Positions 1 to 64,000 of a stretch of 64,000 bases of DNA are shown piece by piece. Made by a program: the position numbers and the translations under genes. The stretch lies in the NCBI GenBank assembly GCA_029243025.1, contig JAQWSU010000033.1:124001-188000 (forward strand). The letters run 5' to 3'. The notes under the pieces are model-generated. The model did no database searches. It was not told the origin of the DNA and saw only the letters and a list, made by a program, of their open reading frames with translations. How positions within the stretch are numbered: the first letter of the stretch is position 1; the number at the start of each line of letters is the position of its first letter. The stretch is from Pirellulaceae bacterium. Lineage in GTDB: Bacteria > Planctomycetota > Planctomycetia > Pirellulales > Pirellulaceae.

Positions 1-1
1 A

Positions 2-952
2 TCCCAACTGCCCACAGGCAGTTTCAAGAGTCGTGGGTTGGCAATGGCCATTTCAATGGCCAAACATTTCGGAATTCAACGAGTTGCTATCCCGACAGCC
101 GGGAACGCAGGTGGGGCCACGGCAGCCTATGCAGCTCGTGCCGGAATAGAAGCCTTCGTTTTCATGCCAGACGACACGCCCGTCGTCAACCAGTATGAAG
201 CTCAAATGGCCGGCGCTCACGTGTACCTCGTCAACGGCCTGATTAACGACTGCGCGCGTATTGTTCGAGAGGGACAATCCGAACTTGAATGGTTCGATCT
301 TTCAACGTTGAAGGAGCCTTATCGTATTGAAGGCAAGAAGACAATGGGATTAGAACTTGCCGAACAATTCGACTGGGACTTGCCGGACGTGATTCTCTAC
401 CCGACAGGTGGCGGGACCGGCTTGATTGGCATGTGGAAGGCCTTCCACGAATTAAAGGAGCTGGGCTGGCTAACCACCCAGCAGATGCCTCGGATGATCT
501 CGGTTCAGTCGGACGGCTGCCAACCAATCGCCACTGCTTTTAACGCGAATCAACGCTTCGCCGAACCCTATCAAAATGCCATGACCTGTGCGAGTGGACT
601 GCGGGTTCCGGTCGCGGTTGGCGACTTCATGATTCTTGATGCAATCCGAGAAAGTGGTGGTCAAGCGATTGCCGTCGACGAGTCTTCTATTACTGCCTGG
701 ACCCACCAAGCCTGCAAGGCGGAAGGCCTATCCATCTGCCCCGAAACGGGAGCATGCATTGGGGCTCTTCAAACACTTATCTCGGCGAAACAGATCAACT
801 CCAACGATCGCGTAGTCGTTTTCAATACGGGAGCCTCTCAGAAATACCTCGAAATCCTCCAAGATCATGCAGGAGAAGTGCCGAGCATCGACTTGAACCG
901 GCCACTCGACTTCGGTATTTTCCATCGTGGTAACAATCCCCGCGTCGATTGA
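2..952 (+). CDS. thrC: Threonine synthase (5' end outside window)
   Basis: This is a PLP-dependent fold-type II enzyme, most likely threonine synthase, which converts O-phosphohomoserine to threonine in the cytoplasm. The reading frame is open from base 2, so the start codon lies upstream and about 317 residues are visible. The first visible residues include PTGSFKSRG, which carries the PLP-binding lysine in its family context. Then follow AGNAGGATAAYAA (substrate/phosphate loop), the TGGGTGLIGMW glycine-rich phosphate-binding loop and a C-terminal TGASQKYLEIL typical of threonine synthases. It ends in TGA. The next gene starts 159 bases downstream. A related threonine ammonia-lyase or cysteate synthase-like enzyme cannot be excluded without the N-terminal part, but the C-terminus favours ThrC. 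Confidence 0.82.
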   Translation, partial: SQLPTGSFKSRGLAMAISMAKHFGIQRVAIPTAGNAGGATAAYAARAGIEAFVFMPDDTPVVNQYEAQMAGAHVYLVNGLINDCARIVREGQSELEWFDLSTLKEPYRIEGKKTMGLELAEQFDWDLPDVILYPTGGGTGLIGMWKAFHELKELGWLTTQQMPRMISVQSDGCQPIATAFNANQRFAEPYQNAMTCASGLRVPVAVGDFMILDAIRESGGQAIAVDESSITAWTHQACKAEGLSICPETGACIGALQTLISAKQINSNDRVVVFNTGASQKYLEILQDHAGEVPSIDLNRPLDFGIFHRGNNPRVD

Positions 953-1111
953 TTTGACTGCAATTTCCCCACAGAAAATCACCCCTTTCGTGTTCAACAC
1001 AAGACGTGGTCGGTTTTCGCAATCCCTTGTCGACTCAATTTAAGGCACAGCCCATAACAACAAGCGTCGTTTCCCCGTAAACATCATTTCGCTCCGGAGC
1101 TCCCCCCAATC

Positions 1112-1912
1112 ATGATGCGTATTAACCAAGCAAAGCAAAAACTGGCCGACGGTTTGCCCACCTTTGGAACGTGGCTGTCACTCGGTGATCTCTATGCCGC
1201 TCGTGTTCTGGCAAGAATGGGATTCGATTGGCTTACCCTCGACCTGGAACATTCTGCCATTGATTGGTCAACGGCCACCTCAATCTTTGGGGCGGTGGCG
1301 GATGCGGGTTGCATTCCGCTCGCCCGCGTTCCCGAAGGTACCCATCATTACATCAAACGGGCACTTGACGCGGGCGCTTGGGGTATTGTCGTGCCGATGG
1401 TCGACACGGTCGAACAGGCTCAGATCGCAATTTCAGCAGCCAAATACCCTCCACAAGGTAATCGCAGCGCGGGCGGTGGCATGCATTCCATGAACTTTAA
1501 TGCGGAGGTGGGTGAGTATTACCGCCAAGCCAATGACCAGATTCTAGTCGTTTTGCAGACAGAGAGTCCTCGGGGTGTCGAAAATGCAGAAGCCATTTAT
1601 TCACTGCCCGGCTGCGACGCCATCTTTATCGGACCCAACGATTTGCGATTCCAGATGCGAGCAGCTGATGGAACTTTTCCGTCGGACGCTGAACATGAAG
1701 ACAAAATTCAACGAGTGATCGAAATCGGCAAGAAAGTCGGAACCGCCACTGGGATTCACGCCATGAGCCCGGAAGACGCCGCCCATCGTGCTGAGCAGGG
1801 AATGCAATTTCTTGCGGTTGGCAGCGACCTTCAGATGTTAACTCTTCGTGCTCAGGAGGTAGTGGGCAAATTGTTTCCAGAAGGCGAGAGCAGCGATCTG
1901 GCGCGTTATTGA
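1112..1912 (+). CDS. HpcH/HpaI family aldolase
   Basis: This 266-residue class II, metal-dependent pyruvate aldolase belongs to the HpcH/HpaI (2-dehydro-3-deoxyglucarate / 4-hydroxy-2-oxoheptanedioate aldolase) family, which cleaves 2-keto-3-deoxy acids to pyruvate and an aldehyde. Visible signatures are the LTLDLEHSAIDW stretch near residue 45 (catalytic His region), R in the 'ARVPEGTHHYIKRALDAGA' segment, LQTESPRGVENA carrying the metal-binding Glu, and IFIGPNDL carrying the metal-binding Asp region. The length is normal for the family. Two Met codons (1112, 1115) are adjacent and either may be the start. It stands alone between threonine synthase and a convergent gene. The exact substrate cannot be read from sequence; a sugar-acid or aromatic-acid breakdown product is likely. 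Confidence 0.85.
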   Translation: MMRINQAKQKLADGLPTFGTWLSLGDLYAARVLARMGFDWLTLDLEHSAIDWSTATSIFGAVADAGCIPLARVPEGTHHYIKRALDAGAWGIVVPMVDTVEQAQIAISAAKYPPQGNRSAGGGMHSMNFNAEVGEYYRQANDQILVVLQTESPRGVENAEAIYSLPGCDAIFIGPNDLRFQMRAADGTFPSDAEHEDKIQRVIEIGKKVGTATGIHAMSPEDAAHRAEQGMQFLAVGSDLQMLTLRAQEVVGKLFPEGESSDLARY

Positions 1913-2007
1913 TGTTCTCCCTCAAAATTGCAACAAGAATCTGCTGCGATGAAGCGAGAACTTCCTGTCGGTGTTGGTAAAGCCCACTTTTTCGCCCGGC
2001 AGGGGCA

Positions 2008-2718
2008 TCAGTCGTTGACACGCCGCTGAACGCCGATCTCTCGCAACAACATCTTCGGCTCGCCCTCAAGATTCACGTTTGGATCCCAACGATTGAGAAA
2101 ACGCCGGTCAATTAGCGAAAGTTTTTCACGAGGGACGGTGATCTCTCGACCGTCATCGAGCCGATGCAGGACCACAGAATCCGGTTGCAACGTTTTCAAT
2201 TCTGCGATTACCGAACTTGTGCCTGTTCGGCTTTTCCACAGTCGCGGTAGTTTTTGCTCTCGACCGTCGAGGGTAGCGAGCGCGGCTTCCCGATCCTTTT
2301 GGTAGAGTGAAACGATCGTTTCAAAGGCGTTGGCTTCATCATAACCCAAGGCAATTAACAAAACGTTGGTCACCTCGGTGATCTGCCGGACTGCCGGACC
2401 AACTGAGGATGATCGAAATTCACTTGCTGATTGAATTAAAGAGAGCACTGTGGGCTTGTAGGTCGAAATGAATTTGCGGTGTTCTTCGGTCCCAACAATC
2501 GCCTGACTTTGCTTTCGTGCCTTCATTTGCATCACTAACTCATCACATCGTTGCAAGATTTCACGAGCGTGACGCAATTCGTTCTCCTGCTGAGTAACCG
2601 TTAACCCCTCCACCATCGTGGTTTCAAGCGTAAGCGTGTTCTCTCCGGCTGACAGTTGAGCAGCAACGACAAAAAGAACAGCAAAAGTTAGGCAAACACG
2701 TTGTAACGCTGTATTCAT
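2008..2718 (-). CDS. Secreted protein with SHD1-like C-terminal domain
   Basis: This 236-residue protein has an N-terminal hydrophobic signal segment (VCLTFAVLFVVAAQLSAG) followed by a mainly helical region of about 120 residues that I do not recognise. The last 60 residues (VVLHRLDDGREITVPREKL, then D-R-R-F-L) match the pattern of the SLA1 homology domain 1 (SHD1) common in planctomycete secreted proteins, in which a short beta-barrel reads 'V.L...DG..I.VP..KLS..D..F'. Its biochemical role is unknown. It is convergent with the aldolase gene, and about 340 bases without a gene lie upstream. The SHD1 assignment comes from a remembered pattern, not a profile search. Confidence 0.6.
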   Translation of the reverse strand: MNTALQRVCLTFAVLFVVAAQLSAGENTLTLETTMVEGLTVTQQENELRHAREILQRCDELVMQMKARKQSQAIVGTEEHRKFISTYKPTVLSLIQSASEFRSSSVGPAVRQITEVTNVLLIALGYDEANAFETIVSLYQKDREAALATLDGREQKLPRLWKSRTGTSSVIAELKTLQPDSVVLHRLDDGREITVPREKLSLIDRRFLNRWDPNVNLEGEPKMLLREIGVQRRVND

Positions 2719-3057
2719 GGAAGATCCCTGACTGTTTTCTAGTCTCGATGAACAAGTAGACTATCAATTTCTGGCGCGAACAGTTCCGCACTTACAGCAG
2801 CTCAAACGAGATTTATTCACTTGCATTCCGTGCAATCGACACAACCAGTACGAACCTATCCATTTATCCTATAGTCCGCACGTCATCCAGGCTAAGCGTA
2901 CCTCAGTAAATCACCAGAAGGATTTTTCCAAGCTGCCAAACCACAAAGTCTTGAAGCGAAATGAGAACGTCCGGATGACTCACGAGAACGAGCCGAAGGA
3001 TCTTGAGAACCGATCATTGCCGGGAGATTTGTCGTGGATCACGACGGGGCAGCCGTT
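2719..3057. other. Intergenic stretch without recognised gene
   Basis: These 339 bases separate the SHD1-like protein gene from the end of the SDR gene, both on the minus strand. It presumably carries the promoter of the SHD1-like gene. I see no convincing open frame, RNA gene, repeat or strong terminator hairpin. Confidence 0.5.
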
Positions 3058-3855
3058 TCACCGAGGGTAGGGATCAGCAAAAGCTCCAAAAGCGCCTAAT
3101 CCACCATCGACTTCCACATCCGTTGCTGTGACAAACGAAGCAGCGTCACTCGATAACCAGAGCACCACGTGGGCCACTTCTGCAGTGGTTCCGATTCGCC
3201 CCAGCGGATGCCGATTCGATAAGGCTTCAGCCCCACCTTGCGACTCAAGCGTCTGACGAACCAAGGGTGTGTCGATGGCTCCCGGAGAAACTGATACAAC
3301 GCGGATTCCGGCTCGAGCGTACTCGACGCCCCACTGGCGGGTCTGCATGATATTTGCAGCCTTAATCGGACCATAGGCGGGAACTCCCCGGGCCGTTCGG
3401 TGCCCTTGCCCACTGGCCAAATTCACGATGACACCCTCTTGTTGAGTTTTCATGTGGGGAAGGACAGCGCGTGCCATTTGCATATACCCGGTCAGATTCA
3501 CATCAACCATTCGCTGCCAAAGTTCATCCGTGTACTCGTCGATGGGACGATAGGAGTCAGCAGGCTGAACCGCAGCGTTGTTAACGAGCACGTCAAGTCC
3601 ACCAAATCGCGAAAGCACCCATTCGACCGCTTGTTCACAGTCTTTTCGACGGGACGTATCTCCCTTTCGAAAGAAGATTCCATCACTCAAATCTTCTCCT
3701 GGCACCAGGTCGAGACAAACCACCCTGGCACCGCTACGGTGAAAAGCCTCCGCTACCCCGCGTCCAATTCCGCTGGCACCGCCGGTAACCAACACGATAC
3801 GGCCAGCATTGTCGTACTGGACCGTGCCTCGCGGTCGAGAATTTCTTTTCGCCAT
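3058..3855 (-). CDS. SDR family NAD(P)-dependent oxidoreductase
   Basis: This 265-residue classical short-chain dehydrogenase carries VLVTGGASGIGRGVA (TGxxxGIG cofactor loop), the VLVNNAAVQ motif (NNAG equivalent), VNLASGQGH with the catalytic Ser, and YGPIKAAN, which is the YxxxK catalytic pair. PGAID follows. It oxidises or reduces a small alcohol/ketone substrate that sequence alone does not identify. It is the last gene of a three-gene minus-strand run (6010 to 3058): a Gfo/Idh oxidoreductase, a sugar isomerase/epimerase, then this gene. That combination is usual for breakdown of sugars, inositols or sugar acids. Seventy bases separate it from the isomerase. Confidence 0.88.
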   Translation of the reverse strand: MAKRNSRPRGTVQYDNAGRIVLVTGGASGIGRGVAEAFHRSGARVVCLDLVPGEDLSDGIFFRKGDTSRRKDCEQAVEWVLSRFGGLDVLVNNAAVQPADSYRPIDEYTDELWQRMVDVNLTGYMQMARAVLPHMKTQQEGVIVNLASGQGHRTARGVPAYGPIKAANIMQTRQWGVEYARAGIRVVSVSPGAIDTPLVRQTLESQGGAEALSNRHPLGRIGTTAEVAHVVLWLSSDAASFVTATDVEVDGGLGAFGAFADPYPR

Positions 3856-3925
3856 GAATGCCCCTTCCTATGCGATCTAGAGCCTCGAGTCAGCATCGAG
3901 CGCCTTCAATATAGCCAATCCAGTT

Positions 3926-4849
3926 TCAGCCGGATTTCGGGACAAAGTTTCGCAGGTAGGTATGGCTTTGCCTTAAAGAGGTCTTCCGAGCTTCCAAAGA
4001 GTGTTCATAGGCTCGATCTTCCACTTCCACACAGACAGGACCGTCATATCCCACATCGGTAAGAACTGAGAAAAATTTCCCCCAATCAACATCGCCCATT
4101 CCGGGTAACTTCGGCACATGATACTCGTTGGGATGGGCAAGGATGCCCACTTGATCGAGGCGGTGACGATCCAAGCGAACATCTTTCGCATGGATATGAA
4201 ATAGGCGGTCAGAAAAATCCCGCATGGGCGCCAGATAATCCATTTGCTGCCAGATCATATGTGATGGATCATAGTTCAAACCAAAGTGTTTGCTGGGTAA
4301 ATCCTCAAACATGCGTTGCCAAATGGTCGGACTTACTGCAAGGTTCTTTCCTCCAGGCCACTCATCGCTGCTGAACAACATCGGACAATTCTCAATTCCC
4401 ACTCGCACCTCAACTTCTCCTGCGAGCTCGATGATCGGCCGCCAAACTTCCAGGAAGCGATTCCAATTGTCATCAACCGACTTGGTCCAATCCCTACCAA
4501 TGAATGAATTCATCCGGTTCAAGCCAAGTTCTGCCGTAAGCCGAATCAATTTCTTGATGTGCTCGATAGCCTGATTCGCCTCAGCAGCGTTGGGCGTCAG
4601 CGGATTCGGATAATATCCCAAGCCGCTTATCGTGACGCCATACTTTTCAGTAAGCGCCGCGACCTGTTCGCGTGTTTCGGATCCATCAGCATCCGCATCG
4701 AGGTGAGTGACCCCCGCATAGCGGCGATCGGATTTTCCATGAGGCCAGCACATTACCTCCACGCAATCAAAACCGATATCCGCCGCGGTTGCAAATACTT
4801 CCTCCAAAGTAAACTCCGGTAAGATTGCTGTGACAAAACCGAGTTTCAT
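3926..4849 (-). CDS. Sugar phosphate isomerase/epimerase (AP endonuclease 2 fold)
   Basis: This 307-residue TIM-barrel protein belongs to the xylose isomerase-like/IolE-IolI/hydroxypyruvate isomerase superfamily. Visible elements are an N-terminal [19 protein letters not shown] strand-helix, [19 protein letters not shown] with a metal-binding Glu, [10 protein letters not shown] with Asp and His, FHIHAKD with the metal-binding His, and PVCVEVEDR near the end with the last Glu. It probably isomerises or epimerises a keto-sugar or inosose. It lies three bases after the Gfo/Idh gene stop, so the two are almost certainly co-transcribed. The exact substrate is unknown. Confidence 0.85.
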
Positions 4850-4852
4850 CGT

Positions 4853-6010
4853 TTATTCTCCTTGGACTTTGATCCATTTTTGCGTCTGATGACTCTTCAA
4901 GATCGCTTCACACACACGCACCTCCCGATCGCCATCGATAAAGGTCGGATAGCGAGTTGCATCATTGGTTGCCCTGCCCTCAATTGCCGTGTAAAAAGCC
5001 TCAAAACAGTGTTTGAATGAGTCTGCATATCCCTCGTTGTGTCCGCCTGGATAACTAGCAGCCAGCCGGGCAACCGGTCCCAAGAGGGCCGGATCTCGAG
5101 ACAACAATTCATTCGCCTGATCTCGGTGGCCAATCCACAGCTGGTTGGGAAGCTCACTGTTCCAGGCCACTGACCGCGCGGATCCCGCAATTTCGAATCG
5201 CAGGCAATTTTTTCGCCCAGCAGAAACTTGCGAAACGAAAAAGGTCGCTCTAGCACCACCACGGAAACGCAATAGGACCGAGCCATAATCGTCTGTTGTG
5301 ATGGCAACCTGTTCGGCGTTTGCATCCTCTGCCTTGGCAAAAGTTTCCACCTCAGCAGCGGGTCGAAAACGAGCTGGATGCACGGTCTGTAGATCAGCGC
5401 AAACCGAATCGATCTCGGCGGAAGTAATCGAGTAAATCAAGTCAAGCCAATGGGTGCCAATGTCCGCAATGGCGCGAAGATCACCGGCTTCATCTGCTAG
5501 TACTCGCCAGTTGTAATCCGTATTTCGCAGCAACCAATCCTGGACGTAACTCCCCGTGACGTGGAACAATTCACCAAGCTCCCCCTGATGAAATCGTTCT
5601 CGTGCTTCGATGCAAAGCGGGTAAAAGCGAAGGTTATAGTTAACCGCTGTCGCAAGTTGAGGATTCGCGGCTGCTAACTCAACCAATTCCGCCGATTCAC
5701 TCACATTCATCGCAAGCGGCTTTTCACACATCACGTGTTTACCGGCCGTGATCGCAGCAACGACCATTTCATGATGCAAACGATTAGGGGTGACAATATG
5801 AACTGACTTCACGTCACAATCAGTCAGCATATCTTCGAACCGCGAATAGGATTGCCGAATACCTAATCGGTCTGCCGCTTGCCGACCTTTTCCTGGAGTT
5901 GACCCCAGGATACCGACCACCGGCACCCCAATTCTCCTGAGGGATTCGGCATGGACCCCCCCCATAAATCCGGTGCCTACGATTGCCGTGCCAAGCTGGC
6001 TCCTACTCAT
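4853..6010 (-). CDS. Gfo/Idh/MocA family oxidoreductase
   Basis: This 385-residue cytoplasmic NAD(P)-dependent dehydrogenase has a Rossmann start (AIVGTGFMGGVHAESL), the MCEKPLAMN motif with the catalytic-region Lys, the DIGTHWLDLI segment with the conserved His, and a C-terminal GFO_IDH_MocA_C-like domain. The length fits the family. It heads a minus-strand operon with an isomerase/epimerase and an SDR, so a pathway oxidising a sugar, inositol or sugar acid is likely. No signal peptide is seen, in contrast with the Tat-type member at 14545. Confidence 0.88.
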   Translation of the reverse strand: MSRSQLGTAIVGTGFMGGVHAESLRRIGVPVVGILGSTPGKGRQAADRLGIRQSYSRFEDMLTDCDVKSVHIVTPNRLHHEMVVAAITAGKHVMCEKPLAMNVSESAELVELAAANPQLATAVNYNLRFYPLCIEARERFHQGELGELFHVTGSYVQDWLLRNTDYNWRVLADEAGDLRAIADIGTHWLDLIYSITSAEIDSVCADLQTVHPARFRPAAEVETFAKAEDANAEQVAITTDDYGSVLLRFRGGARATFFVSQVSAGRKNCLRFEIAGSARSVAWNSELPNQLWIGHRDQANELLSRDPALLGPVARLAASYPGGHNEGYADSFKHCFEAFYTAIEGRATNDATRYPTFIDGDREVRVCEAILKSHQTQKWIKVQGE

Positions 6011-6075
6011 GGCGATCGACCTCTAACTCTCGTTTCCAACAAGCTTACGAGGTTATCCGAAGCCTTCCAAACGAG

Positions 6076-7458
6076 TTAATGATGGAAAGCCGACCCGGCT
6101 GTTTTCGAGACATGATTGGGCTGTTGGTCAAAGTATTTGATATCCGCTTTCAGATCCGTAATGAGTGACTCAGCCATATCACGGGTGAAACCCTCTTTGC
6201 AAACACAGCGCAGTGCGGCGACGTCTTCTCGATTTTTCGGAAAGGTGTATGCGGGCACAAGCCAGCCACGTTCGCGTAACTTATCGGACATATCGAAGGA
6301 ACTGAAACTTGCTTTGTCATTCGTCGTAAAAGCAAATACAGGAATATCACTTCCATCGGAGATCAAGTCGAACGGGCCCAGTTTGGCAATTTCGCCTGAA
6401 AGGTACAAAGCAACATCTTGACTGGTCTGATGGATACGTCGATAACCTTCGCGTCCGAGTCGCAAGAAGTTGTAATACTGGGCAATCACCTGATTGCCGG
6501 GCCTGGAAAAATTCAAGGCGAAATTCGGGAGATCCCCTCCGAGATAATTACAGTGAAAGACCAACTCCTCCGGTAGGTCCTCTCGGTCCCGCCAAACGAC
6601 CCAACCGACGCCAGGATAGACCAAACCGTATTTGTGGCCTGAAGCATTAATCGATTTAACTCGGGGCAGTCGAAAGTCCCACTCGATATCGGGTTGTAGA
6701 AACGGCGCCACAAACCCTCCACTTGCCCCATCCACGTGCAATGGCACGTCGAGCCCTTTTTCAGCCTGCAGGGTTTCGAGTGCATCGTTGATCGATTTGA
6801 TGTCCTCATAACGACCATCAAAAGTACTACCCATGATTCCAACCACGCCGATGGTATTTTCGTCGATTAGCTTTACTGCTTCTTCAGCAGACAGACAGAA
6901 TCGATTACCTTCCATTGGCACGAAACGCGGTTCAATCTCCCAGTATCGACAAAACTTTTCCCAACAGACTTGCACATTGATGCCCATGACCATGTTCGGG
7001 CGATCAGTCGGTTTACCGGCGGCTTCTTGTCGTTTCCGCCATCTCCATTTCAGCGCCATACCACCTAGCATCGCCGCTTCGCTCGAGCCAATTGTCGAGC
7101 AGCCGGTAACAGTGTCCAAATTGGGGTTATGCCATAACTCGGATATCATCCGAACACAGCGTCTTTCGATCTCCGCCGTTTGGGGATATTCATCCTTATC
7201 GATCATGTTCTTATCGAACGCTTCGGACATCAACGTTTTGGCTTCCGCTTCCATAAACGTGGTCACGAACGTGGCTAGATTCAATCTCGAATTACCATCG
7301 AGAATGAGTTCATCACGAATCAAATCATAAACGACCCGAGGTGGCAAACAGTCGTCCGCGATGGAATCTTTCGGAATCGATTCCGACATTAATCGGGCGC
7401 CATAGGCGGGGATCGAGTATTCAGGAACATTTTCGATACGACTTTTATTAGCTGACAT
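6076..7458 (-). CDS. gadB: Glutamate decarboxylase
   Basis: This PLP-dependent enzyme decarboxylates L-glutamate to GABA, consuming a proton. It is 460 residues from the chosen start, close to the 466 of E. coli GadB. The sequence has the family N-terminus (YGARLMSESIPKDSI), LNLATFVTTFMEAEA, a substrate/PLP segment (TGCSTIGSSEAAMLGGMALK), HVDGASGGF with the PLP-contacting Asp, and the SGHKYG motif with the Schiff-base lysine. I chose the Met at 7458 because a GAAGG sequence precedes it; an in-frame Met at 7500 would add 14 residues without family resemblance. No glutamate/GABA antiporter gene is adjacent, so a role in acid resistance is not demonstrated by context. Confidence 0.92.
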   Translation of the reverse strand: MSANKSRIENVPEYSIPAYGARLMSESIPKDSIADDCLPPRVVYDLIRDELILDGNSRLNLATFVTTFMEAEAKTLMSEAFDKNMIDKDEYPQTAEIERRCVRMISELWHNPNLDTVTGCSTIGSSEAAMLGGMALKWRWRKRQEAAGKPTDRPNMVMGINVQVCWEKFCRYWEIEPRFVPMEGNRFCLSAEEAVKLIDENTIGVVGIMGSTFDGRYEDIKSINDALETLQAEKGLDVPLHVDGASGGFVAPFLQPDIEWDFRLPRVKSINASGHKYGLVYPGVGWVVWRDREDLPEELVFHCNYLGGDLPNFALNFSRPGNQVIAQYYNFLRLGREGYRRIHQTSQDVALYLSGEIAKLGPFDLISDGSDIPVFAFTTNDKASFSSFDMSDKLRERGWLVPAYTFPKNREDVAALRCVCKEGFTRDMAESLITDLKADIKYFDQQPNHVSKTAGSAFHH

Positions 7459-7614
7459 CTTTTGATTGACCTTCGTGAAATTTGCTGCAAAGCGTTCCAA
7501 CTCGCAAACCTTTTCTCGTCGAACAACTCAAGCGCACTTGTTTGACATGGGGATCGATTATTCGCTCGCGAGTTCTCAAATTCAGGAATTCATCGAAATC
7601 TTGGCGTTTCCCAG

Positions 7615-8139
7615 CTAATCCAACCAGCTGGAAAGGATTTCCCGTACTTGCTCCGATTCCAAAGTATCGTGAGCCAGCAGATTATCCGCAATGGCTGCTA
7701 ACGCGGCCCAATGCAAGGTTTGATCAAGAAATCGATAAAGTTCGACCACAACTCCCTCCAAATGGGTTAGTCGTCGCTGTTCATCGCCCAAAATGGCCGC
7801 GGCAGCCTCCCAGGCGACTACCCAATCATTGGACCATTCCGGCACAAATCCCGGATGGAGGGGTTCACCACGATATAACATTTCAGCCACTGGACCGGCC
7901 AAGGCCACACGAATTGAATTTTGACGTATTTCGCTGGATGAAAAGCGATCGCGATGCCAACCAATCTGGGTATCACCGAATCGCTCAGGTCCATCATCCC
8001 AATCGGGGGCAATCGTCACGGAATGGACCTGCGCACCCACATAAGTAGCCAGAAAGGCGTGACCCGCTTCGTGGTAGGCAACAATTTCTGACATTTCGTC
8101 AATCAAGATGCCGGGTTTTGATTTTGGAAAAACTAACAT
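7615..8139 (-). CDS. Stand-alone M41 (FtsH-type) metallopeptidase-like protein
   Basis: This 174-residue protein contains EIVAYHEAGHAFLA, an HEAGH zinc-binding/catalytic motif of the FtsH (M41) peptidase family, near residue 20. A region resembling the M41 helical domain follows (RVALAGPVAEMLYRG; the AGxxAE pattern of FtsH). In FtsH this domain follows a membrane anchor and an AAA+ ATPase; both are absent here. No candidate third zinc ligand is obvious, although Asp residues in the 'PEWSNDW' segment are possible. The role is unknown; an ATP-independent peptidase or an inactive relative are both possible. It lies 32 bases after the MDR reductase gene on the same strand, so co-transcription is likely. 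Confidence 0.7.
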   Translation of the reverse strand: MLVFPKSKPGILIDEMSEIVAYHEAGHAFLATYVGAQVHSVTIAPDWDDGPERFGDTQIGWHRDRFSSSEIRQNSIRVALAGPVAEMLYRGEPLHPGFVPEWSNDWVVAWEAAAAILGDEQRRLTHLEGVVVELYRFLDQTLHWAALAAIADNLLAHDTLESEQVREILSSWLD

Positions 8140-8171
8140 CCAGCCGCAATTCGTTGCCGCAGCACGACTGC

Positions 8172-9179
8172 CTAACTGCCATCGCCAATCTCTAAAACAA
8201 TCTTGCCGAATTGCCGGTTGTCTTTCATTCGATCAAGCGCCTCGTTGACGGCCATCAACGGAAACACTCCATCGACGATCGGTTTAATACTGTTTTCCGA
8301 CGAAAACTCGAGCATGCGCCGAAAGTCATCTGGCGAACCCATTGAACTACCAATCAGATGGAGATGTTTCCAAAAGACTTTGAAAATATCCAATTTCTTC
8401 GGCGGTCCGGTCGTCGCACCATAATTGACAATTCGAGCACCGGGGGCCGCTAAATCCACCAACTGCTGATATCCGTCTCCCCCTGCGCTGTCAATGATTA
8501 AGTCCACCTCACCGATTTCAGCCCGAATCTGATCCGGCCAATCCGTAAGCCGGTAATCAACGCCCATTTTGGCACCGTAGCGAACGGCCCGTTCAATTTT
8601 TGCGACCGACGAGGAAGTCACGACCACTTCAGCGCCCGCAGCCACGGCATATTGCAGGGCAAAAGTTGCCACTCCACCCCCGATACCGGTGATCAGCACT
8701 CGATCACCCGAAGCAATCCTTCCCTGCGAAAAGAGCGCTCGATAAGCAGTGACACCCGCCAGCGGCAACGCCGCGGCCTCGTGCCAGTTCAAATAGTTCG
8801 GCTTCCGATGCAAGTAGCATGCGGGGACTACCACCTGGGTGGCAAACGTCCCATTTTCAGGCATCCCCAAGATATGAAACTTCTCGCTGTGGGCCTCCTG
8901 TTTTTCGCCCCACTCCCATCCGGGATTGATGATCACGGGCTGTCCCACTTCAAACTGACTACCCGCGTCTCCCAAACTGGCAACCACGCCCGCTCCGTCC
9001 GAACCCAACGTCACCGGAGTTCGAATTCCTGGATACATCCCCTGCGTGACCCAGTAGTCACGACGATTGAGTGCAGCGGCCTGCAATTCAACGACCACCT
9101 CACCGCTCTTTGGCTTTAAATCATCAAGTTGTTCAATCTGCAGCGGTTGTTTTAAATCGCTCAGGACGGCGGCTCTCAT
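8172..9179 (-). CDS. MDR-family zinc-type alcohol dehydrogenase / quinone oxidoreductase
   Basis: This 335-residue medium-chain dehydrogenase/reductase has an N-terminal GroES-like part with LQAAALNRRDYWV and TLGSDGAGVV, and a cofactor domain with ITGIGGGVATFALQYA and GAEVVVTSSS. The structural-zinc cysteine cluster is missing and the catalytic Cys of alcohol dehydrogenases is replaced, which points to the zinc-free quinone oxidoreductase/enoyl reductase branch using NADPH. I chose the Met at 9179 because GGAG lies 7 bases before it and the protein then begins MRAAVLSDL, as in the family; a Met at 9278 would add 33 unrelated residues. The substrate is unknown. Confidence 0.85.
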   Translation of the reverse strand: MRAAVLSDLKQPLQIEQLDDLKPKSGEVVVELQAAALNRRDYWVTQGMYPGIRTPVTLGSDGAGVVASLGDAGSQFEVGQPVIINPGWEWGEKQEAHSEKFHILGMPENGTFATQVVVPACYLHRKPNYLNWHEAAALPLAGVTAYRALFSQGRIASGDRVLITGIGGGVATFALQYAVAAGAEVVVTSSSVAKIERAVRYGAKMGVDYRLTDWPDQIRAEIGEVDLIIDSAGGDGYQQLVDLAAPGARIVNYGATTGPPKKLDIFKVFWKHLHLIGSSMGSPDDFRRMLEFSSENSIKPIVDGVFPLMAVNEALDRMKDNRQFGKIVLEIGDGS

Positions 9180-9867
9180 GTCAACACTCCAACTCAATGG
9201 GCTGAAACTTGCCATTCTCGGTAACTCTGTACACCGCAAATACAATGCGATCACTTCCGCCTGGATTCGCAGACTCATTGCCAGAAGATCCTAATGCATG
9301 GACTGCCAACCCGCCAATCCGTGCCGGAATGCTTCTCCTCACAGCCCGCCTACGGGCAGCCCTATCTTTGACCGAGATTTTGGACCGATACGGGTTTGAT
9401 CGCTGCTTGCCTCTTGAGAATTCGCCCTTCCGTCGGTTTCTGCCCTTGCTGATCACGAGCGAGAACGGATTCGAGATAACAAAAGAAGCCCCAAAAATCG
9501 AGGCTCGGACCCAATGCCATTGAAAAAAACAGGGGCCCGCTTTCTCATCCGTTGGATCCTATCATTTTGCGTGATGTTTCCATCATTGGGCCGATCGATC
9601 ACCCAGCTCCCATTGCTGCAGGAATTTGGTCGCTTCAAACATTCGCACCGAACTCATTTCAGCAGGAATCGGCAGTCCAACTACCATGGAAGCGAGTTGC
9701 CATCACAGCCCTCACATCAACCGACCTGCGGGGAACGACTTGAAACCAAGATCGGTCAAGGCTATGAAAGGATAGTTACCAGCGTCCCGATTGAGGATTC
9801 CACGTCCACGTGTCGAACCTATCGGTAACCGTTGAGAATCCGAGTGTTCTATTTGGGAGAGATGCCG
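9180..9867. other. 688-base stretch between divergent genes
   Basis: This stretch separates the MDR reductase gene (minus) from the OsmC-family gene (plus). Short open frames occur on both strands, but none has a recognisable product, a good ribosome binding site or family resemblance. I find no tRNA or CRISPR repeat. It must contain the promoters of both flanking genes; I could not point to them with confidence. Confidence 0.45.
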
Positions 9868-10344
9868 ATGTCTGTTGTCCACACAAGTCGGATGCAGCTT
9901 CAAAAACATGCGGGCCCTCACCGCACAGCCCATTTGAAGGGTTTTTCTGATCCGATTAACTTTGGCATCCACGGTGGGATCAAACAGTTTTATCAGGATA
10001 AATATGGTCGCGAGCTCACCGGCCCAGAATATCCTGCCACCTTAGATCACCTCATCGCCGCAGTCGCTGGCTGACTGCTCGGCACCCTCAGCGCCGCACT
10101 GGACGTGCGACAGATACCTTCGGAAGAAAATGCATCAGCGACCGTCGAAGGCGACATCAGCGAGATTGACGACGTGCTTCAAATTCGTGCAATTCGCATT
10201 GCATACCAGTTATCGATCCCTGCCGGAAAACGCGAGCAAACCGCACGAGCCATGGAGACACACGCAGACAAATGTCCTGCCTATCAGTCCGTCAAAAATT
10301 GCATCGATGTCTCCTGGACTGTCGTGATCACGGAGATCCCCTAA
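9868..10344 (+). CDS. OsmC-family peroxiredoxin-like protein with in-frame TGA (candidate selenoprotein)
   Basis: An OsmC/Ohr-type protein of 158 residues if the TGA at 10072-10074 is read through. OsmC proteins reduce organic hydroperoxides with two cysteines, the first in the central helix and the second in a C-P context. Here the frame reads HTSRMQLQ near the start, HGGIKQFY, YPATLDHLIAAVAG, then TGA, then LLGTLSAALDVRQ and finally ETHADKCPAYQSV. The TGA is codon 69, exactly where the family has its first redox cysteine (AxxGC), and Cys136 is the partner. The frame is unbroken on both sides. A perfect 5-bp hairpin follows at the spacing of a bacterial SECIS. Met at 9868 has GGGAG 8 bases upstream. 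The GT2 gene follows after 21 bases. Selenocysteine is an inference; a nonsense mutation or sequencing error is the alternative. Confidence 0.72.
10095..10109 (+). promoter_or_regulatory. Candidate bacterial SECIS hairpin of the OsmC-family gene
   Basis: Directly visible: the arm CGCAC, the loop TGGAC and the arm GTGCG form a perfect 5-bp stem. The loop begins 25 bases after the TGA at 10072-10074 and has G as its second and third bases. Bacterial SECIS elements, recognised by SelB, lie inside the coding frame just after UGA, with a small stem, a short loop holding a G near its start and roughly 16-37 bases of spacing. The geometry fits, but a 5-bp stem can occur by chance in GC-rich coding DNA. 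Confidence 0.5.
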
Positions 10345-10365
10345 TCGGCGGAGCTTGCTAACCGC

Positions 10366-11520
10366 ATGTTATCTTTTATCGTTGGTGCCATCTCCATTGT
10401 CATTACTCTCGTGACGCTTAGCGTGGGTGTGTGCTTTATCGTCACGGTGCGCACACTTCCCAGGCTAGGAGTCGATGACAACCGCGCCGATTCACCCGAG
10501 CTAACCGTGATCGTTCCCGCTCGCAACGAAGAACAGGATCTCAAGGCTGCGGTCGAATCCATCCTGGCCCAGCAAGACATTCTTTTGAATGTCGTCATTG
10601 TGAATGATCACTCGGTAGATGCTACGGGCAAGATTGCTGACCAACTGGCACGTGGTGATTCGCGCGTGCGCGTGGTTCATAACCCCCCGCTCACCGATGG
10701 GTGGTTTGGAAAAACCAACGCAATGCAACAAGGGGTTCAAGGCAGCACAAGCCCCATTTTTGTCTTCTGCGATGCCGACGTAAAACACCATCCTCGCTGT
10801 TTTATCACTGCGTGGCATCACCTGCAGCAGAACCGTATCGATTTGCTGAGCCTTTGCCCACTTTGGGTTTTCCACTCTTTTTGGGAGAACAGCCTGCTTC
10901 CTCAATGCATGGTCGCGGGGACGGTACAGTTAATGCCGCCAAGCGTAAACGATCCCAAGTCGTCCCGCGCAGTCGCTGCCGGTGCATTCATCATGATTCG
11001 ACGGGCTACCTTCGACGCGATTGGAGGGTTCGAATCTGTTCGAAATGAAATGCTAGATGACGTTGAATTTGCCCGCAGCACAAAACGATCGGGGCATGCC
11101 GTCCGATTCGCCCTCGCCCCAGCGTTACTTCAGGTTCGATTATTCAAAAGTAACCGTGGAGCATTTTGGGGACTCACGAAAAACGTTCTGGCCATTGTTA
11201 ACCCAAAATGGTTAGCTTTGCCCACCATGTTTTTGCCAATCGTGTTCTATTCGATCCCCTTCGCATGTCTGTTCCTGGGAGTATGGAATCAAGAGCTGAA
11301 ACTTGCTCTGTTAGGCATCGTCACTTACGCCACTCAACTCTGGATTACCTGGCTATCAACCACGGTCTGCCAAGTCCGATGGTCCAGGGCGATTTTCTTT
11401 CCCACTGCAGCCCTCCCCATTTTCTGTTGTTATACAGCAGCGCTCTACTACTGGTGGTTTGACGATGCGGTTGCTTGGCGGGGGCGTGTGTTGAAACGAA
11501 ATGCTTCCGATACCCACTAG
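10366..11520 (+). CDS. Family 2 glycosyltransferase, membrane-anchored (HpnB-like)
   Basis: This 384-residue GT2 enzyme has an N-terminal membrane segment (residues 1-25), then ELTVIVPARNEEQDL, VIVNDHSVDAT, GWFGKTNAM, FVFCDADVKHHP with the DxD metal-binding motif, and FDAIGGFESV with DDVEFARS (the ED-type acceptor motif). Several C-terminal membrane helices follow (LPTMFLPIVFYSIPFACLFLG and later). The layout, GW-x-GK followed by C-terminal helices, resembles hopanoid-associated HpnB and carotenoid glycosyltransferases. It starts 21 bases after the OsmC-family gene on the same strand, so co-transcription is likely, though no functional link is evident. Donor and acceptor are unknown. Confidence 0.8.
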   Translation: MLSFIVGAISIVITLVTLSVGVCFIVTVRTLPRLGVDDNRADSPELTVIVPARNEEQDLKAAVESILAQQDILLNVVIVNDHSVDATGKIADQLARGDSRVRVVHNPPLTDGWFGKTNAMQQGVQGSTSPIFVFCDADVKHHPRCFITAWHHLQQNRIDLLSLCPLWVFHSFWENSLLPQCMVAGTVQLMPPSVNDPKSSRAVAAGAFIMIRRATFDAIGGFESVRNEMLDDVEFARSTKRSGHAVRFALAPALLQVRLFKSNRGAFWGLTKNVLAIVNPKWLALPTMFLPIVFYSIPFACLFLGVWNQELKLALLGIVTYATQLWITWLSTTVCQVRWSRAIFFPTAALPIFCCYTAALYYWWFDDAVAWRGRVLKRNASDTH

Positions 11521-11791
11521 CACGCAGAGGCAGGTAGGGAGGCTGGCCGGTAATCGAGACCGAGTCGGTCGACAAGCTATATTCGAATCAGGAAACGGGG
11601 TTCGGCTGATACGGTTCCACCCGGAAACATTCGAACCCCCTCAAACGACCATTCCATTTTTTTCCTTCACGATTTGCGTTCGCCGTCCCTAAGAAATACG
11701 ATGTCAACATCACGCCCGAAGCACGACCGCCGGACGATTTGCCAGTCCGACACCTGAATCCGACATCCGCCTGCCCAACCAAGGACCTGCC

Positions 11792-13108
11792 ATGACACCC
11801 CGCCTGCAGTTGTTCGCTTCTGTTCTGCTGCTTTTAATTTCCCAACTGACATTTGCAGCCGACTGGCCCCAATGGCGAGGCCCGGATGGACAAGGGCATT
11901 CCCAGGCAACGAATCTCCCTCAGTCATGGAGCGAAACAGAACACATCACCTGGAAAACCGACATTCCTGGCAGGGGCTGGTCGTCGCCTGTGATCGGGAA
12001 CGGTCAGATCTGGCTTACCACCGCGGAAATCGACGAGTCGAATCCTGAAGAACGAAAACTCCGTCTGAAGACGATTGCCAACTCGCAGCCTGTCACAATT
12101 GCTGACCATGTGGATCTCCGAGCCGTTTGTTTGGACCAGGAAACGGGTCGCATGTTGCACAACGTGATTTTGATCGGCGAGGACCAACCGGACGCGATCC
12201 ACACGCAAAACAGTTACGCAACTCCAACCCCCTTGCTCCATGATGGGCGACTTTTTTGCCACTTCGGAACCCATGGGACTGCTTGCATCGATACGTCAAC
12301 CGGGCACACCATCTGGACCAATCGCGAACTGCGTCTGAACCACGAGAATGGTCCCGGTAGCACTCCTGTTTTATTCGATGATCTCATCATGTTTCATTGT
12401 GACGGGAGCGATGTTCAATACATTGCTGCTTTACGTCAAAGCAACGGAGAGTTGGCCTGGAAAACGAAAAGATCAGGCGATCTCAACTCCAACCCACAAC
12501 TCCAGAAATCCTATGCCACGCCGCTGGTGGTCAGCATCGACGAGCAACCGGTGCTGATTTCGCCAGCGGCAGATTGGGTTTACGGTTATGATCCAGCTAC
12601 AGGCAGCGAGCTTTGGAAAGTAAAATACGGAGAATTAGGTTTTTCCAATTCAGCAAGACCTTTATTCCACGGTCAAAAATCTTACATTTGCACCGGCTTC
12701 ATGAAATCCAAGTTACTGGCCATTGATCATTCAAACCCAATGTCTCCTCAAATTGCCTGGACCTTCAACAAACAGGTAAGCGAGGTTCCGTCACCTCTAT
12801 TGATCGATGACTTGCTTTACTTCATCAGCGATGACGGTGGCATCGTAACCTGTGTTGACTCTGCCGATGGCAATCAAGTTTGGCAACACCGGATTGGTGG
12901 AAGCCATTGGGCTTCGCCGCTATACGCGGACGGGAAAATCTTTTTCTTTAGCAAGGAAGGTGAAACGGTGGTCATCCGTCCGGGAAGAACTTTTGAAGAG
13001 CTGGGCCGTGCCCAACTCGATGGCAGGATTATGGCGTCACCAGCAGCCGTAGACGAAGCTCTTTTTCTGCGGACGGACCGTTCTCTTTATCGAATCGAAA
13101 ACCGTTGA
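11792..13108 (+). CDS. Secreted PQQ-binding-like beta-propeller protein
   Basis: This 438-residue exported protein has a clear signal peptide (LLLLISQLTFA, then ADWPQWRGPDGQG). The WPQWRGPDG start is the hallmark of a very common planctomycete family with PQQ-like repeats (BamB/quinoprotein propeller). Tryptophan-rich propeller blades recur along the length (for example DLRAVCLDQETGRM, GYDPATGSELWKV and TCVDSADGNQVWQH). No enzymatic residues can be assigned. It is followed after 52 bases by the enolase-superfamily gene and then by an oxidoreductase gene on the same strand, so these three probably form an operon handling a sugar-acid-type substrate in the periplasm or paryphoplasm. Confidence 0.85.
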   Translation: MTPRLQLFASVLLLLISQLTFAADWPQWRGPDGQGHSQATNLPQSWSETEHITWKTDIPGRGWSSPVIGNGQIWLTTAEIDESNPEERKLRLKTIANSQPVTIADHVDLRAVCLDQETGRMLHNVILIGEDQPDAIHTQNSYATPTPLLHDGRLFCHFGTHGTACIDTSTGHTIWTNRELRLNHENGPGSTPVLFDDLIMFHCDGSDVQYIAALRQSNGELAWKTKRSGDLNSNPQLQKSYATPLVVSIDEQPVLISPAADWVYGYDPATGSELWKVKYGELGFSNSARPLFHGQKSYICTGFMKSKLLAIDHSNPMSPQIAWTFNKQVSEVPSPLLIDDLLYFISDDGGIVTCVDSADGNQVWQHRIGGSHWASPLYADGKIFFFSKEGETVVIRPGRTFEELGRAQLDGRIMASPAAVDEALFLRTDRSLYRIENR

Positions 13109-13160
13109 CCATCACCGATCCGATGGCTCTCGCAGCTGCTTTTATCAAAGGAGATAGACG

Positions 13161-14525
13161 ATGACTCTGATCGACCCATTGAACCCAAACGGTATCTCCC
13201 GTCGACAAACGCTTCAAGGTCTGGCCGCCGCAGCCGCTGGGGTTTCTGCGGCCCTTGCGAGTCAACGGGAGGCCGCATCTCAAATCGACGGCAAGATAAA
13301 TCGCGGCAGCGCACCAATACGCATTCGCAAAGTACGGGCCATCGCTACCGCTCCACAATCGATTCGATTGGTCGTGGTAAAGGTTGAAACCACCGAACCG
13401 GGCCTCTACGGCCTCGGATGCGCCACCTTCAACCAACGGCCGCTAGCCGTGGTTGAGGCCGTCAACAAATATCTCGATCCGTTCGCTAAAAACCGAGCGG
13501 TCGACAACATTGAGGATTTATGGCAAACCGCCTACACAAGCTCCTATTGGCGTAACGGCCCGGTCTTAAACAATGCCTTAAGCGGCCTGGACATGGCCCT
13601 GTGGGACATCAAGGGCAAACGCGCCGGAATGCCGATCTATCAATTACTCGGTGGCAAGTCGCGTTTCGCGGTTGACTGCTATGCTCACGCAAGCGGCGAC
13701 AATGAGAAAGAACTTGAGGAAAGCGTACGGCGGTTGGCGGCGAAAGGTTTTCGGCACATTCGCATCCAACTCGGTGCTTACGGGTCTCCGCACTTATCCA
13801 AAAATCCTGACTTCCGTACGGCTGGATTCGGACAGCCGCAAGATACGCACATGGACTCCGCGGCCTACCTTCAGGCAATGCCTAAAATATTCGAACATAT
13901 GCGAAAACAATTTGGAAACGAGATTGAATTGTTGCACGACGTGCATGAACGAATTCAGCCGATTGAAGCCATTGGCTTACTGAAACAGTTAGAGCCTTAT
14001 AAACCGTTTTTCATCGAAGACCCATTGGCGCCAGAACAGAACGGATATTTCCCTCAACTACGGCAGCAAACCGCATGCCCGATCGCCATGGGTGAATTGT
14101 TCAACAATCCACACGAATGGGTTGGCTTGATTACAGATCGCCTGATCGATTTCATTCGCGTCCACATTTCTCAGATTGGCGGCCTCACACCCGCGCGTAA
14201 ACTTGCAACACTTGCCGAGTGTTTTGGAGTGCGAACTGCCTGGCATGGCCCCGGTGATGTGTCACCGGTTGGGCACGCTTGCAACGGACACTTAGATTTG
14301 ACGGTCCACAACTTCGGCATCCAAGAGGCTCCGAGCTTCACGGATGCCATGAAAGAAGTCTTCCCTGGCAGCCCGGAAGTAAAAAACGGTTACATGCATG
14401 TGAACGAAGCGCCTGGATTCGGCGTCGACATCAACGAAACATTGGCTGCGAAATATCCCCTGCCGCAAGACCCAGGTTATTGGGAACCAGTCCGTCGCCG
14501 AGATGGCACAGCGGTTCGCCCTTAA
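13161..14525 (+). CDS. Tat-exported mandelate racemase/enolase-superfamily protein, mannonate dehydratase-like
   Basis: This 454-residue protein has a twin-arginine-type leader (SRRQTLQGLAAAAAGVSAALA). The rest follows the D-mannonate dehydratase (ManD/RspA) subgroup: GLDMALWDIKGKRAGMPIYQ and LLGGKSR in the cap/barrel junction, LLHDVHERI with the first metal Asp and the active-site His, FFIEDPLAPE with the second metal ligand, MGELFNNPHEW with the third, and HGPGDVSPVGHA followed by NFGIQE near the C-terminus. ManD enzymes dehydrate mannonate to 2-keto-3-deoxygluconate. Export is unusual for the classical enzyme but common in planctomycete versions, so the substrate may be another acid sugar. 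Nineteen bases separate it from the next gene. Confidence 0.82.
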   Translation: MTLIDPLNPNGISRRQTLQGLAAAAAGVSAALASQREAASQIDGKINRGSAPIRIRKVRAIATAPQSIRLVVVKVETTEPGLYGLGCATFNQRPLAVVEAVNKYLDPFAKNRAVDNIEDLWQTAYTSSYWRNGPVLNNALSGLDMALWDIKGKRAGMPIYQLLGGKSRFAVDCYAHASGDNEKELEESVRRLAAKGFRHIRIQLGAYGSPHLSKNPDFRTAGFGQPQDTHMDSAAYLQAMPKIFEHMRKQFGNEIELLHDVHERIQPIEAIGLLKQLEPYKPFFIEDPLAPEQNGYFPQLRQQTACPIAMGELFNNPHEWVGLITDRLIDFIRVHISQIGGLTPARKLATLAECFGVRTAWHGPGDVSPVGHACNGHLDLTVHNFGIQEAPSFTDAMKEVFPGSPEVKNGYMHVNEAPGFGVDINETLAAKYPLPQDPGYWEPVRRRDGTAVRP

Positions 14526-14544
14526 TCGATCAAAGGATACAAAC

Positions 14545-15615
14545 ATGAAGCGTCGAACGTTTCTACAAACGACCGCGGCTTCTGCTGCCTTCGCACTGCA
14601 GTCGCTCCACGCCGAAACGACCACGAAACGCCGTATTAAGGTCGGGCAAATTGGCACCAAGCACGCTCACGCAAGTGGACAGATCGGAACCTGTCGCCAA
14701 ATGCCTGATCGGTACGAAGTGGTCGGTGTGGTTGAATCGGATGAGAGCCGTCGCAAACAAGTTGAAAATCAAAATGCGTATCGCGGTGTACCCTGGCTAT
14801 CAGAACAAGAACTATTGGACACGCCCGGATTACAGGTCGTCGCTGTCGAAACGGAAGTAAAAGATTTACTTCCGACCGCCCAACGTTGCCTCGACCACGG
14901 CAAGCACATTCATCTCGACAAACCAGCCGGAGAATCGTTTTCCGCCCTGCAACGACTCCACTCAACAGCAAAAGAAAAGTCATTAACCATTCAAATGGGT
15001 TACATGTATCGATACAACCCAGCTTTTCAATTTTTGTTTCAGGCGGTTCGCAACGGATGGCTAGGTGAGATCTTCGAGGTCGACGGCGTCATGAGTAAAA
15101 CCGTCAACAACTCGACGCGCCGTGAATTAGCTGAGTATCCTGGCGGATCGATGTTTGAACTCGGCTGCCACCTGATCGATCCACTGATCCATCTCATGGG
15201 GCCACCCGACCGAGTAACTGCTTTCAATCGCGCCACACGAGACGACGGCTTACTCGACAACACACTGGCGGTGTTTGAATATCCCAAAGCCACCGCTACC
15301 ATTCGAAGCGCTCTGATCGAGGTCGAGGGCAATCGTCGCCGACAATTCATTGTTTGTGGTGATCAGGGCACAATTGTCATTCGCCCCCTTGAAGCCCCAC
15401 GTCTAGAACTGACTTTGGCGAAAGATCAAGGAAGCTTCAAAAAAGGCACTCAGCAAGTAAAACTGCCTTCGTCGCCAGGTCGCTACCACGGCTCCTGGAA
15501 GGAAATGGCCAATACAGTCTCCGGTGAAGCAAGATTTCCGTTCTCCCACGCGCACGATATCGCCGTCCAACGCGCGATTCTTGTCGCCAGCAGCTATCGC
15601 GACTGGGACGATTGA
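14545..15615 (+). CDS. Tat-type Gfo/Idh/MocA family oxidoreductase
   Basis: This 356-residue protein has a Tat/Sec leader (MKRRTFLQTTAASAAFALQ), then KVGQIGTKHAHASGQ at the Rossmann nucleotide loop, HIHLDKPAGE (the EKP-equivalent lysine motif, here DKP) and MFELGCHLIDPLIHLMG, matching the GxHxxD-type motif of the family. The chosen Met at 14545 has AAAGG 8 bases upstream; the frame is open 14 codons further up. It follows the mannonate-dehydratase-like gene at 19 bases and converges with the peptidase gene on the other strand, 34 bases away. Exported members of this family are frequent in planctomycetes; their substrates are mostly unknown sugar derivatives. Confidence 0.87.
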   Translation: MKRRTFLQTTAASAAFALQSLHAETTTKRRIKVGQIGTKHAHASGQIGTCRQMPDRYEVVGVVESDESRRKQVENQNAYRGVPWLSEQELLDTPGLQVVAVETEVKDLLPTAQRCLDHGKHIHLDKPAGESFSALQRLHSTAKEKSLTIQMGYMYRYNPAFQFLFQAVRNGWLGEIFEVDGVMSKTVNNSTRRELAEYPGGSMFELGCHLIDPLIHLMGPPDRVTAFNRATRDDGLLDNTLAVFEYPKATATIRSALIEVEGNRRRQFIVCGDQGTIVIRPLEAPRLELTLAKDQGSFKKGTQQVKLPSSPGRYHGSWKEMANTVSGEARFPFSHAHDIAVQRAILVASSYRDWDD

Positions 15616-15649
15616 CGAAGGAAAGAATCGACCCACCTGCCGCCAGACA

Positions 15650-17866
15650 TTATTCTGCTCCGGCAGGCAAATGCTCAAGTAAATATCGGGTCATCAGCGT
15701 GCGCAGATGCTGGGTTGTATTCTCACCTTCGCGGATCGCGTGAGTTCGATTCGGATACGACATCATTGAGAACTGTTTTTCGTGCCGAATCAGCTCGTTC
15801 ACCAACATTTCGAAGGTCTGATAGTGACAGTTGTCGTCCCCGGTGCCATGAATCACTAACAGGTTACCCTCCAATTGATGCGCAAAATTAATCGGTGATC
15901 CTTCACGAAAACCATCGACGTTATCCGCCGGTAACCCCATATAGCGTTCTTGGTAAATCGTGTCGTAATAGCGTTGATTAGGCACAGCGGCGATCGCAAT
16001 CGCCGTTCGGTAAAGCTCTGGGTATTTAAAGATTGCGTTCAGACTCATTGAACCTCCTCCACTCCATCCCCAGACCCCAACACGTTGCGAATCCAGATAG
16101 GGGTGATCCCGGAATAATTGTTGAAGCGCAGTCGCCTGATCCTGAGGCGGCAGCACACCGACCCGCTTATAAATACTTTTTCGCCACGCTCGCCCTCGGG
16201 GCACTCGAGTTCCGCGGTTATCAATACTGACCACTACATAGCCGCGTTGTGCCAACATCAAATGCCATAAATAACTCTTTCCATTCCATCGGTCGACGAC
16301 GGTTGTACCAGCCGGTTCCCCATAAACGTACAACAACAGGGGATACTTTTTTGCGGGGTCAAAGTCAGGCGGCTTAATGCACCAGGCATCAAACACCACG
16401 CCATCCCCCACATGCACTCGCAAAAATTCACCTGCCGTTCGACGCAACCGATTGACGGCTCCACTCAACTCTTTATTGTCTTCCAACACCCGCACCTTAC
16501 GATGCTCGGGCAACGTCACCAAATGAGTCACTGGAGGTTTGTCAAAGGTCGACACCGTATGGAAGGCCCATTTGGAGTTGGGAGAGATACGATATTGATG
16601 ATTGCCTCGTAGATTCTCAGGCGTAATACGTGTAATTTCGCTCCCGTCTAAACGTGCACTGTAAAGAAACCGCTGCGTGGCATCCTGAGGCGAGGCGATA
16701 AAATAGGCCAATTCATCTTCCTGATTGATGCCGACCATCTTGATCACGTCAAACTCTCCTGGCGTCACCAGGCGTGTTTCTCCAGTTTCTGTATGCAAAT
16801 GCAATTGCCGCCAGCCGGTTCGCTCGCTTAACAGAGTAAATCGCCCGTCATCGAGCCATTCCAAATTATCATTGACCTCTACCCACGCTTCATCCTGGTC
16901 GACAGCGATCGTTCGCACGTCGCCGGTCAACGGATTGGCTCGCATCACTCGATTCGTATTTTGAAGTCGATTGAGTTGTTGCAAGACGAGCTGGCCATTC
17001 TGCCATTCCATCCAAGCGATATAGTGATTCCGCGGATCGCCGGGAACTGACATCCAAGTCGTTTCTGCATTGTCCAAAGTAACAACACCCACGCGCCCCG
17101 AGGAATTTCGTTGCCCCACTTTGGGATACGGTATCCAGTTAACCGTTGGATAGAGCGAATCGGTGTTATTGATCAGCGGAAGTAATTCAACTCCATCTGT
17201 ATCGAGTTGCCAATAGGCAATGGATTTACTGTCCGGGCCCCATCGGTAACCATCACGCAACCCCAGCTCCTCTTCGTAAACCCAGTCCGAAGTCCCGTTA
17301 ATGAGGGTACTTGAGATTGTCGGAGTCAAACAGACAATCGAATGATCGCGGACGTCCTCAACAAAGATCTTCTTATTGCGCACAAAGGCGACTTTCGTTC
17401 CGTCCGGCGATAACTTCGCAAACATCATCGACGCCGCTGGACCGCCTCCTCCTAAGGGCCACAATTGCCGCGCACTCCGATCCAGTAGCCAATAATCTCC
17501 CCGCGTATTTTGTCGCCAGACACGTTGCGAATTGGTGTAGATCAACAGCAGTGATCGATCTTTTGAAAACGCGTAGTCCTCGACCACAAGTGCGGACGCC
17601 CCACCCGGTGGGACCAGTTGTTCCGCGCCCACGAGAACTGTACGTTCACCGGACTCTGCGTCGTACAAGGCGATCTCCTGCCCTTTTTCCGTATCCTCGA
17701 TCGCCGTGTAACTCGCCTCATCAAGCCAACGCACGGACACGTTCTGAGCGGAAAATTCATCGCCCCCGTAGATACGATCCAACGTCAGCAGGCCCGGATC
17801 TTCCTCAGCAAATACAGGAATCGAAAAGAAAACAATTAACAACAGAAAATGGGGTCGTATTTTCAT
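15650..17866 (-). CDS. Dipeptidyl peptidase IV (S9B family)
   Basis: This exported serine peptidase of 738 residues from the chosen Met at 17866 removes X-Pro/X-Ala dipeptides from peptide N-termini. A signal peptide (FLLLIVFFSIPVFA) precedes an eight-bladed DPPIV N-terminal propeller, recognised by DWVYEEELGLRDGYRW (the double-Glu motif binding the substrate amino terminus). The C-terminal alpha/beta-hydrolase domain carries GWSGGGSM (nucleophile Ser), GTGDDNCHYQ (Asp) and NRTHAI (His), so the catalytic triad is complete. Several Met codons upstream are in frame; this one begins the signal peptide. It is separated from the GntP gene by 344 bases. Confidence 0.93.
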   Translation of the reverse strand: MKIRPHFLLLIVFFSIPVFAEEDPGLLTLDRIYGGDEFSAQNVSVRWLDEASYTAIEDTEKGQEIALYDAESGERTVLVGAEQLVPPGGASALVVEDYAFSKDRSLLLIYTNSQRVWRQNTRGDYWLLDRSARQLWPLGGGGPAASMMFAKLSPDGTKVAFVRNKKIFVEDVRDHSIVCLTPTISSTLINGTSDWVYEEELGLRDGYRWGPDSKSIAYWQLDTDGVELLPLINNTDSLYPTVNWIPYPKVGQRNSSGRVGVVTLDNAETTWMSVPGDPRNHYIAWMEWQNGQLVLQQLNRLQNTNRVMRANPLTGDVRTIAVDQDEAWVEVNDNLEWLDDGRFTLLSERTGWRQLHLHTETGETRLVTPGEFDVIKMVGINQEDELAYFIASPQDATQRFLYSARLDGSEITRITPENLRGNHQYRISPNSKWAFHTVSTFDKPPVTHLVTLPEHRKVRVLEDNKELSGAVNRLRRTAGEFLRVHVGDGVVFDAWCIKPPDFDPAKKYPLLLYVYGEPAGTTVVDRWNGKSYLWHLMLAQRGYVVVSIDNRGTRVPRGRAWRKSIYKRVGVLPPQDQATALQQLFRDHPYLDSQRVGVWGWSGGGSMSLNAIFKYPELYRTAIAIAAVPNQRYYDTIYQERYMGLPADNVDGFREGSPINFAHQLEGNLLVIHGTGDDNCHYQTFEMLVNELIRHEKQFSMMSYPNRTHAIREGENTTQHLRTLMTRYLLEHLPAGAE

Positions 17867-18210
17867 AAGGCTCAAGCTTGCACTCATCTCGGTTTCGTTC
17901 ACGGGAAATCACATGCACACCCAGAGCTATGGTACACAGCACTTCCCGGCAAACCAAATACGAAAGACGGTTCCCGCTACCTGATTGCTTTCCCCCGTCA
18001 GACAGTGACCGTCAAATCGCAGCGAAAACGGGCCACTAGAGCGCAACCACCTTGTGGTTGCTCGGATCGCCTCTCTGTTCGCCAAGAACAGACAGTTTTT
18101 CGAAACAGCACCCCTTCCGATGCTTGAGCTGACTTTCACGCCTCGCTACCCCATAGCGGGGCATCATAGCGGGGCATCATAGCGGATATCCATCAACAGA
18201 TCACACCGTT
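17867..18210. other. Intergenic stretch with a small direct repeat
   Basis: These 344 bases lie between the GntP-family permease gene and the DPP IV gene, both on the minus strand. No credible gene is seen. It should hold the promoter of the peptidase gene and holds the direct repeat at 18155-18185 close to the end of the permease gene. Confidence 0.5.
18155..18185. repeat. Two and a half copies of a 13-bp direct repeat
   Basis: The unit AGCGGGGCATCAT occurs at 18155-18167 and 18168-18180, followed by the first five bases of a third copy. CCCC just before the first copy can pair with its GGGG as a weak hairpin. It lies 26 bases from the end of the GntP gene. There is no T-run that would make it a standard terminator; the role is unknown. 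Confidence 0.7.
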
Positions 18211-19683
18211 TTAATTAAGCGGCATCACCTGCGACAACAATAGCGTGACCATCATGCTGACGACCCCCAACACAACGAGCATGGGTGTCCAGGTCTTCAG
18301 ACCTTCGGCTTCGGTCAGACCACCCATCTTGGTGAAGATCCAAAAACCACTATCGTTCATCCAGGAACCGACCAAGGAACCCGCACCAATTGCGGTCGCC
18401 AAATAGACGGTGGCAAAGGGCAGCTCAACCTCGGTAACGATCTCCGCCAGCATCGCAGAGGTAATAATCATTGCCGCGGTGCTTGAACCTTGAGCAAATT
18501 TCAGCACACTCGCAATGCCAAATCCAACAAACAGTATCAGAACACCGGACATGCTCTCCCCCCCAAACATATTCGTGGCGATATCACTGATAGCCGTACC
18601 GACATTTGCCGTTTTGAGCATAGCACCGAATGCTGACCCACCGGCTGTGATGAGGATGATCACGCCACCACTCATCAAGGACACTTCAACCAATCGGGCA
18701 AGCGTTTCTTTCGTCGGACGCCGTTGTTGCACGTAGACCCAGATCACGATTGCGGTCGACACCAAGAGTGCAAAGTTCGGATTTCCAAAGACCGCGGTGT
18801 AATGATTCAGTGACTTTGCAGTGGGTGCCAGCGTCGCCAGGACGCCGGTCTCGAGATTCGATATCGAACTCGTCGCAGTGTGGCAGGCGATCATGAACAC
18901 AGGCAAGACGACCGGCAACAGAGACATAAAGAGACCGGGCAATTCATCATCACTAAGCGGCTCCGGTTCCTCGTGTCCCGGAATGTCTCGCATCGGAATA
19001 TTATACATGCGATCCATGACACCAGCCGTCACAATCCCGGCGATAGCTGCGGGCAACGCGACGATGGCCCCAACCAAGATCATTTGGCCGAGGTCGATAT
19101 TGAGAGTCGCCGCCATCGTCAAGGGGCCCGGCGTCGGAGGAACAAGCGTGTGTGTAATCGCACCACCGGCGGTAATTGCTAGAATACATTTCAAATAATT
19201 ATTTCCCGTGCGCCGATAGAATGATCGCGCGAGCGGCACCAGCAGGTAGAACACCGTGTCGAAAAAGACCGGAACCGCCAGTACGTAACCGCTGCCCATG
19301 AGCGCCCACGGCGCGCGTTTTTCACCCAACAAACGCATGAAGGCCCGTACCACTCGATCTGCCGCACCGCTGTCCATCATCAGGGTACCGATCACAGCTG
19401 CCAGCGCGATCACGATCCCAATGCTACCGCAGGCATCTCCAAAGGCAGTAGCCACTCGTGAGATTGAATCCGCGGCAACTCGAAAACCGGACGGCTCCGG
19501 CAACTCTTCCGCTGAAATCTTCGCAATTTGTTCGTCCGTCATCCCTTCGTAGACCGGCTCAAACGCCAGTAGGCTAACCACCATGGCGGCTGTGATCAGA
19601 GCTATGAATGCGTGAACTCGCAGCCACATGATCATGCCAATTACCAACGCGATACCAATCGCCATTACAAGCAGTGGATGCAT
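18211..19683 (-). CDS. GntP family permease (gluconate/sugar-acid:H+ symporter type)
   Basis: This 490-residue inner-membrane transporter has about 12-14 hydrophobic segments spread over the whole length, beginning [20 protein letters not shown]. Family landmarks include [56 protein letters not shown] and [19 protein letters not shown] near the end. GntP proteins import gluconate or related hydroxy acids, which fits a bacterium with sugar-acid aldolase and mannonate-dehydratase-like genes nearby, though the exact substrate is not readable. A loop around residues 45-65 ([19 protein letters not shown]) is longer than in E. coli GntP. Confidence 0.9.
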
Positions 19684-19858
19684 TTCGACTCCTTACGGAC
19701 GCATAATCATGGACCTGTATTTGTCTCTCACGAGAGGCTCACGATTTTACCGACAGGTTGATTGCAAAGAAAGCGTAGCAGCATGCAGATCGGGCCCTAT
19801 TTTTGCGAAGGCGGAGTAGCCAGGAAAGCCACGTCGAGCCAGTTTGCCGGTGATCGCC

Positions 19859-20653
19859 TTAATCACGCGACAACACGCAGCGTAATCCCACCGCATCGTC
19901 ACGAAGATTGGCCGCTGCCGGTTTTCGATAACTGCTGGTGAGTTGCCCGGCAGCGTCCTTCCAGCTGCCACTCCTGAGGATTTTTCCCGGAGTTGCCTGG
20001 TCTGCCTGCCAAGCTGTTCCATCCACGGGTGCCCCCTCATAGGAATCGTGTGCCCCATCAGCAGTCCACTCCCAGAGGTAACCGTGCATGTCGTACAAAC
20101 CCCATGCATTGGGAGCCTTGGCTCCCACGGGCGGATCATTCCCGGCTGCGTTACCGGTAAACCACCCGTACGCCCCCAGTTTGGATTGATCGTCTCCGAA
20201 GGAGTAGACGGATTTAGTCCCCGCCCTGGCGGCATATTCCCACTCCGATTCACTGGGTAATCGAATCTGCTGCCCTGGCTCGATCAGCTTCGCCGCTCGC
20301 ATGAGTTGGGTCGCCTTTTCACAAAATGATTTCGCTTCGTTCCAGGAAATCATTTCGACCGAGTTTCGCGGCCCTTTCCAACGACTCGGATTATTCCCCA
20401 TCACGGCTTCCCAAAGATTTTGGGGCACCTCATATTTCGCCATCAAAAAAGGCTTCGCAAAGGTCACGATGCGAGTAGGTCGTTCGTTGTCGCCGCCTCC
20501 CGTTTCTCTGCCTTGTTGAAACGAAAGAGGAAAGTCGCCCATTCCTGGCGTGATCAAGACGAACTCATCACGAAAGGTTTTCAGAATCTGTGTTTGTGAA
20601 TTATCGTTCCACGTCACGGTTAGCGCTGCTGTGAGCAGGATTGGAGTCAACAT
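19859..20653 (-). CDS. Formylglycine-generating enzyme (SUMF1) family protein
   Basis: This 264-residue exported protein has a short signal peptide (MLTPILLTAALTVTW) and the SUMF1/FGE fold: KYEVPQNLWEAVMG, NSVEMISWNEAKSFCEKA, RLPSESEWEYAARAGT, GLYDMHGYLWEW, ILRSGSW and a GLRCVLSRD end. In true formylglycine-generating enzymes a Cys pair oxidises a sulfatase cysteine. Here the usual 'WEWC' cysteine is replaced (WEWTAD), so sulfatase activation is doubtful and a binding role is more likely. It follows the DUF1080 gene after 25 bases on the same strand, so the two are probably one operon. Confidence 0.87.
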   Translation of the reverse strand: MLTPILLTAALTVTWNDNSQTQILKTFRDEFVLITPGMGDFPLSFQQGRETGGGDNERPTRIVTFAKPFLMAKYEVPQNLWEAVMGNNPSRWKGPRNSVEMISWNEAKSFCEKATQLMRAAKLIEPGQQIRLPSESEWEYAARAGTKSVYSFGDDQSKLGAYGWFTGNAAGNDPPVGAKAPNAWGLYDMHGYLWEWTADGAHDSYEGAPVDGTAWQADQATPGKILRSGSWKDAAGQLTSSYRKPAAANLRDDAVGLRCVLSRD

Positions 20654-20678
20654 CTTGAGCTTTTTTCCTCTCTAAAAG

Positions 20679-21749
20679 TCACCTCGGTGATTCACTCTTT
20701 GCCGGCCGTTTCTCTCCCATGACATCTACGACAATACCGTCAAGCGAATCATCATCATCAAACTCAAAAAACACTTTCGCGAAAGTATTTTTGAAATCGA
20801 AGACGTTATTCGTCTTGGGGACGAGGTCAAAGAACCGCCCCTCCAGGCCTAATTGCAAGCCGCCGTTGTGTATCCTCGTTTCGTAGGGCTCGCCGCTACT
20901 ACGTCGAAACTTTCCCACGAATCGTTTTAGCTGTTGCGTGGGCAACTTGCGATTAGAAGTCACCTCGGCCAAACTACTGTACCGCGGAGTTTCCACCAAT
21001 TCTCGCACCCAAATATTTCGAAATCGAACCGGATTGCCGTGCTCTTGGAGTGTGATCGGTAATCGATTGGTATGAGCCTTGTACGGATCAAATCGCAACC
21101 AATTGGTCGGTCCCCACAACTCAAAATGGTCCTGCACGAGCACACCATTTTGAAAGACCGTCATGACAGCGGGTGACCGTAAATTCCCATCCGAGTCGAA
21201 ACGAGGTCGGCGAAATACGATATCGTAGCTTTGCCATTGACCGGGTGGCAAATTAGCATTCACCAGTGGAGGATTCTGGCCGTACATCGAAGCACATTGC
21301 CCGTCGGCATACGTTTCATTGTCAAATGAATCAAGAACCTGAACCTCATAGAGTCCCATCAAATAAACACCACTGTTTCCACGGTCCTGACTCGTTCCTT
21401 CCGGTGGATTTGGCGCGGCCCATTCAAGATGAAGCTGGACATCACCAAACGCCTTCTTTGACCGGTTCGGTCCACTCTCTGATGTGGGCATCATCGCGCC
21501 ACTCTTCAGCTCCCATTCGCTGGGGCCACCTTCCTCCGATTCCCACTCGGACAAATCAGAACCATCAAACAAAACCGTGGCATCCGACGGTGGCTTTCGA
21601 ACTCCTCCGATCGGCGAGGGTGTCACCACGGGTGGACGTGGCCGAGTCAAGTCATGGGCCCGCCATGGGGATTGTCCTTGTGCGAACACTGCCGAATCGA
21701 CAGCTAACAACGTTCCTAACAGAACTGCAAATCGAATAACGAAACTCAT
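20679..21749 (-). CDS. DUF1080 (3-keto-disaccharide hydrolase-type) exported protein
   Basis: This 356-residue protein has a signal peptide (FAVLLGTLLAVDSAVFA) and a DUF1080 concanavalin-like domain: TVLFDGSDLSEW, VQLHLEWAAP, NSGVYLMGLYEVQVLDS, GQWQSYDIVFRRP, TVFQNGVLVQDH and LPITLQEHGNPVRFRNIWV. Members act on sugars, some as 3-keto-glycoside hydrolases, outside the cytoplasm. About 90 C-terminal residues after the domain are not recognised. It precedes the SUMF1-type gene by 25 bases. A long divergent region (658 bases) separates it from the hydantoinase gene. Confidence 0.88.
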   Translation of the reverse strand: MSFVIRFAVLLGTLLAVDSAVFAQGQSPWRAHDLTRPRPPVVTPSPIGGVRKPPSDATVLFDGSDLSEWESEEGGPSEWELKSGAMMPTSESGPNRSKKAFGDVQLHLEWAAPNPPEGTSQDRGNSGVYLMGLYEVQVLDSFDNETYADGQCASMYGQNPPLVNANLPPGQWQSYDIVFRRPRFDSDGNLRSPAVMTVFQNGVLVQDHFELWGPTNWLRFDPYKAHTNRLPITLQEHGNPVRFRNIWVRELVETPRYSSLAEVTSNRKLPTQQLKRFVGKFRRSSGEPYETRIHNGGLQLGLEGRFFDLVPKTNNVFDFKNTFAKVFFEFDDDDSLDGIVVDVMGEKRPAKSESPR

Positions 21750-22407
21750 AGAGACTCCTGAAACTGCTATTCAACCGATGACGGTCACAAGAGATTCCTG
21801 TGCATTCTCACTGGCAAGCCACTAGTTTGCGCGTGCTGTTGCAACAAGGCAAGTCAAAATCCATCGCGTTCCACGCAACTTGCCCCCAGCAATCAAACGA
21901 TATTTAGTCGGTCTGAGATCAGCACCGCGACCAAGCTGCCGGGCTTGAACCTCAAGCACCCCATTCCGCCGTCTCGTTTAAAAGCGATTGCTGGAACCAA
22001 ACAGGCTCCGGACTTGTTGACGTTGTTTTTCCCGCTTGCCGATACACGACTACCCACCTCGCCTACCAATCGTCGTCACTCTATTCGCTCTGAATTAGCA
22101 GGCTCGCAGATTTTTTGAGGTGAAATCCGCCCGGTTTGCTTTGAACGGATGAACATGAATAGAAAACAGCTCGCCCTGCCGATCGTCGTCGTTGAAGACC
22201 ACGTATTGGAAAATTTTTCCAGTCAGGTAAATTCCACAAAAGGTTGGGTCCTTGATTAATTTGCCTCGGACAAACGGCCGAATTATATGCGATCGGGGCT
22301 CCCATCATCCATCGCTCGGCTGGCCTGATGATCAGATGCTCACAAGCGTGTAACAACCGGCAGGTGAGTGACGGCTCTGCTATGCTGAAGATTAAGGAGA
22401 AACGGAC
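21750..22407. other. 658-base divergent intergenic region
   Basis: This lies between the DUF1080 gene (minus) and the hydantoinase gene (plus). One 91-codon open frame occurs on the minus strand (22081-22356), but its composition is not protein-like and it has no recognisable family. The region should include promoters for both flanking genes. AAGGAG lies about 8 bases before the hydantoinase ATG and is a good ribosome binding site. Confidence 0.5.
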
Positions 22408-23790
22408 ATGGCTTTGTTAATTCGAAATGGCGAAATCGTCACAGCCAGCGAACGCTATCATGCCGATATTTGGTGCGAAGGGGAGACGATCACCGCGATC
22501 GGTCCCAATTTATCCGCCCCGGCTGGCACCCCGGTCATCGATGCAACCGGGAAATATATTTTCCCTGGTTTCATTGATCCCCACGTGCATATTTACCTGC
22601 CCTTCATGGGTACCTACGCAAAAGACACCTACCGCACGGCGAGCCAGGCCGCACTGATCGGCGGAACGACCACACTGATCGAGATGATCTGTCCAGCGCG
22701 TGACGACGATCCTATTGCGGCGTTTGAGTTATGGCGTTCAAAGGCGATCGGTGAATCGGCTTGCGATTTCAGCTTCCATATGGGAGTCACCCGCTTCGAC
22801 GAACAGACCGCCAAGCAATTAAAAACGATCGTCTCTCAAGGCATCACCTCCTTAAAAGTGTTCCTTGCCTATCAGGGGGCTTTTGGGATTGATGACACCG
22901 AACTGTACGAGACATTACGTTTCGCCAAACAAGAAGGGCTGATCGTCACCGCACATTGTGAAAATGCGGCGCTCGTCGCTCGTTTGCAACAGCAGTTTCT
23001 GGCTGCAGGCAAAACCGGTCCCGAATACCACGAACCTTCCCGGCCGAAGCGAGTCGAGGCGGAAGGTGTCCATCACTTGATGACCTTTGCAGAATTAACA
23101 GGTGCAAAAACTTACATTGTGCACTTAAGCTGCCAAGACGCGCTGGAAGCGGCCGTTAACGCGCGGCAACGGGGAGTCGACGTAACCGTGGAAACGCTGA
23201 TTCAGTATCTACTACTCGATCAATCCCTGTGCGAACTGCCTGACTTTGAAGGGGCGAAATATGTCATGTCACCTCCCTTACGTGACCAGGCTCAGCACGA
23301 CCACCTTTGGAATGGGCTGCGAAACGGCACCATTTCTACGCTCGCCACGGACCATGCGCCCTTTGACTTCAAGAAGCAAAAGGAGATGGGACGCGACAAC
23401 TTCACGCTCATCCCGAATGGTATTCCATCACTTGAGGATCGTGTGAATCTATTTTACACCCATGGTGTCGCAACCGACCGCATCGACCTCCATCGGTTTG
23501 TGGATGCGGCGAGTACTCAAGCCGCCAAAGTGTTTGGCATGTTCCCCCAGAAAGGCACCATCCAGATCAGTGGCGACGCGGACTTAGTGGTCTACGATCC
23601 TGATTACCGAGGAACTATTTCGGCCGCGACGCAATCGATCAATGTCGATTACAGCGCTTTTGAAGGGTTTGCAATTCAAGGTCGTCCCGCCGCCGTTACC
23701 GTTCGCGGCCAAGTTCAAGCGGTCAATGGGAAGTTCGTCGGCCAGTTGGGCCATGGGCAAATGGTCGATCGTGTTCCCGCACATTCGTAA
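22408..23790 (+). CDS. hydA: Dihydropyrimidinase / D-hydantoinase
   Basis: This 460-residue binuclear-metal amidohydrolase opens dihydrouracil or dihydrothymine to N-carbamoyl-beta-amino acids, step two of reductive pyrimidine catabolism. Visible motifs are PGFIDPHVHIYLP with the HxH pair (about residue 60), TSLKVFLAYQ with the lysine that is carboxylated to bridge the metals (about residue 150), VTAHCENA and YIVHLSC with metal His residues, and ATDHAPF with the catalytic Asp. The length is typical. It sits beside genes for the other steps: PreA-like dehydrogenase, beta-ureidopropionase, aminotransferase, permease and semialdehyde dehydrogenase. It converges with preA, only 21 bases away. Confidence 0.92.
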   Translation: MALLIRNGEIVTASERYHADIWCEGETITAIGPNLSAPAGTPVIDATGKYIFPGFIDPHVHIYLPFMGTYAKDTYRTASQAALIGGTTTLIEMICPARDDDPIAAFELWRSKAIGESACDFSFHMGVTRFDEQTAKQLKTIVSQGITSLKVFLAYQGAFGIDDTELYETLRFAKQEGLIVTAHCENAALVARLQQQFLAAGKTGPEYHEPSRPKRVEAEGVHHLMTFAELTGAKTYIVHLSCQDALEAAVNARQRGVDVTVETLIQYLLLDQSLCELPDFEGAKYVMSPPLRDQAQHDHLWNGLRNGTISTLATDHAPFDFKKQKEMGRDNFTLIPNGIPSLEDRVNLFYTHGVATDRIDLHRFVDAASTQAAKVFGMFPQKGTIQISGDADLVVYDPDYRGTISAATQSINVDYSAFEGFAIQGRPAAVTVRGQVQAVNGKFVGQLGHGQMVDRVPAHS

Positions 23791-23811
23791 GCAAAATCGT
23801 GGTTTGCCCTG

Positions 23812-24948
23812 CTAGTCGGATGTTTGGTCCCGTGCCAACGCGTCCGTCTGATCGACAAACTCGTCACCCGTCCACTGTTCGTCTGCAGTGATCATCTTTC
23901 CCTTCTTGGCACGTTCGGCGGCTTTCGCCTCTTGCTGTCGCCTGACCAAATCGGAATGCGTGGTAAAAAAGGGCAAACTTTGTCCTTTGAAATCGGCAAC
24001 GGAGTCAAACCCATGTTGCTCCATAAACGCCAGTAAATCCTCGCACATCCCTTGAATACAGCCATATCCCATTTTCATCACACCGGTGCAGACCTGCACC
24101 GTGTCGCAACCTAGCAAGATAAACTGGGCTGCATCGCGCCCCGTTTCGATGCCACCGATACCGCTCAGCGTACGACCTGGAAATTCCGTTTGGATCAGGG
24201 TCGCAATTTCCATGCACATTCGCAGCGCGATCGGCCGAACTGCTTTACAAGAATAGCCTCCCACGGTGGTGTAACCTTCCACGGTGGGCTCGGGGCGAAG
24301 CGTATCGAGGTTGACCCCCAAGACGCTCCGAATCGTGTTGATCGCACTCACACCCTGGCAACCTGCCTCGAACGCCGCAGCGACAGGATCCTCAATCCGG
24401 GTGATGTTGGGAGTCATCTTCGCCCAAACGGGAACCTTGGCGGCCTCCATCACCCATTCAGACACTTCCCGAAGAATCTGTGGGTCTTCGCCCATGGCGG
24501 AGCCCATTTTGCGTTCCGGCAAACCATGCGGACAACTGAAATTCAACTCGAACGCATCGACGCCCGCATCCTGACACCTTTCCACAATTTCAATCCAAGC
24601 ATCCCTTCTGTATTCTTCCATGATGGAACAAATCAATGCCCGATCGGGATGTGAATCCTTAATGCGTTTGAATTCGTCAATCCAGGTTTCGAACGGCCTA
24701 TCACTGATCAACTCGATATTTTCCCATCCATAAATCTCATTCGTTTTCTCGGAACGAAGCCGCGCGTACCGCGGATAGACGTTATGGACTTTGTCCGCCT
24801 CCAAAGCGACCGTTTTGCAGATTACTCCGCCCCATCCCTCGTCAAAAGCGCGGCAGATAACATTCGCGTTGGTACCCGGAGGTCCCGATCCAATAATAAA
24901 TGGGTTGGGCAGGTTAAGACCATCCACCGAGCAGTTAAGGCTTGCCAT
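23812..24948 (-). CDS. preA: Dihydropyrimidine dehydrogenase catalytic subunit, PreA-like
   Basis: This 378-residue FMN-dependent TIM-barrel protein resembles PreA and the C-terminal half of mammalian DPD, which reduces uracil/thymine. Motifs are NPFIIGSGPPGTN, GVICKTVALEADKV, FELNFSCPHGLPERKMG with the catalytic Cys in the mobile loop, PVWAKMTPNIT, AINTIRSV, and GIGGIETGRDAAQFILLGCDTVQ at the FMN phosphate. E. coli PreA (about 411 residues) ends in a two-cluster [4Fe-4S] ferredoxin domain; here the C-terminus has no CxxCxxC motif. No PreT-type flavoprotein gene is in the window, so the electron path is unclear. Met at 24948 starts MASLNCSVDGL; four extra codons are possible upstream. Confidence 0.88.
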   Translation of the reverse strand: MASLNCSVDGLNLPNPFIIGSGPPGTNANVICRAFDEGWGGVICKTVALEADKVHNVYPRYARLRSEKTNEIYGWENIELISDRPFETWIDEFKRIKDSHPDRALICSIMEEYRRDAWIEIVERCQDAGVDAFELNFSCPHGLPERKMGSAMGEDPQILREVSEWVMEAAKVPVWAKMTPNITRIEDPVAAAFEAGCQGVSAINTIRSVLGVNLDTLRPEPTVEGYTTVGGYSCKAVRPIALRMCMEIATLIQTEFPGRTLSGIGGIETGRDAAQFILLGCDTVQVCTGVMKMGYGCIQGMCEDLLAFMEQHGFDSVADFKGQSLPFFTTHSDLVRRQQEAKAAERAKKGKMITADEQWTGDEFVDQTDALARDQTSD

Positions 24949-25037
24949 TTTTCCCCTCATTCCTCTTACAGCACGACATCACATCTATTTCAAAATCGTC
25001 TTGTTACCGCAGGCGCGTTGTGATTTCAAGCAATCTC

Positions 25038-26405
25038 TCAATCAGCCACCGCAACAATACCAAGCGCTTCGTCCAAACAAGCAATCATAAAGTCCGCATC
25101 ATCTTTGCTAATGCACATTGGCGGCTTAATTCGCAAGGTATTTCCGTGGAGCCCTCCCTTGCCTAACAGTAAGCCACGTTCCTTTGTCAGTTCAAGCACC
25201 TCCGCACAAGCTGCTGTGGCGGGCTCTTTGTTCAATCGATCTCTAACTAATTCGACACCCAGCATCAGTCCCAACCCGCGAACATCACCGATCATTTCAT
25301 GTTTTTGTTGCAGCGCAATGAGTGCTTGTTTTAAATGGCTTCCCACCTGCAAAGCATTGTGCTGCAAACCCTCGCTATCGATCACTTCGAGCGTTGCCAA
25401 TCCCTGGATCATACTGACCGGGTTCCCACCAAAAGTATTGAAATGGGTCCGATTCGCCGCCATCTTCGCGATTTCGGGGCGAGTGCTGACCGCTGCCAAC
25501 GGAACACCGTTTCCAATCCCTTTGGCCATCGTAACGATGTCTGGCGTTACGCCCCAGTTTTCATGAGACCAGTAATGCTTACCGGTCCGGCCGAATCCGC
25601 CTTGAACCTCGTCAGCAATACATAATCCGCCATGTTCTCGAACCAAATCATAGATGATGCCGAAGAATTCGGCCGGCGGCGTAACCGCTCCACCCACGCC
25701 TTGAATCGGTTCGCCGATAAAACAAGCAATTTCACCCGGCGTTTGATACTGAATTACATTCTTGAAATCGTGCGCGCATTTCACATCACAGCTGGGGTAC
25801 TCCAAGCCGAATGGGCAACGGTAGCAGTATCCTGCCTGACTGTGGTGAATATTTAGGGAAGGGTTGCTCTTAAACTTCCAACTTCCGTGTGCTGTTAAAC
25901 TCATTGGCACGGACGTTCCTCCGTGATAACTGTTGGAAAGCGCCACAACATCCTGATTGCCTGTGAATTCGCGAGCCGAGAGAATAGCTAATTCATTGGC
26001 TTCACTTCCTGAGTTCGTGAAATAAGACTGGCTCAATCCGGCCGGCATTTTCGCCGCCAGTTTCTCTGCCATTAGGCCGATGGACGGATGCAGATAGATC
26101 GTCGTGGTGTGTTGCAATGTCCCCAGCTGTTCCTGGACTTTTTCCACGACTTTCGGATGGCAATGGCCCACACTGATCGTGACGATGCCCGCAAAGCCAT
26201 CCAGATAACGTTTCCCCGTCTCGTCATAGACATACTGCATGTGCCCTTCGACGATCATCAGGGGATCGCGATAGTAACGAACGACGCCCGGCGACACATA
26301 CTGCTGACGCAGCGCTAACACCTCCTGCCGTGTCGGACCTTGATAAGGTGTCGCTTGGTGATTCGACACCGGCAATTTGACTTGGTTTTGTCGCTTGGCA
26401 CTCAT
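25038..26405 (-). CDS. Class III aminotransferase, AGXT2-like (probable beta-alanine transaminase)
   Basis: This 455-residue PLP enzyme, by context, converts beta-alanine or beta-aminoisobutyrate to (methyl)malonate semialdehyde. Visible motifs are RYLDGFAGIVTISVGHCHP, FTNSGSEANELA, SNSYHGGTS, CIADEVQGGFGRTG with the PLP Asp, TMAKGIGNG with the Schiff-base lysine, and NTFGGNPVS. The cysteine-rich insert CYRCPFGLEYPSCDVKC is characteristic of the AGXT2 alanine-glyoxylate/beta-alanine branch. It lies between the NCS2 permease gene (57 bases upstream) and preA (89 bases downstream) on the same strand, consistent with one operon for pyrimidine breakdown. Confidence 0.9.
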   Translation of the reverse strand: MSAKRQNQVKLPVSNHQATPYQGPTRQEVLALRQQYVSPGVVRYYRDPLMIVEGHMQYVYDETGKRYLDGFAGIVTISVGHCHPKVVEKVQEQLGTLQHTTTIYLHPSIGLMAEKLAAKMPAGLSQSYFTNSGSEANELAILSAREFTGNQDVVALSNSYHGGTSVPMSLTAHGSWKFKSNPSLNIHHSQAGYCYRCPFGLEYPSCDVKCAHDFKNVIQYQTPGEIACFIGEPIQGVGGAVTPPAEFFGIIYDLVREHGGLCIADEVQGGFGRTGKHYWSHENWGVTPDIVTMAKGIGNGVPLAAVSTRPEIAKMAANRTHFNTFGGNPVSMIQGLATLEVIDSEGLQHNALQVGSHLKQALIALQQKHEMIGDVRGLGLMLGVELVRDRLNKEPATAACAEVLELTKERGLLLGKGGLHGNTLRIKPPMCISKDDADFMIACLDEALGIVAVAD

Positions 26406-26462
26406 CTTATCCTTCCGTTCCTACCGCGGATAGTGATAACGTGGGGAGGTTTCCCTCCGCAA

Positions 26463-27920
26463 TTATGGCTCCAAACCACGTTCTTGCACGGTTCCGGGAA
26501 TCAGATTGTCCAGGACGATGCCTAACAGTGCGGCGACCGCCATTCCGGTGCTACCGATTGCCTTCACAATTTCGGCGAAAACAGCGGGCATTGCATCAAG
26601 CAACGGCTGAGGCCCCGGGGGATAGAGTTCTGTTGTCGATCCATCGAAGAAGGCTGGGACACTTAGCCCCATGAAAAGGCTAAAACCGGCGATGAACAGA
26701 TTTCGATCACTATGCAGATCTGCCTTGGAGAGTTGTTGGATACCTACGGCGGCTATCAGACCGAACAAGGAACAGTAAAGTCCCCCCACAACCGGACCTG
26801 GAATGGCGGCTGAAATCGCACCAAACTTTCCGAAGATGCCTAGAAACACGAGTAACAGCGCCGCCACTTGCACCACGAAGCGGCTACCAACCTTCGTCAA
26901 ACCTACTACGCCAATATTCTCGGAGTAACTGGTGGAGCTGAATCCACCTAAAAAGCTCGTCAGTAGACATCCGATCCCTTCGCAGCCAATTCCTCGCGAA
27001 ATCTGCTTCGGCGTTGGATCTCCGGCTCCCGCCATTCGGGAACAAGCATGATAATCACCAAAGGATTCCACCATGGAGGCGAGATAACCGGCTAATGCAG
27101 CAACGATGAATCCCAAGCTAAATTGCGGTGCACCCCACGGCATCACGACGTCGTTGATACGCCATCGGACCCAAGGACTGTTTTCCACGGCAGACAAATC
27201 GACACGGGCCGGATGAGCCGCAATCATTTTCCCGTCCGCCTGTTCGGCAGCAGCGTGATAAACACCAGTCGCCGAAAGTAGCCAACAGAGCGTGACCACG
27301 GCGATCATCGCGAGCAACACAGGAAACATGAGAAATAGCCGAATGCGTGGTGCCAACACGAGAGCAAAAACAACGACTAACACAATGGTGAGCAACCCCG
27401 TTGGCCAGTGTGCGGCTGCTTTGGGTGCCCCATGTTTGAACAATGCCAACCCAATCAACATAATCACGGGGCCGACAACAACGGGACTGAGATAACGACG
27501 CAGCGCTCCCACAAGCCCGCTAAATCCGACCGCGATTTCGAGCACCGCACCCACCATAATGGCACCGGCAATATACTGCATCATCACCGCGGCAGACCAA
27601 CCTTCTGACTTGCCCGCGTCAATCACGGCAAAGAAAGCAGCAAGAAAGCTGAACGAGATCCCCTGCACAATTGGCAAACGACTTCCTACTGTTGTTTGCA
27701 ACAACGTTGCCAGTCCGCTGCACAACATCACAGACGAGATGAGCAGACTAATTTGCTGCCTGTCCATCCCCATGCTGGGGCCGAGCAGCAACGGCACCGA
27801 GACGGTAGCGCCAAACATCGTCAATACGTGCTGCAAGGCGAGCACGATTGCATGAGGCCAGGGAGGCCGCTCCTCCAAGCCGTAGACCAAGGTAGATTTT
27901 GGCTGCTGCGAAGATGCCAT
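26463..27920 (-). CDS. NCS2 family nucleobase permease (uracil/xanthine type)
   Basis: This 485-residue membrane protein has about 14 hydrophobic segments. Family features are the N-terminal ALQHVLTMFGATVSVPLLLG, the motif after TM1, SYSENIGVVGLTKVGSR (the NAT signature, with ENIG preceding GLTK) and GPVVGGLYCSLFG. A loop near residues 215-255 is longer than in E. coli UraA. Context, between aminotransferase and beta-ureidopropionase genes, makes uracil/thymine or a dihydropyrimidine the most likely cargo, by proton symport; xanthine or urate cannot be excluded by sequence. It begins 49 bases after the ureidopropionase stop. Confidence 0.88.
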   Translation of the reverse strand: MASSQQPKSTLVYGLEERPPWPHAIVLALQHVLTMFGATVSVPLLLGPSMGMDRQQISLLISSVMLCSGLATLLQTTVGSRLPIVQGISFSFLAAFFAVIDAGKSEGWSAAVMMQYIAGAIMVGAVLEIAVGFSGLVGALRRYLSPVVVGPVIMLIGLALFKHGAPKAAAHWPTGLLTIVLVVVFALVLAPRIRLFLMFPVLLAMIAVVTLCWLLSATGVYHAAAEQADGKMIAAHPARVDLSAVENSPWVRWRINDVVMPWGAPQFSLGFIVAALAGYLASMVESFGDYHACSRMAGAGDPTPKQISRGIGCEGIGCLLTSFLGGFSSTSYSENIGVVGLTKVGSRFVVQVAALLLVFLGIFGKFGAISAAIPGPVVGGLYCSLFGLIAAVGIQQLSKADLHSDRNLFIAGFSLFMGLSVPAFFDGSTTELYPPGPQPLLDAMPAVFAEIVKAIGSTGMAVAALLGIVLDNLIPGTVQERGLEP

Positions 27921-27969
27921 GCGTTTTTCTCATTGCAACTCAAGCCCCACCCGCGCGATGTGCGATGCC

Positions 27970-28839
27970 CTAAAGATCGGTGATTGGGCGATAGGTTTCG
28001 GGTCGTCGATCTCGGAAGAACTGCCAGGTATTTCTCACATCACGAATCGAATCGAGGTCCAGGTCAGCGACAACAATGTCGTCAGTCACTCGTCCGGCCT
28101 CCGCCATGATTTGTCCTCGCGGATCGCAGAAGTAGCTTTGTCCATAGAACTCGCCAATGCGCCAGGGGTCCTCGGTACCAGGTCGATTGATAGCACCCAC
28201 AAAATATTGATTCGCAACGGCGTGAGCTGGCTGTTCCAATTTCCAGAGATACTCACTAAGACCGGCTACGGTTGCCGATGGGTTAAAGACGATTTCGGCT
28301 CCGTTGAGTCCGAGGCAGCGGGCGCCTTCGGGAAAGTGGCGATCGTAACAGATGTAGACAGCCACCTTGCCAACACGTGTATCAAATACCGGATAGCCAA
28401 GGTTGCCGGGACGAAAGTAGAATTTTTCCCAGAAGCCTGGCTCACAATGGGGGATGTGAATTTTGCGAAATTTCCCCAGGTAAGATCCGTCGGCATCGAT
28501 CACTGCCGCCGTGTTGTAATAGACACCCGTCAATTCTTCTTCGTAAACCGGCACCACCATTACCATCTCATGCTTTTTAGCCAACTCCTGCATCAGCCGA
28601 ATCGTTGGACCATCCGGAACCCTTTCGGTCAAGTTGTACCATTTCGCATCCTGCTCGGCACAGAAATAGGGGCCGTAAAAAAGCTCTTGCAAGCAAACCA
28701 CTTGGGCTCCCTGCTCTTTCGCTTGGCCAATCATCGCGACGTGCTTGTCGATCATCGCTTGTTTGATCTTTTCCACCGGCGACGTACTGGGTTCACAGAG
28801 AGTCGCTTGGATCAAAGCTCCACGAACAATTCGAGTCAT
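27970..28839 (-). CDS. Beta-ureidopropionase (nitrilase superfamily)
   Basis: This 289-residue carbon-nitrogen hydrolase, by family and context, hydrolyses N-carbamoyl-beta-alanine to beta-alanine, CO2 and ammonia, step three of reductive pyrimidine catabolism. The catalytic Glu-Lys-Cys triad is visible: VVCLQELFYGPYF (Glu), YLGKFRKIHIPH (Lys) and VYICYDRHFPEGAR (Cys). The GPYFCAEQD region matches the beta-ureidopropionase/N-carbamoylputrescine amidase branch, so putrescine-pathway activity is the main alternative. Met at 28839 has AGGAG 7 bases upstream, so I prefer it to the Met at 28860. It is the first gene of a minus-strand operon and diverges from the semialdehyde dehydrogenase gene. 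Confidence 0.9.
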   Translation of the reverse strand: MTRIVRGALIQATLCEPSTSPVEKIKQAMIDKHVAMIGQAKEQGAQVVCLQELFYGPYFCAEQDAKWYNLTERVPDGPTIRLMQELAKKHEMVMVVPVYEEELTGVYYNTAAVIDADGSYLGKFRKIHIPHCEPGFWEKFYFRPGNLGYPVFDTRVGKVAVYICYDRHFPEGARCLGLNGAEIVFNPSATVAGLSEYLWKLEQPAHAVANQYFVGAINRPGTEDPWRIGEFYGQSYFCDPRGQIMAEAGRVTDDIVVADLDLDSIRDVRNTWQFFRDRRPETYRPITDL

Positions 28840-29051
28840 ACCCTTGCTCCTGCTGGACATTTAACACGAGAGGATGTTACCATGCCGCCGTCGGCAAGAA
28901 CACATCGATCTTGGGTACCGATCACCATCAATTCACTTGCGTTTCGTTTGTCGCGTTGCAGGGTAACGCAGCTAACCATCTCGGTCGATGCTTGTTACGC
29001 GGCAGTCGCGTCATCGATCTGTTCTGCATCCACCTGAACGGGGAAGAATCT
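28840..29051. promoter_or_regulatory. Divergent promoter region of the pyrimidine cluster
   Basis: These 212 bases separate the beta-ureidopropionase operon (minus) from the semialdehyde dehydrogenase gene (plus). Promoters for both directions are expected here by layout. No unambiguous -35/-10 pair, operator palindrome or riboswitch could be assigned by eye, and no regulator gene is adjacent. Confidence 0.4.
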
Positions 29052-30575
29052 ATGTCGAAAACGAATCACTCGCTCGCCCCGGTTCCGACGCTCTATGGAG
29101 GCGAATGGCAGGTTGCCACCGGTGATCGATCCTGCTCGGTCCACAACCCGTCGACCGGAAAAGTGATTGCCAAAACCGTTTATTGCGATGTGGATCAGAC
29201 GAATCAAATTGTCGAATCAGCTGCGGAAGCTTTTCCCAGCTGGAATCAGACGCCAGTCATTGAGCGTGCTCGCTTTATGCATCGCTTCCGCGAACTCATC
29301 GCTCAACATTTCGATGAGTTATCGATGCTCCTGACGCGTGAGCACGGTAAGACAATCGGCGAAGCTCGTGCCGAAATGCAACGCGGCTTGGAAATGGTCG
29401 AATTTGCCTGTGGGATCCCAAGCTTGATCATGGGACAAACCTTGCCGGAAATCGCACAAGGCGTAGATGGGGAGACAGCACGCCACCCGCTGGGCGTCTG
29501 CGTTGGCATCACACCCTTCAACTTTCCCTCGATGGTCCCGTTGTGGATGTTTCCGATTGCTCTCACCTGCGGCAACACTTTCATCCTCAAACCGTCTGAA
29601 AAAGTTCCGTTGTCCGCCATTCGCTTAGGAGAATTACTGCAGCAGGCCGGTCTTCCCGCTGGCGTCTTTAACATCGCTCATGGGGACAAGTCCTGTGTCG
29701 AGACGCTCATCACTAATCCGCTCGTCGACGCCATCTCTTTTGTGGGATCCACCCAGGTGGCCCGATCCATCTACGTCACGGCAACACAACATGGTAAACG
29801 CGTCCAAGCGGCCGGGGGCGCAAAAAATCACTTAGTCATCATGCCAGACGCTGATCTTGATCTCGCTGTGAAAGCGTTAGCCGCATCGGCCTATGGTTGC
29901 GGTGGTCAACGCTGCATGGCTGGTAGTATCGCCATCACGGTCGGCGATATTGGTGACCGGCTCGTCAACCAACTATGCGAATATTCCCGTGAGCTGCGTG
30001 TCGGGCAAACAGCCCCGGATCATTCAGTTGACATGGGGCCACTCATTGACTCAGCAGCTATTGAACGAGTTGAACAGTATTTACAGATTGCAGACGACGA
30101 GGGCGCTTGTATTACGCTAGACGGTCGCAAGCAAAAACAGCCGACGGGATTCCTGATCGGTCCCTCGATCGTCGATCAGGTAACGCCGACAATGCGATTA
30201 GCAAGGGACGAGATTTTCGGCCCTGTCTTGTCGGTGGTCCGTGCAAACGATCTTGATTCGGCTATCGCCATCGGTGACGATTGTCCATACGGCAACGGCG
30301 CCACTATTTTCACTCGCGACGGTTACCTGGCCCGTGAGTTCAAAAAACGATTCAACGCGGGCATGATCGGAATTAACGTGGGCGTACCCGCGCCCATGGC
30401 TTGGCTACCCTTTACGGGGTGGAATCAATCTTTTTTTGGGGACCTTCATATCCAGGGCACCGAAGGGGTCCATTTTTACACCAAGCAAAAAATGACGCTG
30501 ACACGATGGTTTGCATCCCCAGAAGATTCCTTTCAAGATCCGGTTTGGAAGACCGATGCCGACGCAAGCAGCTGA
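29052..30575 (+). CDS. mmsA: CoA-acylating (methyl)malonate-semialdehyde dehydrogenase
   Basis: This 507-residue aldehyde dehydrogenase oxidises malonate or methylmalonate semialdehyde with decarboxylation to acetyl- or propionyl-CoA. The sequence shows VPTLYGGEWQ and SCSVHNPSTGKVI at the start, GITPFNFPSMVP (the MmsA signature at the NAD site), ILKPSEKVP, FVGSTQVARSIY and YGCGGQRCMAGS with the catalytic Cys; the usual general-base Glu is absent from the AGGAKNH segment, as in MmsA. Met at 29052 begins the conserved region; 47 further codons upstream are open but not family-like. In this cluster it is the last step after the aminotransferase. Confidence 0.92.
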   Translation: MSKTNHSLAPVPTLYGGEWQVATGDRSCSVHNPSTGKVIAKTVYCDVDQTNQIVESAAEAFPSWNQTPVIERARFMHRFRELIAQHFDELSMLLTREHGKTIGEARAEMQRGLEMVEFACGIPSLIMGQTLPEIAQGVDGETARHPLGVCVGITPFNFPSMVPLWMFPIALTCGNTFILKPSEKVPLSAIRLGELLQQAGLPAGVFNIAHGDKSCVETLITNPLVDAISFVGSTQVARSIYVTATQHGKRVQAAGGAKNHLVIMPDADLDLAVKALAASAYGCGGQRCMAGSIAITVGDIGDRLVNQLCEYSRELRVGQTAPDHSVDMGPLIDSAAIERVEQYLQIADDEGACITLDGRKQKQPTGFLIGPSIVDQVTPTMRLARDEIFGPVLSVVRANDLDSAIAIGDDCPYGNGATIFTRDGYLAREFKKRFNAGMIGINVGVPAPMAWLPFTGWNQSFFGDLHIQGTEGVHFYTKQKMTLTRWFASPEDSFQDPVWKTDADASS

Positions 30576-30665
30576 CAAATCAACAAACAAAACAGCACTT
30601 ATTCGCTTTCACACCCTCCCGATGAACTCTGACGCTTATGAAACAATTTCCTCGCAACCTGAGAG

Positions 30666-31262
30666 GTGAGCGTGCCTGAGACGATCGTCGCGTTATCCCT
30701 GGGGATCGGACTGGCCGCCGCCTGTGGTTTCCGTGTCTTTGTGCCGATGTTTGTCATCGGCCTGGCGGCAAAAACGAACCTGATTCCGATCAGTGACGGT
30801 TTTCATTGGATCGAAAGCACCCCGGCGATTGTTGCCTTCGGTATTGCCACCACCCTGGAAATTGGAGCCTATTACTTTCCCTGGCTCGATAACCTACTCG
30901 ACCTTTTCGCGATGCCCGCGGCAGTTGCTGCAGGCATCTTGGTGCTAGCCGCCTGCATGGTCGACATGCCACCTCTGTGGAAGTGGTGCCTCGCAATTAT
31001 CGCAGGTGGAGGCACGGCCGGCACCGTTAAAACCGGCCTGTCGGGAATCCGCTTGGGATCGACGACGACCAGCGGCGGACTCATGAATCCCGTGTTTGCG
31101 ACCATTGAATGGATGCTTTCGGTAAGCCTTGCCTTGCTCGCAGTTTTCCTCCCTCTGCTGGCCGCCTTAGTCACCATCGCACTGCTGGCTGTTCTCATCC
31201 GCGTCGCAATCCGAATTTACACTCGGCTTCCTCGTGACAAAGCTGGACGCAATTCTCGTTAA
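30666..31262 (+). CDS. DUF4126 membrane protein
   Basis: A protein of about 198 residues with four to six hydrophobic segments. It begins at GTG (30666 or, two codons later, 30672), preceded by an A/G-rich stretch, and reads ALSLGIGLAAACGFRVFVPMFVIGLA, the N-terminal signature of the DUF4126 family. Glycine-rich loops follow (GTAGTVKTGLSG, TTTSGGLMNP). No enzymatic function is known for the family. It lies 90 bases after the semialdehyde dehydrogenase gene on the same strand; a link with pyrimidine breakdown is not evident. Confidence 0.75.
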   Translation: MSVPETIVALSLGIGLAAACGFRVFVPMFVIGLAAKTNLIPISDGFHWIESTPAIVAFGIATTLEIGAYYFPWLDNLLDLFAMPAAVAAGILVLAACMVDMPPLWKWCLAIIAGGGTAGTVKTGLSGIRLGSTTTSGGLMNPVFATIEWMLSVSLALLAVFLPLLAALVTIALLAVLIRVAIRIYTRLPRDKAGRNSR

Positions 31263-31410
31263 TCCACTTTACTTCCAACGTCCGCTCAACTCGCTTTTCA
31301 AGCAGTCGACAAAGTGAACTTCTCCCAGCTCCTCCTAATCGCTAGACTCGGACTCGGACTATTCAGATTGAATTGGCAGTCATCGTGGCACCCAGTCAAG
31401 GAAAGCAGTA

Positions 31411-32301
31411 ATGCGGAATTCAAAGCGCCAATCACGGACAAGATGTTCTCTGGTTGTTTTACTGGCCCTTATCGGCTCACCAACAATGGGGTCAGACCAG
31501 CCAGTCGCCGACCAACCCGTCGCAAACCGGGCAGCTACGCATCCACTTCATGACCTGCGTGAATATGCGATCTCCAAGCATGAATTGGTCAAAAAAACCG
31601 TGCGCGATTACAGTTGTCAAATCGTCAAACGCGAACGCATTGACGGCAAACTGCAGCCCCACCAGTTTATGTTGGCCAAGGTCCGTTCAGCCGGCATCAA
31701 ACGGCCGTTTGCGGTCCACCTGACTTATCAGGGGCCGAAACGCGTCAGGGGCCGCACTGTCGAATTTGTCTCCGGCGAAAACAATGAAGGAATGTTGGTT
31801 CGCCTGCGCCCCCGTGGTGTTACCCTGCGCGTCGACCTTGACAATCCGGTTGCGATGAAGGAGAGCAGTATTCCAATCACCGCGTTGAGCTTTGAAGCAA
31901 TGCTTGGTGCCGTGATCGAAGCACTGGATCGTGACATCGCCGCGGATCCTACGGGTGCTAACACGCAGATCAAACGGATCAAGGATGTCAAAATCAACGG
32001 TCGTCCATCCACAGCGATTCGTATTATTCACCCCAAGCAAGCAGATGAGCTGGAATTTCACATTGCGGGAATGTTCATCGACAATGAATTTCAAATTCCA
32101 ACACGATTTGAGATTTTCAGTTGGCCAACAGAAAAAGGCGGCAAACCCGTGTTAGCTGCGGAATTCACCTATGTCGATCTGAAAGTCAACGAGGGCCTTC
32201 CGAACTCAATATTTCACGTCCTCTCCCTCCCGAAGAAATCGTCTGAATCGTCTGAATCGGCGAAAACGGCCCGATCTCAGGACGATCGCGAGGTCCAATA
32301 A
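31411..32301 (+). CDS. DUF1571 family exported protein
   Basis: A 296-residue protein with an N-terminal signal segment (CSLVVLLALIGSPTMG) and a domain beginning HDLREYAISKHELVKKTVRDYSCQ that matches the DUF1571 family, in which Y-(S/T)-C followed by K-R-E-R is typical. The rest is predicted beta-rich (LTYQGPKRVRGRTVEF, MFIDNEFQIPTRFEIFSWP), resembling lipoprotein-carrier-like folds of LolA/outer-membrane sorting proteins; that resemblance is inference. AAGGAA lies 8 bases before the ATG. The C-terminal 25 residues are low-complexity (repeated SSES). The function is unknown. Confidence 0.75.
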   Translation: MRNSKRQSRTRCSLVVLLALIGSPTMGSDQPVADQPVANRAATHPLHDLREYAISKHELVKKTVRDYSCQIVKRERIDGKLQPHQFMLAKVRSAGIKRPFAVHLTYQGPKRVRGRTVEFVSGENNEGMLVRLRPRGVTLRVDLDNPVAMKESSIPITALSFEAMLGAVIEALDRDIAADPTGANTQIKRIKDVKINGRPSTAIRIIHPKQADELEFHIAGMFIDNEFQIPTRFEIFSWPTEKGGKPVLAAEFTYVDLKVNEGLPNSIFHVLSLPKKSSESSESAKTARSQDDREVQ

Positions 32302-32542
32302 ACGATCCAAGGAAGTTCGGCCTTGAGTCGGCTCAGCGTTCTAATTCCCGTCTAGGACGCTTGACAGATCGCTCTGTGGCATGCGGAATCCCTTCAACGA
32401 TTCCCTTCAGCGGGGCCGTACACCCGATCATTTTTGTCGCCCTGCGAGTCTGTTCCGGATATGATATCATCCGAAGCTCGCCTCACGGCCATCCTCCCTC
32501 ATACCGTACCCAACCTATCCCGTTATCACGAAATTCAATGCC

Positions 32543-35500
32543 ATGAACCGATCCTATCTTCTCACTCGATCCGTCCTGGTCGCCTTGATCTGCATCTTGC
32601 CCACCGCAGCTTCGCTCGGCGACGACCCCGCACTGCAGCTTCGTAAGGGTGACCATATCAGCATCATCGGCAACACGTTGGCTGATCGCATGCAACACGA
32701 CGCTTGGTTGGAAACTTATTTGCAAGCGATGCATCCCAACCACGAGTTGAGTGTAAGAAACCTTGGATTTGCTGGTGATGAAGTAAAGACTCGCCCAAGA
32801 TCTAAGAGCTTCGGGTCGCCCAATGAATGGCTTTCGAAAACTGAGACGAACGTAGTGTTCTGCTTTTTTGGTTACAACGAGGCATTGCGTGGTGAAGCCG
32901 GATTGGCAGGTTTCCGTAAGGACCTTGGCGAAGTCATTGATGGGATGCTCGCTCAAAAATATGATGGGCAAACGACACCCACGTTAGTGTTCTTCTCACC
33001 CATTGCTCATGAAGACCTCAAGAATCCCAACCTACCCGACGGCCAAGAAAACAACGCGAACCTGTCAAAATACACCACCGCCATGAAGGAGGTGTGTCAA
33101 CAAAAAGGCGTCCTCTTCGTTGACCTCTTCCACCCGACCCAAGAGCGATACAAATCTTCCCCCCAACCGCTAACGATGAACGGCATTCACCTATTGGAGT
33201 CAGGAAATCGAGAACTTGCCGACATTATCACTCAGGCGCTCTTTGATCAACAGCTATCGAAAGGAGTCTCCGAGGCGGAACTAGAAAAGCTTCGCGCGGC
33301 GATACTCGATAAAAACCTTCACTGGTTCAGTCGTTATCGAGTTGTCGACGGCTATAACGTGTACGGTGGTCGTTCGAGCCTGAATTGGAATGGTCAATCA
33401 AATTACGACGTAATGCAACGAGAAATGGCGATCTTTGATGTGATGACGAACAATCGTGACCAGCGTATCTGGGCGATTGCGGCGGGTGGCGACCTGGAAG
33501 TTGCCGATCACAACGTCCCGCCCCTGCTGGAAGTCGAAACAAACCGGCCCGGACCTCTCGAAGGAAAAAAATTCGCCTACCTCGGCGGTGAAGAAGCCAT
33601 CGACAAAATGAAGCTTGCCGAAGGGATGCAAGTCAACCTATTTGCTTCCGAAGAAATGTTTCCCGAGATGGTCAATCCCGTGCAGATGGCGGTGGACACC
33701 GATGGTCGTTTGTTCGCCTCCGTATGGCCCTCTTATCCTCACTGGAATCCAACCCAACCCCGCACCGACCGAATCGTATGCCTTCCCGATGAAAACGGTG
33801 ATGGCGTCGCTGACAAGTGCGTGGTGTTTGCCGACGAATTGAACAGTATCACGGGATTCGAGTTTTGGGGCGGTGGCATGCTCGTATCGGCTCCGCCGGA
33901 AATCTGGTTCCTGAAGGACACCGACGGTGATGACAAGGCCGATTACAAACTACGCATGCTGCAGGGCGTATCCAGTGCTGACACGCACCATACGGCAAAC
34001 GCGATGGTAATCGGGTCGGATGGAGCCCTTTATTGGTCTCGGGGCGTCTTTCATGTGACGAACATGGAAACACCTACGAAAACATTTCGCTCCTCACAGT
34101 CGGGTGTTTATCGTTTTGATCCGCGTACTTTCGAGATCTCCTTCCATTTTCCGATCGGCCCGAATCCGCACGGTGACGTGTTTGACCAATGGGGATATCA
34201 ATTCGTCAACGATGGCACAGGGGGTACCGGCAGCTACGTAAACATTGGAAAAGGGGTCGGCAACAAACAATGGTTCAAGAAACGCGTACGCCCCGTATCC
34301 GCTACGGGTATCCTCTCAAGCAGCCATTTCCCTGCAGCGAACAACGGGAATTTCTTGATCTGTAACACGATCGGTTTCCTGGGAGTGTTGCAACATGAGG
34401 TCAAATACAATGGGGCCGACGTCACGGCAGAAGAAATCGAACCGATTCTTGTTTCCAGCGACCCGAATTTCCGTCCAACGGATGTGGAAATCGGTGGTGA
34501 TGGGGCTCTCTACGTCTCGGACTGGAGCAACGCGCTGATCGGCCATATGCAACACAACATCCGCGACCCCAACCGAGATCACGCCCACGGGCGCATCTAT
34601 CGAATCACCCATAAAGATCGCCCGCTGTTGAAACTGGTGAAATTGAAAGGCCAACCGATCGAGACCGTATTGGCAGCTTTTTTCGCCAAAGAAAACGGGA
34701 CGCGCTATCGGGCAAGATTAGAACTTAGCGGTCGCGATACCAAGGAAGTCACCAACGCCGTATCAGCATGGGCCAGCAAACTCGACCCAAGCAGTCCGGA
34801 TCAAGCCCAGGCCCTGCTCGAAGGCTTGTGGGTTTTCCAGGAGCACCGCGTTCCCAACCTACCGTTGCTCGAAAAAATCTACCGCGGTGCTGAAGATGTC
34901 CGCATTCGCGCCGCAGCAATTCGCACCTTGGGTCAATGGGGGCCTCGAGTTGAAAATTGGGAAGAACTGCTAAACGATGCGGCCCGAGACGAGTCGGCCT
35001 TAGTGCGGGCTGAAGCCGTCAAAGCTGCCGTGTCCTTCCAGGGACTACCTGCTGCGGAAATCATTTTTTCAGTCGCAGGGCAACCCCTCGAGCCCGGTCT
35101 CGATACCGTTTTGAACTACGCTCGACAACAAATCCAAGTCGACAAACTGGCACAAGATGCCGTCAAACGGGGCGTGCCGATTTCCGATGCCGCACAATCC
35201 TATCTGTTGCGAAACGCATCAATCGATGATCTGCTTAAGCTCGAACGAAATCCGGCGGTCTATCGCGCCATTGTGGAACGGCAAGAAGTGAGTCCCAAGC
35301 ATCTTCACGAGGCGTTAGAGGGCCTTGCCGAGGCTCAAGACAAAGCCAAAATTGAAATCATGCTACAGCTAATCGAGAAGTTCGACGCTGATCAGCAAGC
35401 AAGCAGTTTAAAGGAATTGAGCGCGATGCTACCCACATTGCCTCAACAAGAGCTTGCCAAGGTTAAGAAACGTACAATAGCGCTCGCGGCGGATGGCAAA

Positions 35501-37528
35501 TCTCCCGAAACTCGACAAGCCGCTTATGCGGCTTGGATCATCGCGGATGGCAAAGCCAAGGCGGCGTTTGGTCAGGCACAACGAGATAAATCTGACCTGC
35601 GGGATGCGCTTGCTGCAGTGGCCAAAATCCCCAATGATGAAATCCGCGCGAGCCTCTACGATACCGTTCGCCCCTTAATTTCAACGTTACCTTCGAATCT
35701 GGCACGTGAGGAGAGTTCTGGCCAATTGGATGAACCTGGAATTCAGGTCGACTACTTCGAACCGAATCCCTCCAATGTGGCCATCGAAACTTTGGCAAAG
35801 TTGACGCCCGCCGCCAGCGGTGTCGCTGCCGAAATCGCTATCGATGTTCCTCAGCTCAAACGTCGTGACGCATTTGCTCTCCGCTTTACTGGAAACCTGC
35901 GGATCGACAAAACAGGTGACTACCGATTCTTCCTCGCATCCGACGATGGTTCACGGCTCTACATCGGGAACGAGCTGTTGATCAACAACGATGGCAACCA
36001 TGGCATGCTGGAAAAATCTGCCAAAATTCGCCTGGAAACGGGAGTCCATCCGTTTGTTGTCACCTATTACGACAACGGTGGAGCGGATGGTTTGAAACTT
36101 ACCTGGCAAGGTCCAAATTTCGGTCGACAAGCGATCTCCGACAAACAATTGTCCATTGGCGGCGGCGAAACGCTTCATGATGTGGCGATCGGTACCCTCA
36201 CTAATATCCCCGGGCGGGATGCGGAAAAGTTCGACGCTCTTGCTGCTCTGATCAATTCAGGTCAGCACCGCACGAGTGCTGTTCGCGCCATGCTGACGGT
36301 ACCGTCAGATGCCTGGAATGATCGCCAAATTGGAGCCACCGCCCAAAGCTTGGCAGAATATGTCAGCGAAATACCCGCCAAATATCGAACCGGCAAAGCC
36401 GCCCTGGAAGCCATGCAACTGACCGACGCCTTGGCAGCCAAACTCCCCGAGGCCGAAGCTCGAGAACTTCAATCAAAACTTGCCGACTTGAAAGTTCAGG
36501 TCATCCGAATTGGCACCGTCCCTCATCGAATGATTTACGACAAGGAACGGTTGGCAATCCAGGCTGGCAAACCAGTCGAATTTGTTTTCAGTAACACGGA
36601 CAACATGCCTCACAACTTCGCAATCGTTTCACCAGGATCCTTGGAGGAAATCGGCCTCCAGGCCGAAGCCACAGCTCGTGACGCAGATGCGATGGCTCGC
36701 CATTACATTCCTAAATCGGATCAGGTCTTACTGGGCAGTCGATTGCTTCAGCCTGGCGATACCCAGGCACTTAGCTTTGTCGCCCCCACGAAGCCCGGAA
36801 TCTACCCTTACGTCTGTACTTACCCTGGACATTGGCGTCGCATGTACGGTGCTCTTTATGTGGTTGCTGACCTGAAACAATACCTCCAGGATCCCGCAAT
36901 CTACTTGGCAAACAATCCCTTACCCCTTCGGGACGAGTTGTTGAAATACAATGACCGTAACACTGAGTGGTCCTTTGCGGCACTCACCAACGCCGTTAAG
37001 ACAATCACCGGCCACGACCACAACGACCATCACGGTGAACACCATGCCGACAAACAGACGCCGTTCGCACGAAATTACGAAGTAGGCAAGAATGTCTTCA
37101 AAGTAGCCAACTGCGTCGCTTGCCACCGCATGAATGGTGAGGGTTATGAATTCGGACCCGATCTCACCAAACTGGCCGATGAAAAGCATAATACCGCGCA
37201 TATCTTGCGGTCGATCGTCGAACCCAGCAAGGAGATCGACAAAAAATACGAAAACTATTCGTTTGAACTCGATTCAGGGAAAGTCGTCACGGGGCTTATC
37301 GTTGCCGAGGATGATGATCACGTCGAAGTGATCGTCGATCCAATTGCAAAACCTGAACCGACTCGGATCGCTAAATCCAGCATCGAAGAACGGACTAAAC
37401 TTCCCACTTCCACGATGCCCTCTGGTCTCATCAATAAGCTTTCACGCGAAGAGATCCTTGATTTGATCGCCTACATCTACGCCCGGGGAGATGCCAAGAG
37501 CAAATTGTTCGAAGTGCATAAACATTAG
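32543..37528 (+). CDS. Giant PVC-type cytochrome/cupredoxin fusion protein (SGNH + propeller + HEAT + PA14 + cupredoxin + cytochrome c)
   Basis: A 1661-residue exported protein with modules in order. A signal peptide is followed by an SGNH/GDSL-hydrolase-like region (about 35-235: GDHISIIGNTLADR, NLGFAGDEV, GIHLLESGNREL). Next is a PVC-type membrane-bound dehydrogenase propeller (about 355-700: LASEEMFPEMVNP-like start, DTDGDDKADY, DVEIGGDGALYVSDW), then HEAT-like helices (about 700-980) and a PA14 domain (about 1065-1190: YRFFLASDDGSRLYIGNEL). An azurin/plastocyanin-like cupredoxin (about 1315-1440) has MPHNF, CTYPGHWRRM as His/Cys/His/Met copper ligands. A cytochrome c domain with CVACH near residue 1525 ends the protein. 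The N-terminal hydrolase Ser of SGNH enzymes is replaced (IIGNT), so activity there is uncertain. A His-rich linker (HDHNDHHGEHH) joins cupredoxin to cytochrome. The electron partner is unknown. Confidence 0.85.
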   Translation: MNRSYLLTRSVLVALICILPTAASLGDDPALQLRKGDHISIIGNTLADRMQHDAWLETYLQAMHPNHELSVRNLGFAGDEVKTRPRSKSFGSPNEWLSKTETNVVFCFFGYNEALRGEAGLAGFRKDLGEVIDGMLAQKYDGQTTPTLVFFSPIAHEDLKNPNLPDGQENNANLSKYTTAMKEVCQQKGVLFVDLFHPTQERYKSSPQPLTMNGIHLLESGNRELADIITQALFDQQLSKGVSEAELEKLRAAILDKNLHWFSRYRVVDGYNVYGGRSSLNWNGQSNYDVMQREMAIFDVMTNNRDQRIWAIAAGGDLEVADHNVPPLLEVETNRPGPLEGKKFAYLGGEEAIDKMKLAEGMQVNLFASEEMFPEMVNPVQMAVDTDGRLFASVWPSYPHWNPTQPRTDRIVCLPDENGDGVADKCVVFADELNSITGFEFWGGGMLVSAPPEIWFLKDTDGDDKADYKLRMLQGVSSADTHHTANAMVIGSDGALYWSRGVFHVTNMETPTKTFRSSQSGVYRFDPRTFEISFHFPIGPNPHGDVFDQWGYQFVNDGTGGTGSYVNIGKGVGNKQWFKKRVRPVSATGILSSSHFPAANNGNFLICNTIGFLGVLQHEVKYNGADVTAEEIEPILVSSDPNFRPTDVEIGGDGALYVSDWSNALIGHMQHNIRDPNRDHAHGRIYRITHKDRPLLKLVKLKGQPIETVLAAFFAKENGTRYRARLELSGRDTKEVTNAVSAWASKLDPSSPDQAQALLEGLWVFQEHRVPNLPLLEKIYRGAEDVRIRAAAIRTLGQWGPRVENWEELLNDAARDESALVRAEAVKAAVSFQGLPAAEIIFSVAGQPLEPGLDTVLNYARQQIQVDKLAQDAVKRGVPISDAAQSYLLRNASIDDLLKLERNPAVYRAIVERQEVSPKHLHEALEGLAEAQDKAKIEIMLQLIEKFDADQQASSLKELSAMLPTLPQQELAKVKKRTIALAADGKSPETRQAAYAAWIIADGKAKAAFGQAQRDKSDLRDALAAVAKIPNDEIRASLYDTVRPLISTLPSNLAREESSGQLDEPGIQVDYFEPNPSNVAIETLAKLTPAASGVAAEIAIDVPQLKRRDAFALRFTGNLRIDKTGDYRFFLASDDGSRLYIGNELLINNDGNHGMLEKSAKIRLETGVHPFVVTYYDNGGADGLKLTWQGPNFGRQAISDKQLSIGGGETLHDVAIGTLTNIPGRDAEKFDALAALINSGQHRTSAVRAMLTVPSDAWNDRQIGATAQSLAEYVSEIPAKYRTGKAALEAMQLTDALAAKLPEAEARELQSKLADLKVQVIRIGTVPHRMIYDKERLAIQAGKPVEFVFSNTDNMPHNFAIVSPGSLEEIGLQAEATARDADAMARHYIPKSDQVLLGSRLLQPGDTQALSFVAPTKPGIYPYVCTYPGHWRRMYGALYVVADLKQYLQDPAIYLANNPLPLRDELLKYNDRNTEWSFAALTNAVKTITGHDHNDHHGEHHADKQTPFARNYEVGKNVFKVANCVACHRMNGEGYEFGPDLTKLADEKHNTAHILRSIVEPSKEIDKKYENYSFELDSGKVVTGLIVAEDDDHVEVIVDPIAKPEPTRIAKSSIEERTKLPTSTMPSGLINKLSREEILDLIAYIYARGDAKSKLFEVHKH

Positions 37529-38004
37529 ACGATCCGTTTCAACAACAGGCGGCGGTTGGGGCCGCTACCCCCCCTCCGCAGCTTTCCATCCAACCCTCAA
37601 CCTTCGACACTACGAATGCGCCGCAGGCTGCCGGTGAAATGGAGCCACACGCTAAATCCAGATCCTTTCGTGCAGCTTCATCACTCCCCCGTTAACAAGC
37701 ACGAGAGTCACCGGTTGCTGAGCGCGAGCGAACGAACGGCTCGAACCCGTCTGCAGTCTGGCGCGGTCCAATCTACCTCCACTTGCAGGGCTGAAGCCCG
37801 GGTAACCTCCCACGCTCAACAGACGGCAATTCATACCAAGGGGGGATACCGAAGGATGACTTCCAGAGTTTTCACCCACCGTAATGTTCTCACCAAAGGG
37901 TAACCCAGACCCCCAATCACTTTTCCCCTGACGAAGGTAAACGACCGTTCGCAAACTTTCACCGCGCGGGTGAGGGCAATCTCAATTCACGGGTAAATCC
38001 ATTC
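37529..38004. other. 476-base stretch between two plus-strand genes
   Basis: This separates the giant cytochrome gene from the glycosyltransferase gene. A 115-codon open frame exists on the plus strand, but its sequence is not protein-like and matches nothing I know. The first 30 bases after the stop contain a GC-rich GCGGC/GCCGC hairpin without a T-run. I recognise no RNA gene or mobile-element remnant. Confidence 0.45.
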
Positions 38005-39255
38005 ATGGCGCATTTTGCAGTTATTTGCCCCGAATCCCCGGGCCATTTCAACCCGATGACCACACTGATCGCTGCCTTAAAGACAGAAGGCCACCAGGTC
38101 AGCTGGATAGGAACACTTGACGGCACTGCTCGCGCAAAACGACTCAACATTGACTCAATTGCAGTGGGTCAGAGCGAATATCCCATTGGATCACTGGACT
38201 CGATCCTCGAGCAACTGGGGCAACTCTCCGGCTGGCGAGCAGCCCGATTTTCATTGAATGCCTACCTTTCCGCGATGAAGGTGCTCCAGAGAGATTGCCC
38301 CCAAGCGATTCGCGATTCCGGCGCAACCGCTTTGATAACCGACGAAACGGTCTTTGCCAGCCGCAACCTTGCCGACGTGGTCGGCCTACCATGGATCTCC
38401 GTCAGCAATGCGCTTTGTCTGCATCCGGATGCCGACCATCCGCCTCTGCTGCCCGCTTGGAAATATCGCAAAACACGAGTCGCCCGAATCCGAAATTCGC
38501 TGGGTCGATCATTTGGCGGTTTGATGATGCGTTCGATGCGAAAGCAAATCTTTGATTTTCGTCGACAACACAACTTGCCAGCCTACGATTTTTTTCACCA
38601 AAATGTCTCAGAGCGAGCCACAATCGTTCAGTGTCCAAGCGAATTCGATTACCCGCGTTCGAATCCACCCGCATGGCTGCATTACGTCGGAGCGCTCCAT
38701 CAGACCTCCAGCCGTCCGTCCGTGGATTTCTCCTACGAGCGTCTGGACGGTCGCCCTTTGATCTACGCATCTCTGGGCACCGCCCAAAATCGCTTGTATT
38801 CGCTCTTCCAAACGATTGCCGCAGCCGCTGATGATCCGTCTTATCAACTCGTCATTTCACTGGGGGGAGGTGGAACACCGGAAGACCTTGGCCCACTTCC
38901 CGGAAATCCGATCGTGGTTCCCTTTGCTCCCCAACTCGAATTAATTCGTCGCGCCAGCCTTGTAATCACCCACGCAGGAATGAACACCGCCATGGAGTCG
39001 ATCGCCCAAGGCAAGCCCATGGTCGCCATACCGATCACGAACGATCAACCTGCGGTCGCCGCCAGAATCGCCTGGACAGGCTGTGGTGAAGTGGTGCCGA
39101 TCCGTCAAGTGAATCGGCAAAGACTGACGCGGGCAATTCACAGGGTCTTGGAAGAGGAACGATACCGCCAAAACAGTCTTCGCTTGTCAGCCGCCAATCG
39201 TCGTGCAGGAGGCGTTTCCGTCGCTACAAAAAAAATCGCCCGATCATTAAGCTGA
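38005..39255 (+). CDS. UGT/MGT-family glycosyltransferase (GT1-like)
   Basis: This 416-residue GT-B enzyme begins MAHFAVICPESPGHFNPMTT, the typical GT1 N-terminus with the catalytic His (GHFNP). It continues with PWISVSNALCLHP, IYASLGTAQNRL (start of the C-terminal donor domain), VPFAPQLELIRRASLVITHAGMNTAMESIAQGKPMVAIPITNDQP (PSPG-like donor box with HAGMNT and DQP). Relatives glycosylate sterols, polyketides or carotenoid/zeaxanthin-type lipids with UDP-sugars. No biosynthetic cluster is adjacent, so the acceptor is unknown. It is preceded by 476 gene-free bases and converges with a PEP-CTERM gene 38 bases away. Confidence 0.85.
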   Translation: MAHFAVICPESPGHFNPMTTLIAALKTEGHQVSWIGTLDGTARAKRLNIDSIAVGQSEYPIGSLDSILEQLGQLSGWRAARFSLNAYLSAMKVLQRDCPQAIRDSGATALITDETVFASRNLADVVGLPWISVSNALCLHPDADHPPLLPAWKYRKTRVARIRNSLGRSFGGLMMRSMRKQIFDFRRQHNLPAYDFFHQNVSERATIVQCPSEFDYPRSNPPAWLHYVGALHQTSSRPSVDFSYERLDGRPLIYASLGTAQNRLYSLFQTIAAAADDPSYQLVISLGGGGTPEDLGPLPGNPIVVPFAPQLELIRRASLVITHAGMNTAMESIAQGKPMVAIPITNDQPAVAARIAWTGCGEVVPIRQVNRQRLTRAIHRVLEEERYRQNSLRLSAANRRAGGVSVATKKIARSLS

Positions 39256-39293
39256 TCGAGCGATTCAAATTTTTTAACAAGTATCCACACAGC

Positions 39294-40565
39294 CTACTTG
39301 CGGCGAGCGAGGAAACAAAGACATCCGAACAAGATCAAAACCATGGAAGTGGGCTCGGGAACCACGACTGCAGGATTCGGACCGCCTGGTCGCTCGCCCG
39401 CGTCATATCCAGCATTGCTAAATGCTGCCACCAAGTCACCCGAATTAAAGGTCATGTCACCATCCCAATCGCCTTGGTCCCAGGTCGCGGCTTGTCCCGA
39501 TTCGTATTTAGCGGCGGAGAACACTTTGACCAAGTCCGAGCTATCGAACACGCCATTAAGGTCCGCATCACCCATCCAGGTGTTCTTTAATCCGTTCACC
39601 CAAGCAATGCGATCCGCCGTATTCACAACGCCGTCTTCATTCAAGTCGTAGCTCAAATCTTGATTCGCAATGCCTACGGATGCGTTGAGATCCAAGTCAC
39701 CCGAATCAAGAGCGCCGTTGGCGTTGTAATCGCCTTCAATCCCTGGGGCCAGATCATCCACCAACTCGACTGAGGGAAATACGTCCGAACGTCGCCACAG
39801 GTCCCCATTATCCGTTTCCCACATCCATTGCGAATCACGACCACCACCGATGTCGTCGTCGTTAACGGCCATTCCGAAGCCCATCTCACCATTCTTGATG
39901 ATATTCTCGGGCGTTTCGTCTAATGACTCCCATGGGAAAGCAACTTCAAAGGTCCAATTGTTGTCGTCAATGATCTGAGCAACGCTGGTGTCTGTACCAC
40001 GAGGATACGCGGTGAGCTCATCGTCTTCCGGATTAAACGGGTCGCCACCATCGTACGAATTAATGCCCCACGAAAACGCAGAAGTGCTGTCTTCAGGAAT
40101 TCGGAGTTCACCACAATAAGCTTCCGCATTATCGCCAGCAACTGCGGTCAACTGAAAGGCGGGTGTGCCCGGATTGGCATCAGGCCGATAGTCATCAACA
40201 TCGAGATTTTGTGCATCAATATAAAACTCAACACTATCGTCTTGCCAATTGCAACTATCTTCGTTCACGATCTCGTCATCCTTGATATCGACGAACAAAT
40301 AAAGATTGTCAGCATCCCAAAGCGCCTGCCAGGTGATTTGCATGTCGTCGTCACCATCATTGGGATCATCACCGGGCAATTCATAGAATTCGTCAAACGT
40401 ACGAACCGTCGCTTGCTCCCAAACGGCATCGTTACCTAGACCGTCAATCACAGGAGGCGTCGCCGTTCTTTGAAAGGACGCGACGACCTCATCTTGAGCA
40501 GCGACGGTTGCTGTCAGGCAGCAAAGCGCAGCAACCTCCACACAAAACATTCCAATGGCTTTCAT
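39294..40565 (-). CDS. PEP-CTERM protein with CBM9/DOMON-like domain and dockerin-like module
   Basis: This exported 423-residue protein has a signal peptide after Met at 40565 (GAGG 7 bases upstream), then a region like CBM9/DOMON sugar-binding domains (ATPPVIDGLGNDAVWEQA, WQALWDADNLYLFVDIKD, DDSVEFYIDAQN, FEVAFPWESL). A dockerin-like module follows (EGDYNANGALDSGDLDLN, DLNEDGVVNTADRIAWV, GDADLNGVFDSSDLVKVF, WDGDMTFNSGDLVAAFS) with calcium-binding D-x-N-x-D loops. The end VPEPTSMVLILFGCLCFLARRK is a PEP-CTERM sorting signal: VPEP, one membrane helix and basic tail, processed by exosortase. The same C-terminal module occurs in two other proteins of this window. Confidence 0.88.
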   Translation of the reverse strand: MKAIGMFCVEVAALCCLTATVAAQDEVVASFQRTATPPVIDGLGNDAVWEQATVRTFDEFYELPGDDPNDGDDDMQITWQALWDADNLYLFVDIKDDEIVNEDSCNWQDDSVEFYIDAQNLDVDDYRPDANPGTPAFQLTAVAGDNAEAYCGELRIPEDSTSAFSWGINSYDGGDPFNPEDDELTAYPRGTDTSVAQIIDDNNWTFEVAFPWESLDETPENIIKNGEMGFGMAVNDDDIGGGRDSQWMWETDNGDLWRRSDVFPSVELVDDLAPGIEGDYNANGALDSGDLDLNASVGIANQDLSYDLNEDGVVNTADRIAWVNGLKNTWMGDADLNGVFDSSDLVKVFSAAKYESGQAATWDQGDWDGDMTFNSGDLVAAFSNAGYDAGERPGGPNPAVVVPEPTSMVLILFGCLCFLARRK

Positions 40566-40922
40566 GTTCAAACCTCGCGTAAACTTTCTAAATGTCGACT
40601 TCAAATGCGGAACGACACCCGTACGCGAAGCGTTTTACCAGGCATCGGTCAACGAAAATGCAAAGCCCGACGTGGTCGCCAGGGCAGAGTTGCCCAGACG
40701 AGACGGCACTTGTATTAGCACGGAGTCTAACATTAACCGTGAAAAACGGGCAATAAAAAGGGTGAGAATTTGTCTCGATCCGGATTTGTTATCCCGGGCG
40801 GTGAAACAACTTTCCCGCTGGAAACCTGGCAATTAGAATGAAATAGATGTATCGATCTATGAGCGCACGCTTCGACCGCCCCTCTGACTCCTCAAGAAAA
40901 TCGCAGGATCCGACCCGAACTC
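40566..40922. other. Divergent intergenic region (PEP-CTERM gene / split ASPIC gene)
   Basis: These 357 bases separate the divergently transcribed PEP-CTERM protein gene and the UGA-containing ASPIC/UnbV gene. The short open frames here are not convincing genes. Promoters for both should lie here; I could not assign them. Confidence 0.5.
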
Positions 40923-43900
40923 ATGATTAAACCGGCGTTGAGCCCGCAATCTTTCGAGTTTCGACTGCGTCAAGGATCGTTTACACCGGTGCCCGTCTGT
41001 TATCTCTTGGTCCTGCTGTTTTTGGCAACGTGGGGTTGCAGCCCAAGCCCACCCAAGCAACCGACTTCCCACCCGGCCTCCGAAGTGCCCCCGGCCTCAG
41101 GGCGAGAAAACGCGTCGAAAGAGTCCAGCATCATCACGCTGGGCTCAACTACGGCCGTCCCTCTCGACCCGCCCAATCCAATCTCCGACTTGAAAAATAA
41201 GCAGGACCCCAAACAAGATAACTGGCCCAGCGAGTCGATAAGCGAAGCTGCCAGTCAGCAACTCTACCGACTACGAGAGGCAATGCTCAATTCGGAACGC
41301 TTGCGGACACAATCGTCCAGTATTATCGCTGATACGGTTACCGGCGAACCTTTACTGCCGTTAAATTTGCCAATCGCATTTCAAACTGATCGGGTGGTGG
41401 TTCGTCGCCTGAAAAAATCATCTCCGCCACAGCTTTCCGACAGATCAGAGATTGTCGACTCCCTCAAGGCATTAAGCCGCTCTTTGGGCGTTGGCCCGCA
41501 CTTAGAAATCGCTTTCAAGCTTTTTGATATCGAAATCGAAGCCGACGGCTTTAGTACGCTAATTCGTTACGAGGCCAGCAACCGAACGACCGCACAAGCG
41601 ACCGAACAAACAGCCGTTTGGAAATGTCGATGGAATTTACCCGCAGGTCAGATTTCACCGCCGCAAATCACCCGCTTCCATGTGGAAAGTTTTGAGCAGG
41701 TGGAATTGGTCATGCCGACCGGTCGACTTTTCGGAGACTGTACAGCCTCTGCATTGCAAGCGAATGATTCATATCAACAACAGATCTTACCCAGCATCAC
41801 CGACTGGTTACCCCAGATACCGCGAGAGTTCATGAGTCAATTTGGGCATCATGGCCTGGCAATCGGCGACGTCAACGGAGACCAACTCGATGATCTCTAT
41901 GTTTGTGATGCGGGGGGCCTACCGAACCGCCTCTATATTCAACAAGCGGATGGTACCGCAATCGATGCGTCGGCAAGTTCTGCAGTTAACTTCCTTGAAG
42001 ATTCTGTGGGAGCCCTTCTAATCGATTTAGATAACGATGGAGATCAAGACCTCGTCGTCGGCACCGACCCTGTACTACAGATTGCCGAAAATGATGGCAC
42101 AGGTCATTTCGTCCTGCATCGCAGCATCAGCACTGATACCGATTCGTTTTCCCTCTGCGCTGCCGATTATGATTCAGACGGAGACCTTGATATCTACGTT
42201 TGTGGTTACGACGTGCGACGTAAAGACCCGACTCATCGTGGTCTCCCCTTTCCACTTCCGTATCATGACGCAAACAACGGCGCTCCCAATCGCTTACTTC
42301 GCAACGACGGTGATTTCCATTTCACGGATGTGACCCAAATCGCGGGTCTCGACCAAAACAACAGTCGCTTTAGCATGGCCGCCTCCTGGGAAGATGTCGA
42401 CAACGATGGCGATCAGGACCTTTATGTGGCGAACGACTTCGGTCGAAACAATCTGTACATGAACGATGAGGGTCAATTTCATGATTCAGCCAAATCGGCG
42501 AATGTGGAGGACCACGCGTCGGGCATGTCCGTTTCCTGGGCCGATTATGATCGTGATGGCCGAATGGATCTCTATGTTGGCAACATGTTTTCCTCGGCTG
42601 GAAGCCGAATAACTCACCAAGACCGTTTCGCTGCAGGCGTTTCGCCCGGCACTGTGAAGCAACTGCAAAGGATGGCACGTGGTAACACATTATTTCGCAA
42701 TGAAAGCGACAACGCTCCTCATTTCCAAGATGTAAGTCAAACGCTTGGGGTCACCATGGGCCGTTGGGCGTGGGGTTCTCGTTTTGTCGACACTCGCAAT
42801 ACAGGTTGGCCCGATTTGATTGTCGCCAACGGCTACCTGACGAATGACAATCACGATGATTTATGAAGCTTCGTCTGGCGACAAGTTGTGTCGCGATCAC
42901 CACGGACCACGGCAGACAACCTGGCAAGCTATCGCGATTCATGGCGGGCAACCATGAAACTCCTGCGCGAGGGTCGATCTTTCAGCGGTCGTGAGCGTAA
43001 TTGCGCCTTCATGAATTGCGATGGGCAAGCATTTGCGAACATTTCGGCAGTAAGCGGTCTCAACTACGATGATGACGGACGCGCACTTGCAGTCAGCGAC
43101 TGGGATCAGGATGGTGACCTGGACCTCTGGTTTCTCAACCGCACGGGGCCTCGCCTGCGCTTAATGATTAACCAAAGCGATCAGAGGTCCAGTCAGTCGA
43201 ACAAATTTGTCGCCTTTCAACTCCAAGGTACTGAATCGAATCGCGATGGGATTGGAGCTCGCGTTACCGTCCACTTGCCAGACCCCACGAACGGGGAAAC
43301 GCCCTCCACGACGCTACCGATTCACCAAACATTGTCTGCAGGAGACGCTTTTCTGTCGCAATCCAGTAAGTGGTTACATTTTGGCCTGGGAGAGGCCGAT
43401 TCCATTGAGAGCGTACTCGTACGCTGGCCCTCAGGAAGGCTGGAGACCTTCAAGGGCTGCCAACTCGGAAATCGCTATCGATTAATCGAAGGTGCTGGCA
43501 AACCGATCCTCGTTGATCAGTCGTCAAGGAATATCGTTCTTAAACCCTCGAAGCAGCAAACAGCGTCCCCTGCAAAACTGCAACGCGTGGCATTCGCCAC
43601 TCCTGTTCCATTACCCATCGTCAAATACAGAGCTGATGCCGGCACGGAAACTCCACTCACCGCAACCAACGATCGCCCGCTAGTCGTTTCCCTCTGGGCC
43701 AGCTGGTGTTTGCCCTGCCTTGCTGAACTAGAACAATTGACCGACCAGGCCGACTCCCTGAAACAGGCAGGAATCGACGTCCTCGCACTCTCTTTGAATG
43801 GCCTCGACAAGAACCATGCGGACTCAGCCGAAGACGCGATTCACTTCTTAGACAAAATTAGCTTTCCTTGGCCCCGGGGAATTGCTCAGCAGGAGTCGCT

Positions 43901-44993
43901 CGAAAAAATACTGCTCCTCGAAGAGTTGCTTTTCAACCGCCGACCCCAGTTATCAGTTCCAACAAGTCTCCTAATTACAAAGGACGGTGAATTAGCGGCC
44001 ATTTACCGCGGCCCAATTTCGCCGAGCGCAATCATCCAAGATGTGCGTCAGTTGAACTCGCCTGCCAAGGATCCGCGTGATTTTTCCGCACCTCTGTCCG
44101 GTAGCTGGAACACACCTCCTCGCCAGCTAATGGTCAGCGCATTAGCAAGGGAGTTCCGCACACGTGGCTACCAAGCCGACTACGCCCGGTATCTGTCCCT
44201 GGACCGAGAGCGGCTGAAACGAGCCCGCGACCTAGCGAGCAGCCCGGAACAAAAGGCGCAAATTGACTCACAGTATGCGCAGGCCAACTTCACCCTTGGC
44301 GTCGCGCTCGCTGCGTCGGGCCAAACCGAAGAAGCAATCGATCATTTCCGCCGCGCCATTGCCGCACAAGCTGACCACACGGATGCACTGATTAACCTGG
44401 GAGTCCTGTTGGCGAAAGCCGGCGATTCGCAAGCGGCCCTCCAATCGTTTCAGCAAGCCGTCAAATTCAATCCTGATTCGCTACCAGCCCGAATCAATCT
44501 GGCAACCGCCCTCAGCTCTCGCAAGTCGTTTCAGGAGTCGATTGAACATTACCGCTATGTTTTAAGGAAACAACCAAGCCAGGAGCTTCACCAACGTTTT
44601 GGACGCGTTCTTTTAGAAACAGGTACCTACCAAGAAGCCGCCAAACAGTTCGAGAGTGCGCTGCAATTGGAAAAGCGAGACTTTGCGTCCACCCTCGCAC
44701 TCACTTGGCTATTGGCAACCTGTAACGAAGATTCAGTACGCGACGGAGAACGGGCATTAGAGCTGGCAAAGCGGCTGAATTCTGGACAAACCACCAATGA
44801 TCCGCTCGTGCTCGACATCCTGGCTGCTGCCTTTGCCGAAGCTGGCGACTTCACCCAGGCTCGCGAGACACAACTCGAGGCGATTAAGCGGCTTGGCTCG
44901 CAGAACGTAAAAGCACTGACTGCCTTTGAGCAACGGTTGCGTCATTATGAAGATGGCCGTCCATTCCGTGACAGCGACGCCAAATATCCATAG
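40923..44993 (+). CDS. FG-GAP/ASPIC-UnbV-thioredoxin-TPR protein with in-frame TGA (candidate selenoprotein, copy A)
   Basis: If the TGA at 42864-42866 is read through, this is one protein of 1356 residues. Order: lipoprotein-type or signal N-terminus (LLVLLFLATWGCS), an unrecognised domain, an FG-GAP/VCBS propeller with repeated D-x-D-x-D-G-D calcium loops (about 305-640), then DDL-[UGA648]-SFVWRQVVS, ERNCAFMN with Cys694, an ASPIC/UnbV domain (about 760-840), a thioredoxin/TlpA-like domain with WASWCLPC (Cys929, Cys932), and TPR repeats (about 1110-1330). The frame is the same before and after the TGA. The paralogue at 57839-61309 has TGA at the same place, and both have a hairpin 17 bases after it. 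A separate downstream gene would have to start without a plausible start inside the homologous region. Alternative: a TGA that ends translation. Confidence 0.8.
42878..42894 (+). promoter_or_regulatory. Candidate bacterial SECIS hairpin, copy A
   Basis: Arm GCGACA, loop AGTTG, arm TGTCGC: a perfect 6-bp stem with a 5-base loop. The loop starts 17 bases after the TGA at 42864-42866, the same distance that I count for E. coli fdhF, and G is the loop's second base. It encodes part of W-R-Q-V-V-S-R. The paralogue has the same stem with a different loop (GGTCG), so the pairing is kept although codons could vary. Confidence 0.7.
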
Positions 44994-45001
44994 GGTTTAA
45001 A

Positions 45002-46699
45002 TCATTTACGATCGATTTGGACGGATGTTTGCCCCTGTTCGATCGTTATCCGCTGATTCGTCGCCACATCTTTGACGACATCCACACCTCCCCCCGGCCA
45101 GTGAACTCGGATCTCATCAATTTTCGCGTTAGTCCCAACACCAAAATGCAGGTCGGAACCGAAGTGGCTTTGGTATCCCCGTCCACGGCGAACTTCGTCC
45201 ACTTGCTTGTTATCGCCAGTCATGACTTCGACTCGGGCACCTACGCCTTCTCGATTTGCACGACGGCCAGCCAATCTGACGTCCAGCCAATGATGTTTTA
45301 CGGGGCTGTCATTCCTGAGCAACGTGGGTCCTTCGCGAGAGTTAAGAATAACAACATCGATATCCCCGTCATTATCCAGGTCGTCAAAACCGGCGCCACG
45401 ACTGCTGAGTTTCACCCGCATTCCCGATCCGGCGGAATCCGTCACATTTCGGAACTTTCCTTGCCCGGAATTTTCAAACAAAATATTCCGCGCCCGATAG
45501 GAGGTGCGATCATCGAATCGCTCAACGTTCGGATACAAGTGCCCACAGGCAACAAAAATATCTCGATCTCCGTCGTTATCAAAATCCACAAATCCATTGC
45601 CCCAGGTAACTTCTGCGTTCGTTCCTAAACCCGCGCCGCTCAGATTGGTCGTGTCTTCGAGAAAGACGCCGTTTACATTTTTGTAGAGCGTCGCCAGTTC
45701 ATTTTGATAGGAGGTCACATGCAAATCAAAATGCCCATCGTTGTCAAAATCACTGCAATCAACACCCATTGTCCCCTGGATGGTTCCGGTTCGATCGTAC
45801 GAAAAACCGCTTAGCAAACCGATCTCCTTGAATCGACCTTTTCCATTATTCTGAAAAACGAAATTCGCCCCCACATCGTTGCCGACAAAGAGGTCACTAT
45901 CGCCATCTAAATCGAAGTCAGTCGCCACCATGCCCATCCCATAACCCAACTTACTCGCGATCCCGCTATCCTCACTGAAATCCACAAAAGTGCCGTCACC
46001 GTTGTTCCGATAAAGCGAATCAGCTTCAGGATCAAAGTCGAGTGGGCTCGCGTAAACCGAAAAGCCTTGCCGGGTACGATCGATCTGTTGGTCGTAGGAA
46101 AACTTTAAATAGTTCGCCACATAGAGATCGAGGTCACCATCCTGGTCGATATCGATAAAGCAGACGCCCGCCCCAACTCGGTCTCCATCATCGACGCCAG
46201 CCGCCTTGGCAACCTCAGTAAACGTTCCATCTCCTTCGTTTCGATAGAGTCGATTAGGGCCGAAGTTACTCACGTAAAGATCAGGATCGCCATCCTGATC
46301 AAAATCACCGACGGTCACACCGAGCCCATGCTGGTCGTCACCGACACCTGCTTGTTGAGTGACGTCGGTAAATTTCCAATTTCCATCATTGCGATAGAGC
46401 GCATTACGCACTGGCCGACTCGGTCGATCTCGAGCGGGGGCACCATTCAGGAAATAGATATCAACATCCCCGTCGCCGTCATAATCAAACAACGCTAAGC
46501 CAGCGCTGACGTACTCAACAATCAAATGGCGACCATCACTACCGTCAGAATGTTGAAATGTAATTCCCGTTTCGGATGTTACATCGGTAAGTCGAATTCG
46601 TGATTCATCAGCGTCCAACATTCCACAGCCGAGCAGCAGGAAAACAAAGCCTAGGTTGCGACGAATCATCGTTGATAAATTCGATCCGGTATGAATCAC
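45002..46699 (-). CDS. CRTAC1-type FG-GAP/ASPIC-UnbV exported protein
   Basis: This 565-residue secreted protein begins with a hydrophobic leader (NLGFVFLLLGCGML; a lipobox-like LLGC is possible). The CRTAC1-type start (GITFQHSDGSDGRHLIVEYVSAG) is followed by FG-GAP repeats with D-x-D-x-D-G-D calcium loops (DYDGDGDVDIYFLNGAP) and a C-terminal ASPIC/UnbV domain (NREGVGARVEV, GYQSHFGSDLHFGVG, RVHWPGG). No catalytic residues are known for such proteins. Its ATG at 46699 overlaps the stop of the TPR gene as ATGA, so translation is probably coupled; an internal Met at 46669 also begins the leader. It is convergent with copy A of the candidate selenoprotein gene. It lacks an in-frame TGA. Confidence 0.88.
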   Translation of the reverse strand: MIHTGSNLSTMIRRNLGFVFLLLGCGMLDADESRIRLTDVTSETGITFQHSDGSDGRHLIVEYVSAGLALFDYDGDGDVDIYFLNGAPARDRPSRPVRNALYRNDGNWKFTDVTQQAGVGDDQHGLGVTVGDFDQDGDPDLYVSNFGPNRLYRNEGDGTFTEVAKAAGVDDGDRVGAGVCFIDIDQDGDLDLYVANYLKFSYDQQIDRTRQGFSVYASPLDFDPEADSLYRNNGDGTFVDFSEDSGIASKLGYGMGMVATDFDLDGDSDLFVGNDVGANFVFQNNGKGRFKEIGLLSGFSYDRTGTIQGTMGVDCSDFDNDGHFDLHVTSYQNELATLYKNVNGVFLEDTTNLSGAGLGTNAEVTWGNGFVDFDNDGDRDIFVACGHLYPNVERFDDRTSYRARNILFENSGQGKFRNVTDSAGSGMRVKLSSRGAGFDDLDNDGDIDVVILNSREGPTLLRNDSPVKHHWLDVRLAGRRANREGVGARVEVMTGDNKQVDEVRRGRGYQSHFGSDLHFGVGTNAKIDEIRVHWPGGGVDVVKDVATNQRITIEQGQTSVQIDRK

Positions 46700-48057
46700 T
46701 TTTGCGACCTGCTTTTTTCTATCGAGTTTAACAACTGCCGATAGGCTGGATCATCGGGCTTCAACGCAATGGCTTTTTTAACCGAAGCGACACCCTGCGG
46801 CCCTTTTCCGTTCTTAACTTGAGCCCACCCCAACAGAAAATAGCCTTCCGCAGCCGGTTGAATTTGAAGCGATCGGGCCGCTAGTTTTTCAGCCAGTCGA
46901 TTCTCGCGATTGGCGGCCAGATAAAATCTTGCCAAATGCCGGTACGGTTCCGCTTGCTTGGGTGCAATTTCCACCATTTTCTTGAAAGCCTTTTCTGCGT
47001 TCGCCAACTCACCTTTTCGGCCGTACAGGAAGGCAATTTGCCGCCAATGACTAGGGTTTTTTGGTTCCAGTTTCACCAAAGCTTCGTACTGCTCTAAAGC
47101 AGCCGACGCATTGCGTTGCTTGAGGTAGTAAGCCGCCAACGCTTGGCGAGCATTCGCGTTCGCCGGATCGGCATCGACCGCTTCTTCCCACAAACGCCGC
47201 GCCCCCGCTGGATCGGCGCGTCGATATAATTCGGCCGCTTGGACACAAGTATTCGCAAGGTGACTTCGCATCTGCTGCAAGTCATCAAACTCGGATCGCA
47301 CTACCTGATCTGCAGAAATGGCCTCTTGCTCCAATTGCTCAAAGGCCTTCGAATATTTCACCAGCTCCTCACCTTGACCGAGCCGAGCACAACATTTGAT
47401 TAGACCATAGTAAGCGTGTGAATGACTTCGCTGCAGCCGGATGACGTTCCGATAACTCTGTTTTGCCTTGGGAAACTCTTGCAACTGAAAATAGGATTCA
47501 CCGAGTAGATAGTTGGCCTCTACGGAATTGGGCGATAATTTGATCTGGTGTCTTAGCGCCCGTTTCGCGTCTTCCGCTCTTCCTAAATTGAGTAGCGCTT
47601 CGCCCACATGGCGGAAAGCATCTTTCAAATTCGGATCGATTTCCAGCGCCTGCTTCCACAACTCGATCGCCTCTTTGTACTCCTCAGCCTTTAGAGCTTG
47701 CCTTGCAAGCTGATCAACAATGTCCGCTCGGCCTGGCTCCAGCTCCCTACACCTTTGCCAGCAGGCAATCATCTCGTCTAGTCTCCCATGGCTACTGTGC
47801 ACGTATCCCATTAATCGCAGGGCCTGAAAATTGTCCGGGAAGTCAGTTACAACTTTTGTCCCGATTTCGTATTGTCTTTTTTTTAGCCCTTCCGCCTGCG
47901 CACGAACGGTTGGCTGCGGATCTTCTGTAGCCTGAGCACGAAGATGCTTTGCGCAATTCACCGTCTGGATCGGCAGCAGCAGCAGGAACATGGTGGCCCT
48001 GGGTACGACTCTTTGCAGAATGAGTCTCAAGAGAGCGTCGCTTCGAATCGCATTCAT
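46696..48057 (-). CDS. Exported TPR-repeat protein
   Basis: This 453-residue protein has a hydrophobic N-terminal leader (MFLLLLPIQTVNCA) and about ten 34-residue TPR units (for example EEYKEAIELWKQALEIDPNLKDAFRHVGEALLNLG-type spacing and AEKAFKKMVEIAPKQAEPYRHLARFYL). TPRs are protein-protein contact scaffolds. The gene is sandwiched between two CRTAC1-type genes with ATGA overlaps on both sides, so all three are one translationally coupled operon and the TPR protein is likely to bind or organise the two propeller proteins (inference). Confidence 0.88.
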   Translation of the reverse strand: MNAIRSDALLRLILQRVVPRATMFLLLLPIQTVNCAKHLRAQATEDPQPTVRAQAEGLKKRQYEIGTKVVTDFPDNFQALRLMGYVHSSHGRLDEMIACWQRCRELEPGRADIVDQLARQALKAEEYKEAIELWKQALEIDPNLKDAFRHVGEALLNLGRAEDAKRALRHQIKLSPNSVEANYLLGESYFQLQEFPKAKQSYRNVIRLQRSHSHAYYGLIKCCARLGQGEELVKYSKAFEQLEQEAISADQVVRSEFDDLQQMRSHLANTCVQAAELYRRADPAGARRLWEEAVDADPANANARQALAAYYLKQRNASAALEQYEALVKLEPKNPSHWRQIAFLYGRKGELANAEKAFKKMVEIAPKQAEPYRHLARFYLAANRENRLAEKLAARSLQIQPAAEGYFLLGWAQVKNGKGPQGVASVKKAIALKPDDPAYRQLLNSIEKSRSQK

Positions 48058-49745
48058 CGGTCACTCCCCTTCTCCGCAGCCCCGGCTGCCGACTCGCGAA
48101 CCGTGATCACTTGACCGGGAGCTAAGTCCCGCAGTACCGTCGTCCCTCCACCAAGCCAGTTCACCTCAATTTGATCTACCCGATCTCGTTTTCCAATACC
48201 AAAATGCAGTCGCGAACCATGATGGCCCTGGTAGCCTCGTCCGCTGTGTAACTCGTCGTACAAGACCAAATCATCCGCCGTCACCTTCACCCGAGCGCCT
48301 ACGCCGTCACGATTTGTCACTTTGCCCTCAAGCTTCACATCGATCCAACGGTTGTTGCCCTGACTATCATTTCGCAACAGCGTCGGCGTACCTCGCAGAT
48401 TTAACACCACTGCGTCGATATCTCCATCATTGTCCAGATCATCGAAGGCAGCGCCCCGACTACTTCCCCGGACGCGCATCCCCTGTCCACCAAGACGACT
48501 AATGTTAGCGTATCGCCCCTCACCTTGATTTTCGAATAGCAAATTTGGCGTCTCGTAGGTCGCAGATTGGTCGAATTCTTCGACCGTGTCGTAAAGATGA
48601 CCGCAGGCGATGTACAGATCACGATCCCCGTCATTGTCGAAATCAACAAATCCATTTCCCCAGGTTACTGGAGCGCGAGTTCCAATTCCCGCACCGGAAC
48701 GACTGGTAACATCCTCGAGCAGTTTGCCACCCACATTCCGATACAATGTAGCCATTTCTCCCTGAAACGATGTGACATGAAAATCAAGAAATCCATCATT
48801 GTCGAAGTCGGCACAATCAACTCCCATGCTGGCGTGCGTCCTCCCCGAGGCGTCGTAGGCAAAGCCACTCAGTAAACCAACCTCCTTAAATTTACCCCGT
48901 CCATCATTTTGAAAAAGAAAATTCATTTGCCCATCGTTCGCGACAAAAATGTCACTGTCACCATCGAAATCATAATCGGCTGAAACAACTCCCATACCTG
49001 GCGCAGCATGCGCTCCAATCCCAGATTCGTCGCTGATGTCAGTAAAGGTTCCATCCCCATTATTACGAAAGAGCGTATTGGTCTCCGCCGGATAATCTGC
49101 CGGGCTGCCATAAATCGAATAGCCCTTTTTTGTGCGTGGTATGTGACGGTCATGGGCAAACCGGATGTAGTTGGCCGCAAACAAATCAAGATCCCCGTCC
49201 CCCTCGATGTCCAAAAAGACGACGCCCGCCCCAACGCGATTTCCATTCCCGACGTTCGCGACTTCTGTCACATCGGTAAATTTGCCGTTCCCATCATTTC
49301 GATACAGAATATTGGGGCCAAAATTATTGATGTAAAGGTCCGGATCACCATCGTTGTCATAGTCGCCAACGCTGACGCCCAACCCGTGGCCTGGATCACC
49401 GACGCCAGCCATATCAGTCACATCGGTAAACCGCCATTGACCATCATTTCGATAGAGCCGATTCGTTGGACGTTTTGTCGTCGACGATCCTGGCTGCGGA
49501 GCCCCGTTCAAAAAATAGATATCAATATCGCCATCAAGGTCATAGTCAAATAAAGCCACCCCGGCACTCATCGTTTCCACGATAAAATAGCGACCGCCAC
49601 TACCGTCGGAATGTTGAAATGTAATGCCTGACTCCGACGTCACATCCGTCATTTCTATCGATTGCGCAAAGGCTTGACTCACCACGACGAGAGCAAAAAT
49701 TACCCCGAAAATCGGTTGACGTAGCCACCACAGAGATTGACGCAT
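48054..49745 (-). CDS. CRTAC1-type FG-GAP/ASPIC-UnbV exported protein
   Basis: This 563-residue protein is a close paralogue of the one at 45002-46699: GITFQHSDGSGGRYFIVETMSAG, FG-GAP repeats ending FYLNGAP-type and GMGVVSADYDFDGDSD, and the C-terminal ASPIC/UnbV domain (NRDGVGARVKV, GYQGHHGSRLHFGIG). The Met at 49745 begins a signal peptide (LRQPIFGVIFALVVVSQAFA) and has GAGG 6 bases upstream, so I prefer it to a Met further up. Its stop overlaps the TPR gene start as ATGA. It is the first gene of the three-gene operon. No in-frame TGA occurs, and there is no thioredoxin domain, unlike the two candidate selenoproteins. Confidence 0.88.
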   Translation of the reverse strand: MRQSLWWLRQPIFGVIFALVVVSQAFAQSIEMTDVTSESGITFQHSDGSGGRYFIVETMSAGVALFDYDLDGDIDIYFLNGAPQPGSSTTKRPTNRLYRNDGQWRFTDVTDMAGVGDPGHGLGVSVGDYDNDGDPDLYINNFGPNILYRNDGNGKFTDVTEVANVGNGNRVGAGVVFLDIEGDGDLDLFAANYIRFAHDRHIPRTKKGYSIYGSPADYPAETNTLFRNNGDGTFTDISDESGIGAHAAPGMGVVSADYDFDGDSDIFVANDGQMNFLFQNDGRGKFKEVGLLSGFAYDASGRTHASMGVDCADFDNDGFLDFHVTSFQGEMATLYRNVGGKLLEDVTSRSGAGIGTRAPVTWGNGFVDFDNDGDRDLYIACGHLYDTVEEFDQSATYETPNLLFENQGEGRYANISRLGGQGMRVRGSSRGAAFDDLDNDGDIDAVVLNLRGTPTLLRNDSQGNNRWIDVKLEGKVTNRDGVGARVKVTADDLVLYDELHSGRGYQGHHGSRLHFGIGKRDRVDQIEVNWLGGGTTVLRDLAPGQVITVRESAAGAAEKGSDR

Positions 49746-49880
49746 CGCAATCCTCGAAAAGAAATACTGACTACCTTCAGGATATTCCGCGTCTGGGGTG
49801 GCGTCAAAACCGGAAGACAAATTTCCGGGCGCTGATCAACACGACAGTTACTCCAATCGAAATTTCCGGTCAGATGTCGA

Positions 49881-52800
49881 TCAGATTGTGTCAAATTCGT
49901 CATCTGCGAGAGACAAGCTGTCAAGTTTTATCCGTAAGTCTTGCGAACCATTCGACCATTCATCAAAGAGACGGTCTCTTGCTTCTAACATCAAATCGGA
50001 CGGACGTGCACCTGCATAGCGGTCAAGATCCTCGTCTGTATGATCCCGGGATGTTAACCGGTGGCGCCCTGTCGTTGGCTCGTGCAATGACAGCGGTCCC
50101 GGTAGGATCGCGGGCTGCGCCGCGGATACAAAAGATCCCCCTTGCATGGCGACGACCAAATCACTCGTGGTGAATTCGCGATCGCAATTCCAATCACCGG
50201 TCGCCCAGGTCGAATTCCCGGCCACTTGATCCTCATATTGCCCCGCTTGAAAGACCATCACCAAATCAGAGGAATCGAAAACCCCATCAAGATTCGCATC
50301 ACCAAACCCAGTCTTGAGGACATCCTCCACGAGAAATGTCAGATCGGCCAAATTGACGAGACCGTCCCGATTCAAATCGCTAGACAGATCATCACTTGCG
50401 GCGGTACAAAGAAAATCGATATCCGCAAGATCCACCTTTCCGTCTTGCGTCACGTCACCGACCAGCTCACCTCTAGCGCCTGGGCTTCCGCCCATCGGTG
50501 CACTGGCTTTCCATACTTCCGCTTTACTGAGATCGGCAGCGGCGTTCGACACCGGATCGACCAATTCCAAACTGGCCCCCGCCCCATCAGCCTCTTCAGG
50601 CCACGGGGCGTCGTCTGAATAAACAAAATCGATCAAGGCAGTCCCTTGCTGATCCTCAATTCGCAATCGCTCTCCACTGTTACGGAGATTGCCGGCAAAC
50701 TCGCCGACAAACGAAACGCCAGGATAACGACTCGCAAAGGCTTCCGCATTACTGACCACAACGACTCGTTGACCGGGTTGCAGCGCAGGCTGCTTAGCGC
50801 CCAGATCGTAGGTTTCGGCGGGCCCATCCGTAAAACGGACACCGGTCAGATCGAGTGTGATCGAGTCCGATGTATTCAAGAACTCTACAAACTCAAAATC
50901 ATCCTGCTGCCAATCTGGGTTCACCGCTAACTCATCGGCCGTTGGTTCGGCCGGATGGTACATGACTTCCACCAATCGCAAATGATCAAACAGCGGCGAT
51001 CGCTCCGCATTGCTGACCACGACGACTTGATCCGCCCCAACCTTTTCACCTTGGTAATTGAACGCTTCGAGTTCGATTTGATTCTCACCAGGCAACAGCG
51101 GGAAAGTGATCTGCCATCGTTCATCATCAAGCCAGGCGACCTCCGCAATTTCCTCTGAACCCTTTAAACGAATGGCGTGGACATCGATCCAGCCGGTTCC
51201 TTCCAGCGCAACCACAAGGTCATTCACCTGCAGTGGTCCGTTCGGATCTGCAGTAATGGCAAACGGAATCCTGGGAGCATCGCGATCGAGTCGAGAAAGT
51301 ACAAATTCTGAACGGTCCTTGACATAATCCACGAAGAAATCACCGACATTTTTATGTTGCGTCATCTCTTCGTAATGCTGAGCCCAAGCCGTAAGGTATT
51401 CGGTGTTGTAGGTCGTTTGGACTAAGTCGAGCAGATGCTTATAGAACAGCCGTTTGTTATGAGGCAGCTTGATGACTCTCGCCAGATTGCTACCACCACG
51501 ACCGAGGAGACTTCCGTTCGTGGAGTAATAGAACCCATGATCCACATCCCATGGAAGCGGAACCACCTTACCGTCCGGGCGGACAAACAGTTCAAGGTTA
51601 TGGGCAAGTCCCATGTTGTAAGTATCGGCCGTACCGACGAGCGATTGCAACGCGAAGGTGCGCATCCAGGCATCCATATCCATAATTTCCTGCGTCGCTT
51701 CATCGAGCGATTCGCCTCTCTTCGAAAAGGCTTTTCCGAGCTCCATAATTCCATCGTAGTCATCACGCGCCCGATTGTTTTTCAGTATGAAATTATGCCG
51801 GTAAGCCTCTTTATCATCACCGAGATCTGAAATATCGGTACCCATGACCGCATTCGGCGCCTGCTTAACGGACTCGGGATTACCGTCCACCGTACTGTTC
51901 GTGTGATAGATCAACTCATACTTATAGAGTGATCCATCCCCACCGTCCTCAAAAAACGTATCGACAAAATCGCTGGAATAACGTGCCATTTTCAGGAGGG
52001 CGAGGCCCGTGTTTCCGCGACGTGGCGCATCCACGTACACGACATCGTCATACATTCCAGCGATTCCACCTGCATGATTGATTACTTGATAGATCAATAA
52101 CTCGTGGGCACTGGCTCCAGGTTGCCCACGGACCCCACCACCGTTCCCATTCGAAAAGACGGCTCCCCGATCTAAGGCAATGGTTTGATGTACATCCCGA
52201 AATTTCTTTTGCGGATCGAATTGAACATTGAAGCCCGCCAATTGTCCACGACGTCCGTATCCGCTGGCACGCAATCTTACCCCCACATCATAAAATACTT
52301 CCTCGTCGTTATAGATAACCGTCGCCCCCAAGCGGCCGTTACTCATCACGTTATCCGCCCGATGGAGTGTCGAGACATCATTTCGATTCATCAGAATGCG
52401 TAGACCATGACCGGTACTATTATCAAGGGGATCATCAACCTTATACAAAGCGCGGGACGCTGCGCCTTCCGCCGGAAATGGTGTCTGAACACCACGCTGA
52501 TCCGTGCCGGTGACATAAAACTGCACCGTTGCTCTCTTCGCTTGCCCGGGGATCGTCGCCTGAAAACGGCCATCCGCGTTGATTTCCATGGAAACCGATT
52601 GAAACTCTCCACTCCTCACAGCGTAATGCAGGGTCATGTCACCGATCCCATCCGCATCCACTGCATGAATCGAGACGACCACCGGTTCATCGGCTTGCGG
52701 AACGACCGGTTGATGCCTCAAGTCAGAATAGAGTGGCCCTGCGTTGTTTACCCAAGTGCTATTCTTTTCGCCTGGCGTACCCTGCCGACTATTCGTCTCC

Positions 52801-55800
52801 AGAACGGTCGTCGCGCCTCCCCGGGCAAAATAGAGTCTCGAATTCAGTTGAGGCGAACCGTTCACCCAGAGCGCGTCAAAGGACAGCTCATACTCTTTTG
52901 ACGATGAGACCCGTACCCCATTAGCAAACGTCGATTCGCCATGATTACTCATATGCTCGGTGGGACCGGCGGCAACAATTTGCATCACCTGATTCGATTG
53001 ATCTTTCGGATCGACGATCACCTGGGTTCGATTGTGATTTCCGACCCATCGCCAATGCGCTGGCGCTTCCCCAATCGAATCCTGTTCAAAATCGCCATTC
53101 TGCATTAATTGAACGGCATCCTTCGCCGGATCCTCCGTGAGCTGGATGTTGTCGAGGAGAACCTCTCCTTCATCCAGCAGACCGAGTACCAATTCATGAA
53201 AGGCCACGGGACTCGACAACCCCTCCGGATTCGCTCCCGTCATTCGGATGGAATAGGATTTCCATTGGCTATCCGGGTTTGGCACACTCGCCGACCATGC
53301 CTCGGCAATCGAGTTATCGGCGAAGGGGCTTTCGAGTTCTAAACTTGCACCCCCCCCATCCGCCGCACTCGGCCAACGCCCCCCGTCATAATAGTGGACC
53401 TGATCCAAACGGTTGTTCAGCGAATCCCGCAAAACAATCCGCTCATCGCCATTGTTCAACCGCCCTTCAAAGGGTCCGATGATGTTAGCGGCGGGATATT
53501 GTTCGGCGAGTCGCACGGGAGCTTTCGCCACCACCAAATAATTGTCGGCCGGAATGATTGTCCCTTCAGGAAATTCAAATTCCACCGCATCATCTAGCGA
53601 CCAGCCGGACAGATCCACTGGCTGCAAACTTCGGTTGTACAATTCGACCCATTCTTCATTGTTTTCTTGGAATGGAGTTGCTGGCACTCCCGGTTCAACG
53701 ATGGATGCTGCGGTTAATTCCAAGCCAAAAATAGCGTCCGAACTCGTTTGAGCCCGTTGCCGCAATTGCACAGAAAGACGATTTTCCCCCACCGACAATA
53801 ATTCTCTCGGAATTGTGACAACGGGGCTCGCCTTGGCGTTGTTGACGGCTCCCGAGGCTTTCGTTCCTGGCTCGATCGGTCCCTTATCCAGATTGAACCG
53901 CAAGAATTCCTCACCATTCAGATAGAATACCGCACCATCATCAATCACATGCCTGATCTGAAAGCGATCCGATTGATCGAACATTTCCGCGGTGACTTCG
54001 AACTCTTTTTCGAAGTAGTATGCGAGAAAATCATCATCGTGCAATTCCGTTCCCAGTCCCGGATCAATCACCTGCCCGGTTTCAAATCCCAACAACCCTG
54101 GCCCCTGCTTCCATGATCCCCCAACAGGGTGCGCATCAACGAACCAGTTTTCTGGCAACACGTCACCCGTATCGTAGTAACGCCATTCACTATCAAATTC
54201 GATGATAGGATCCAACTCAAAGGTGGGCGGGATGCCAGTGCGAGAAAATTCTGGAATCTGATGATACATGACCTCATTTATCACGATCGAATCGGCAAGC
54301 TGAATCTGATTTTTCGCGTTAAATGATGAGGTGACTTCGTTCAGGAAGGCCCCTTCTCCATCGGGCATACGGCCGCGGGCGGACTCGCCAATATGGACTG
54401 CGTCCAGTACCAGACCGGCACCCGCATGGACTAAAGAAACCAAATCGCCTTTCGGCAGCGATGTGGGGATAGAGATGACCTGAATTCCCTGTGGAGGAAG
54501 CAACTGATCCGGCAGCGGGATTGGCTGCTCACCCACGGTCAGCAACAATTCGTTCAACGCCACCGGAGAATCGCCAAGATGAAACAGTTCGATCAGGCCG
54601 GTCTCAGCATCACTGCCACTCAGCTCATTGATCCGGACGGGCCACGAGTGTGCATCCGGATTCACCGGATATTCATCCGCGACAAGCTCCAAGCCAAAAG
54701 CCATATCCGGATCTGCGGTCAGCGCTTGATGCACCTCAACTGCCAGCAGATTCTTCCCCTTTTGCAACGGTGTCGACGAAATCACTTGAGGCTCCGACCA
54801 ACTCGGATCACCCACTGATGCTTCGGCCAGACTGGAAAAGTCGACAACACCCGCTGCAAGATTATGACGCAACACTTCAACCCCGTTCAGATAAACGATC
54901 GCCCCATCGTCGAGAAAATGGCTGATGGCAAGATCAGTTTCTGCAGGATTACCCGAGAAATCGAATTCACGTCGAAAATAATGCGTGTTGGTATCGCCAT
55001 TAACCTCCGTAGCGAGCGGTGACACTTCATGTCGCAACATGACGTTATCCACAAACAGGGTCCCCGTGCCGTCTTGATCGGTTTGTTGAATCGCGAGTTG
55101 AACGGATTCCGCTGACGCAGTGAACGCTTGAGTTATTAAATGATATGCCCCGGATTGTCCGACCGGCTCAATAACCGTCTCGAGTACCACGGGCCGTCCA
55201 TTTAAAGCAACGACGACCTTCGGTCGCGATCCGCTTAAGGACGCGTTGACTTGAAGCCGAATCTCGTAACGATCGCCAGGGATTAGCCCATCTACGGATT
55301 GACTGAGGGTGCCTGGCCCCGTCAAATAGACAGCTGCCTGTCCATCGGGAATGGTTCCATTGTCGTGCAAAGGGCTCAGCATGGTGGACACGCCGAGCGT
55401 CCCGAAACCGGTATGAGTCCAACCCGCGATTTGATTCCCATTCAACGGGAGATCAATCGCTCCAGAAGCCTCAAAGCTGGAGTTGAAAAGCAGGACCTGC
55501 TCTTCGTCACGTGGAATAATCGAAATCGCATCGAGCAACAAAGTGTTATCACCTGTTGAGGCAAGATTTCGAATCAGCAATTGCCCGCTTTCAGCCGTAG
55601 GCGTGAACCGCACACGCGCGACCTGAAATTCCGACACTCCCCCCACAGGTTCGACAGGCGTCGGAGCCATTAACAGAGAACCCGCGTAACTCACCGACAA
55701 GATCGGATTCGCACCACAACAGGCCCGGGCGTTGTAATGAAACTCCAGCCAATATTCTTGATCTAAGGAGAATCCTTCCAGCACTTGGGAGAGCGATCCC

Positions 55801-56726
55801 CGCTTCTGGATAAAGCCTACCTGCTTCTGATCGGGAATCTGTCCGTTGTCCGCAAAGGGTCGACTTTGAGTCGTTGTTGGATTGATGCCAACTCGCCCCA
55901 AATGAGTCCATCCATCAATCTCACCATAGCCAACATCTCCGTGTACATTGGCTTCAAAACTCGGATTCTGAATGACGATCGACTGCGCTTCGCCGTCGAT
56001 GCTGTTTCCTCCGGGTCGGTTGATGCTAGGGAATTCCCCGGCGTAAAGAGGCGATTCGCCTGTTGTCCACTCTTCATCTCCGTATTCCAGTGAGACCCAG
56101 TTTGCGGGGAGCGACTGGCCAGCATCGTTAACTCGCCAGATCGCATCACCGGCGGCGATGACCGTAGAAGTTGGCGTGGGATCGAATTCGGGAAAGTTCT
56201 CAGCACCCGGGGTCCCACCGATAAAGCCACTGCTCGTCCAATTCACGGCGGCGCCACTCCCCGCCTGTGCCTCGATCTTAGCGAGACTGGCTCCCGAACC
56301 ATCAGCTGCCGCCGGCCAAACTCCACCGTCGTCGAAATCGATCGTGTCCATGACACGATTACTGATATTGCGGAGCACTAGTCGCTCGCCTGAATTGCTC
56401 AGCTGCCCTTCGTACGGCCCCAGCAGGAGTGAATCCTGATGGACTTCTCCCATTCGGCTTGGGTCCTTCGCGATCACGACATAGCCGCCCCCGGGAATGG
56501 TCGTCCGGGCCGGTAACTGAAAATCGATCCCCTCAACCTTCCACCCAGAAACATCCATATTGACTGCCATCTGGTTGTGCAGTTCGATCCATTCCGTTTG
56601 ACTCTCAGTGTTAGCTGGATGGTATAACAACTCGTTGAATACGACAGTACTGTCCAATACTCGCCGGTCTTCCAATTGCTCTATTCTGCCCTTTCGCTGG
56701 TTCAATTTACGTCGCCTACGCCCCAT
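49881..56726 (-). CDS. Giant surface protein with lamin-tail, CotH kinase-like and dockerin-like domains
   Basis: This 2281-residue protein starts MGRRRRKLNQRKG and then LEDRRVLD, the N-terminal motif found on giant planctomycete secreted proteins (LEPR/LEDR type). Lamin-tail-like domains occur around residues 25-165 (FNELLYHPANTESQTEWIEL), 1100-1230 (EEWVELYNRS) and 1950-2090 (FEFVEFLNTS). Two NPSFEA domains (residues about 255-580) resemble the CCG domain of the PEP-CTERM proteins; the first has NARACCG. A CotH kinase-like region (about 1450-1850) carries GVRLRASGYGRRG and PWDVDHGFYY. A dockerin-like module (about 2110-2190) precedes an unusual acidic tail without PEP-CTERM. The Met at 56726 has GGGAG 8 bases upstream. 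The role is unknown, probably cell-surface or adhesion. Confidence 0.85.
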   Translation of the reverse strand: MGRRRRKLNQRKGRIEQLEDRRVLDSTVVFNELLYHPANTESQTEWIELHNQMAVNMDVSGWKVEGIDFQLPARTTIPGGGYVVIAKDPSRMGEVHQDSLLLGPYEGQLSNSGERLVLRNISNRVMDTIDFDDGGVWPAAADGSGASLAKIEAQAGSGAAVNWTSSGFIGGTPGAENFPEFDPTPTSTVIAAGDAIWRVNDAGQSLPANWVSLEYGDEEWTTGESPLYAGEFPSINRPGGNSIDGEAQSIVIQNPSFEANVHGDVGYGEIDGWTHLGRVGINPTTTQSRPFADNGQIPDQKQVGFIQKRGSLSQVLEGFSLDQEYWLEFHYNARACCGANPILSVSYAGSLLMAPTPVEPVGGVSEFQVARVRFTPTAESGQLLIRNLASTGDNTLLLDAISIIPRDEEQVLLFNSSFEASGAIDLPLNGNQIAGWTHTGFGTLGVSTMLSPLHDNGTIPDGQAAVYLTGPGTLSQSVDGLIPGDRYEIRLQVNASLSGSRPKVVVALNGRPVVLETVIEPVGQSGAYHLITQAFTASAESVQLAIQQTDQDGTGTLFVDNVMLRHEVSPLATEVNGDTNTHYFRREFDFSGNPAETDLAISHFLDDGAIVYLNGVEVLRHNLAAGVVDFSSLAEASVGDPSWSEPQVISSTPLQKGKNLLAVEVHQALTADPDMAFGLELVADEYPVNPDAHSWPVRINELSGSDAETGLIELFHLGDSPVALNELLLTVGEQPIPLPDQLLPPQGIQVISIPTSLPKGDLVSLVHAGAGLVLDAVHIGESARGRMPDGEGAFLNEVTSSFNAKNQIQLADSIVINEVMYHQIPEFSRTGIPPTFELDPIIEFDSEWRYYDTGDVLPENWFVDAHPVGGSWKQGPGLLGFETGQVIDPGLGTELHDDDFLAYYFEKEFEVTAEMFDQSDRFQIRHVIDDGAVFYLNGEEFLRFNLDKGPIEPGTKASGAVNNAKASPVVTIPRELLSVGENRLSVQLRQRAQTSSDAIFGLELTAASIVEPGVPATPFQENNEEWVELYNRSLQPVDLSGWSLDDAVEFEFPEGTIIPADNYLVVAKAPVRLAEQYPAANIIGPFEGRLNNGDERIVLRDSLNNRLDQVHYYDGGRWPSAADGGGASLELESPFADNSIAEAWSASVPNPDSQWKSYSIRMTGANPEGLSSPVAFHELVLGLLDEGEVLLDNIQLTEDPAKDAVQLMQNGDFEQDSIGEAPAHWRWVGNHNRTQVIVDPKDQSNQVMQIVAAGPTEHMSNHGESTFANGVRVSSSKEYELSFDALWVNGSPQLNSRLYFARGGATTVLETNSRQGTPGEKNSTWVNNAGPLYSDLRHQPVVPQADEPVVVSIHAVDADGIGDMTLHYAVRSGEFQSVSMEINADGRFQATIPGQAKRATVQFYVTGTDQRGVQTPFPAEGAASRALYKVDDPLDNSTGHGLRILMNRNDVSTLHRADNVMSNGRLGATVIYNDEEVFYDVGVRLRASGYGRRGQLAGFNVQFDPQKKFRDVHQTIALDRGAVFSNGNGGGVRGQPGASAHELLIYQVINHAGGIAGMYDDVVYVDAPRRGNTGLALLKMARYSSDFVDTFFEDGGDGSLYKYELIYHTNSTVDGNPESVKQAPNAVMGTDISDLGDDKEAYRHNFILKNNRARDDYDGIMELGKAFSKRGESLDEATQEIMDMDAWMRTFALQSLVGTADTYNMGLAHNLELFVRPDGKVVPLPWDVDHGFYYSTNGSLLGRGGSNLARVIKLPHNKRLFYKHLLDLVQTTYNTEYLTAWAQHYEEMTQHKNVGDFFVDYVKDRSEFVLSRLDRDAPRIPFAITADPNGPLQVNDLVVALEGTGWIDVHAIRLKGSEEIAEVAWLDDERWQITFPLLPGENQIELEAFNYQGEKVGADQVVVVSNAERSPLFDHLRLVEVMYHPAEPTADELAVNPDWQQDDFEFVEFLNTSDSITLDLTGVRFTDGPAETYDLGAKQPALQPGQRVVVVSNAEAFASRYPGVSFVGEFAGNLRNSGERLRIEDQQGTALIDFVYSDDAPWPEEADGAGASLELVDPVSNAAADLSKAEVWKASAPMGGSPGARGELVGDVTQDGKVDLADIDFLCTAASDDLSSDLNRDGLVNLADLTFLVEDVLKTGFGDANLDGVFDSSDLVMVFQAGQYEDQVAGNSTWATGDWNCDREFTTSDLVVAMQGGSFVSAAQPAILPGPLSLHEPTTGRHRLTSRDHTDEDLDRYAGARPSDLMLEARDRLFDEWSNGSQDLRIKLDSLSLADDEFDTI

Positions 56727-56836
56727 CGAAACTACTCCCAAAACAACCTTGTCAAGACTTAGTCAGCTAGTGGACATGTATACGCCAACACCCAACAAAT
56801 CACCAGGAAATTCGCTCTACACGAAAGACAAAATAG

Positions 56837-56868
56837 AAAAGGCCCGGGAGATTTTCCCAGGCCTTTTT
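56837..56868 (-). terminator. Rho-independent terminator downstream of the PEP-CTERM gene
   Basis: Inverted repeat: AAGGCCCGGGA against TCCCAGGCCTT with one C/A mismatch, a GC-rich stem of about 11 bp with a short loop. An A-run flanks one side and a T-run the other, so it can work in both directions. It lies 20 bases after the end of the minus-strand PEP-CTERM gene (56889), whose transcript it probably ends. Confidence 0.8.
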
Positions 56869-56888
56869 TATTCTTAGCGCCGAATCAA

Positions 56889-57569
56889 CTATGACCGTCG
56901 TCGGGCCAGTGAGACGAGACCGAGCAAACCAATTGCGATCAATGATGTCGAACACGGTTCGGGAACGATCGAGATAGAAACATTATCGAGCAACAACGTC
57001 GCGTCCCCACCCGCACCTGCGGCCGCCTGGACTCGAAAATCAACATCCGTGGTCTCTGCGGTAAGCGCGATGTTCACCGTATACCAAGGATTTTCATCGC
57101 CAACCGGTGGAACCACACCGGGGGGCGGAAATAGATCGACTGAAGAACCCGCCAACTCATCGTTGAAGTAGACCTCCGCAATCGGAAAATCACCGCAGCA
57201 ATTTCGGGAATTGAATTGGGCAGTCACTATGTAATCCTGTCCTACGACAAACCCGCTTACTGTCTGCTCGAGCGTGGATGCTCCCTGCAAGAATGCCACG
57301 TGAGTATCGTTTCCTCCGTTATCTCGGAACGGCGCCGGACTTTCGTGATCGCTGGAGATTGGGTTAATGCCATTGCCGCCGGTACCTACCCAACCATGGA
57401 TCTGGGCCGGATTGTCTCCGCCAACATAACCGGGCCAGACGGCGAAACCTTCTGTTTCCGATTCAAAATCACCATTAACCACCATCGGGGCGGCGGACAA
57501 TGAAAGCGACATCGCCACCAAAATAGCGGACACAAGAGCCATCCTGAACATCTGAAAAATGAGTTTCAT
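56889..57569 (-). CDS. PEP-CTERM protein with an NSRNCCG domain
   Basis: This 226-residue exported protein has a signal peptide (MALVSAILVAMSLSLSA), then a domain of about 160 residues: VVNGDFESETEGFAVWPGY, GTGGNGINP, PFRDNGGNDTHVAFLQG, FNSRNCCGDFPIAEVYF and GDATLLLDNVSI. It ends VPEPCSTSLIAIGLLGLVSLARRRS, a PEP-CTERM exosortase signal. The domain recurs twice in the protein at 61523-63106 and in the giant protein, so it is a local family. I do not recognise it by name; the N-terminal NGDFE and C-terminal LLLDNV pattern resembles carbohydrate-binding jelly-roll modules. The gene starts 38 bases beyond the strong terminator hairpin. Confidence 0.82.
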   Translation of the reverse strand: MKLIFQMFRMALVSAILVAMSLSLSAAPMVVNGDFESETEGFAVWPGYVGGDNPAQIHGWVGTGGNGINPISSDHESPAPFRDNGGNDTHVAFLQGASTLEQTVSGFVVGQDYIVTAQFNSRNCCGDFPIAEVYFNDELAGSSVDLFPPPGVVPPVGDENPWYTVNIALTAETTDVDFRVQAAAGAGGDATLLLDNVSISIVPEPCSTSLIAIGLLGLVSLARRRS

Positions 57570-57606
57570 CGAGGGAATCTCCCGGGGCAATCGAACGAAG
57601 CTGATC

Positions 57607-57660
57607 AAAAAAAAAACGTTGTTCGAGAAACGCTAACAAATAGCGTCTCTCGGACAACGT
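57607..57660 (-). terminator. Strong rho-independent terminator (minus strand)
   Basis: On the minus strand two 20-base arms (57641-57660 and 57616-57635), matching at 18 positions with the two differences being G/U-type or A/C pairs, flank a 5-base loop and are followed by ten T residues. It lies 179 bases after the end of the copy B gene (57839) and 38 bases before the PEP-CTERM gene start. It therefore probably ends the copy B transcript; attenuation of the next gene is an alternative. Confidence 0.88.
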
Positions 57661-57838
57661 CCAATGATGTAGCTTCGATCAGCAGCGGCCCCAATTTTTA
57701 CAAGGAATAAAACACAAACAATTTGCTGTCGAGCTGATTATAAAAGACTCAGGTTGGTTCATCAAGAAAAATAAGATTTAATTCTGGCTTCTCCCTGATC
57801 CCGCGTAGTCAACCTTTCTTAACAGAGCCGTCCCTCAT

Positions 57839-60800
57839 TCATTGACTTTGAATTGTCTGCAGGGCCTGCTTCCATTTCGCAGCCGACTTTCGGTCCCTTT
57901 GCTTGACGGCGAGCACGTAGGCCCGTCGAACGGTTTTGACAGCATCTGCCTTTCGCCCTGCCGCCAGCTGAGCAGTCACGAGCGTGTCAAGCACGGGCAA
58001 TGATTGATAACTCGTCTGTTCTGCTGCGGCTAACGCCAGCTCTACGGCTTCACTGTGGCTCTGCTTCGATCCACCGGGCTTGGTTGCCAATTGCCAGGCC
58101 AGATTGTTCTTCACCGCAAGGTTATCCGGCTCACGTGACAAAGCGGCACGGTAAAGGGGTACCACAAATTCGGTGCGTTTCCCTTCCTGAGACAACCGAC
58201 TCGCTAATTGACTGGTCAAAGTGACGAAGCCTGGCTGCGTTGCCAACACAGCTTGATTCGCAGTTACATAGTGGGCTGCATCGACGAGTTCCCCCTGCTT
58301 CAGCATCAGTCCAGCAAGCCGAATCGGTGCATTGAGTGTTCGTGCACGAAACCATCGACCGGGAAACGGCAGCGCGGCCTCATACCGATCTTTTCCGTCC
58401 AAGCCTAATTGGCGCAGATGGCGTTCGAGCAAATTAAAATCAATAGCTCCCCGATAGATCGCGGCCAAACGGCCTTCCGCATCGATGAGAAAACTAGTCG
58501 GGATCACAAGTTGGCGTTTTTGTGCAAACAGAGTTTCATCCAAAAACTGCAATCGGTTTACCATCGTTTCCGCAGCGACACCCAAGATCACAGAATCGCT
58601 TAATGGTTCCACTGCCTGCTTGAGACTCTTCACGCGTCGTGAGGACTCCTCCACCGAAATGTCGGGACCTTCCACAGCCAGCGCAAGCACGTTGAGCGGT
58701 AGCCGCGTCCGAGTCTTAAACTCGGTCAATTCGACGAGTTCGTTTACGCAGGGTGCACACCAAGTCGCCCAAAAATTGACGAGTAACGGCGTCTGGCTAT
58801 GCTTAAGATTCAAACGCTTACCATCGAGCGAGAAGTAGGACAAACGTGGCACGGGCAGACGACTGGCAAGCAAGATCTGGGCCACTTCTGTCGGTTCAGG
58901 AAGGTCCAGCGGGTGCACTTCATTCGCCTGCATCTTGAACTGATTCCTTACCAGAGGCCGCGCAACACCCGTCCCTTGTTGACAGAGATACTTCCCATTC
59001 GGTTCGCACCCAAGAAAGTATTCAACCCGTCCTCCCGGCCAATGGACAGCAACGCTTTCAATCTTTTCGGCGGCTCCCAAGCCCAGCACGAGTCGTTTTG
59101 ACGATTGGGAAAGGAACCCCTCACCCGCTCGAAGAACCTTATCAATCTGATTGGGTGTGCTTTGTGCGGGGAGTTGTACAACGACACGTGCGCCGATCGC
59201 ATCTCGGTTACAATCCTGCCCCACCAGAGTCAGAGATAAGGAACGGTTACCCGTAACCTGATCGTTACTTAGATAGCGGATGCGAGGTGCGGTACGATTC
59301 ATCGCAAAAACGTCCAGGTCACCGTCGTCATCCCAATCTGTCATCGCCAAACCACGTCCATCATCTGAAAAATCAAATCCGGTTAGCTTTGAGACCGTGG
59401 CAAATTGGCGTCCGTTGTTGGGACCAGGAACATTCAAGAAGGCGCAATTTCGTTCGTTACCGCTTAATGATCCCCCGCTATTGATCAACTGATCCAGCTT
59501 TTTTAACTCGCGTCGATAGACGGCATTTGCCCCACCCGTTTCCTGCCCGAGACTGCCGTCTGTGGGAGACTGCGACACGACCTGTCGCCAAAACAGGCTT
59601 CACAAATCTCCCGGATCCTCCCCTGTGATGTAACCGTTGGTGACTAACAGATCTTCCCAGCCGTCGTTATTGAGGTCCATGAAGTTGGAACTCCAGCTCC
59701 AACGTCCCATCGCGACACCAGCGTCCGTGGCAATTTCCTCAAAGCGTCCATTCCCCTGATTTCGAAACAGGCTGTTGCCCGCTGCCAACCGCTGAAATCG
59801 CATACGTTGCGTCGAATTTGCCTCGGGCCGAAAGCGACTTTGACGCGTGACTCGGTTCCCCGCGGACGAATACATATTTCCAACGTAGATGTCGTCCTTT
59901 CCATCCCGATCAAAGTCTGCGACCGAGGCAGACATTCCAAACGCACCGTGTACTAATCCGGCCGCGTCGCTTCGCTCCTCAAAGCGCCCCCCAACATTGA
60001 GATAGAGATTATCTGGCCCAAAATCATTAGCCACATAAAGATCCTCTCGACCATCTTTATCCGTATCGACCCAAATCGCTGCATAGCTAAAACGATGGTT
60101 GTCGCTCTCCAGGCCCACTGCGCGGGTAACATCCTCGAACTGCCACTCTCCCAGATTTCGCAGCAATCGATTGCGACCACCATTCTTGGCATCAAAATAG
60201 GGGATTGGCACCGGTAAAGATTGAACATCGGCACCCGATGGAAAATAGGCACATGCAAATAAATCTAACCGGCCATCTTGATCATAATCCGCTGCAGCGA
60301 GACTGTAGGCATCGGGAACCTCAGCCCACGATTTTTTCAGGACGCAAGTGCTGTTGTTTTCATTTTCAAAAATGAGCAACGCCGCAACGGTGGAAAGTAC
60401 GAGGTCCTGATCTCCGTCGTTATCAAGATCAAGCCACAAACTGCTATGCGTGTTATCGAGTAGATCAACTCCGAAGCGTGCAGAAGCATCCTCGAGGATT
60501 CCCTGGGAGTTTTGCAAAAAGAGGCGATTTGGCAGGCCTCCAGGCTGACATACGTAAAGATCATCTCGTCCGTCGCCGTTCACATCCGCGACGGACAGAC
60601 CGTTTTGCCCCACATTCAAAATGCCGTGCATCGACTCAATCCGACGAAGCCAATAGGGTTGTCCGAGTGCCAACTGTTGTCGGAACACGGGCGTTTTCGC
60701 GAAGAGCTTTTGGGTCTGGTCATTCAGCAACGATTTCCCACTGGCTATCTTCAGCTCAACGAGCACAAGTTCCGAAATCGAAATGCGTTCCACCGACAAC

Positions 60801-61309
60801 TGCTCATCTGCTGCCTCTCGCCAGTCGATCGCCCAACGGGACAAGCATTCGAACCGGCCCCGGGGCCCTGCCCCTGAGATCGCCACGCGGGCAACCGTCT
60901 CAAGTCGATCATCTTGGAGACGGACACGTACGATCTTAAATTTACAATCGCTTGCTTGCGCTTGGGGCCAAAGCCGCCCCAAGCGCACGGTAAGATCCGA
61001 CAGAGGCGACGGTTGCTTGGGCGTGTCTGTAAACCACCTAATGATGAACGGATCAACCGTCCTTAATCGATCAGCGTTGCTTCGCTGAGGCAAAAACAGG
61101 CTGCCCCCTGAGCGATTCAGAAGCGACTGCTCATTTTTCTCCTCAGTGTTAACAATCTCCTGTGCCAATTGTTCGAGTTGAGCATGAGCCTTCTCACTCA
61201 GCTTTTCTGATGGCCATTGTTCAACAGCCCAGCCGCTGTCAAGACTTCCAAACATGACACCGATGAGACTCATCAAGCAACAATATTTCCTCGCACGGAT
61301 TCTCATCAT
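57839..61309 (-). CDS. FG-GAP/ASPIC-UnbV-thioredoxin protein with in-frame TGA (candidate selenoprotein, copy B)
   Basis: If the TGA at 59602-59600 (minus strand) is read through, this is a 1156-residue protein. Order: signal peptide; conserved N-terminal region; FG-GAP propeller (VADVNGDGRDDLYVCQPGG, LDLDNDGDQDLVLS); GEDPGDL-[UGA570]-SLFWRQVVS; ERNCAFLN with Cys622; ASPIC/UnbV domain (NRDAIGARVVV, QSSKRLVLGLG); thioredoxin-like WATWCAPC (Cys851, Cys854); and a shorter helical C-terminus with TPR-like repeats. TGA lies at the exact position of the one in copy A, in the same local peptide context, and a 6-bp hairpin follows at the same spacing. No other stop interrupts the frame. Loss of the same codon in both copies by chance mutation is unlikely. 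A strong terminator follows. Confidence 0.82.
59572..59588 (-). promoter_or_regulatory. Candidate bacterial SECIS hairpin, copy B
   Basis: Minus-strand sequence: GCGACA, loop GGTCG, TGTCGC. The 6-bp stem is perfect and the loop begins 17 bases after the TGA, as in copy A. The loop GGTCG resembles the GGUC of the E. coli fdhF loop as I remember it. Compared with copy A only loop bases differ (AGTTG), with the stem identical. Confidence 0.72.
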
Positions 61310-61522
61310 CTCGATCTCGGCTCAGAACAGGCTGGTTTCCTTCCCCGATTATATTTCTTCATCGCTTCGGCGAAACGGCCATTTTCTTCCGATTACAATA
61401 GGCAAACGACGGCATCTAGCTTAAACTCTGAAACTTGAGATATCCGCACGAAATAGGCAACTTGCGATTATCGGAATTGAGTACGGCAAACTAACTCATC
61501 ATTTTCATTACGGATCGAATCG
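61310..61522. promoter_or_regulatory. Divergent promoter region
   Basis: These 213 bases lie between copy B of the candidate selenoprotein gene (minus) and a PEP-CTERM gene (plus). They must hold both promoters; no -10/-35 pair could be assigned with confidence. Confidence 0.35.
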
Positions 61523-63106
61523 ATGAAATTCTCACGACTTGACACACTGATATGCTCTCTCGCCTTTGCTTTCCTCGCTCTACCCAACATCAATCAGGCA
61601 GAGGAATTCGTGATCAATGGCGACTTTGAGACGGATGTCGAAGAGTTCATCGTGTGGCCTGGTTATGTTGGCGGAACTAACGATCAAGGTGACGTCAATC
61701 CTGATGAGATCCCCGAGTGGGTAGGCACCGGCGGACGAGGTATTAACCCCATCTTCTCACCGCAAAACCCCGAAATGATTGCGGACTGGAATGGCGATGG
61801 CGGCCTTGGCATCAACCCGATCGAGAATGGCGAAGCGCCGTTTCAAGACAACGGCGAGAATGATACGCCTGTCGCCCTCATGCAAGGACTTGCTCGGCTT
61901 GGCCAGGAAATCTCTGGCTTACAGATCGGAACGGAATACACCTTAACCTGGGAATACAACTCCCGTGATTGCTGTGGAGACTTTCCGATCGGCGGCGTGA
62001 TGCTGAATGGCACGGAATTCGACGTCGACGACTTTACGGACGAAATTTTTCCTGTCGGTGGTATTGAGCCTTGGTACTCGGCGGAGTTGAATTTCACCGC
62101 GGATTCCTCCGATCTGACGCTTGACTTCACAAGTGAGTCCGCCGGAGGCGGAGACGCAACTCTCTTGCTCGACAACGTAAAATTAGTCGCCGCCGGTGAC
62201 GCGACCGACTTGATCCTCAACGGCGATTTCGAATCGAATGCCGAGGAGTTCGTCGTGTGGCCCGGATACCTTGGTGGTGCTGACAACAGTGCACCTTTTC
62301 GCGACAACGGCGACAACGAAACGGCCGTCGCTTTTCTCCAGGGATCAGCAAGTCTGACTCAATTCGTTGAAGGATTGACCATTGGCGAAGAGTACACACT
62401 GAGCCTCGATTACAACGCAAGAAACTGCTGCGGAGACACCCCAGTCGCAGAATTATTCATCGACGGCGATATCGTCAGCGAGTTTAATGAAGATGGCTTT
62501 GTTGAGCCGGTCGGTGACGACAATCCTTGGTACAACTTCGAAATGTCTTTTATCGCCGAAAGCGACTCGCTGGAAATCTTAGTCTCGACATTTCCCGAAT
62601 CTGGCGGTGACTCAACATTGATCATTGACAACGTCAGTGTTGCTTCGGCAACCGTAACAGTCGAAGGCGACTTTGACGGTGACGGATTGCTAACCGCCTT
62701 TGACATTGATTTACTCAGCGAAGAGAGTCGAGTTGGCACGAATCTGATCGAATTCGACCTTAATGCTGATAACCTTGTCAACGACGACGACCGCGTCATT
62801 TGGGTGGAACAACTGAAAAACACCTATTTTGGCGATTCCAATCTGGATGGCGAATTCAATTCAACCGACTTTGTCTACGTCTTCCAACGCGGCAAGTACG
62901 AAGACGATGCACCTTTCAACGCAACCTGGGCCGATGGTGACTGGAATGGCGACGGTGATTTCAACAGTAGTGACTTCGTGACTGCTTTCCAGGGGGGTGG
63001 CTTTGAAATCGGGCCACGTGCACCTGCCGCCGTACCAGAACCCAGCAGCAGTTTACTGATGCTAATCGCAGTAGCCATGTCGTTCATTCTCCGCACACGG
63101 CGTTAG
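61523..63106 (+). CDS. PEP-CTERM protein with two CCG domains and dockerin-like module
   Basis: This 527-residue exported protein has a signal peptide (LICSLAFAFLALPNINQA) and two copies of the domain seen at 56889: residues about 28-230 (VINGDFETDVEEFIVWPGY, NSRDCCGDFPIGG, GGDATLLLDNVKL) and about 235-380 (ILNGDFESNAEEFVVWPGY, NARNCCGDTPVAE, GGDSTLIIDNVSV). The first copy carries a 60-residue insertion containing a second WNGDGGLGINP segment. The dockerin-like module follows (GDFDGDGLLTAFDIDLL, GDSNLDGEFNSTDFVYVF, GDWNGDGDFNSSDFVTAF) and VPEPSSSLLMLIAVAMSFILRTRR is a PEP-CTERM signal. A domain duplication inside one protein plus relatives nearby suggests recent local expansion. Confidence 0.88.
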   Translation: MKFSRLDTLICSLAFAFLALPNINQAEEFVINGDFETDVEEFIVWPGYVGGTNDQGDVNPDEIPEWVGTGGRGINPIFSPQNPEMIADWNGDGGLGINPIENGEAPFQDNGENDTPVALMQGLARLGQEISGLQIGTEYTLTWEYNSRDCCGDFPIGGVMLNGTEFDVDDFTDEIFPVGGIEPWYSAELNFTADSSDLTLDFTSESAGGGDATLLLDNVKLVAAGDATDLILNGDFESNAEEFVVWPGYLGGADNSAPFRDNGDNETAVAFLQGSASLTQFVEGLTIGEEYTLSLDYNARNCCGDTPVAELFIDGDIVSEFNEDGFVEPVGDDNPWYNFEMSFIAESDSLEILVSTFPESGGDSTLIIDNVSVASATVTVEGDFDGDGLLTAFDIDLLSEESRVGTNLIEFDLNADNLVNDDDRVIWVEQLKNTYFGDSNLDGEFNSTDFVYVFQRGKYEDDAPFNATWADGDWNGDGDFNSSDFVTAFQGGGFEIGPRAPAAVPEPSSSLLMLIAVAMSFILRTRR

Positions 63107-63484
63107 AGCAATTCGAGTTCGTCCTACGAACAAGAATTCCCCAGAACGCACGATTGCCTGCCGCCTTCGGCGGCAGGTTTATCGCAATCTTGCCCCTCCA
63201 CTTTGACTCTGATCGCATCAGTGTCTCTGATCGCTGAGGACGACTATTTGCCCTCTGCGACGTTCCACCCAACCGAGGCCGAACACGAGCGAGTCCAATC
63301 GAGGCGCGGAGATTCGAGGTCCTCTCGCGACCTACTCCCTCACGCACATCACCCACGCGGTAAAAACACACTTCGATGACGTTATTTCCGCTCAGATTCC
63401 GGACCACATTCTCGCCATTTGTGTTGGCAAACAATTCGCCCGCCATGGGCAAACCGCGACATTACTCCTTGAGGAGACTGTGGA
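63107..63484. other. Intergenic stretch with terminator hairpin
   Basis: These 378 bases lie between the PEP-CTERM gene and the rhomboid gene. Apart from the hairpin at 63157-63177 I see no gene; short open frames on the minus strand are not convincing. Confidence 0.5.
63157..63180 (+). terminator. GC-rich terminator-like hairpin
   Basis: CCTGCCGCC and GGCGGCAGG form a perfect 9-bp stem around a TTC loop, followed by TTT. It lies 50 bases after the stop of the PEP-CTERM gene and probably ends its transcript; the T-run is short. Confidence 0.65.
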
Positions 63485-63660
63485 ATGGTATTCCCTATCG
63501 CCGATGACAACTCCGATCGCACGTCACCTCCTGTGGTAAATATTGCTTTAATTGCGGCAAATGCGATCGTCTTTTTTGTTTTGCAGGGAGGCGGTAGCAA
63601 TAGCGAGTTCACCTATAAGTTTTCCACCGTGCCGGCTGAGATCCTATCCGGCCAGGATGT

Positions 63661-63684
63661 CACCACGGCACCACGGCACCACGG
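63661..63684 (+). repeat. 8-bp tandem repeat (three copies) inside the rhomboid gene
   Basis: CACCACGG occurs three times in a row at 63661-63668, 63669-63676 and 63677-63684. Because 8 is not a multiple of 3, adding or losing a unit shifts the frame. With two units the two rhomboid frames join; with the three present they do not. Confidence 0.9.
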
Positions 63685-63969
63685 CAGATGGAAGTGGAGA
63701 CCCCGACCGGTCTCCAGACGGTCACGGTGCCAGGTCTCGGCACCACTCCTATCCCGGTTTACTTGACCCTATTCACTTCCATGTTCATGCACGGTGGACT
63801 GATGCACCTGCTCGGCAACATGTGGTTTCTTTGGATTTTCGGAGACAACATCGAGCATGACCTGGGGCGTTTTCGTTATCTCCTGTTTTATTTGCTCACC
63901 GGATTACTGGCATCTCTCAGCCACGTTTTCCTGAACAGCTCGGGACCGAATTCGATGATTCCAAGCCTC

Positions 63970-63987
63970 GGAGCATCCGGAGCATCC
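63970..63987 (+). repeat. 9-bp tandem duplication at the rhomboid active site
   Basis: GGAGCATCC is present twice (63970-63978 and 63979-63987) followed by GGAGCA. It keeps the frame and yields [10 protein letters not shown] in place of the usual GASGA(I) active-site segment. Confidence 0.85.
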
Positions 63988-64000
63988 GGAGCAATTTCCG

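Follow-up and report, generated by a model that had tools for sequence, protein, structure and literature searches.

A candidate planctomycete selenoprotein family with an in-frame UGA inside a CRTAC1-type propeller

The in-frame TGA at positions 42864-42866 of a 64,000-nucleotide stretch of Pirellulaceae DNA (the window) is predicted, with strong computational support, to be decoded as selenocysteine (Sec) by tRNA-Sec and SelB, a hairpin directly 3' of the codon serving as the signal. We consider it rather likely that the gene, here named copy A, encodes a selenoprotein with an FG-GAP/ASPIC propeller, a TlpA/ResA-like domain and TPRs, in which, as we infer, the Sec is catalytic and resolved by a CxxC pair or by Cys694. 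The features of copy A are:

40923-44993, plus strand: copy A, the complete candidate selenoprotein gene read through the TGA (1,356 residues; ATG at 40923, stop at 44991-44993)
41850-43157, plus strand: FG-GAP (integrin-alpha/CRTAC1-like) propeller with the Sec helix inserted, from domain and structure matches (limits approximate)
42864-42866, plus strand: in-frame TGA, proposed Sec codon (residue 648), from the reading frame and the homologue column
42878-42894, plus strand: bacterial SECIS-type hairpin with the 6-bp stem GCGACA/TGTCGC and the loop AGTTG at 42884-42888, 17 nt after the TGA (-7.1 kcal/mol)
42984-42986, plus strand: codon of Ser688
43002-43004, plus strand: codon of Cys694 in the ERNC motif, which may act as the resolving Cys in the majority of close relatives, judged from its frequency among homologues
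43248-43475, plus strand: ASPIC/UnbV domain, residues 776-851, from a Pfam match
43599-44057, plus strand: TlpA/ResA-like thioredoxin domain, about residues 893-1045 (CxxC codons at 43707-43709 and 43716-43718)
44250-44672, plus strand: TPR region, about residues 1110-1250, from profile matches

Two open reading frames of copy A, 40923-42866 (647 amino acids and then the TGA) and 42888-44993, lie in the same frame. When the TGA was translated as a residue, one protein of 1,356 amino acids was obtained, in which the only TGA is residue 648, followed by SFVWRQVVS. This confirmed the preliminary description, which had noted two frames parted by a single TGA. The residues encoded between the TGA and the GTG are some of the best conserved in the protein, and 3' of the TGA the frame runs on without a stop for 701 codons in copy A and over hundreds of codons in most other copies. 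The GTG at 42888, the apparent start of the downstream frame, is a plain Val codon within the hairpin.

A second family member, copy B, was found in the window by tblastn and ORF reading. It aligns with copy A across the TGA with 37% identity over 1,099 columns and reads SLFWRQVVS after its own TGA, so that this segment is kept in both copies, as had been claimed. Its features are:

57839-61309, minus strand: copy B, of which the terminal stop (57839-57841) is likewise TGA
59600-59602, minus strand: in-frame TGA, proposed Sec codon (residue 570), in the same column as in copy A
59572-59588, minus strand: SECIS-type hairpin GCGACA-GGTCG-TGTCGC (-7.9 kcal/mol)

The source genome holds 24 copies with a TGA at one and the same column, where L017 is copy A of the window and is counted once. 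One of these copies, L038, looks broken further downstream, and two paralogues (L042 and L043) have a gap where the Sec region aligns. A recent local expansion was rejected as the whole explanation, since in the tree the copies of this genome interleave with copies from Verrucomicrobiota and other planctomycetes.

The TGA column was then followed in the homologues. Among 100 matches (E <= 1e-20) from 15 of 80 genomes of the same taxonomic family, query included, 96 contain exactly one internal TGA; of the four without it, two start at a contig end just past the column. Together with the 24 copies of the source genome this excludes chance. Another genome of the family gave 23 matches, 21 of them with the TGA. 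In the alignment the TGA occupies the column in 75 of 99 rows, copy A being counted three times (window, L017 and L047), and named records with it come from Verrucomicrobiota (several), Acidobacteriota (L133) and Gemmatimonadota (L134). The further in-frame TGAs that the preliminary description had asked for were thus found in several phyla, with UGA kept at one column and coding going on beyond it. At most eight candidates per genome were scored in the phylum search, so that the copy numbers derived from it, which cover the matches listed, are minimum values.

A UGA column, a SECIS hairpin, the Sec machinery and homologues with Cys are the criteria by which selenocysteine is usually predicted in silico. 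The search for the machinery, also proposed beforehand, gave a complete set in the genome that carries copy A: selA (570 bits) adjoining selB (365 bits), selD (352 bits, itself containing an in-frame TGA) and a tRNA-Sec (selC) with the anticodon TCA. Among the matches listed, selB was present in 59 of 64 genomes with TGA copies, compared with 176 of 328 others (Fisher 6e-10). In each of the five genomes with TGA copies and no selB, which are 55-89% complete, a tRNA-Sec was matched at 67-74 bits. Two genomes of the same taxonomic family that carry copies, G424 (nine matches, 72% complete) and G450 (23 matches, 82% complete), gave no selB match.

The hairpin was compared with the bSECIS model of PMC13188914, where the loop lies 16-37 nt past the UGA, a G stands in the first two loop positions and the energy is <= -7.5. 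The geometry was found in all 73 distinct TGA rows, and an energy of -7.5 or lower in 55 of them; copy A just misses this value and copy B passes. The mean energy of the 73 rows was -8.9 kcal/mol, compared with -2.5 in synonymous shuffles. The synonymous-shuffle fraction was 0.12 for copy A; values of 0.05 or less were reached by 35 of the 73 rows and also by 5 of 22 rows without TGA, which include two Cys rows. For the counts of the hairpin, tree and domain tests, L017 and L047 (the gene of copy A) and the gapped L042 and L043 were removed. Covariation was scored in 88 rows, 13 of them out of register. The two of the six stem pairs that vary most on both sides exceeded all 5,000 shuffles (77 of 88 rows paired against a mean of 56.2, and 83 against 72.9); of the remaining four, two have one invariant side and two were not clearly above the shuffles. 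The Ser at +9 is encoded by TCG in 59 of 62 rows against a background of 27%. An Rfam search of positions 42700-43000 gave no SECIS match.

Cysteine at the Sec column, which the preliminary description had also proposed to look for, is present in one distant clade of four rows of the DYCT..WRHDI type, two of them from the source genome. In the main clade, no Cys was seen at the column in the rows sampled; those that lack Sec have E, Q, A, R, N, D or S in its place. A pattern scan of the genome contigs that allowed Cys at the column gave TGA, S, A or E at the best loci, among 80 of 153 confirmed loci. Rows with neither Cys nor UGA, which had been named beforehand as evidence against Sec, do occur in some paralogues (25 of the 119 rows of the tree set, with E, Q, A, R, N, D, S or G). 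As 16 of the 18 sense-codon rows with a thioredoxin domain have lost the CxxC (it is kept in L093 and L187), we read them as members that have apparently abandoned redox chemistry and not as counter-evidence. The claim that residue 648 is selenocysteine is supported by the TGAs of the homologues, the distant Cys clade, selA/selB/selC/selD and the covarying hairpin; the 25 sense-codon rows weigh against it.

Several residues accompany the Sec. Of the rows that have a thioredoxin domain, 78 of 80 with Sec keep an intact CxxC, compared with 2 of 18 with a sense codon (Fisher 2.4e-14). On the tree, this association comprises three contrasts on well-supported branches and eight on the best tree, and the sign test was not significant; here the CxxC was scored in 76 of the 80 Sec rows, L028 and L073 being counted as without it. 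The row-by-row association is strong, with few independent events beneath it. Ser688 is Ser in 99% of 90 Sec rows and in 22% of 23 sense-codon rows, L137 and L199 being left out of the sense-codon frequencies, and D646, W652 and E691 are present in 90 of 90 Sec rows. Cys694 is found in 91% of the 53 long-sequence Sec rows and in 61 of the 90 Sec rows overall (absent in 29), in 1 of 25 sense-codon rows and in none of the four Cys rows. In the 80 Sec rows that have a thioredoxin domain, the CxxC stands without Cys694 in 22 and Cys694 without the CxxC in one.

Domain searches agreed with the earlier claim that the protein runs on through ASPIC/UnbV, a CxxC thioredoxin-like domain and TPRs. The Pfam models FG-GAP_3 and UnbV_ASPIC match copy A above cut-off, in the CRTAC1-like order of a propeller followed by an ASPIC/UnbV domain. 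The propeller resembles CRTAC1 (cartilage acidic protein 1; PDB 9etn, Z 42.1, rmsd 2.2, 457 residues aligned). ADAM22, aldos-2-ulose dehydratase and integrins were other propeller matches and were set aside as sharing the common fold only. In the AF2 model (pLDDT 91.3, pTM 0.93) the Sec begins helix 392-403 of the model, a short helix that would be inserted between two propeller strands. Bacterial FG-GAP/ASPIC-UnbV proteins share the propeller and the ASPIC domain with copy A, where the Sec helix is an extra insertion. The gene next to copy A, at 45002-46699, is an ordinary one: it matches only FG-GAP and ASPIC models and, unlike copy A, contains no TGA. The C-terminal domain, one part of the larger protein, has a thioredoxin fold and matches TlpA 1jfu (E 4e-18) and ResA (E 1e-13). 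Its motif in the family is usually of the WxxxCxxC type, with CLPC in copy A. Five Sec rows with closed 3' ends, besides the broken L038, have no detectable thioredoxin domain (L106, L107, L108, L110 and L143). A simple scan found signal or lipobox-like N-termini, and the products are probably exported, as lipoproteins or membrane-anchored proteins.

From the distribution of the CxxC we propose that it recycles the Sec. The Sec would be the catalytic nucleophile of an extracytoplasmic oxidoreductase and would reduce an oxidised substrate such as a peroxide, a sulfoxide or a disulfide. The selenenyl intermediate could then be resolved in one of two ways: by Cys694, in proteins that have it, or by the fused thioredoxin domain, whose CxxC would act on it directly. 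A DsbD-type protein could in turn re-reduce the CxxC from the membrane; one DsbD_TM protein is encoded in the genome. The numerous paralogues may serve different substrates or partners.

The preliminary description had named Cys694 or the fused CLPC pair as partner of the Sec. The CxxC held in 78 of 80 Sec rows and Cys694 only in part, so the fused CxxC appears to have the stronger support. The opposite arrangement, a selenenylsulfide within the propeller formed mainly with the nearby Cys694 while the thioredoxin domain only docks a partner, would fit the high frequency of Cys694 in long Sec rows and its near absence from sense-codon rows; we regard it as unlikely, given its lower frequency among all Sec rows, the 22 to 1 excess of CxxC-only rows and its absence from the Cys rows. 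Less likely still is a regulatory or structural Sec, by which low selenium would yield the free propeller part and selenium the full protein. The thioredoxin and TPR modules lie downstream of the UGA, so that termination would remove both, and the sense-codon rows read on past the column without Sec. The remaining propeller strands and the ASPIC domain also lie beyond the UGA, however, so that the truncated product would have an incomplete propeller, and the joint occurrence of Sec, Ser688 and the CxxC is more in keeping with a chemical role than with a switch.

The other alternatives dispense with selenocysteine altogether. Insertion of another amino acid by a suppressor tRNA, near-cognate read-through or a code change might seem to be favoured by the 25 rows with residues other than Cys. 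It is very improbable, as the tRNA found with the TCA anticodon is the tRNA-Sec, a covarying SECIS-type hairpin follows the TGA, selB co-occurs with the TGA copies and the distant clade has Cys at the column; a change of the code was ruled out because 13 of the 25 window ORFs picked for checking end in TGA. We give equally little credence to a true stop, in the form of two genes, a pseudogene or a sequencing error. A mechanical reading does give two ORFs, the second with a GTG at 42888, and L038 looks broken; against this stand the conserved TGA-GTG residues and the long open frame behind them. The single internal TGA in 96 of 100 matches from 15 genomes cannot be explained by errors and rules out a sequencing error or pseudogene.

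With known bacterial selenoproteins, the family shares the UGA, the bSECIS-type hairpin, the Sec machinery and a distant clade containing Cys. It differs from the TlpA/ResA/StoA oxidoreductases in that this domain is fused and holds Cys, with the Sec in another domain. NF041054 (ResA-like WAxxUGC) gave copy A 37.5 of 300 bits, far below the cut-off; the Sec of copy A lies in the propeller part and its thioredoxin motif is CLPC. Among the best 25 of 44 NCBIfam matches of copy A none was above cut-off, and the propeller part alone had no NCBIfam match at E <= 0.01. In its accessible sections, PMC13188914, a 2026 review, counts 119 bacterial selenoprotein families and subfamilies, states that most characterised selenoproteins have a thioredoxin-like fold and that anaerobes are richest in selenoprotein genes (records 57 and 63), and its selenoprotein table as seen there has no FG-GAP, ASPIC/UnbV or CRTAC1 entry. 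The literature matches listed, with passages of PMC12013277, PMC8938466 and PMC3909097 and a word search of PMC9312934, contained no paper on a propeller selenoprotein family; S9 of PMC4807772, on planctomycete candidates, might contain a member. Within the scope of NCBIfam and these sections of the review, the claim of a new selenoprotein family was upheld.

Taken together, our analysis makes it fairly probable that these proteins form an uncatalogued extracytoplasmic selenoenzyme family of Planctomycetota and Verrucomicrobiota, with 24 genes in one genome, Sec in a CRTAC1-type propeller and recycling by a fused TlpA-like domain. Such a family would depart from the usual Sec-Cys exchange, since in its main clade Sec gives way not to Cys but to E, Q, A, R, N, D or S, in most cases along with loss of the CxxC.

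Thiol-oxidoreductase folds are the main basis on which selenoprotein catalogues have been built. Mechanical ORF calling cuts both window genes in two, and many such proteins may therefore be mis-annotated. If the reading is true, 24 propeller selenoproteins in one genome would make some planctomycetes comparatively heavy users of selenocysteine among known bacteria. The apparent non-replacement of Sec by Cys in the main clade would allow a direct test of selenium-specific chemistry against sulfur. To our knowledge, the function of the FG-GAP/ASPIC domain pair in bacteria is largely unknown, and the propeller selenoproteins would offer a biochemical handle on this pair, which is related to human CRTAC1.

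Copy A (40923-44993, + strand) was found to be one reading frame whose sole interruption is the TGA at 42864-42866, which bears out the earlier claim of two open frames split by a single TGA. When the TGA is read through, the protein has 1,356 residues and the TGA is residue 648. Copy B (57839-61309, - strand) has the same layout with its TGA at 59600-59602, and the two copies could be aligned across the TGA (37% over 1,099 columns). Pfam showed FG-GAP repeats, UnbV_ASPIC, a thioredoxin domain of the AhpC-TSA/Redoxin type and TPRs in copy A. Directly beside it, at 45002-49820 (- strand), a TPR protein gene is flanked by two TGA-free FG-GAP relatives:

45002-46699, - strand, open FG-GAP relative without TGA (Pfam)
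48054-49820, - strand, open FG-GAP relative without TGA (tblastn)

The gene at 49881-56741 (- strand), between the selenoprotein copies A and B, encodes 2,286 residues with three matches to the Lamin Tail Domain.

The genome of the window (8.35 Mb, 60 contigs) was searched with copy A as the query and showed about two dozen long relatives with an internal TGA. Each codon was read at the Sec column, the alignment column of the in-frame TGA: 24 own copies have TGA, and the distant paralogues L041 and L040 have the Cys codons TGC and TGT. One own copy, L038 (G000:C11:79500-84200), keeps the conserved TGA and loses the family sequence before a stop 189 codons later, with the remainder of the protein matched downstream in separate stretches; it is either decaying or misassembled. 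Within the same taxonomic family, 15 of 80 genomes had matches at E <= 1e-20, 100 in all, with 13 in a congener and 23 in genome G450. Exactly one internal TGA was present in 96 of them and four had none, two of these beginning at a contig end beyond the Sec column. Elsewhere in the phylum, 12 genomes had 1-5 matches each (E <= 1e-10), and a 200-residue segment was matched in 182 of 392 phylum genomes (E <= 0.001).

The preliminary description had taken Cys or further TGA codons at the Sec column of homologues as support for Sec. Both were observed, the Cys in a DYCT..WRHDI-type clade (L040, L041, L141, L177) with members in both the own genome and Verrucomicrobiales, but some rows have other sense codons. 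The 99 aligned rows showed TGA 75, GAG 6, CAG 3, GCC 3, CGC 3, AAT 2, one each of GAC, GCG, AGC, TGC and TGT, and 2 gaps; these proportions are not frequencies, as the rows were picked among the matches listed, 20 of them for having no stop, and copy A is counted three times. In named GTDB records, which are mostly metagenome-assembled, TGA occurred in several Verrucomicrobiota, one member each of the Acidobacteriota (L133) and Gemmatimonadota (L134), and in Planctomycetota; L130, L132 and L187 have sense codons there, for S, A and E. A distant planctomycete row on a long branch (L143, position 4219) has TGA in the differing context PDG-U-RCVWL. In 87 of the 88 distinct TGA rows an A directly follows the UGA, a context bias beyond the hairpin.

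All of selA, selB, selC and selD, whose presence had been proposed as a check, are encoded in the genome. The selB (365 bits) and selA (570 bits) genes lie side by side, and ARAGORN detected a tRNA-Sec with anticodon TCA; a second Rfam match above the gathering score was rejected as a tRNA-Ser. The selD gene (352 bits; G000:C60:108592-109518) has one in-frame TGA, and SelD is counted as a selenoprotein in a 2026 review (PMC13188914), so the selenophosphate synthetase itself looks like a selenoprotein. Among the 392 genomes, 235 of which have selB above the cut-off, it was found in 59 of the 64 with TGA copies among the matches listed versus 176 of 328 others (Fisher 6e-10). The five of these 64 without selB are 55-89% complete, and a tRNA-Sec scoring 67-74 bits was matched in every one. 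In the Pirellulaceae, selB was present in 13 of 15 genomes with copies versus 33 of 65 without, the exceptions being G424 (72% complete) and G450 (82% complete). Many genomes have selB and no family copy, so the link is one-way, as expected. A reassigned UGA would also allow read-through, but TGA terminates 13 of 25 checked window ORFs and reassignment was therefore rejected.

Selenocysteine insertion requires a hairpin, and one is encoded by the WRQVVS codons: GCGACA-AGTTG-TGTCGC in copy A and GCGACA-GGTCG-TGTCGC in copy B. In both, the loop lies 17 nt from the UGA with a G within its first two positions, in agreement with the bacterial SECIS geometry of the model in PMC13188914 (Fig. 2 legend). 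A hairpin of this geometry was present in 73 of 73 distinct TGA rows, with the loop at 16-20 nt and a mean energy of -8.9 versus -2.5 for synonymous shuffles. An energy of -7.5 was reached in 55 of the 73 and a shuffle fraction <= 0.05 in 35; copy A has -7.1 and 0.12, copy B -7.9 and 0.05. Of 22 rows without TGA, 7 reached -7.5 and 5 the 0.05 fraction, with hairpins scattered in position. In 88 distinct TGA rows, two of the six stem pairs were kept far above shuffles that leave the relatedness of the rows in place (77 vs a mean of 56.2 and 83 vs 72.9, either reached in 0 of 5,000); two others have an invariant side and two show no clear excess. Codon choice tracks the stem, as Ser at +9 is coded TCG in 59 of 62 (background 27%) and Arg at +5 CGC in 14 of 87 (background 46%). 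Of the 88 rows, 13 are out of register, several with a shifted stem by eye.

A tree of 119 rows was computed with the Sec column masked. The Sec, Cys and other labels require 9 changes, and the Cys rows form a single clade (support 100). The best tree needs 8 changes of the sense-codon label, and well-supported branches force at least 3 of them. The own copies are dispersed among Verrucomicrobiota and planctomycete copies. Each member of an own tandem pair (L019/L021, G000:C34:58789-69572) groups with its counterpart in a tandem pair of Verrucomicrobiales (L121; supports 80 and 95), which suggests that the pair was transferred across phyla as a two-gene unit.

PMC13188914 tabulates prokaryotic selenoprotein families, 119 families and subfamilies by its text, and the table in its section 7, parts 1-2, has no entry for FG-GAP, UnbV or CRTAC1. 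With NCBIfam 20.0, none of the best 25 of 44 matches to copy A was above the cut-off; the propeller-ASPIC part alone had no match at E <= 0.01 in copy A and one, below the cut-off, in copy B. Text searches of the main texts of open-licence papers gave no paper on the family among the matches listed; a 2016 planctomycete genome paper (PMC4807772) gives its selenoprotein candidates in a supplement.

Residues 256-1060 were modelled with AlphaFold2 from a 47-row alignment (pLDDT 91.3, pTM 0.93). The Sec, model residue 393, is placed at the N-terminal end of helix 392-403, which follows strand 376-381 and precedes strand 439-443. The best solved structural match was murine CRTAC1 (9etn; Z 42.1, rmsd 2.2, 457 aligned), and the C-terminal part of copy A matches TlpA, ResA and StoA.

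Where a thioredoxin domain was detectable, an intact CxxC was present in 78 of the 80 Sec rows and in 2 of the 18 with a sense codon (Fisher 2.4e-14). No such domain was detected in the sense-codon rows L090, L091, L094, L095 and L096, the outlying L137 and L199, the closed-end Sec rows L106, L107, L108, L110 and L143, and the broken copy L038; in the remaining Sec rows without a match the sequence is cut off at the locus end. Phylogenetic contrasts between Sec and CxxC were mostly in the same direction, but only 3 lie on supported branches, a number that does not suffice for a test. Ser occupies position 688 in 99% of Sec rows versus 22% of 23 counted sense-codon rows, and position 694 is Cys in 61 of 90 Sec, 1 of 25 sense and 0 of 4 Cys rows. 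From the observed sequence, hairpin, machinery, architecture and co-variation we infer that Sec is inserted at the UGA. Many N-termini resemble lipoprotein or membrane-anchor signals in a simple scan, and the genome encodes a DsbD_TM protein. The family protein would be an extracytoplasmic selenol oxidoreductase, with export and catalysis as predicted properties, and its Sec may be recycled by the fused thioredoxin domain along a putative electron path.
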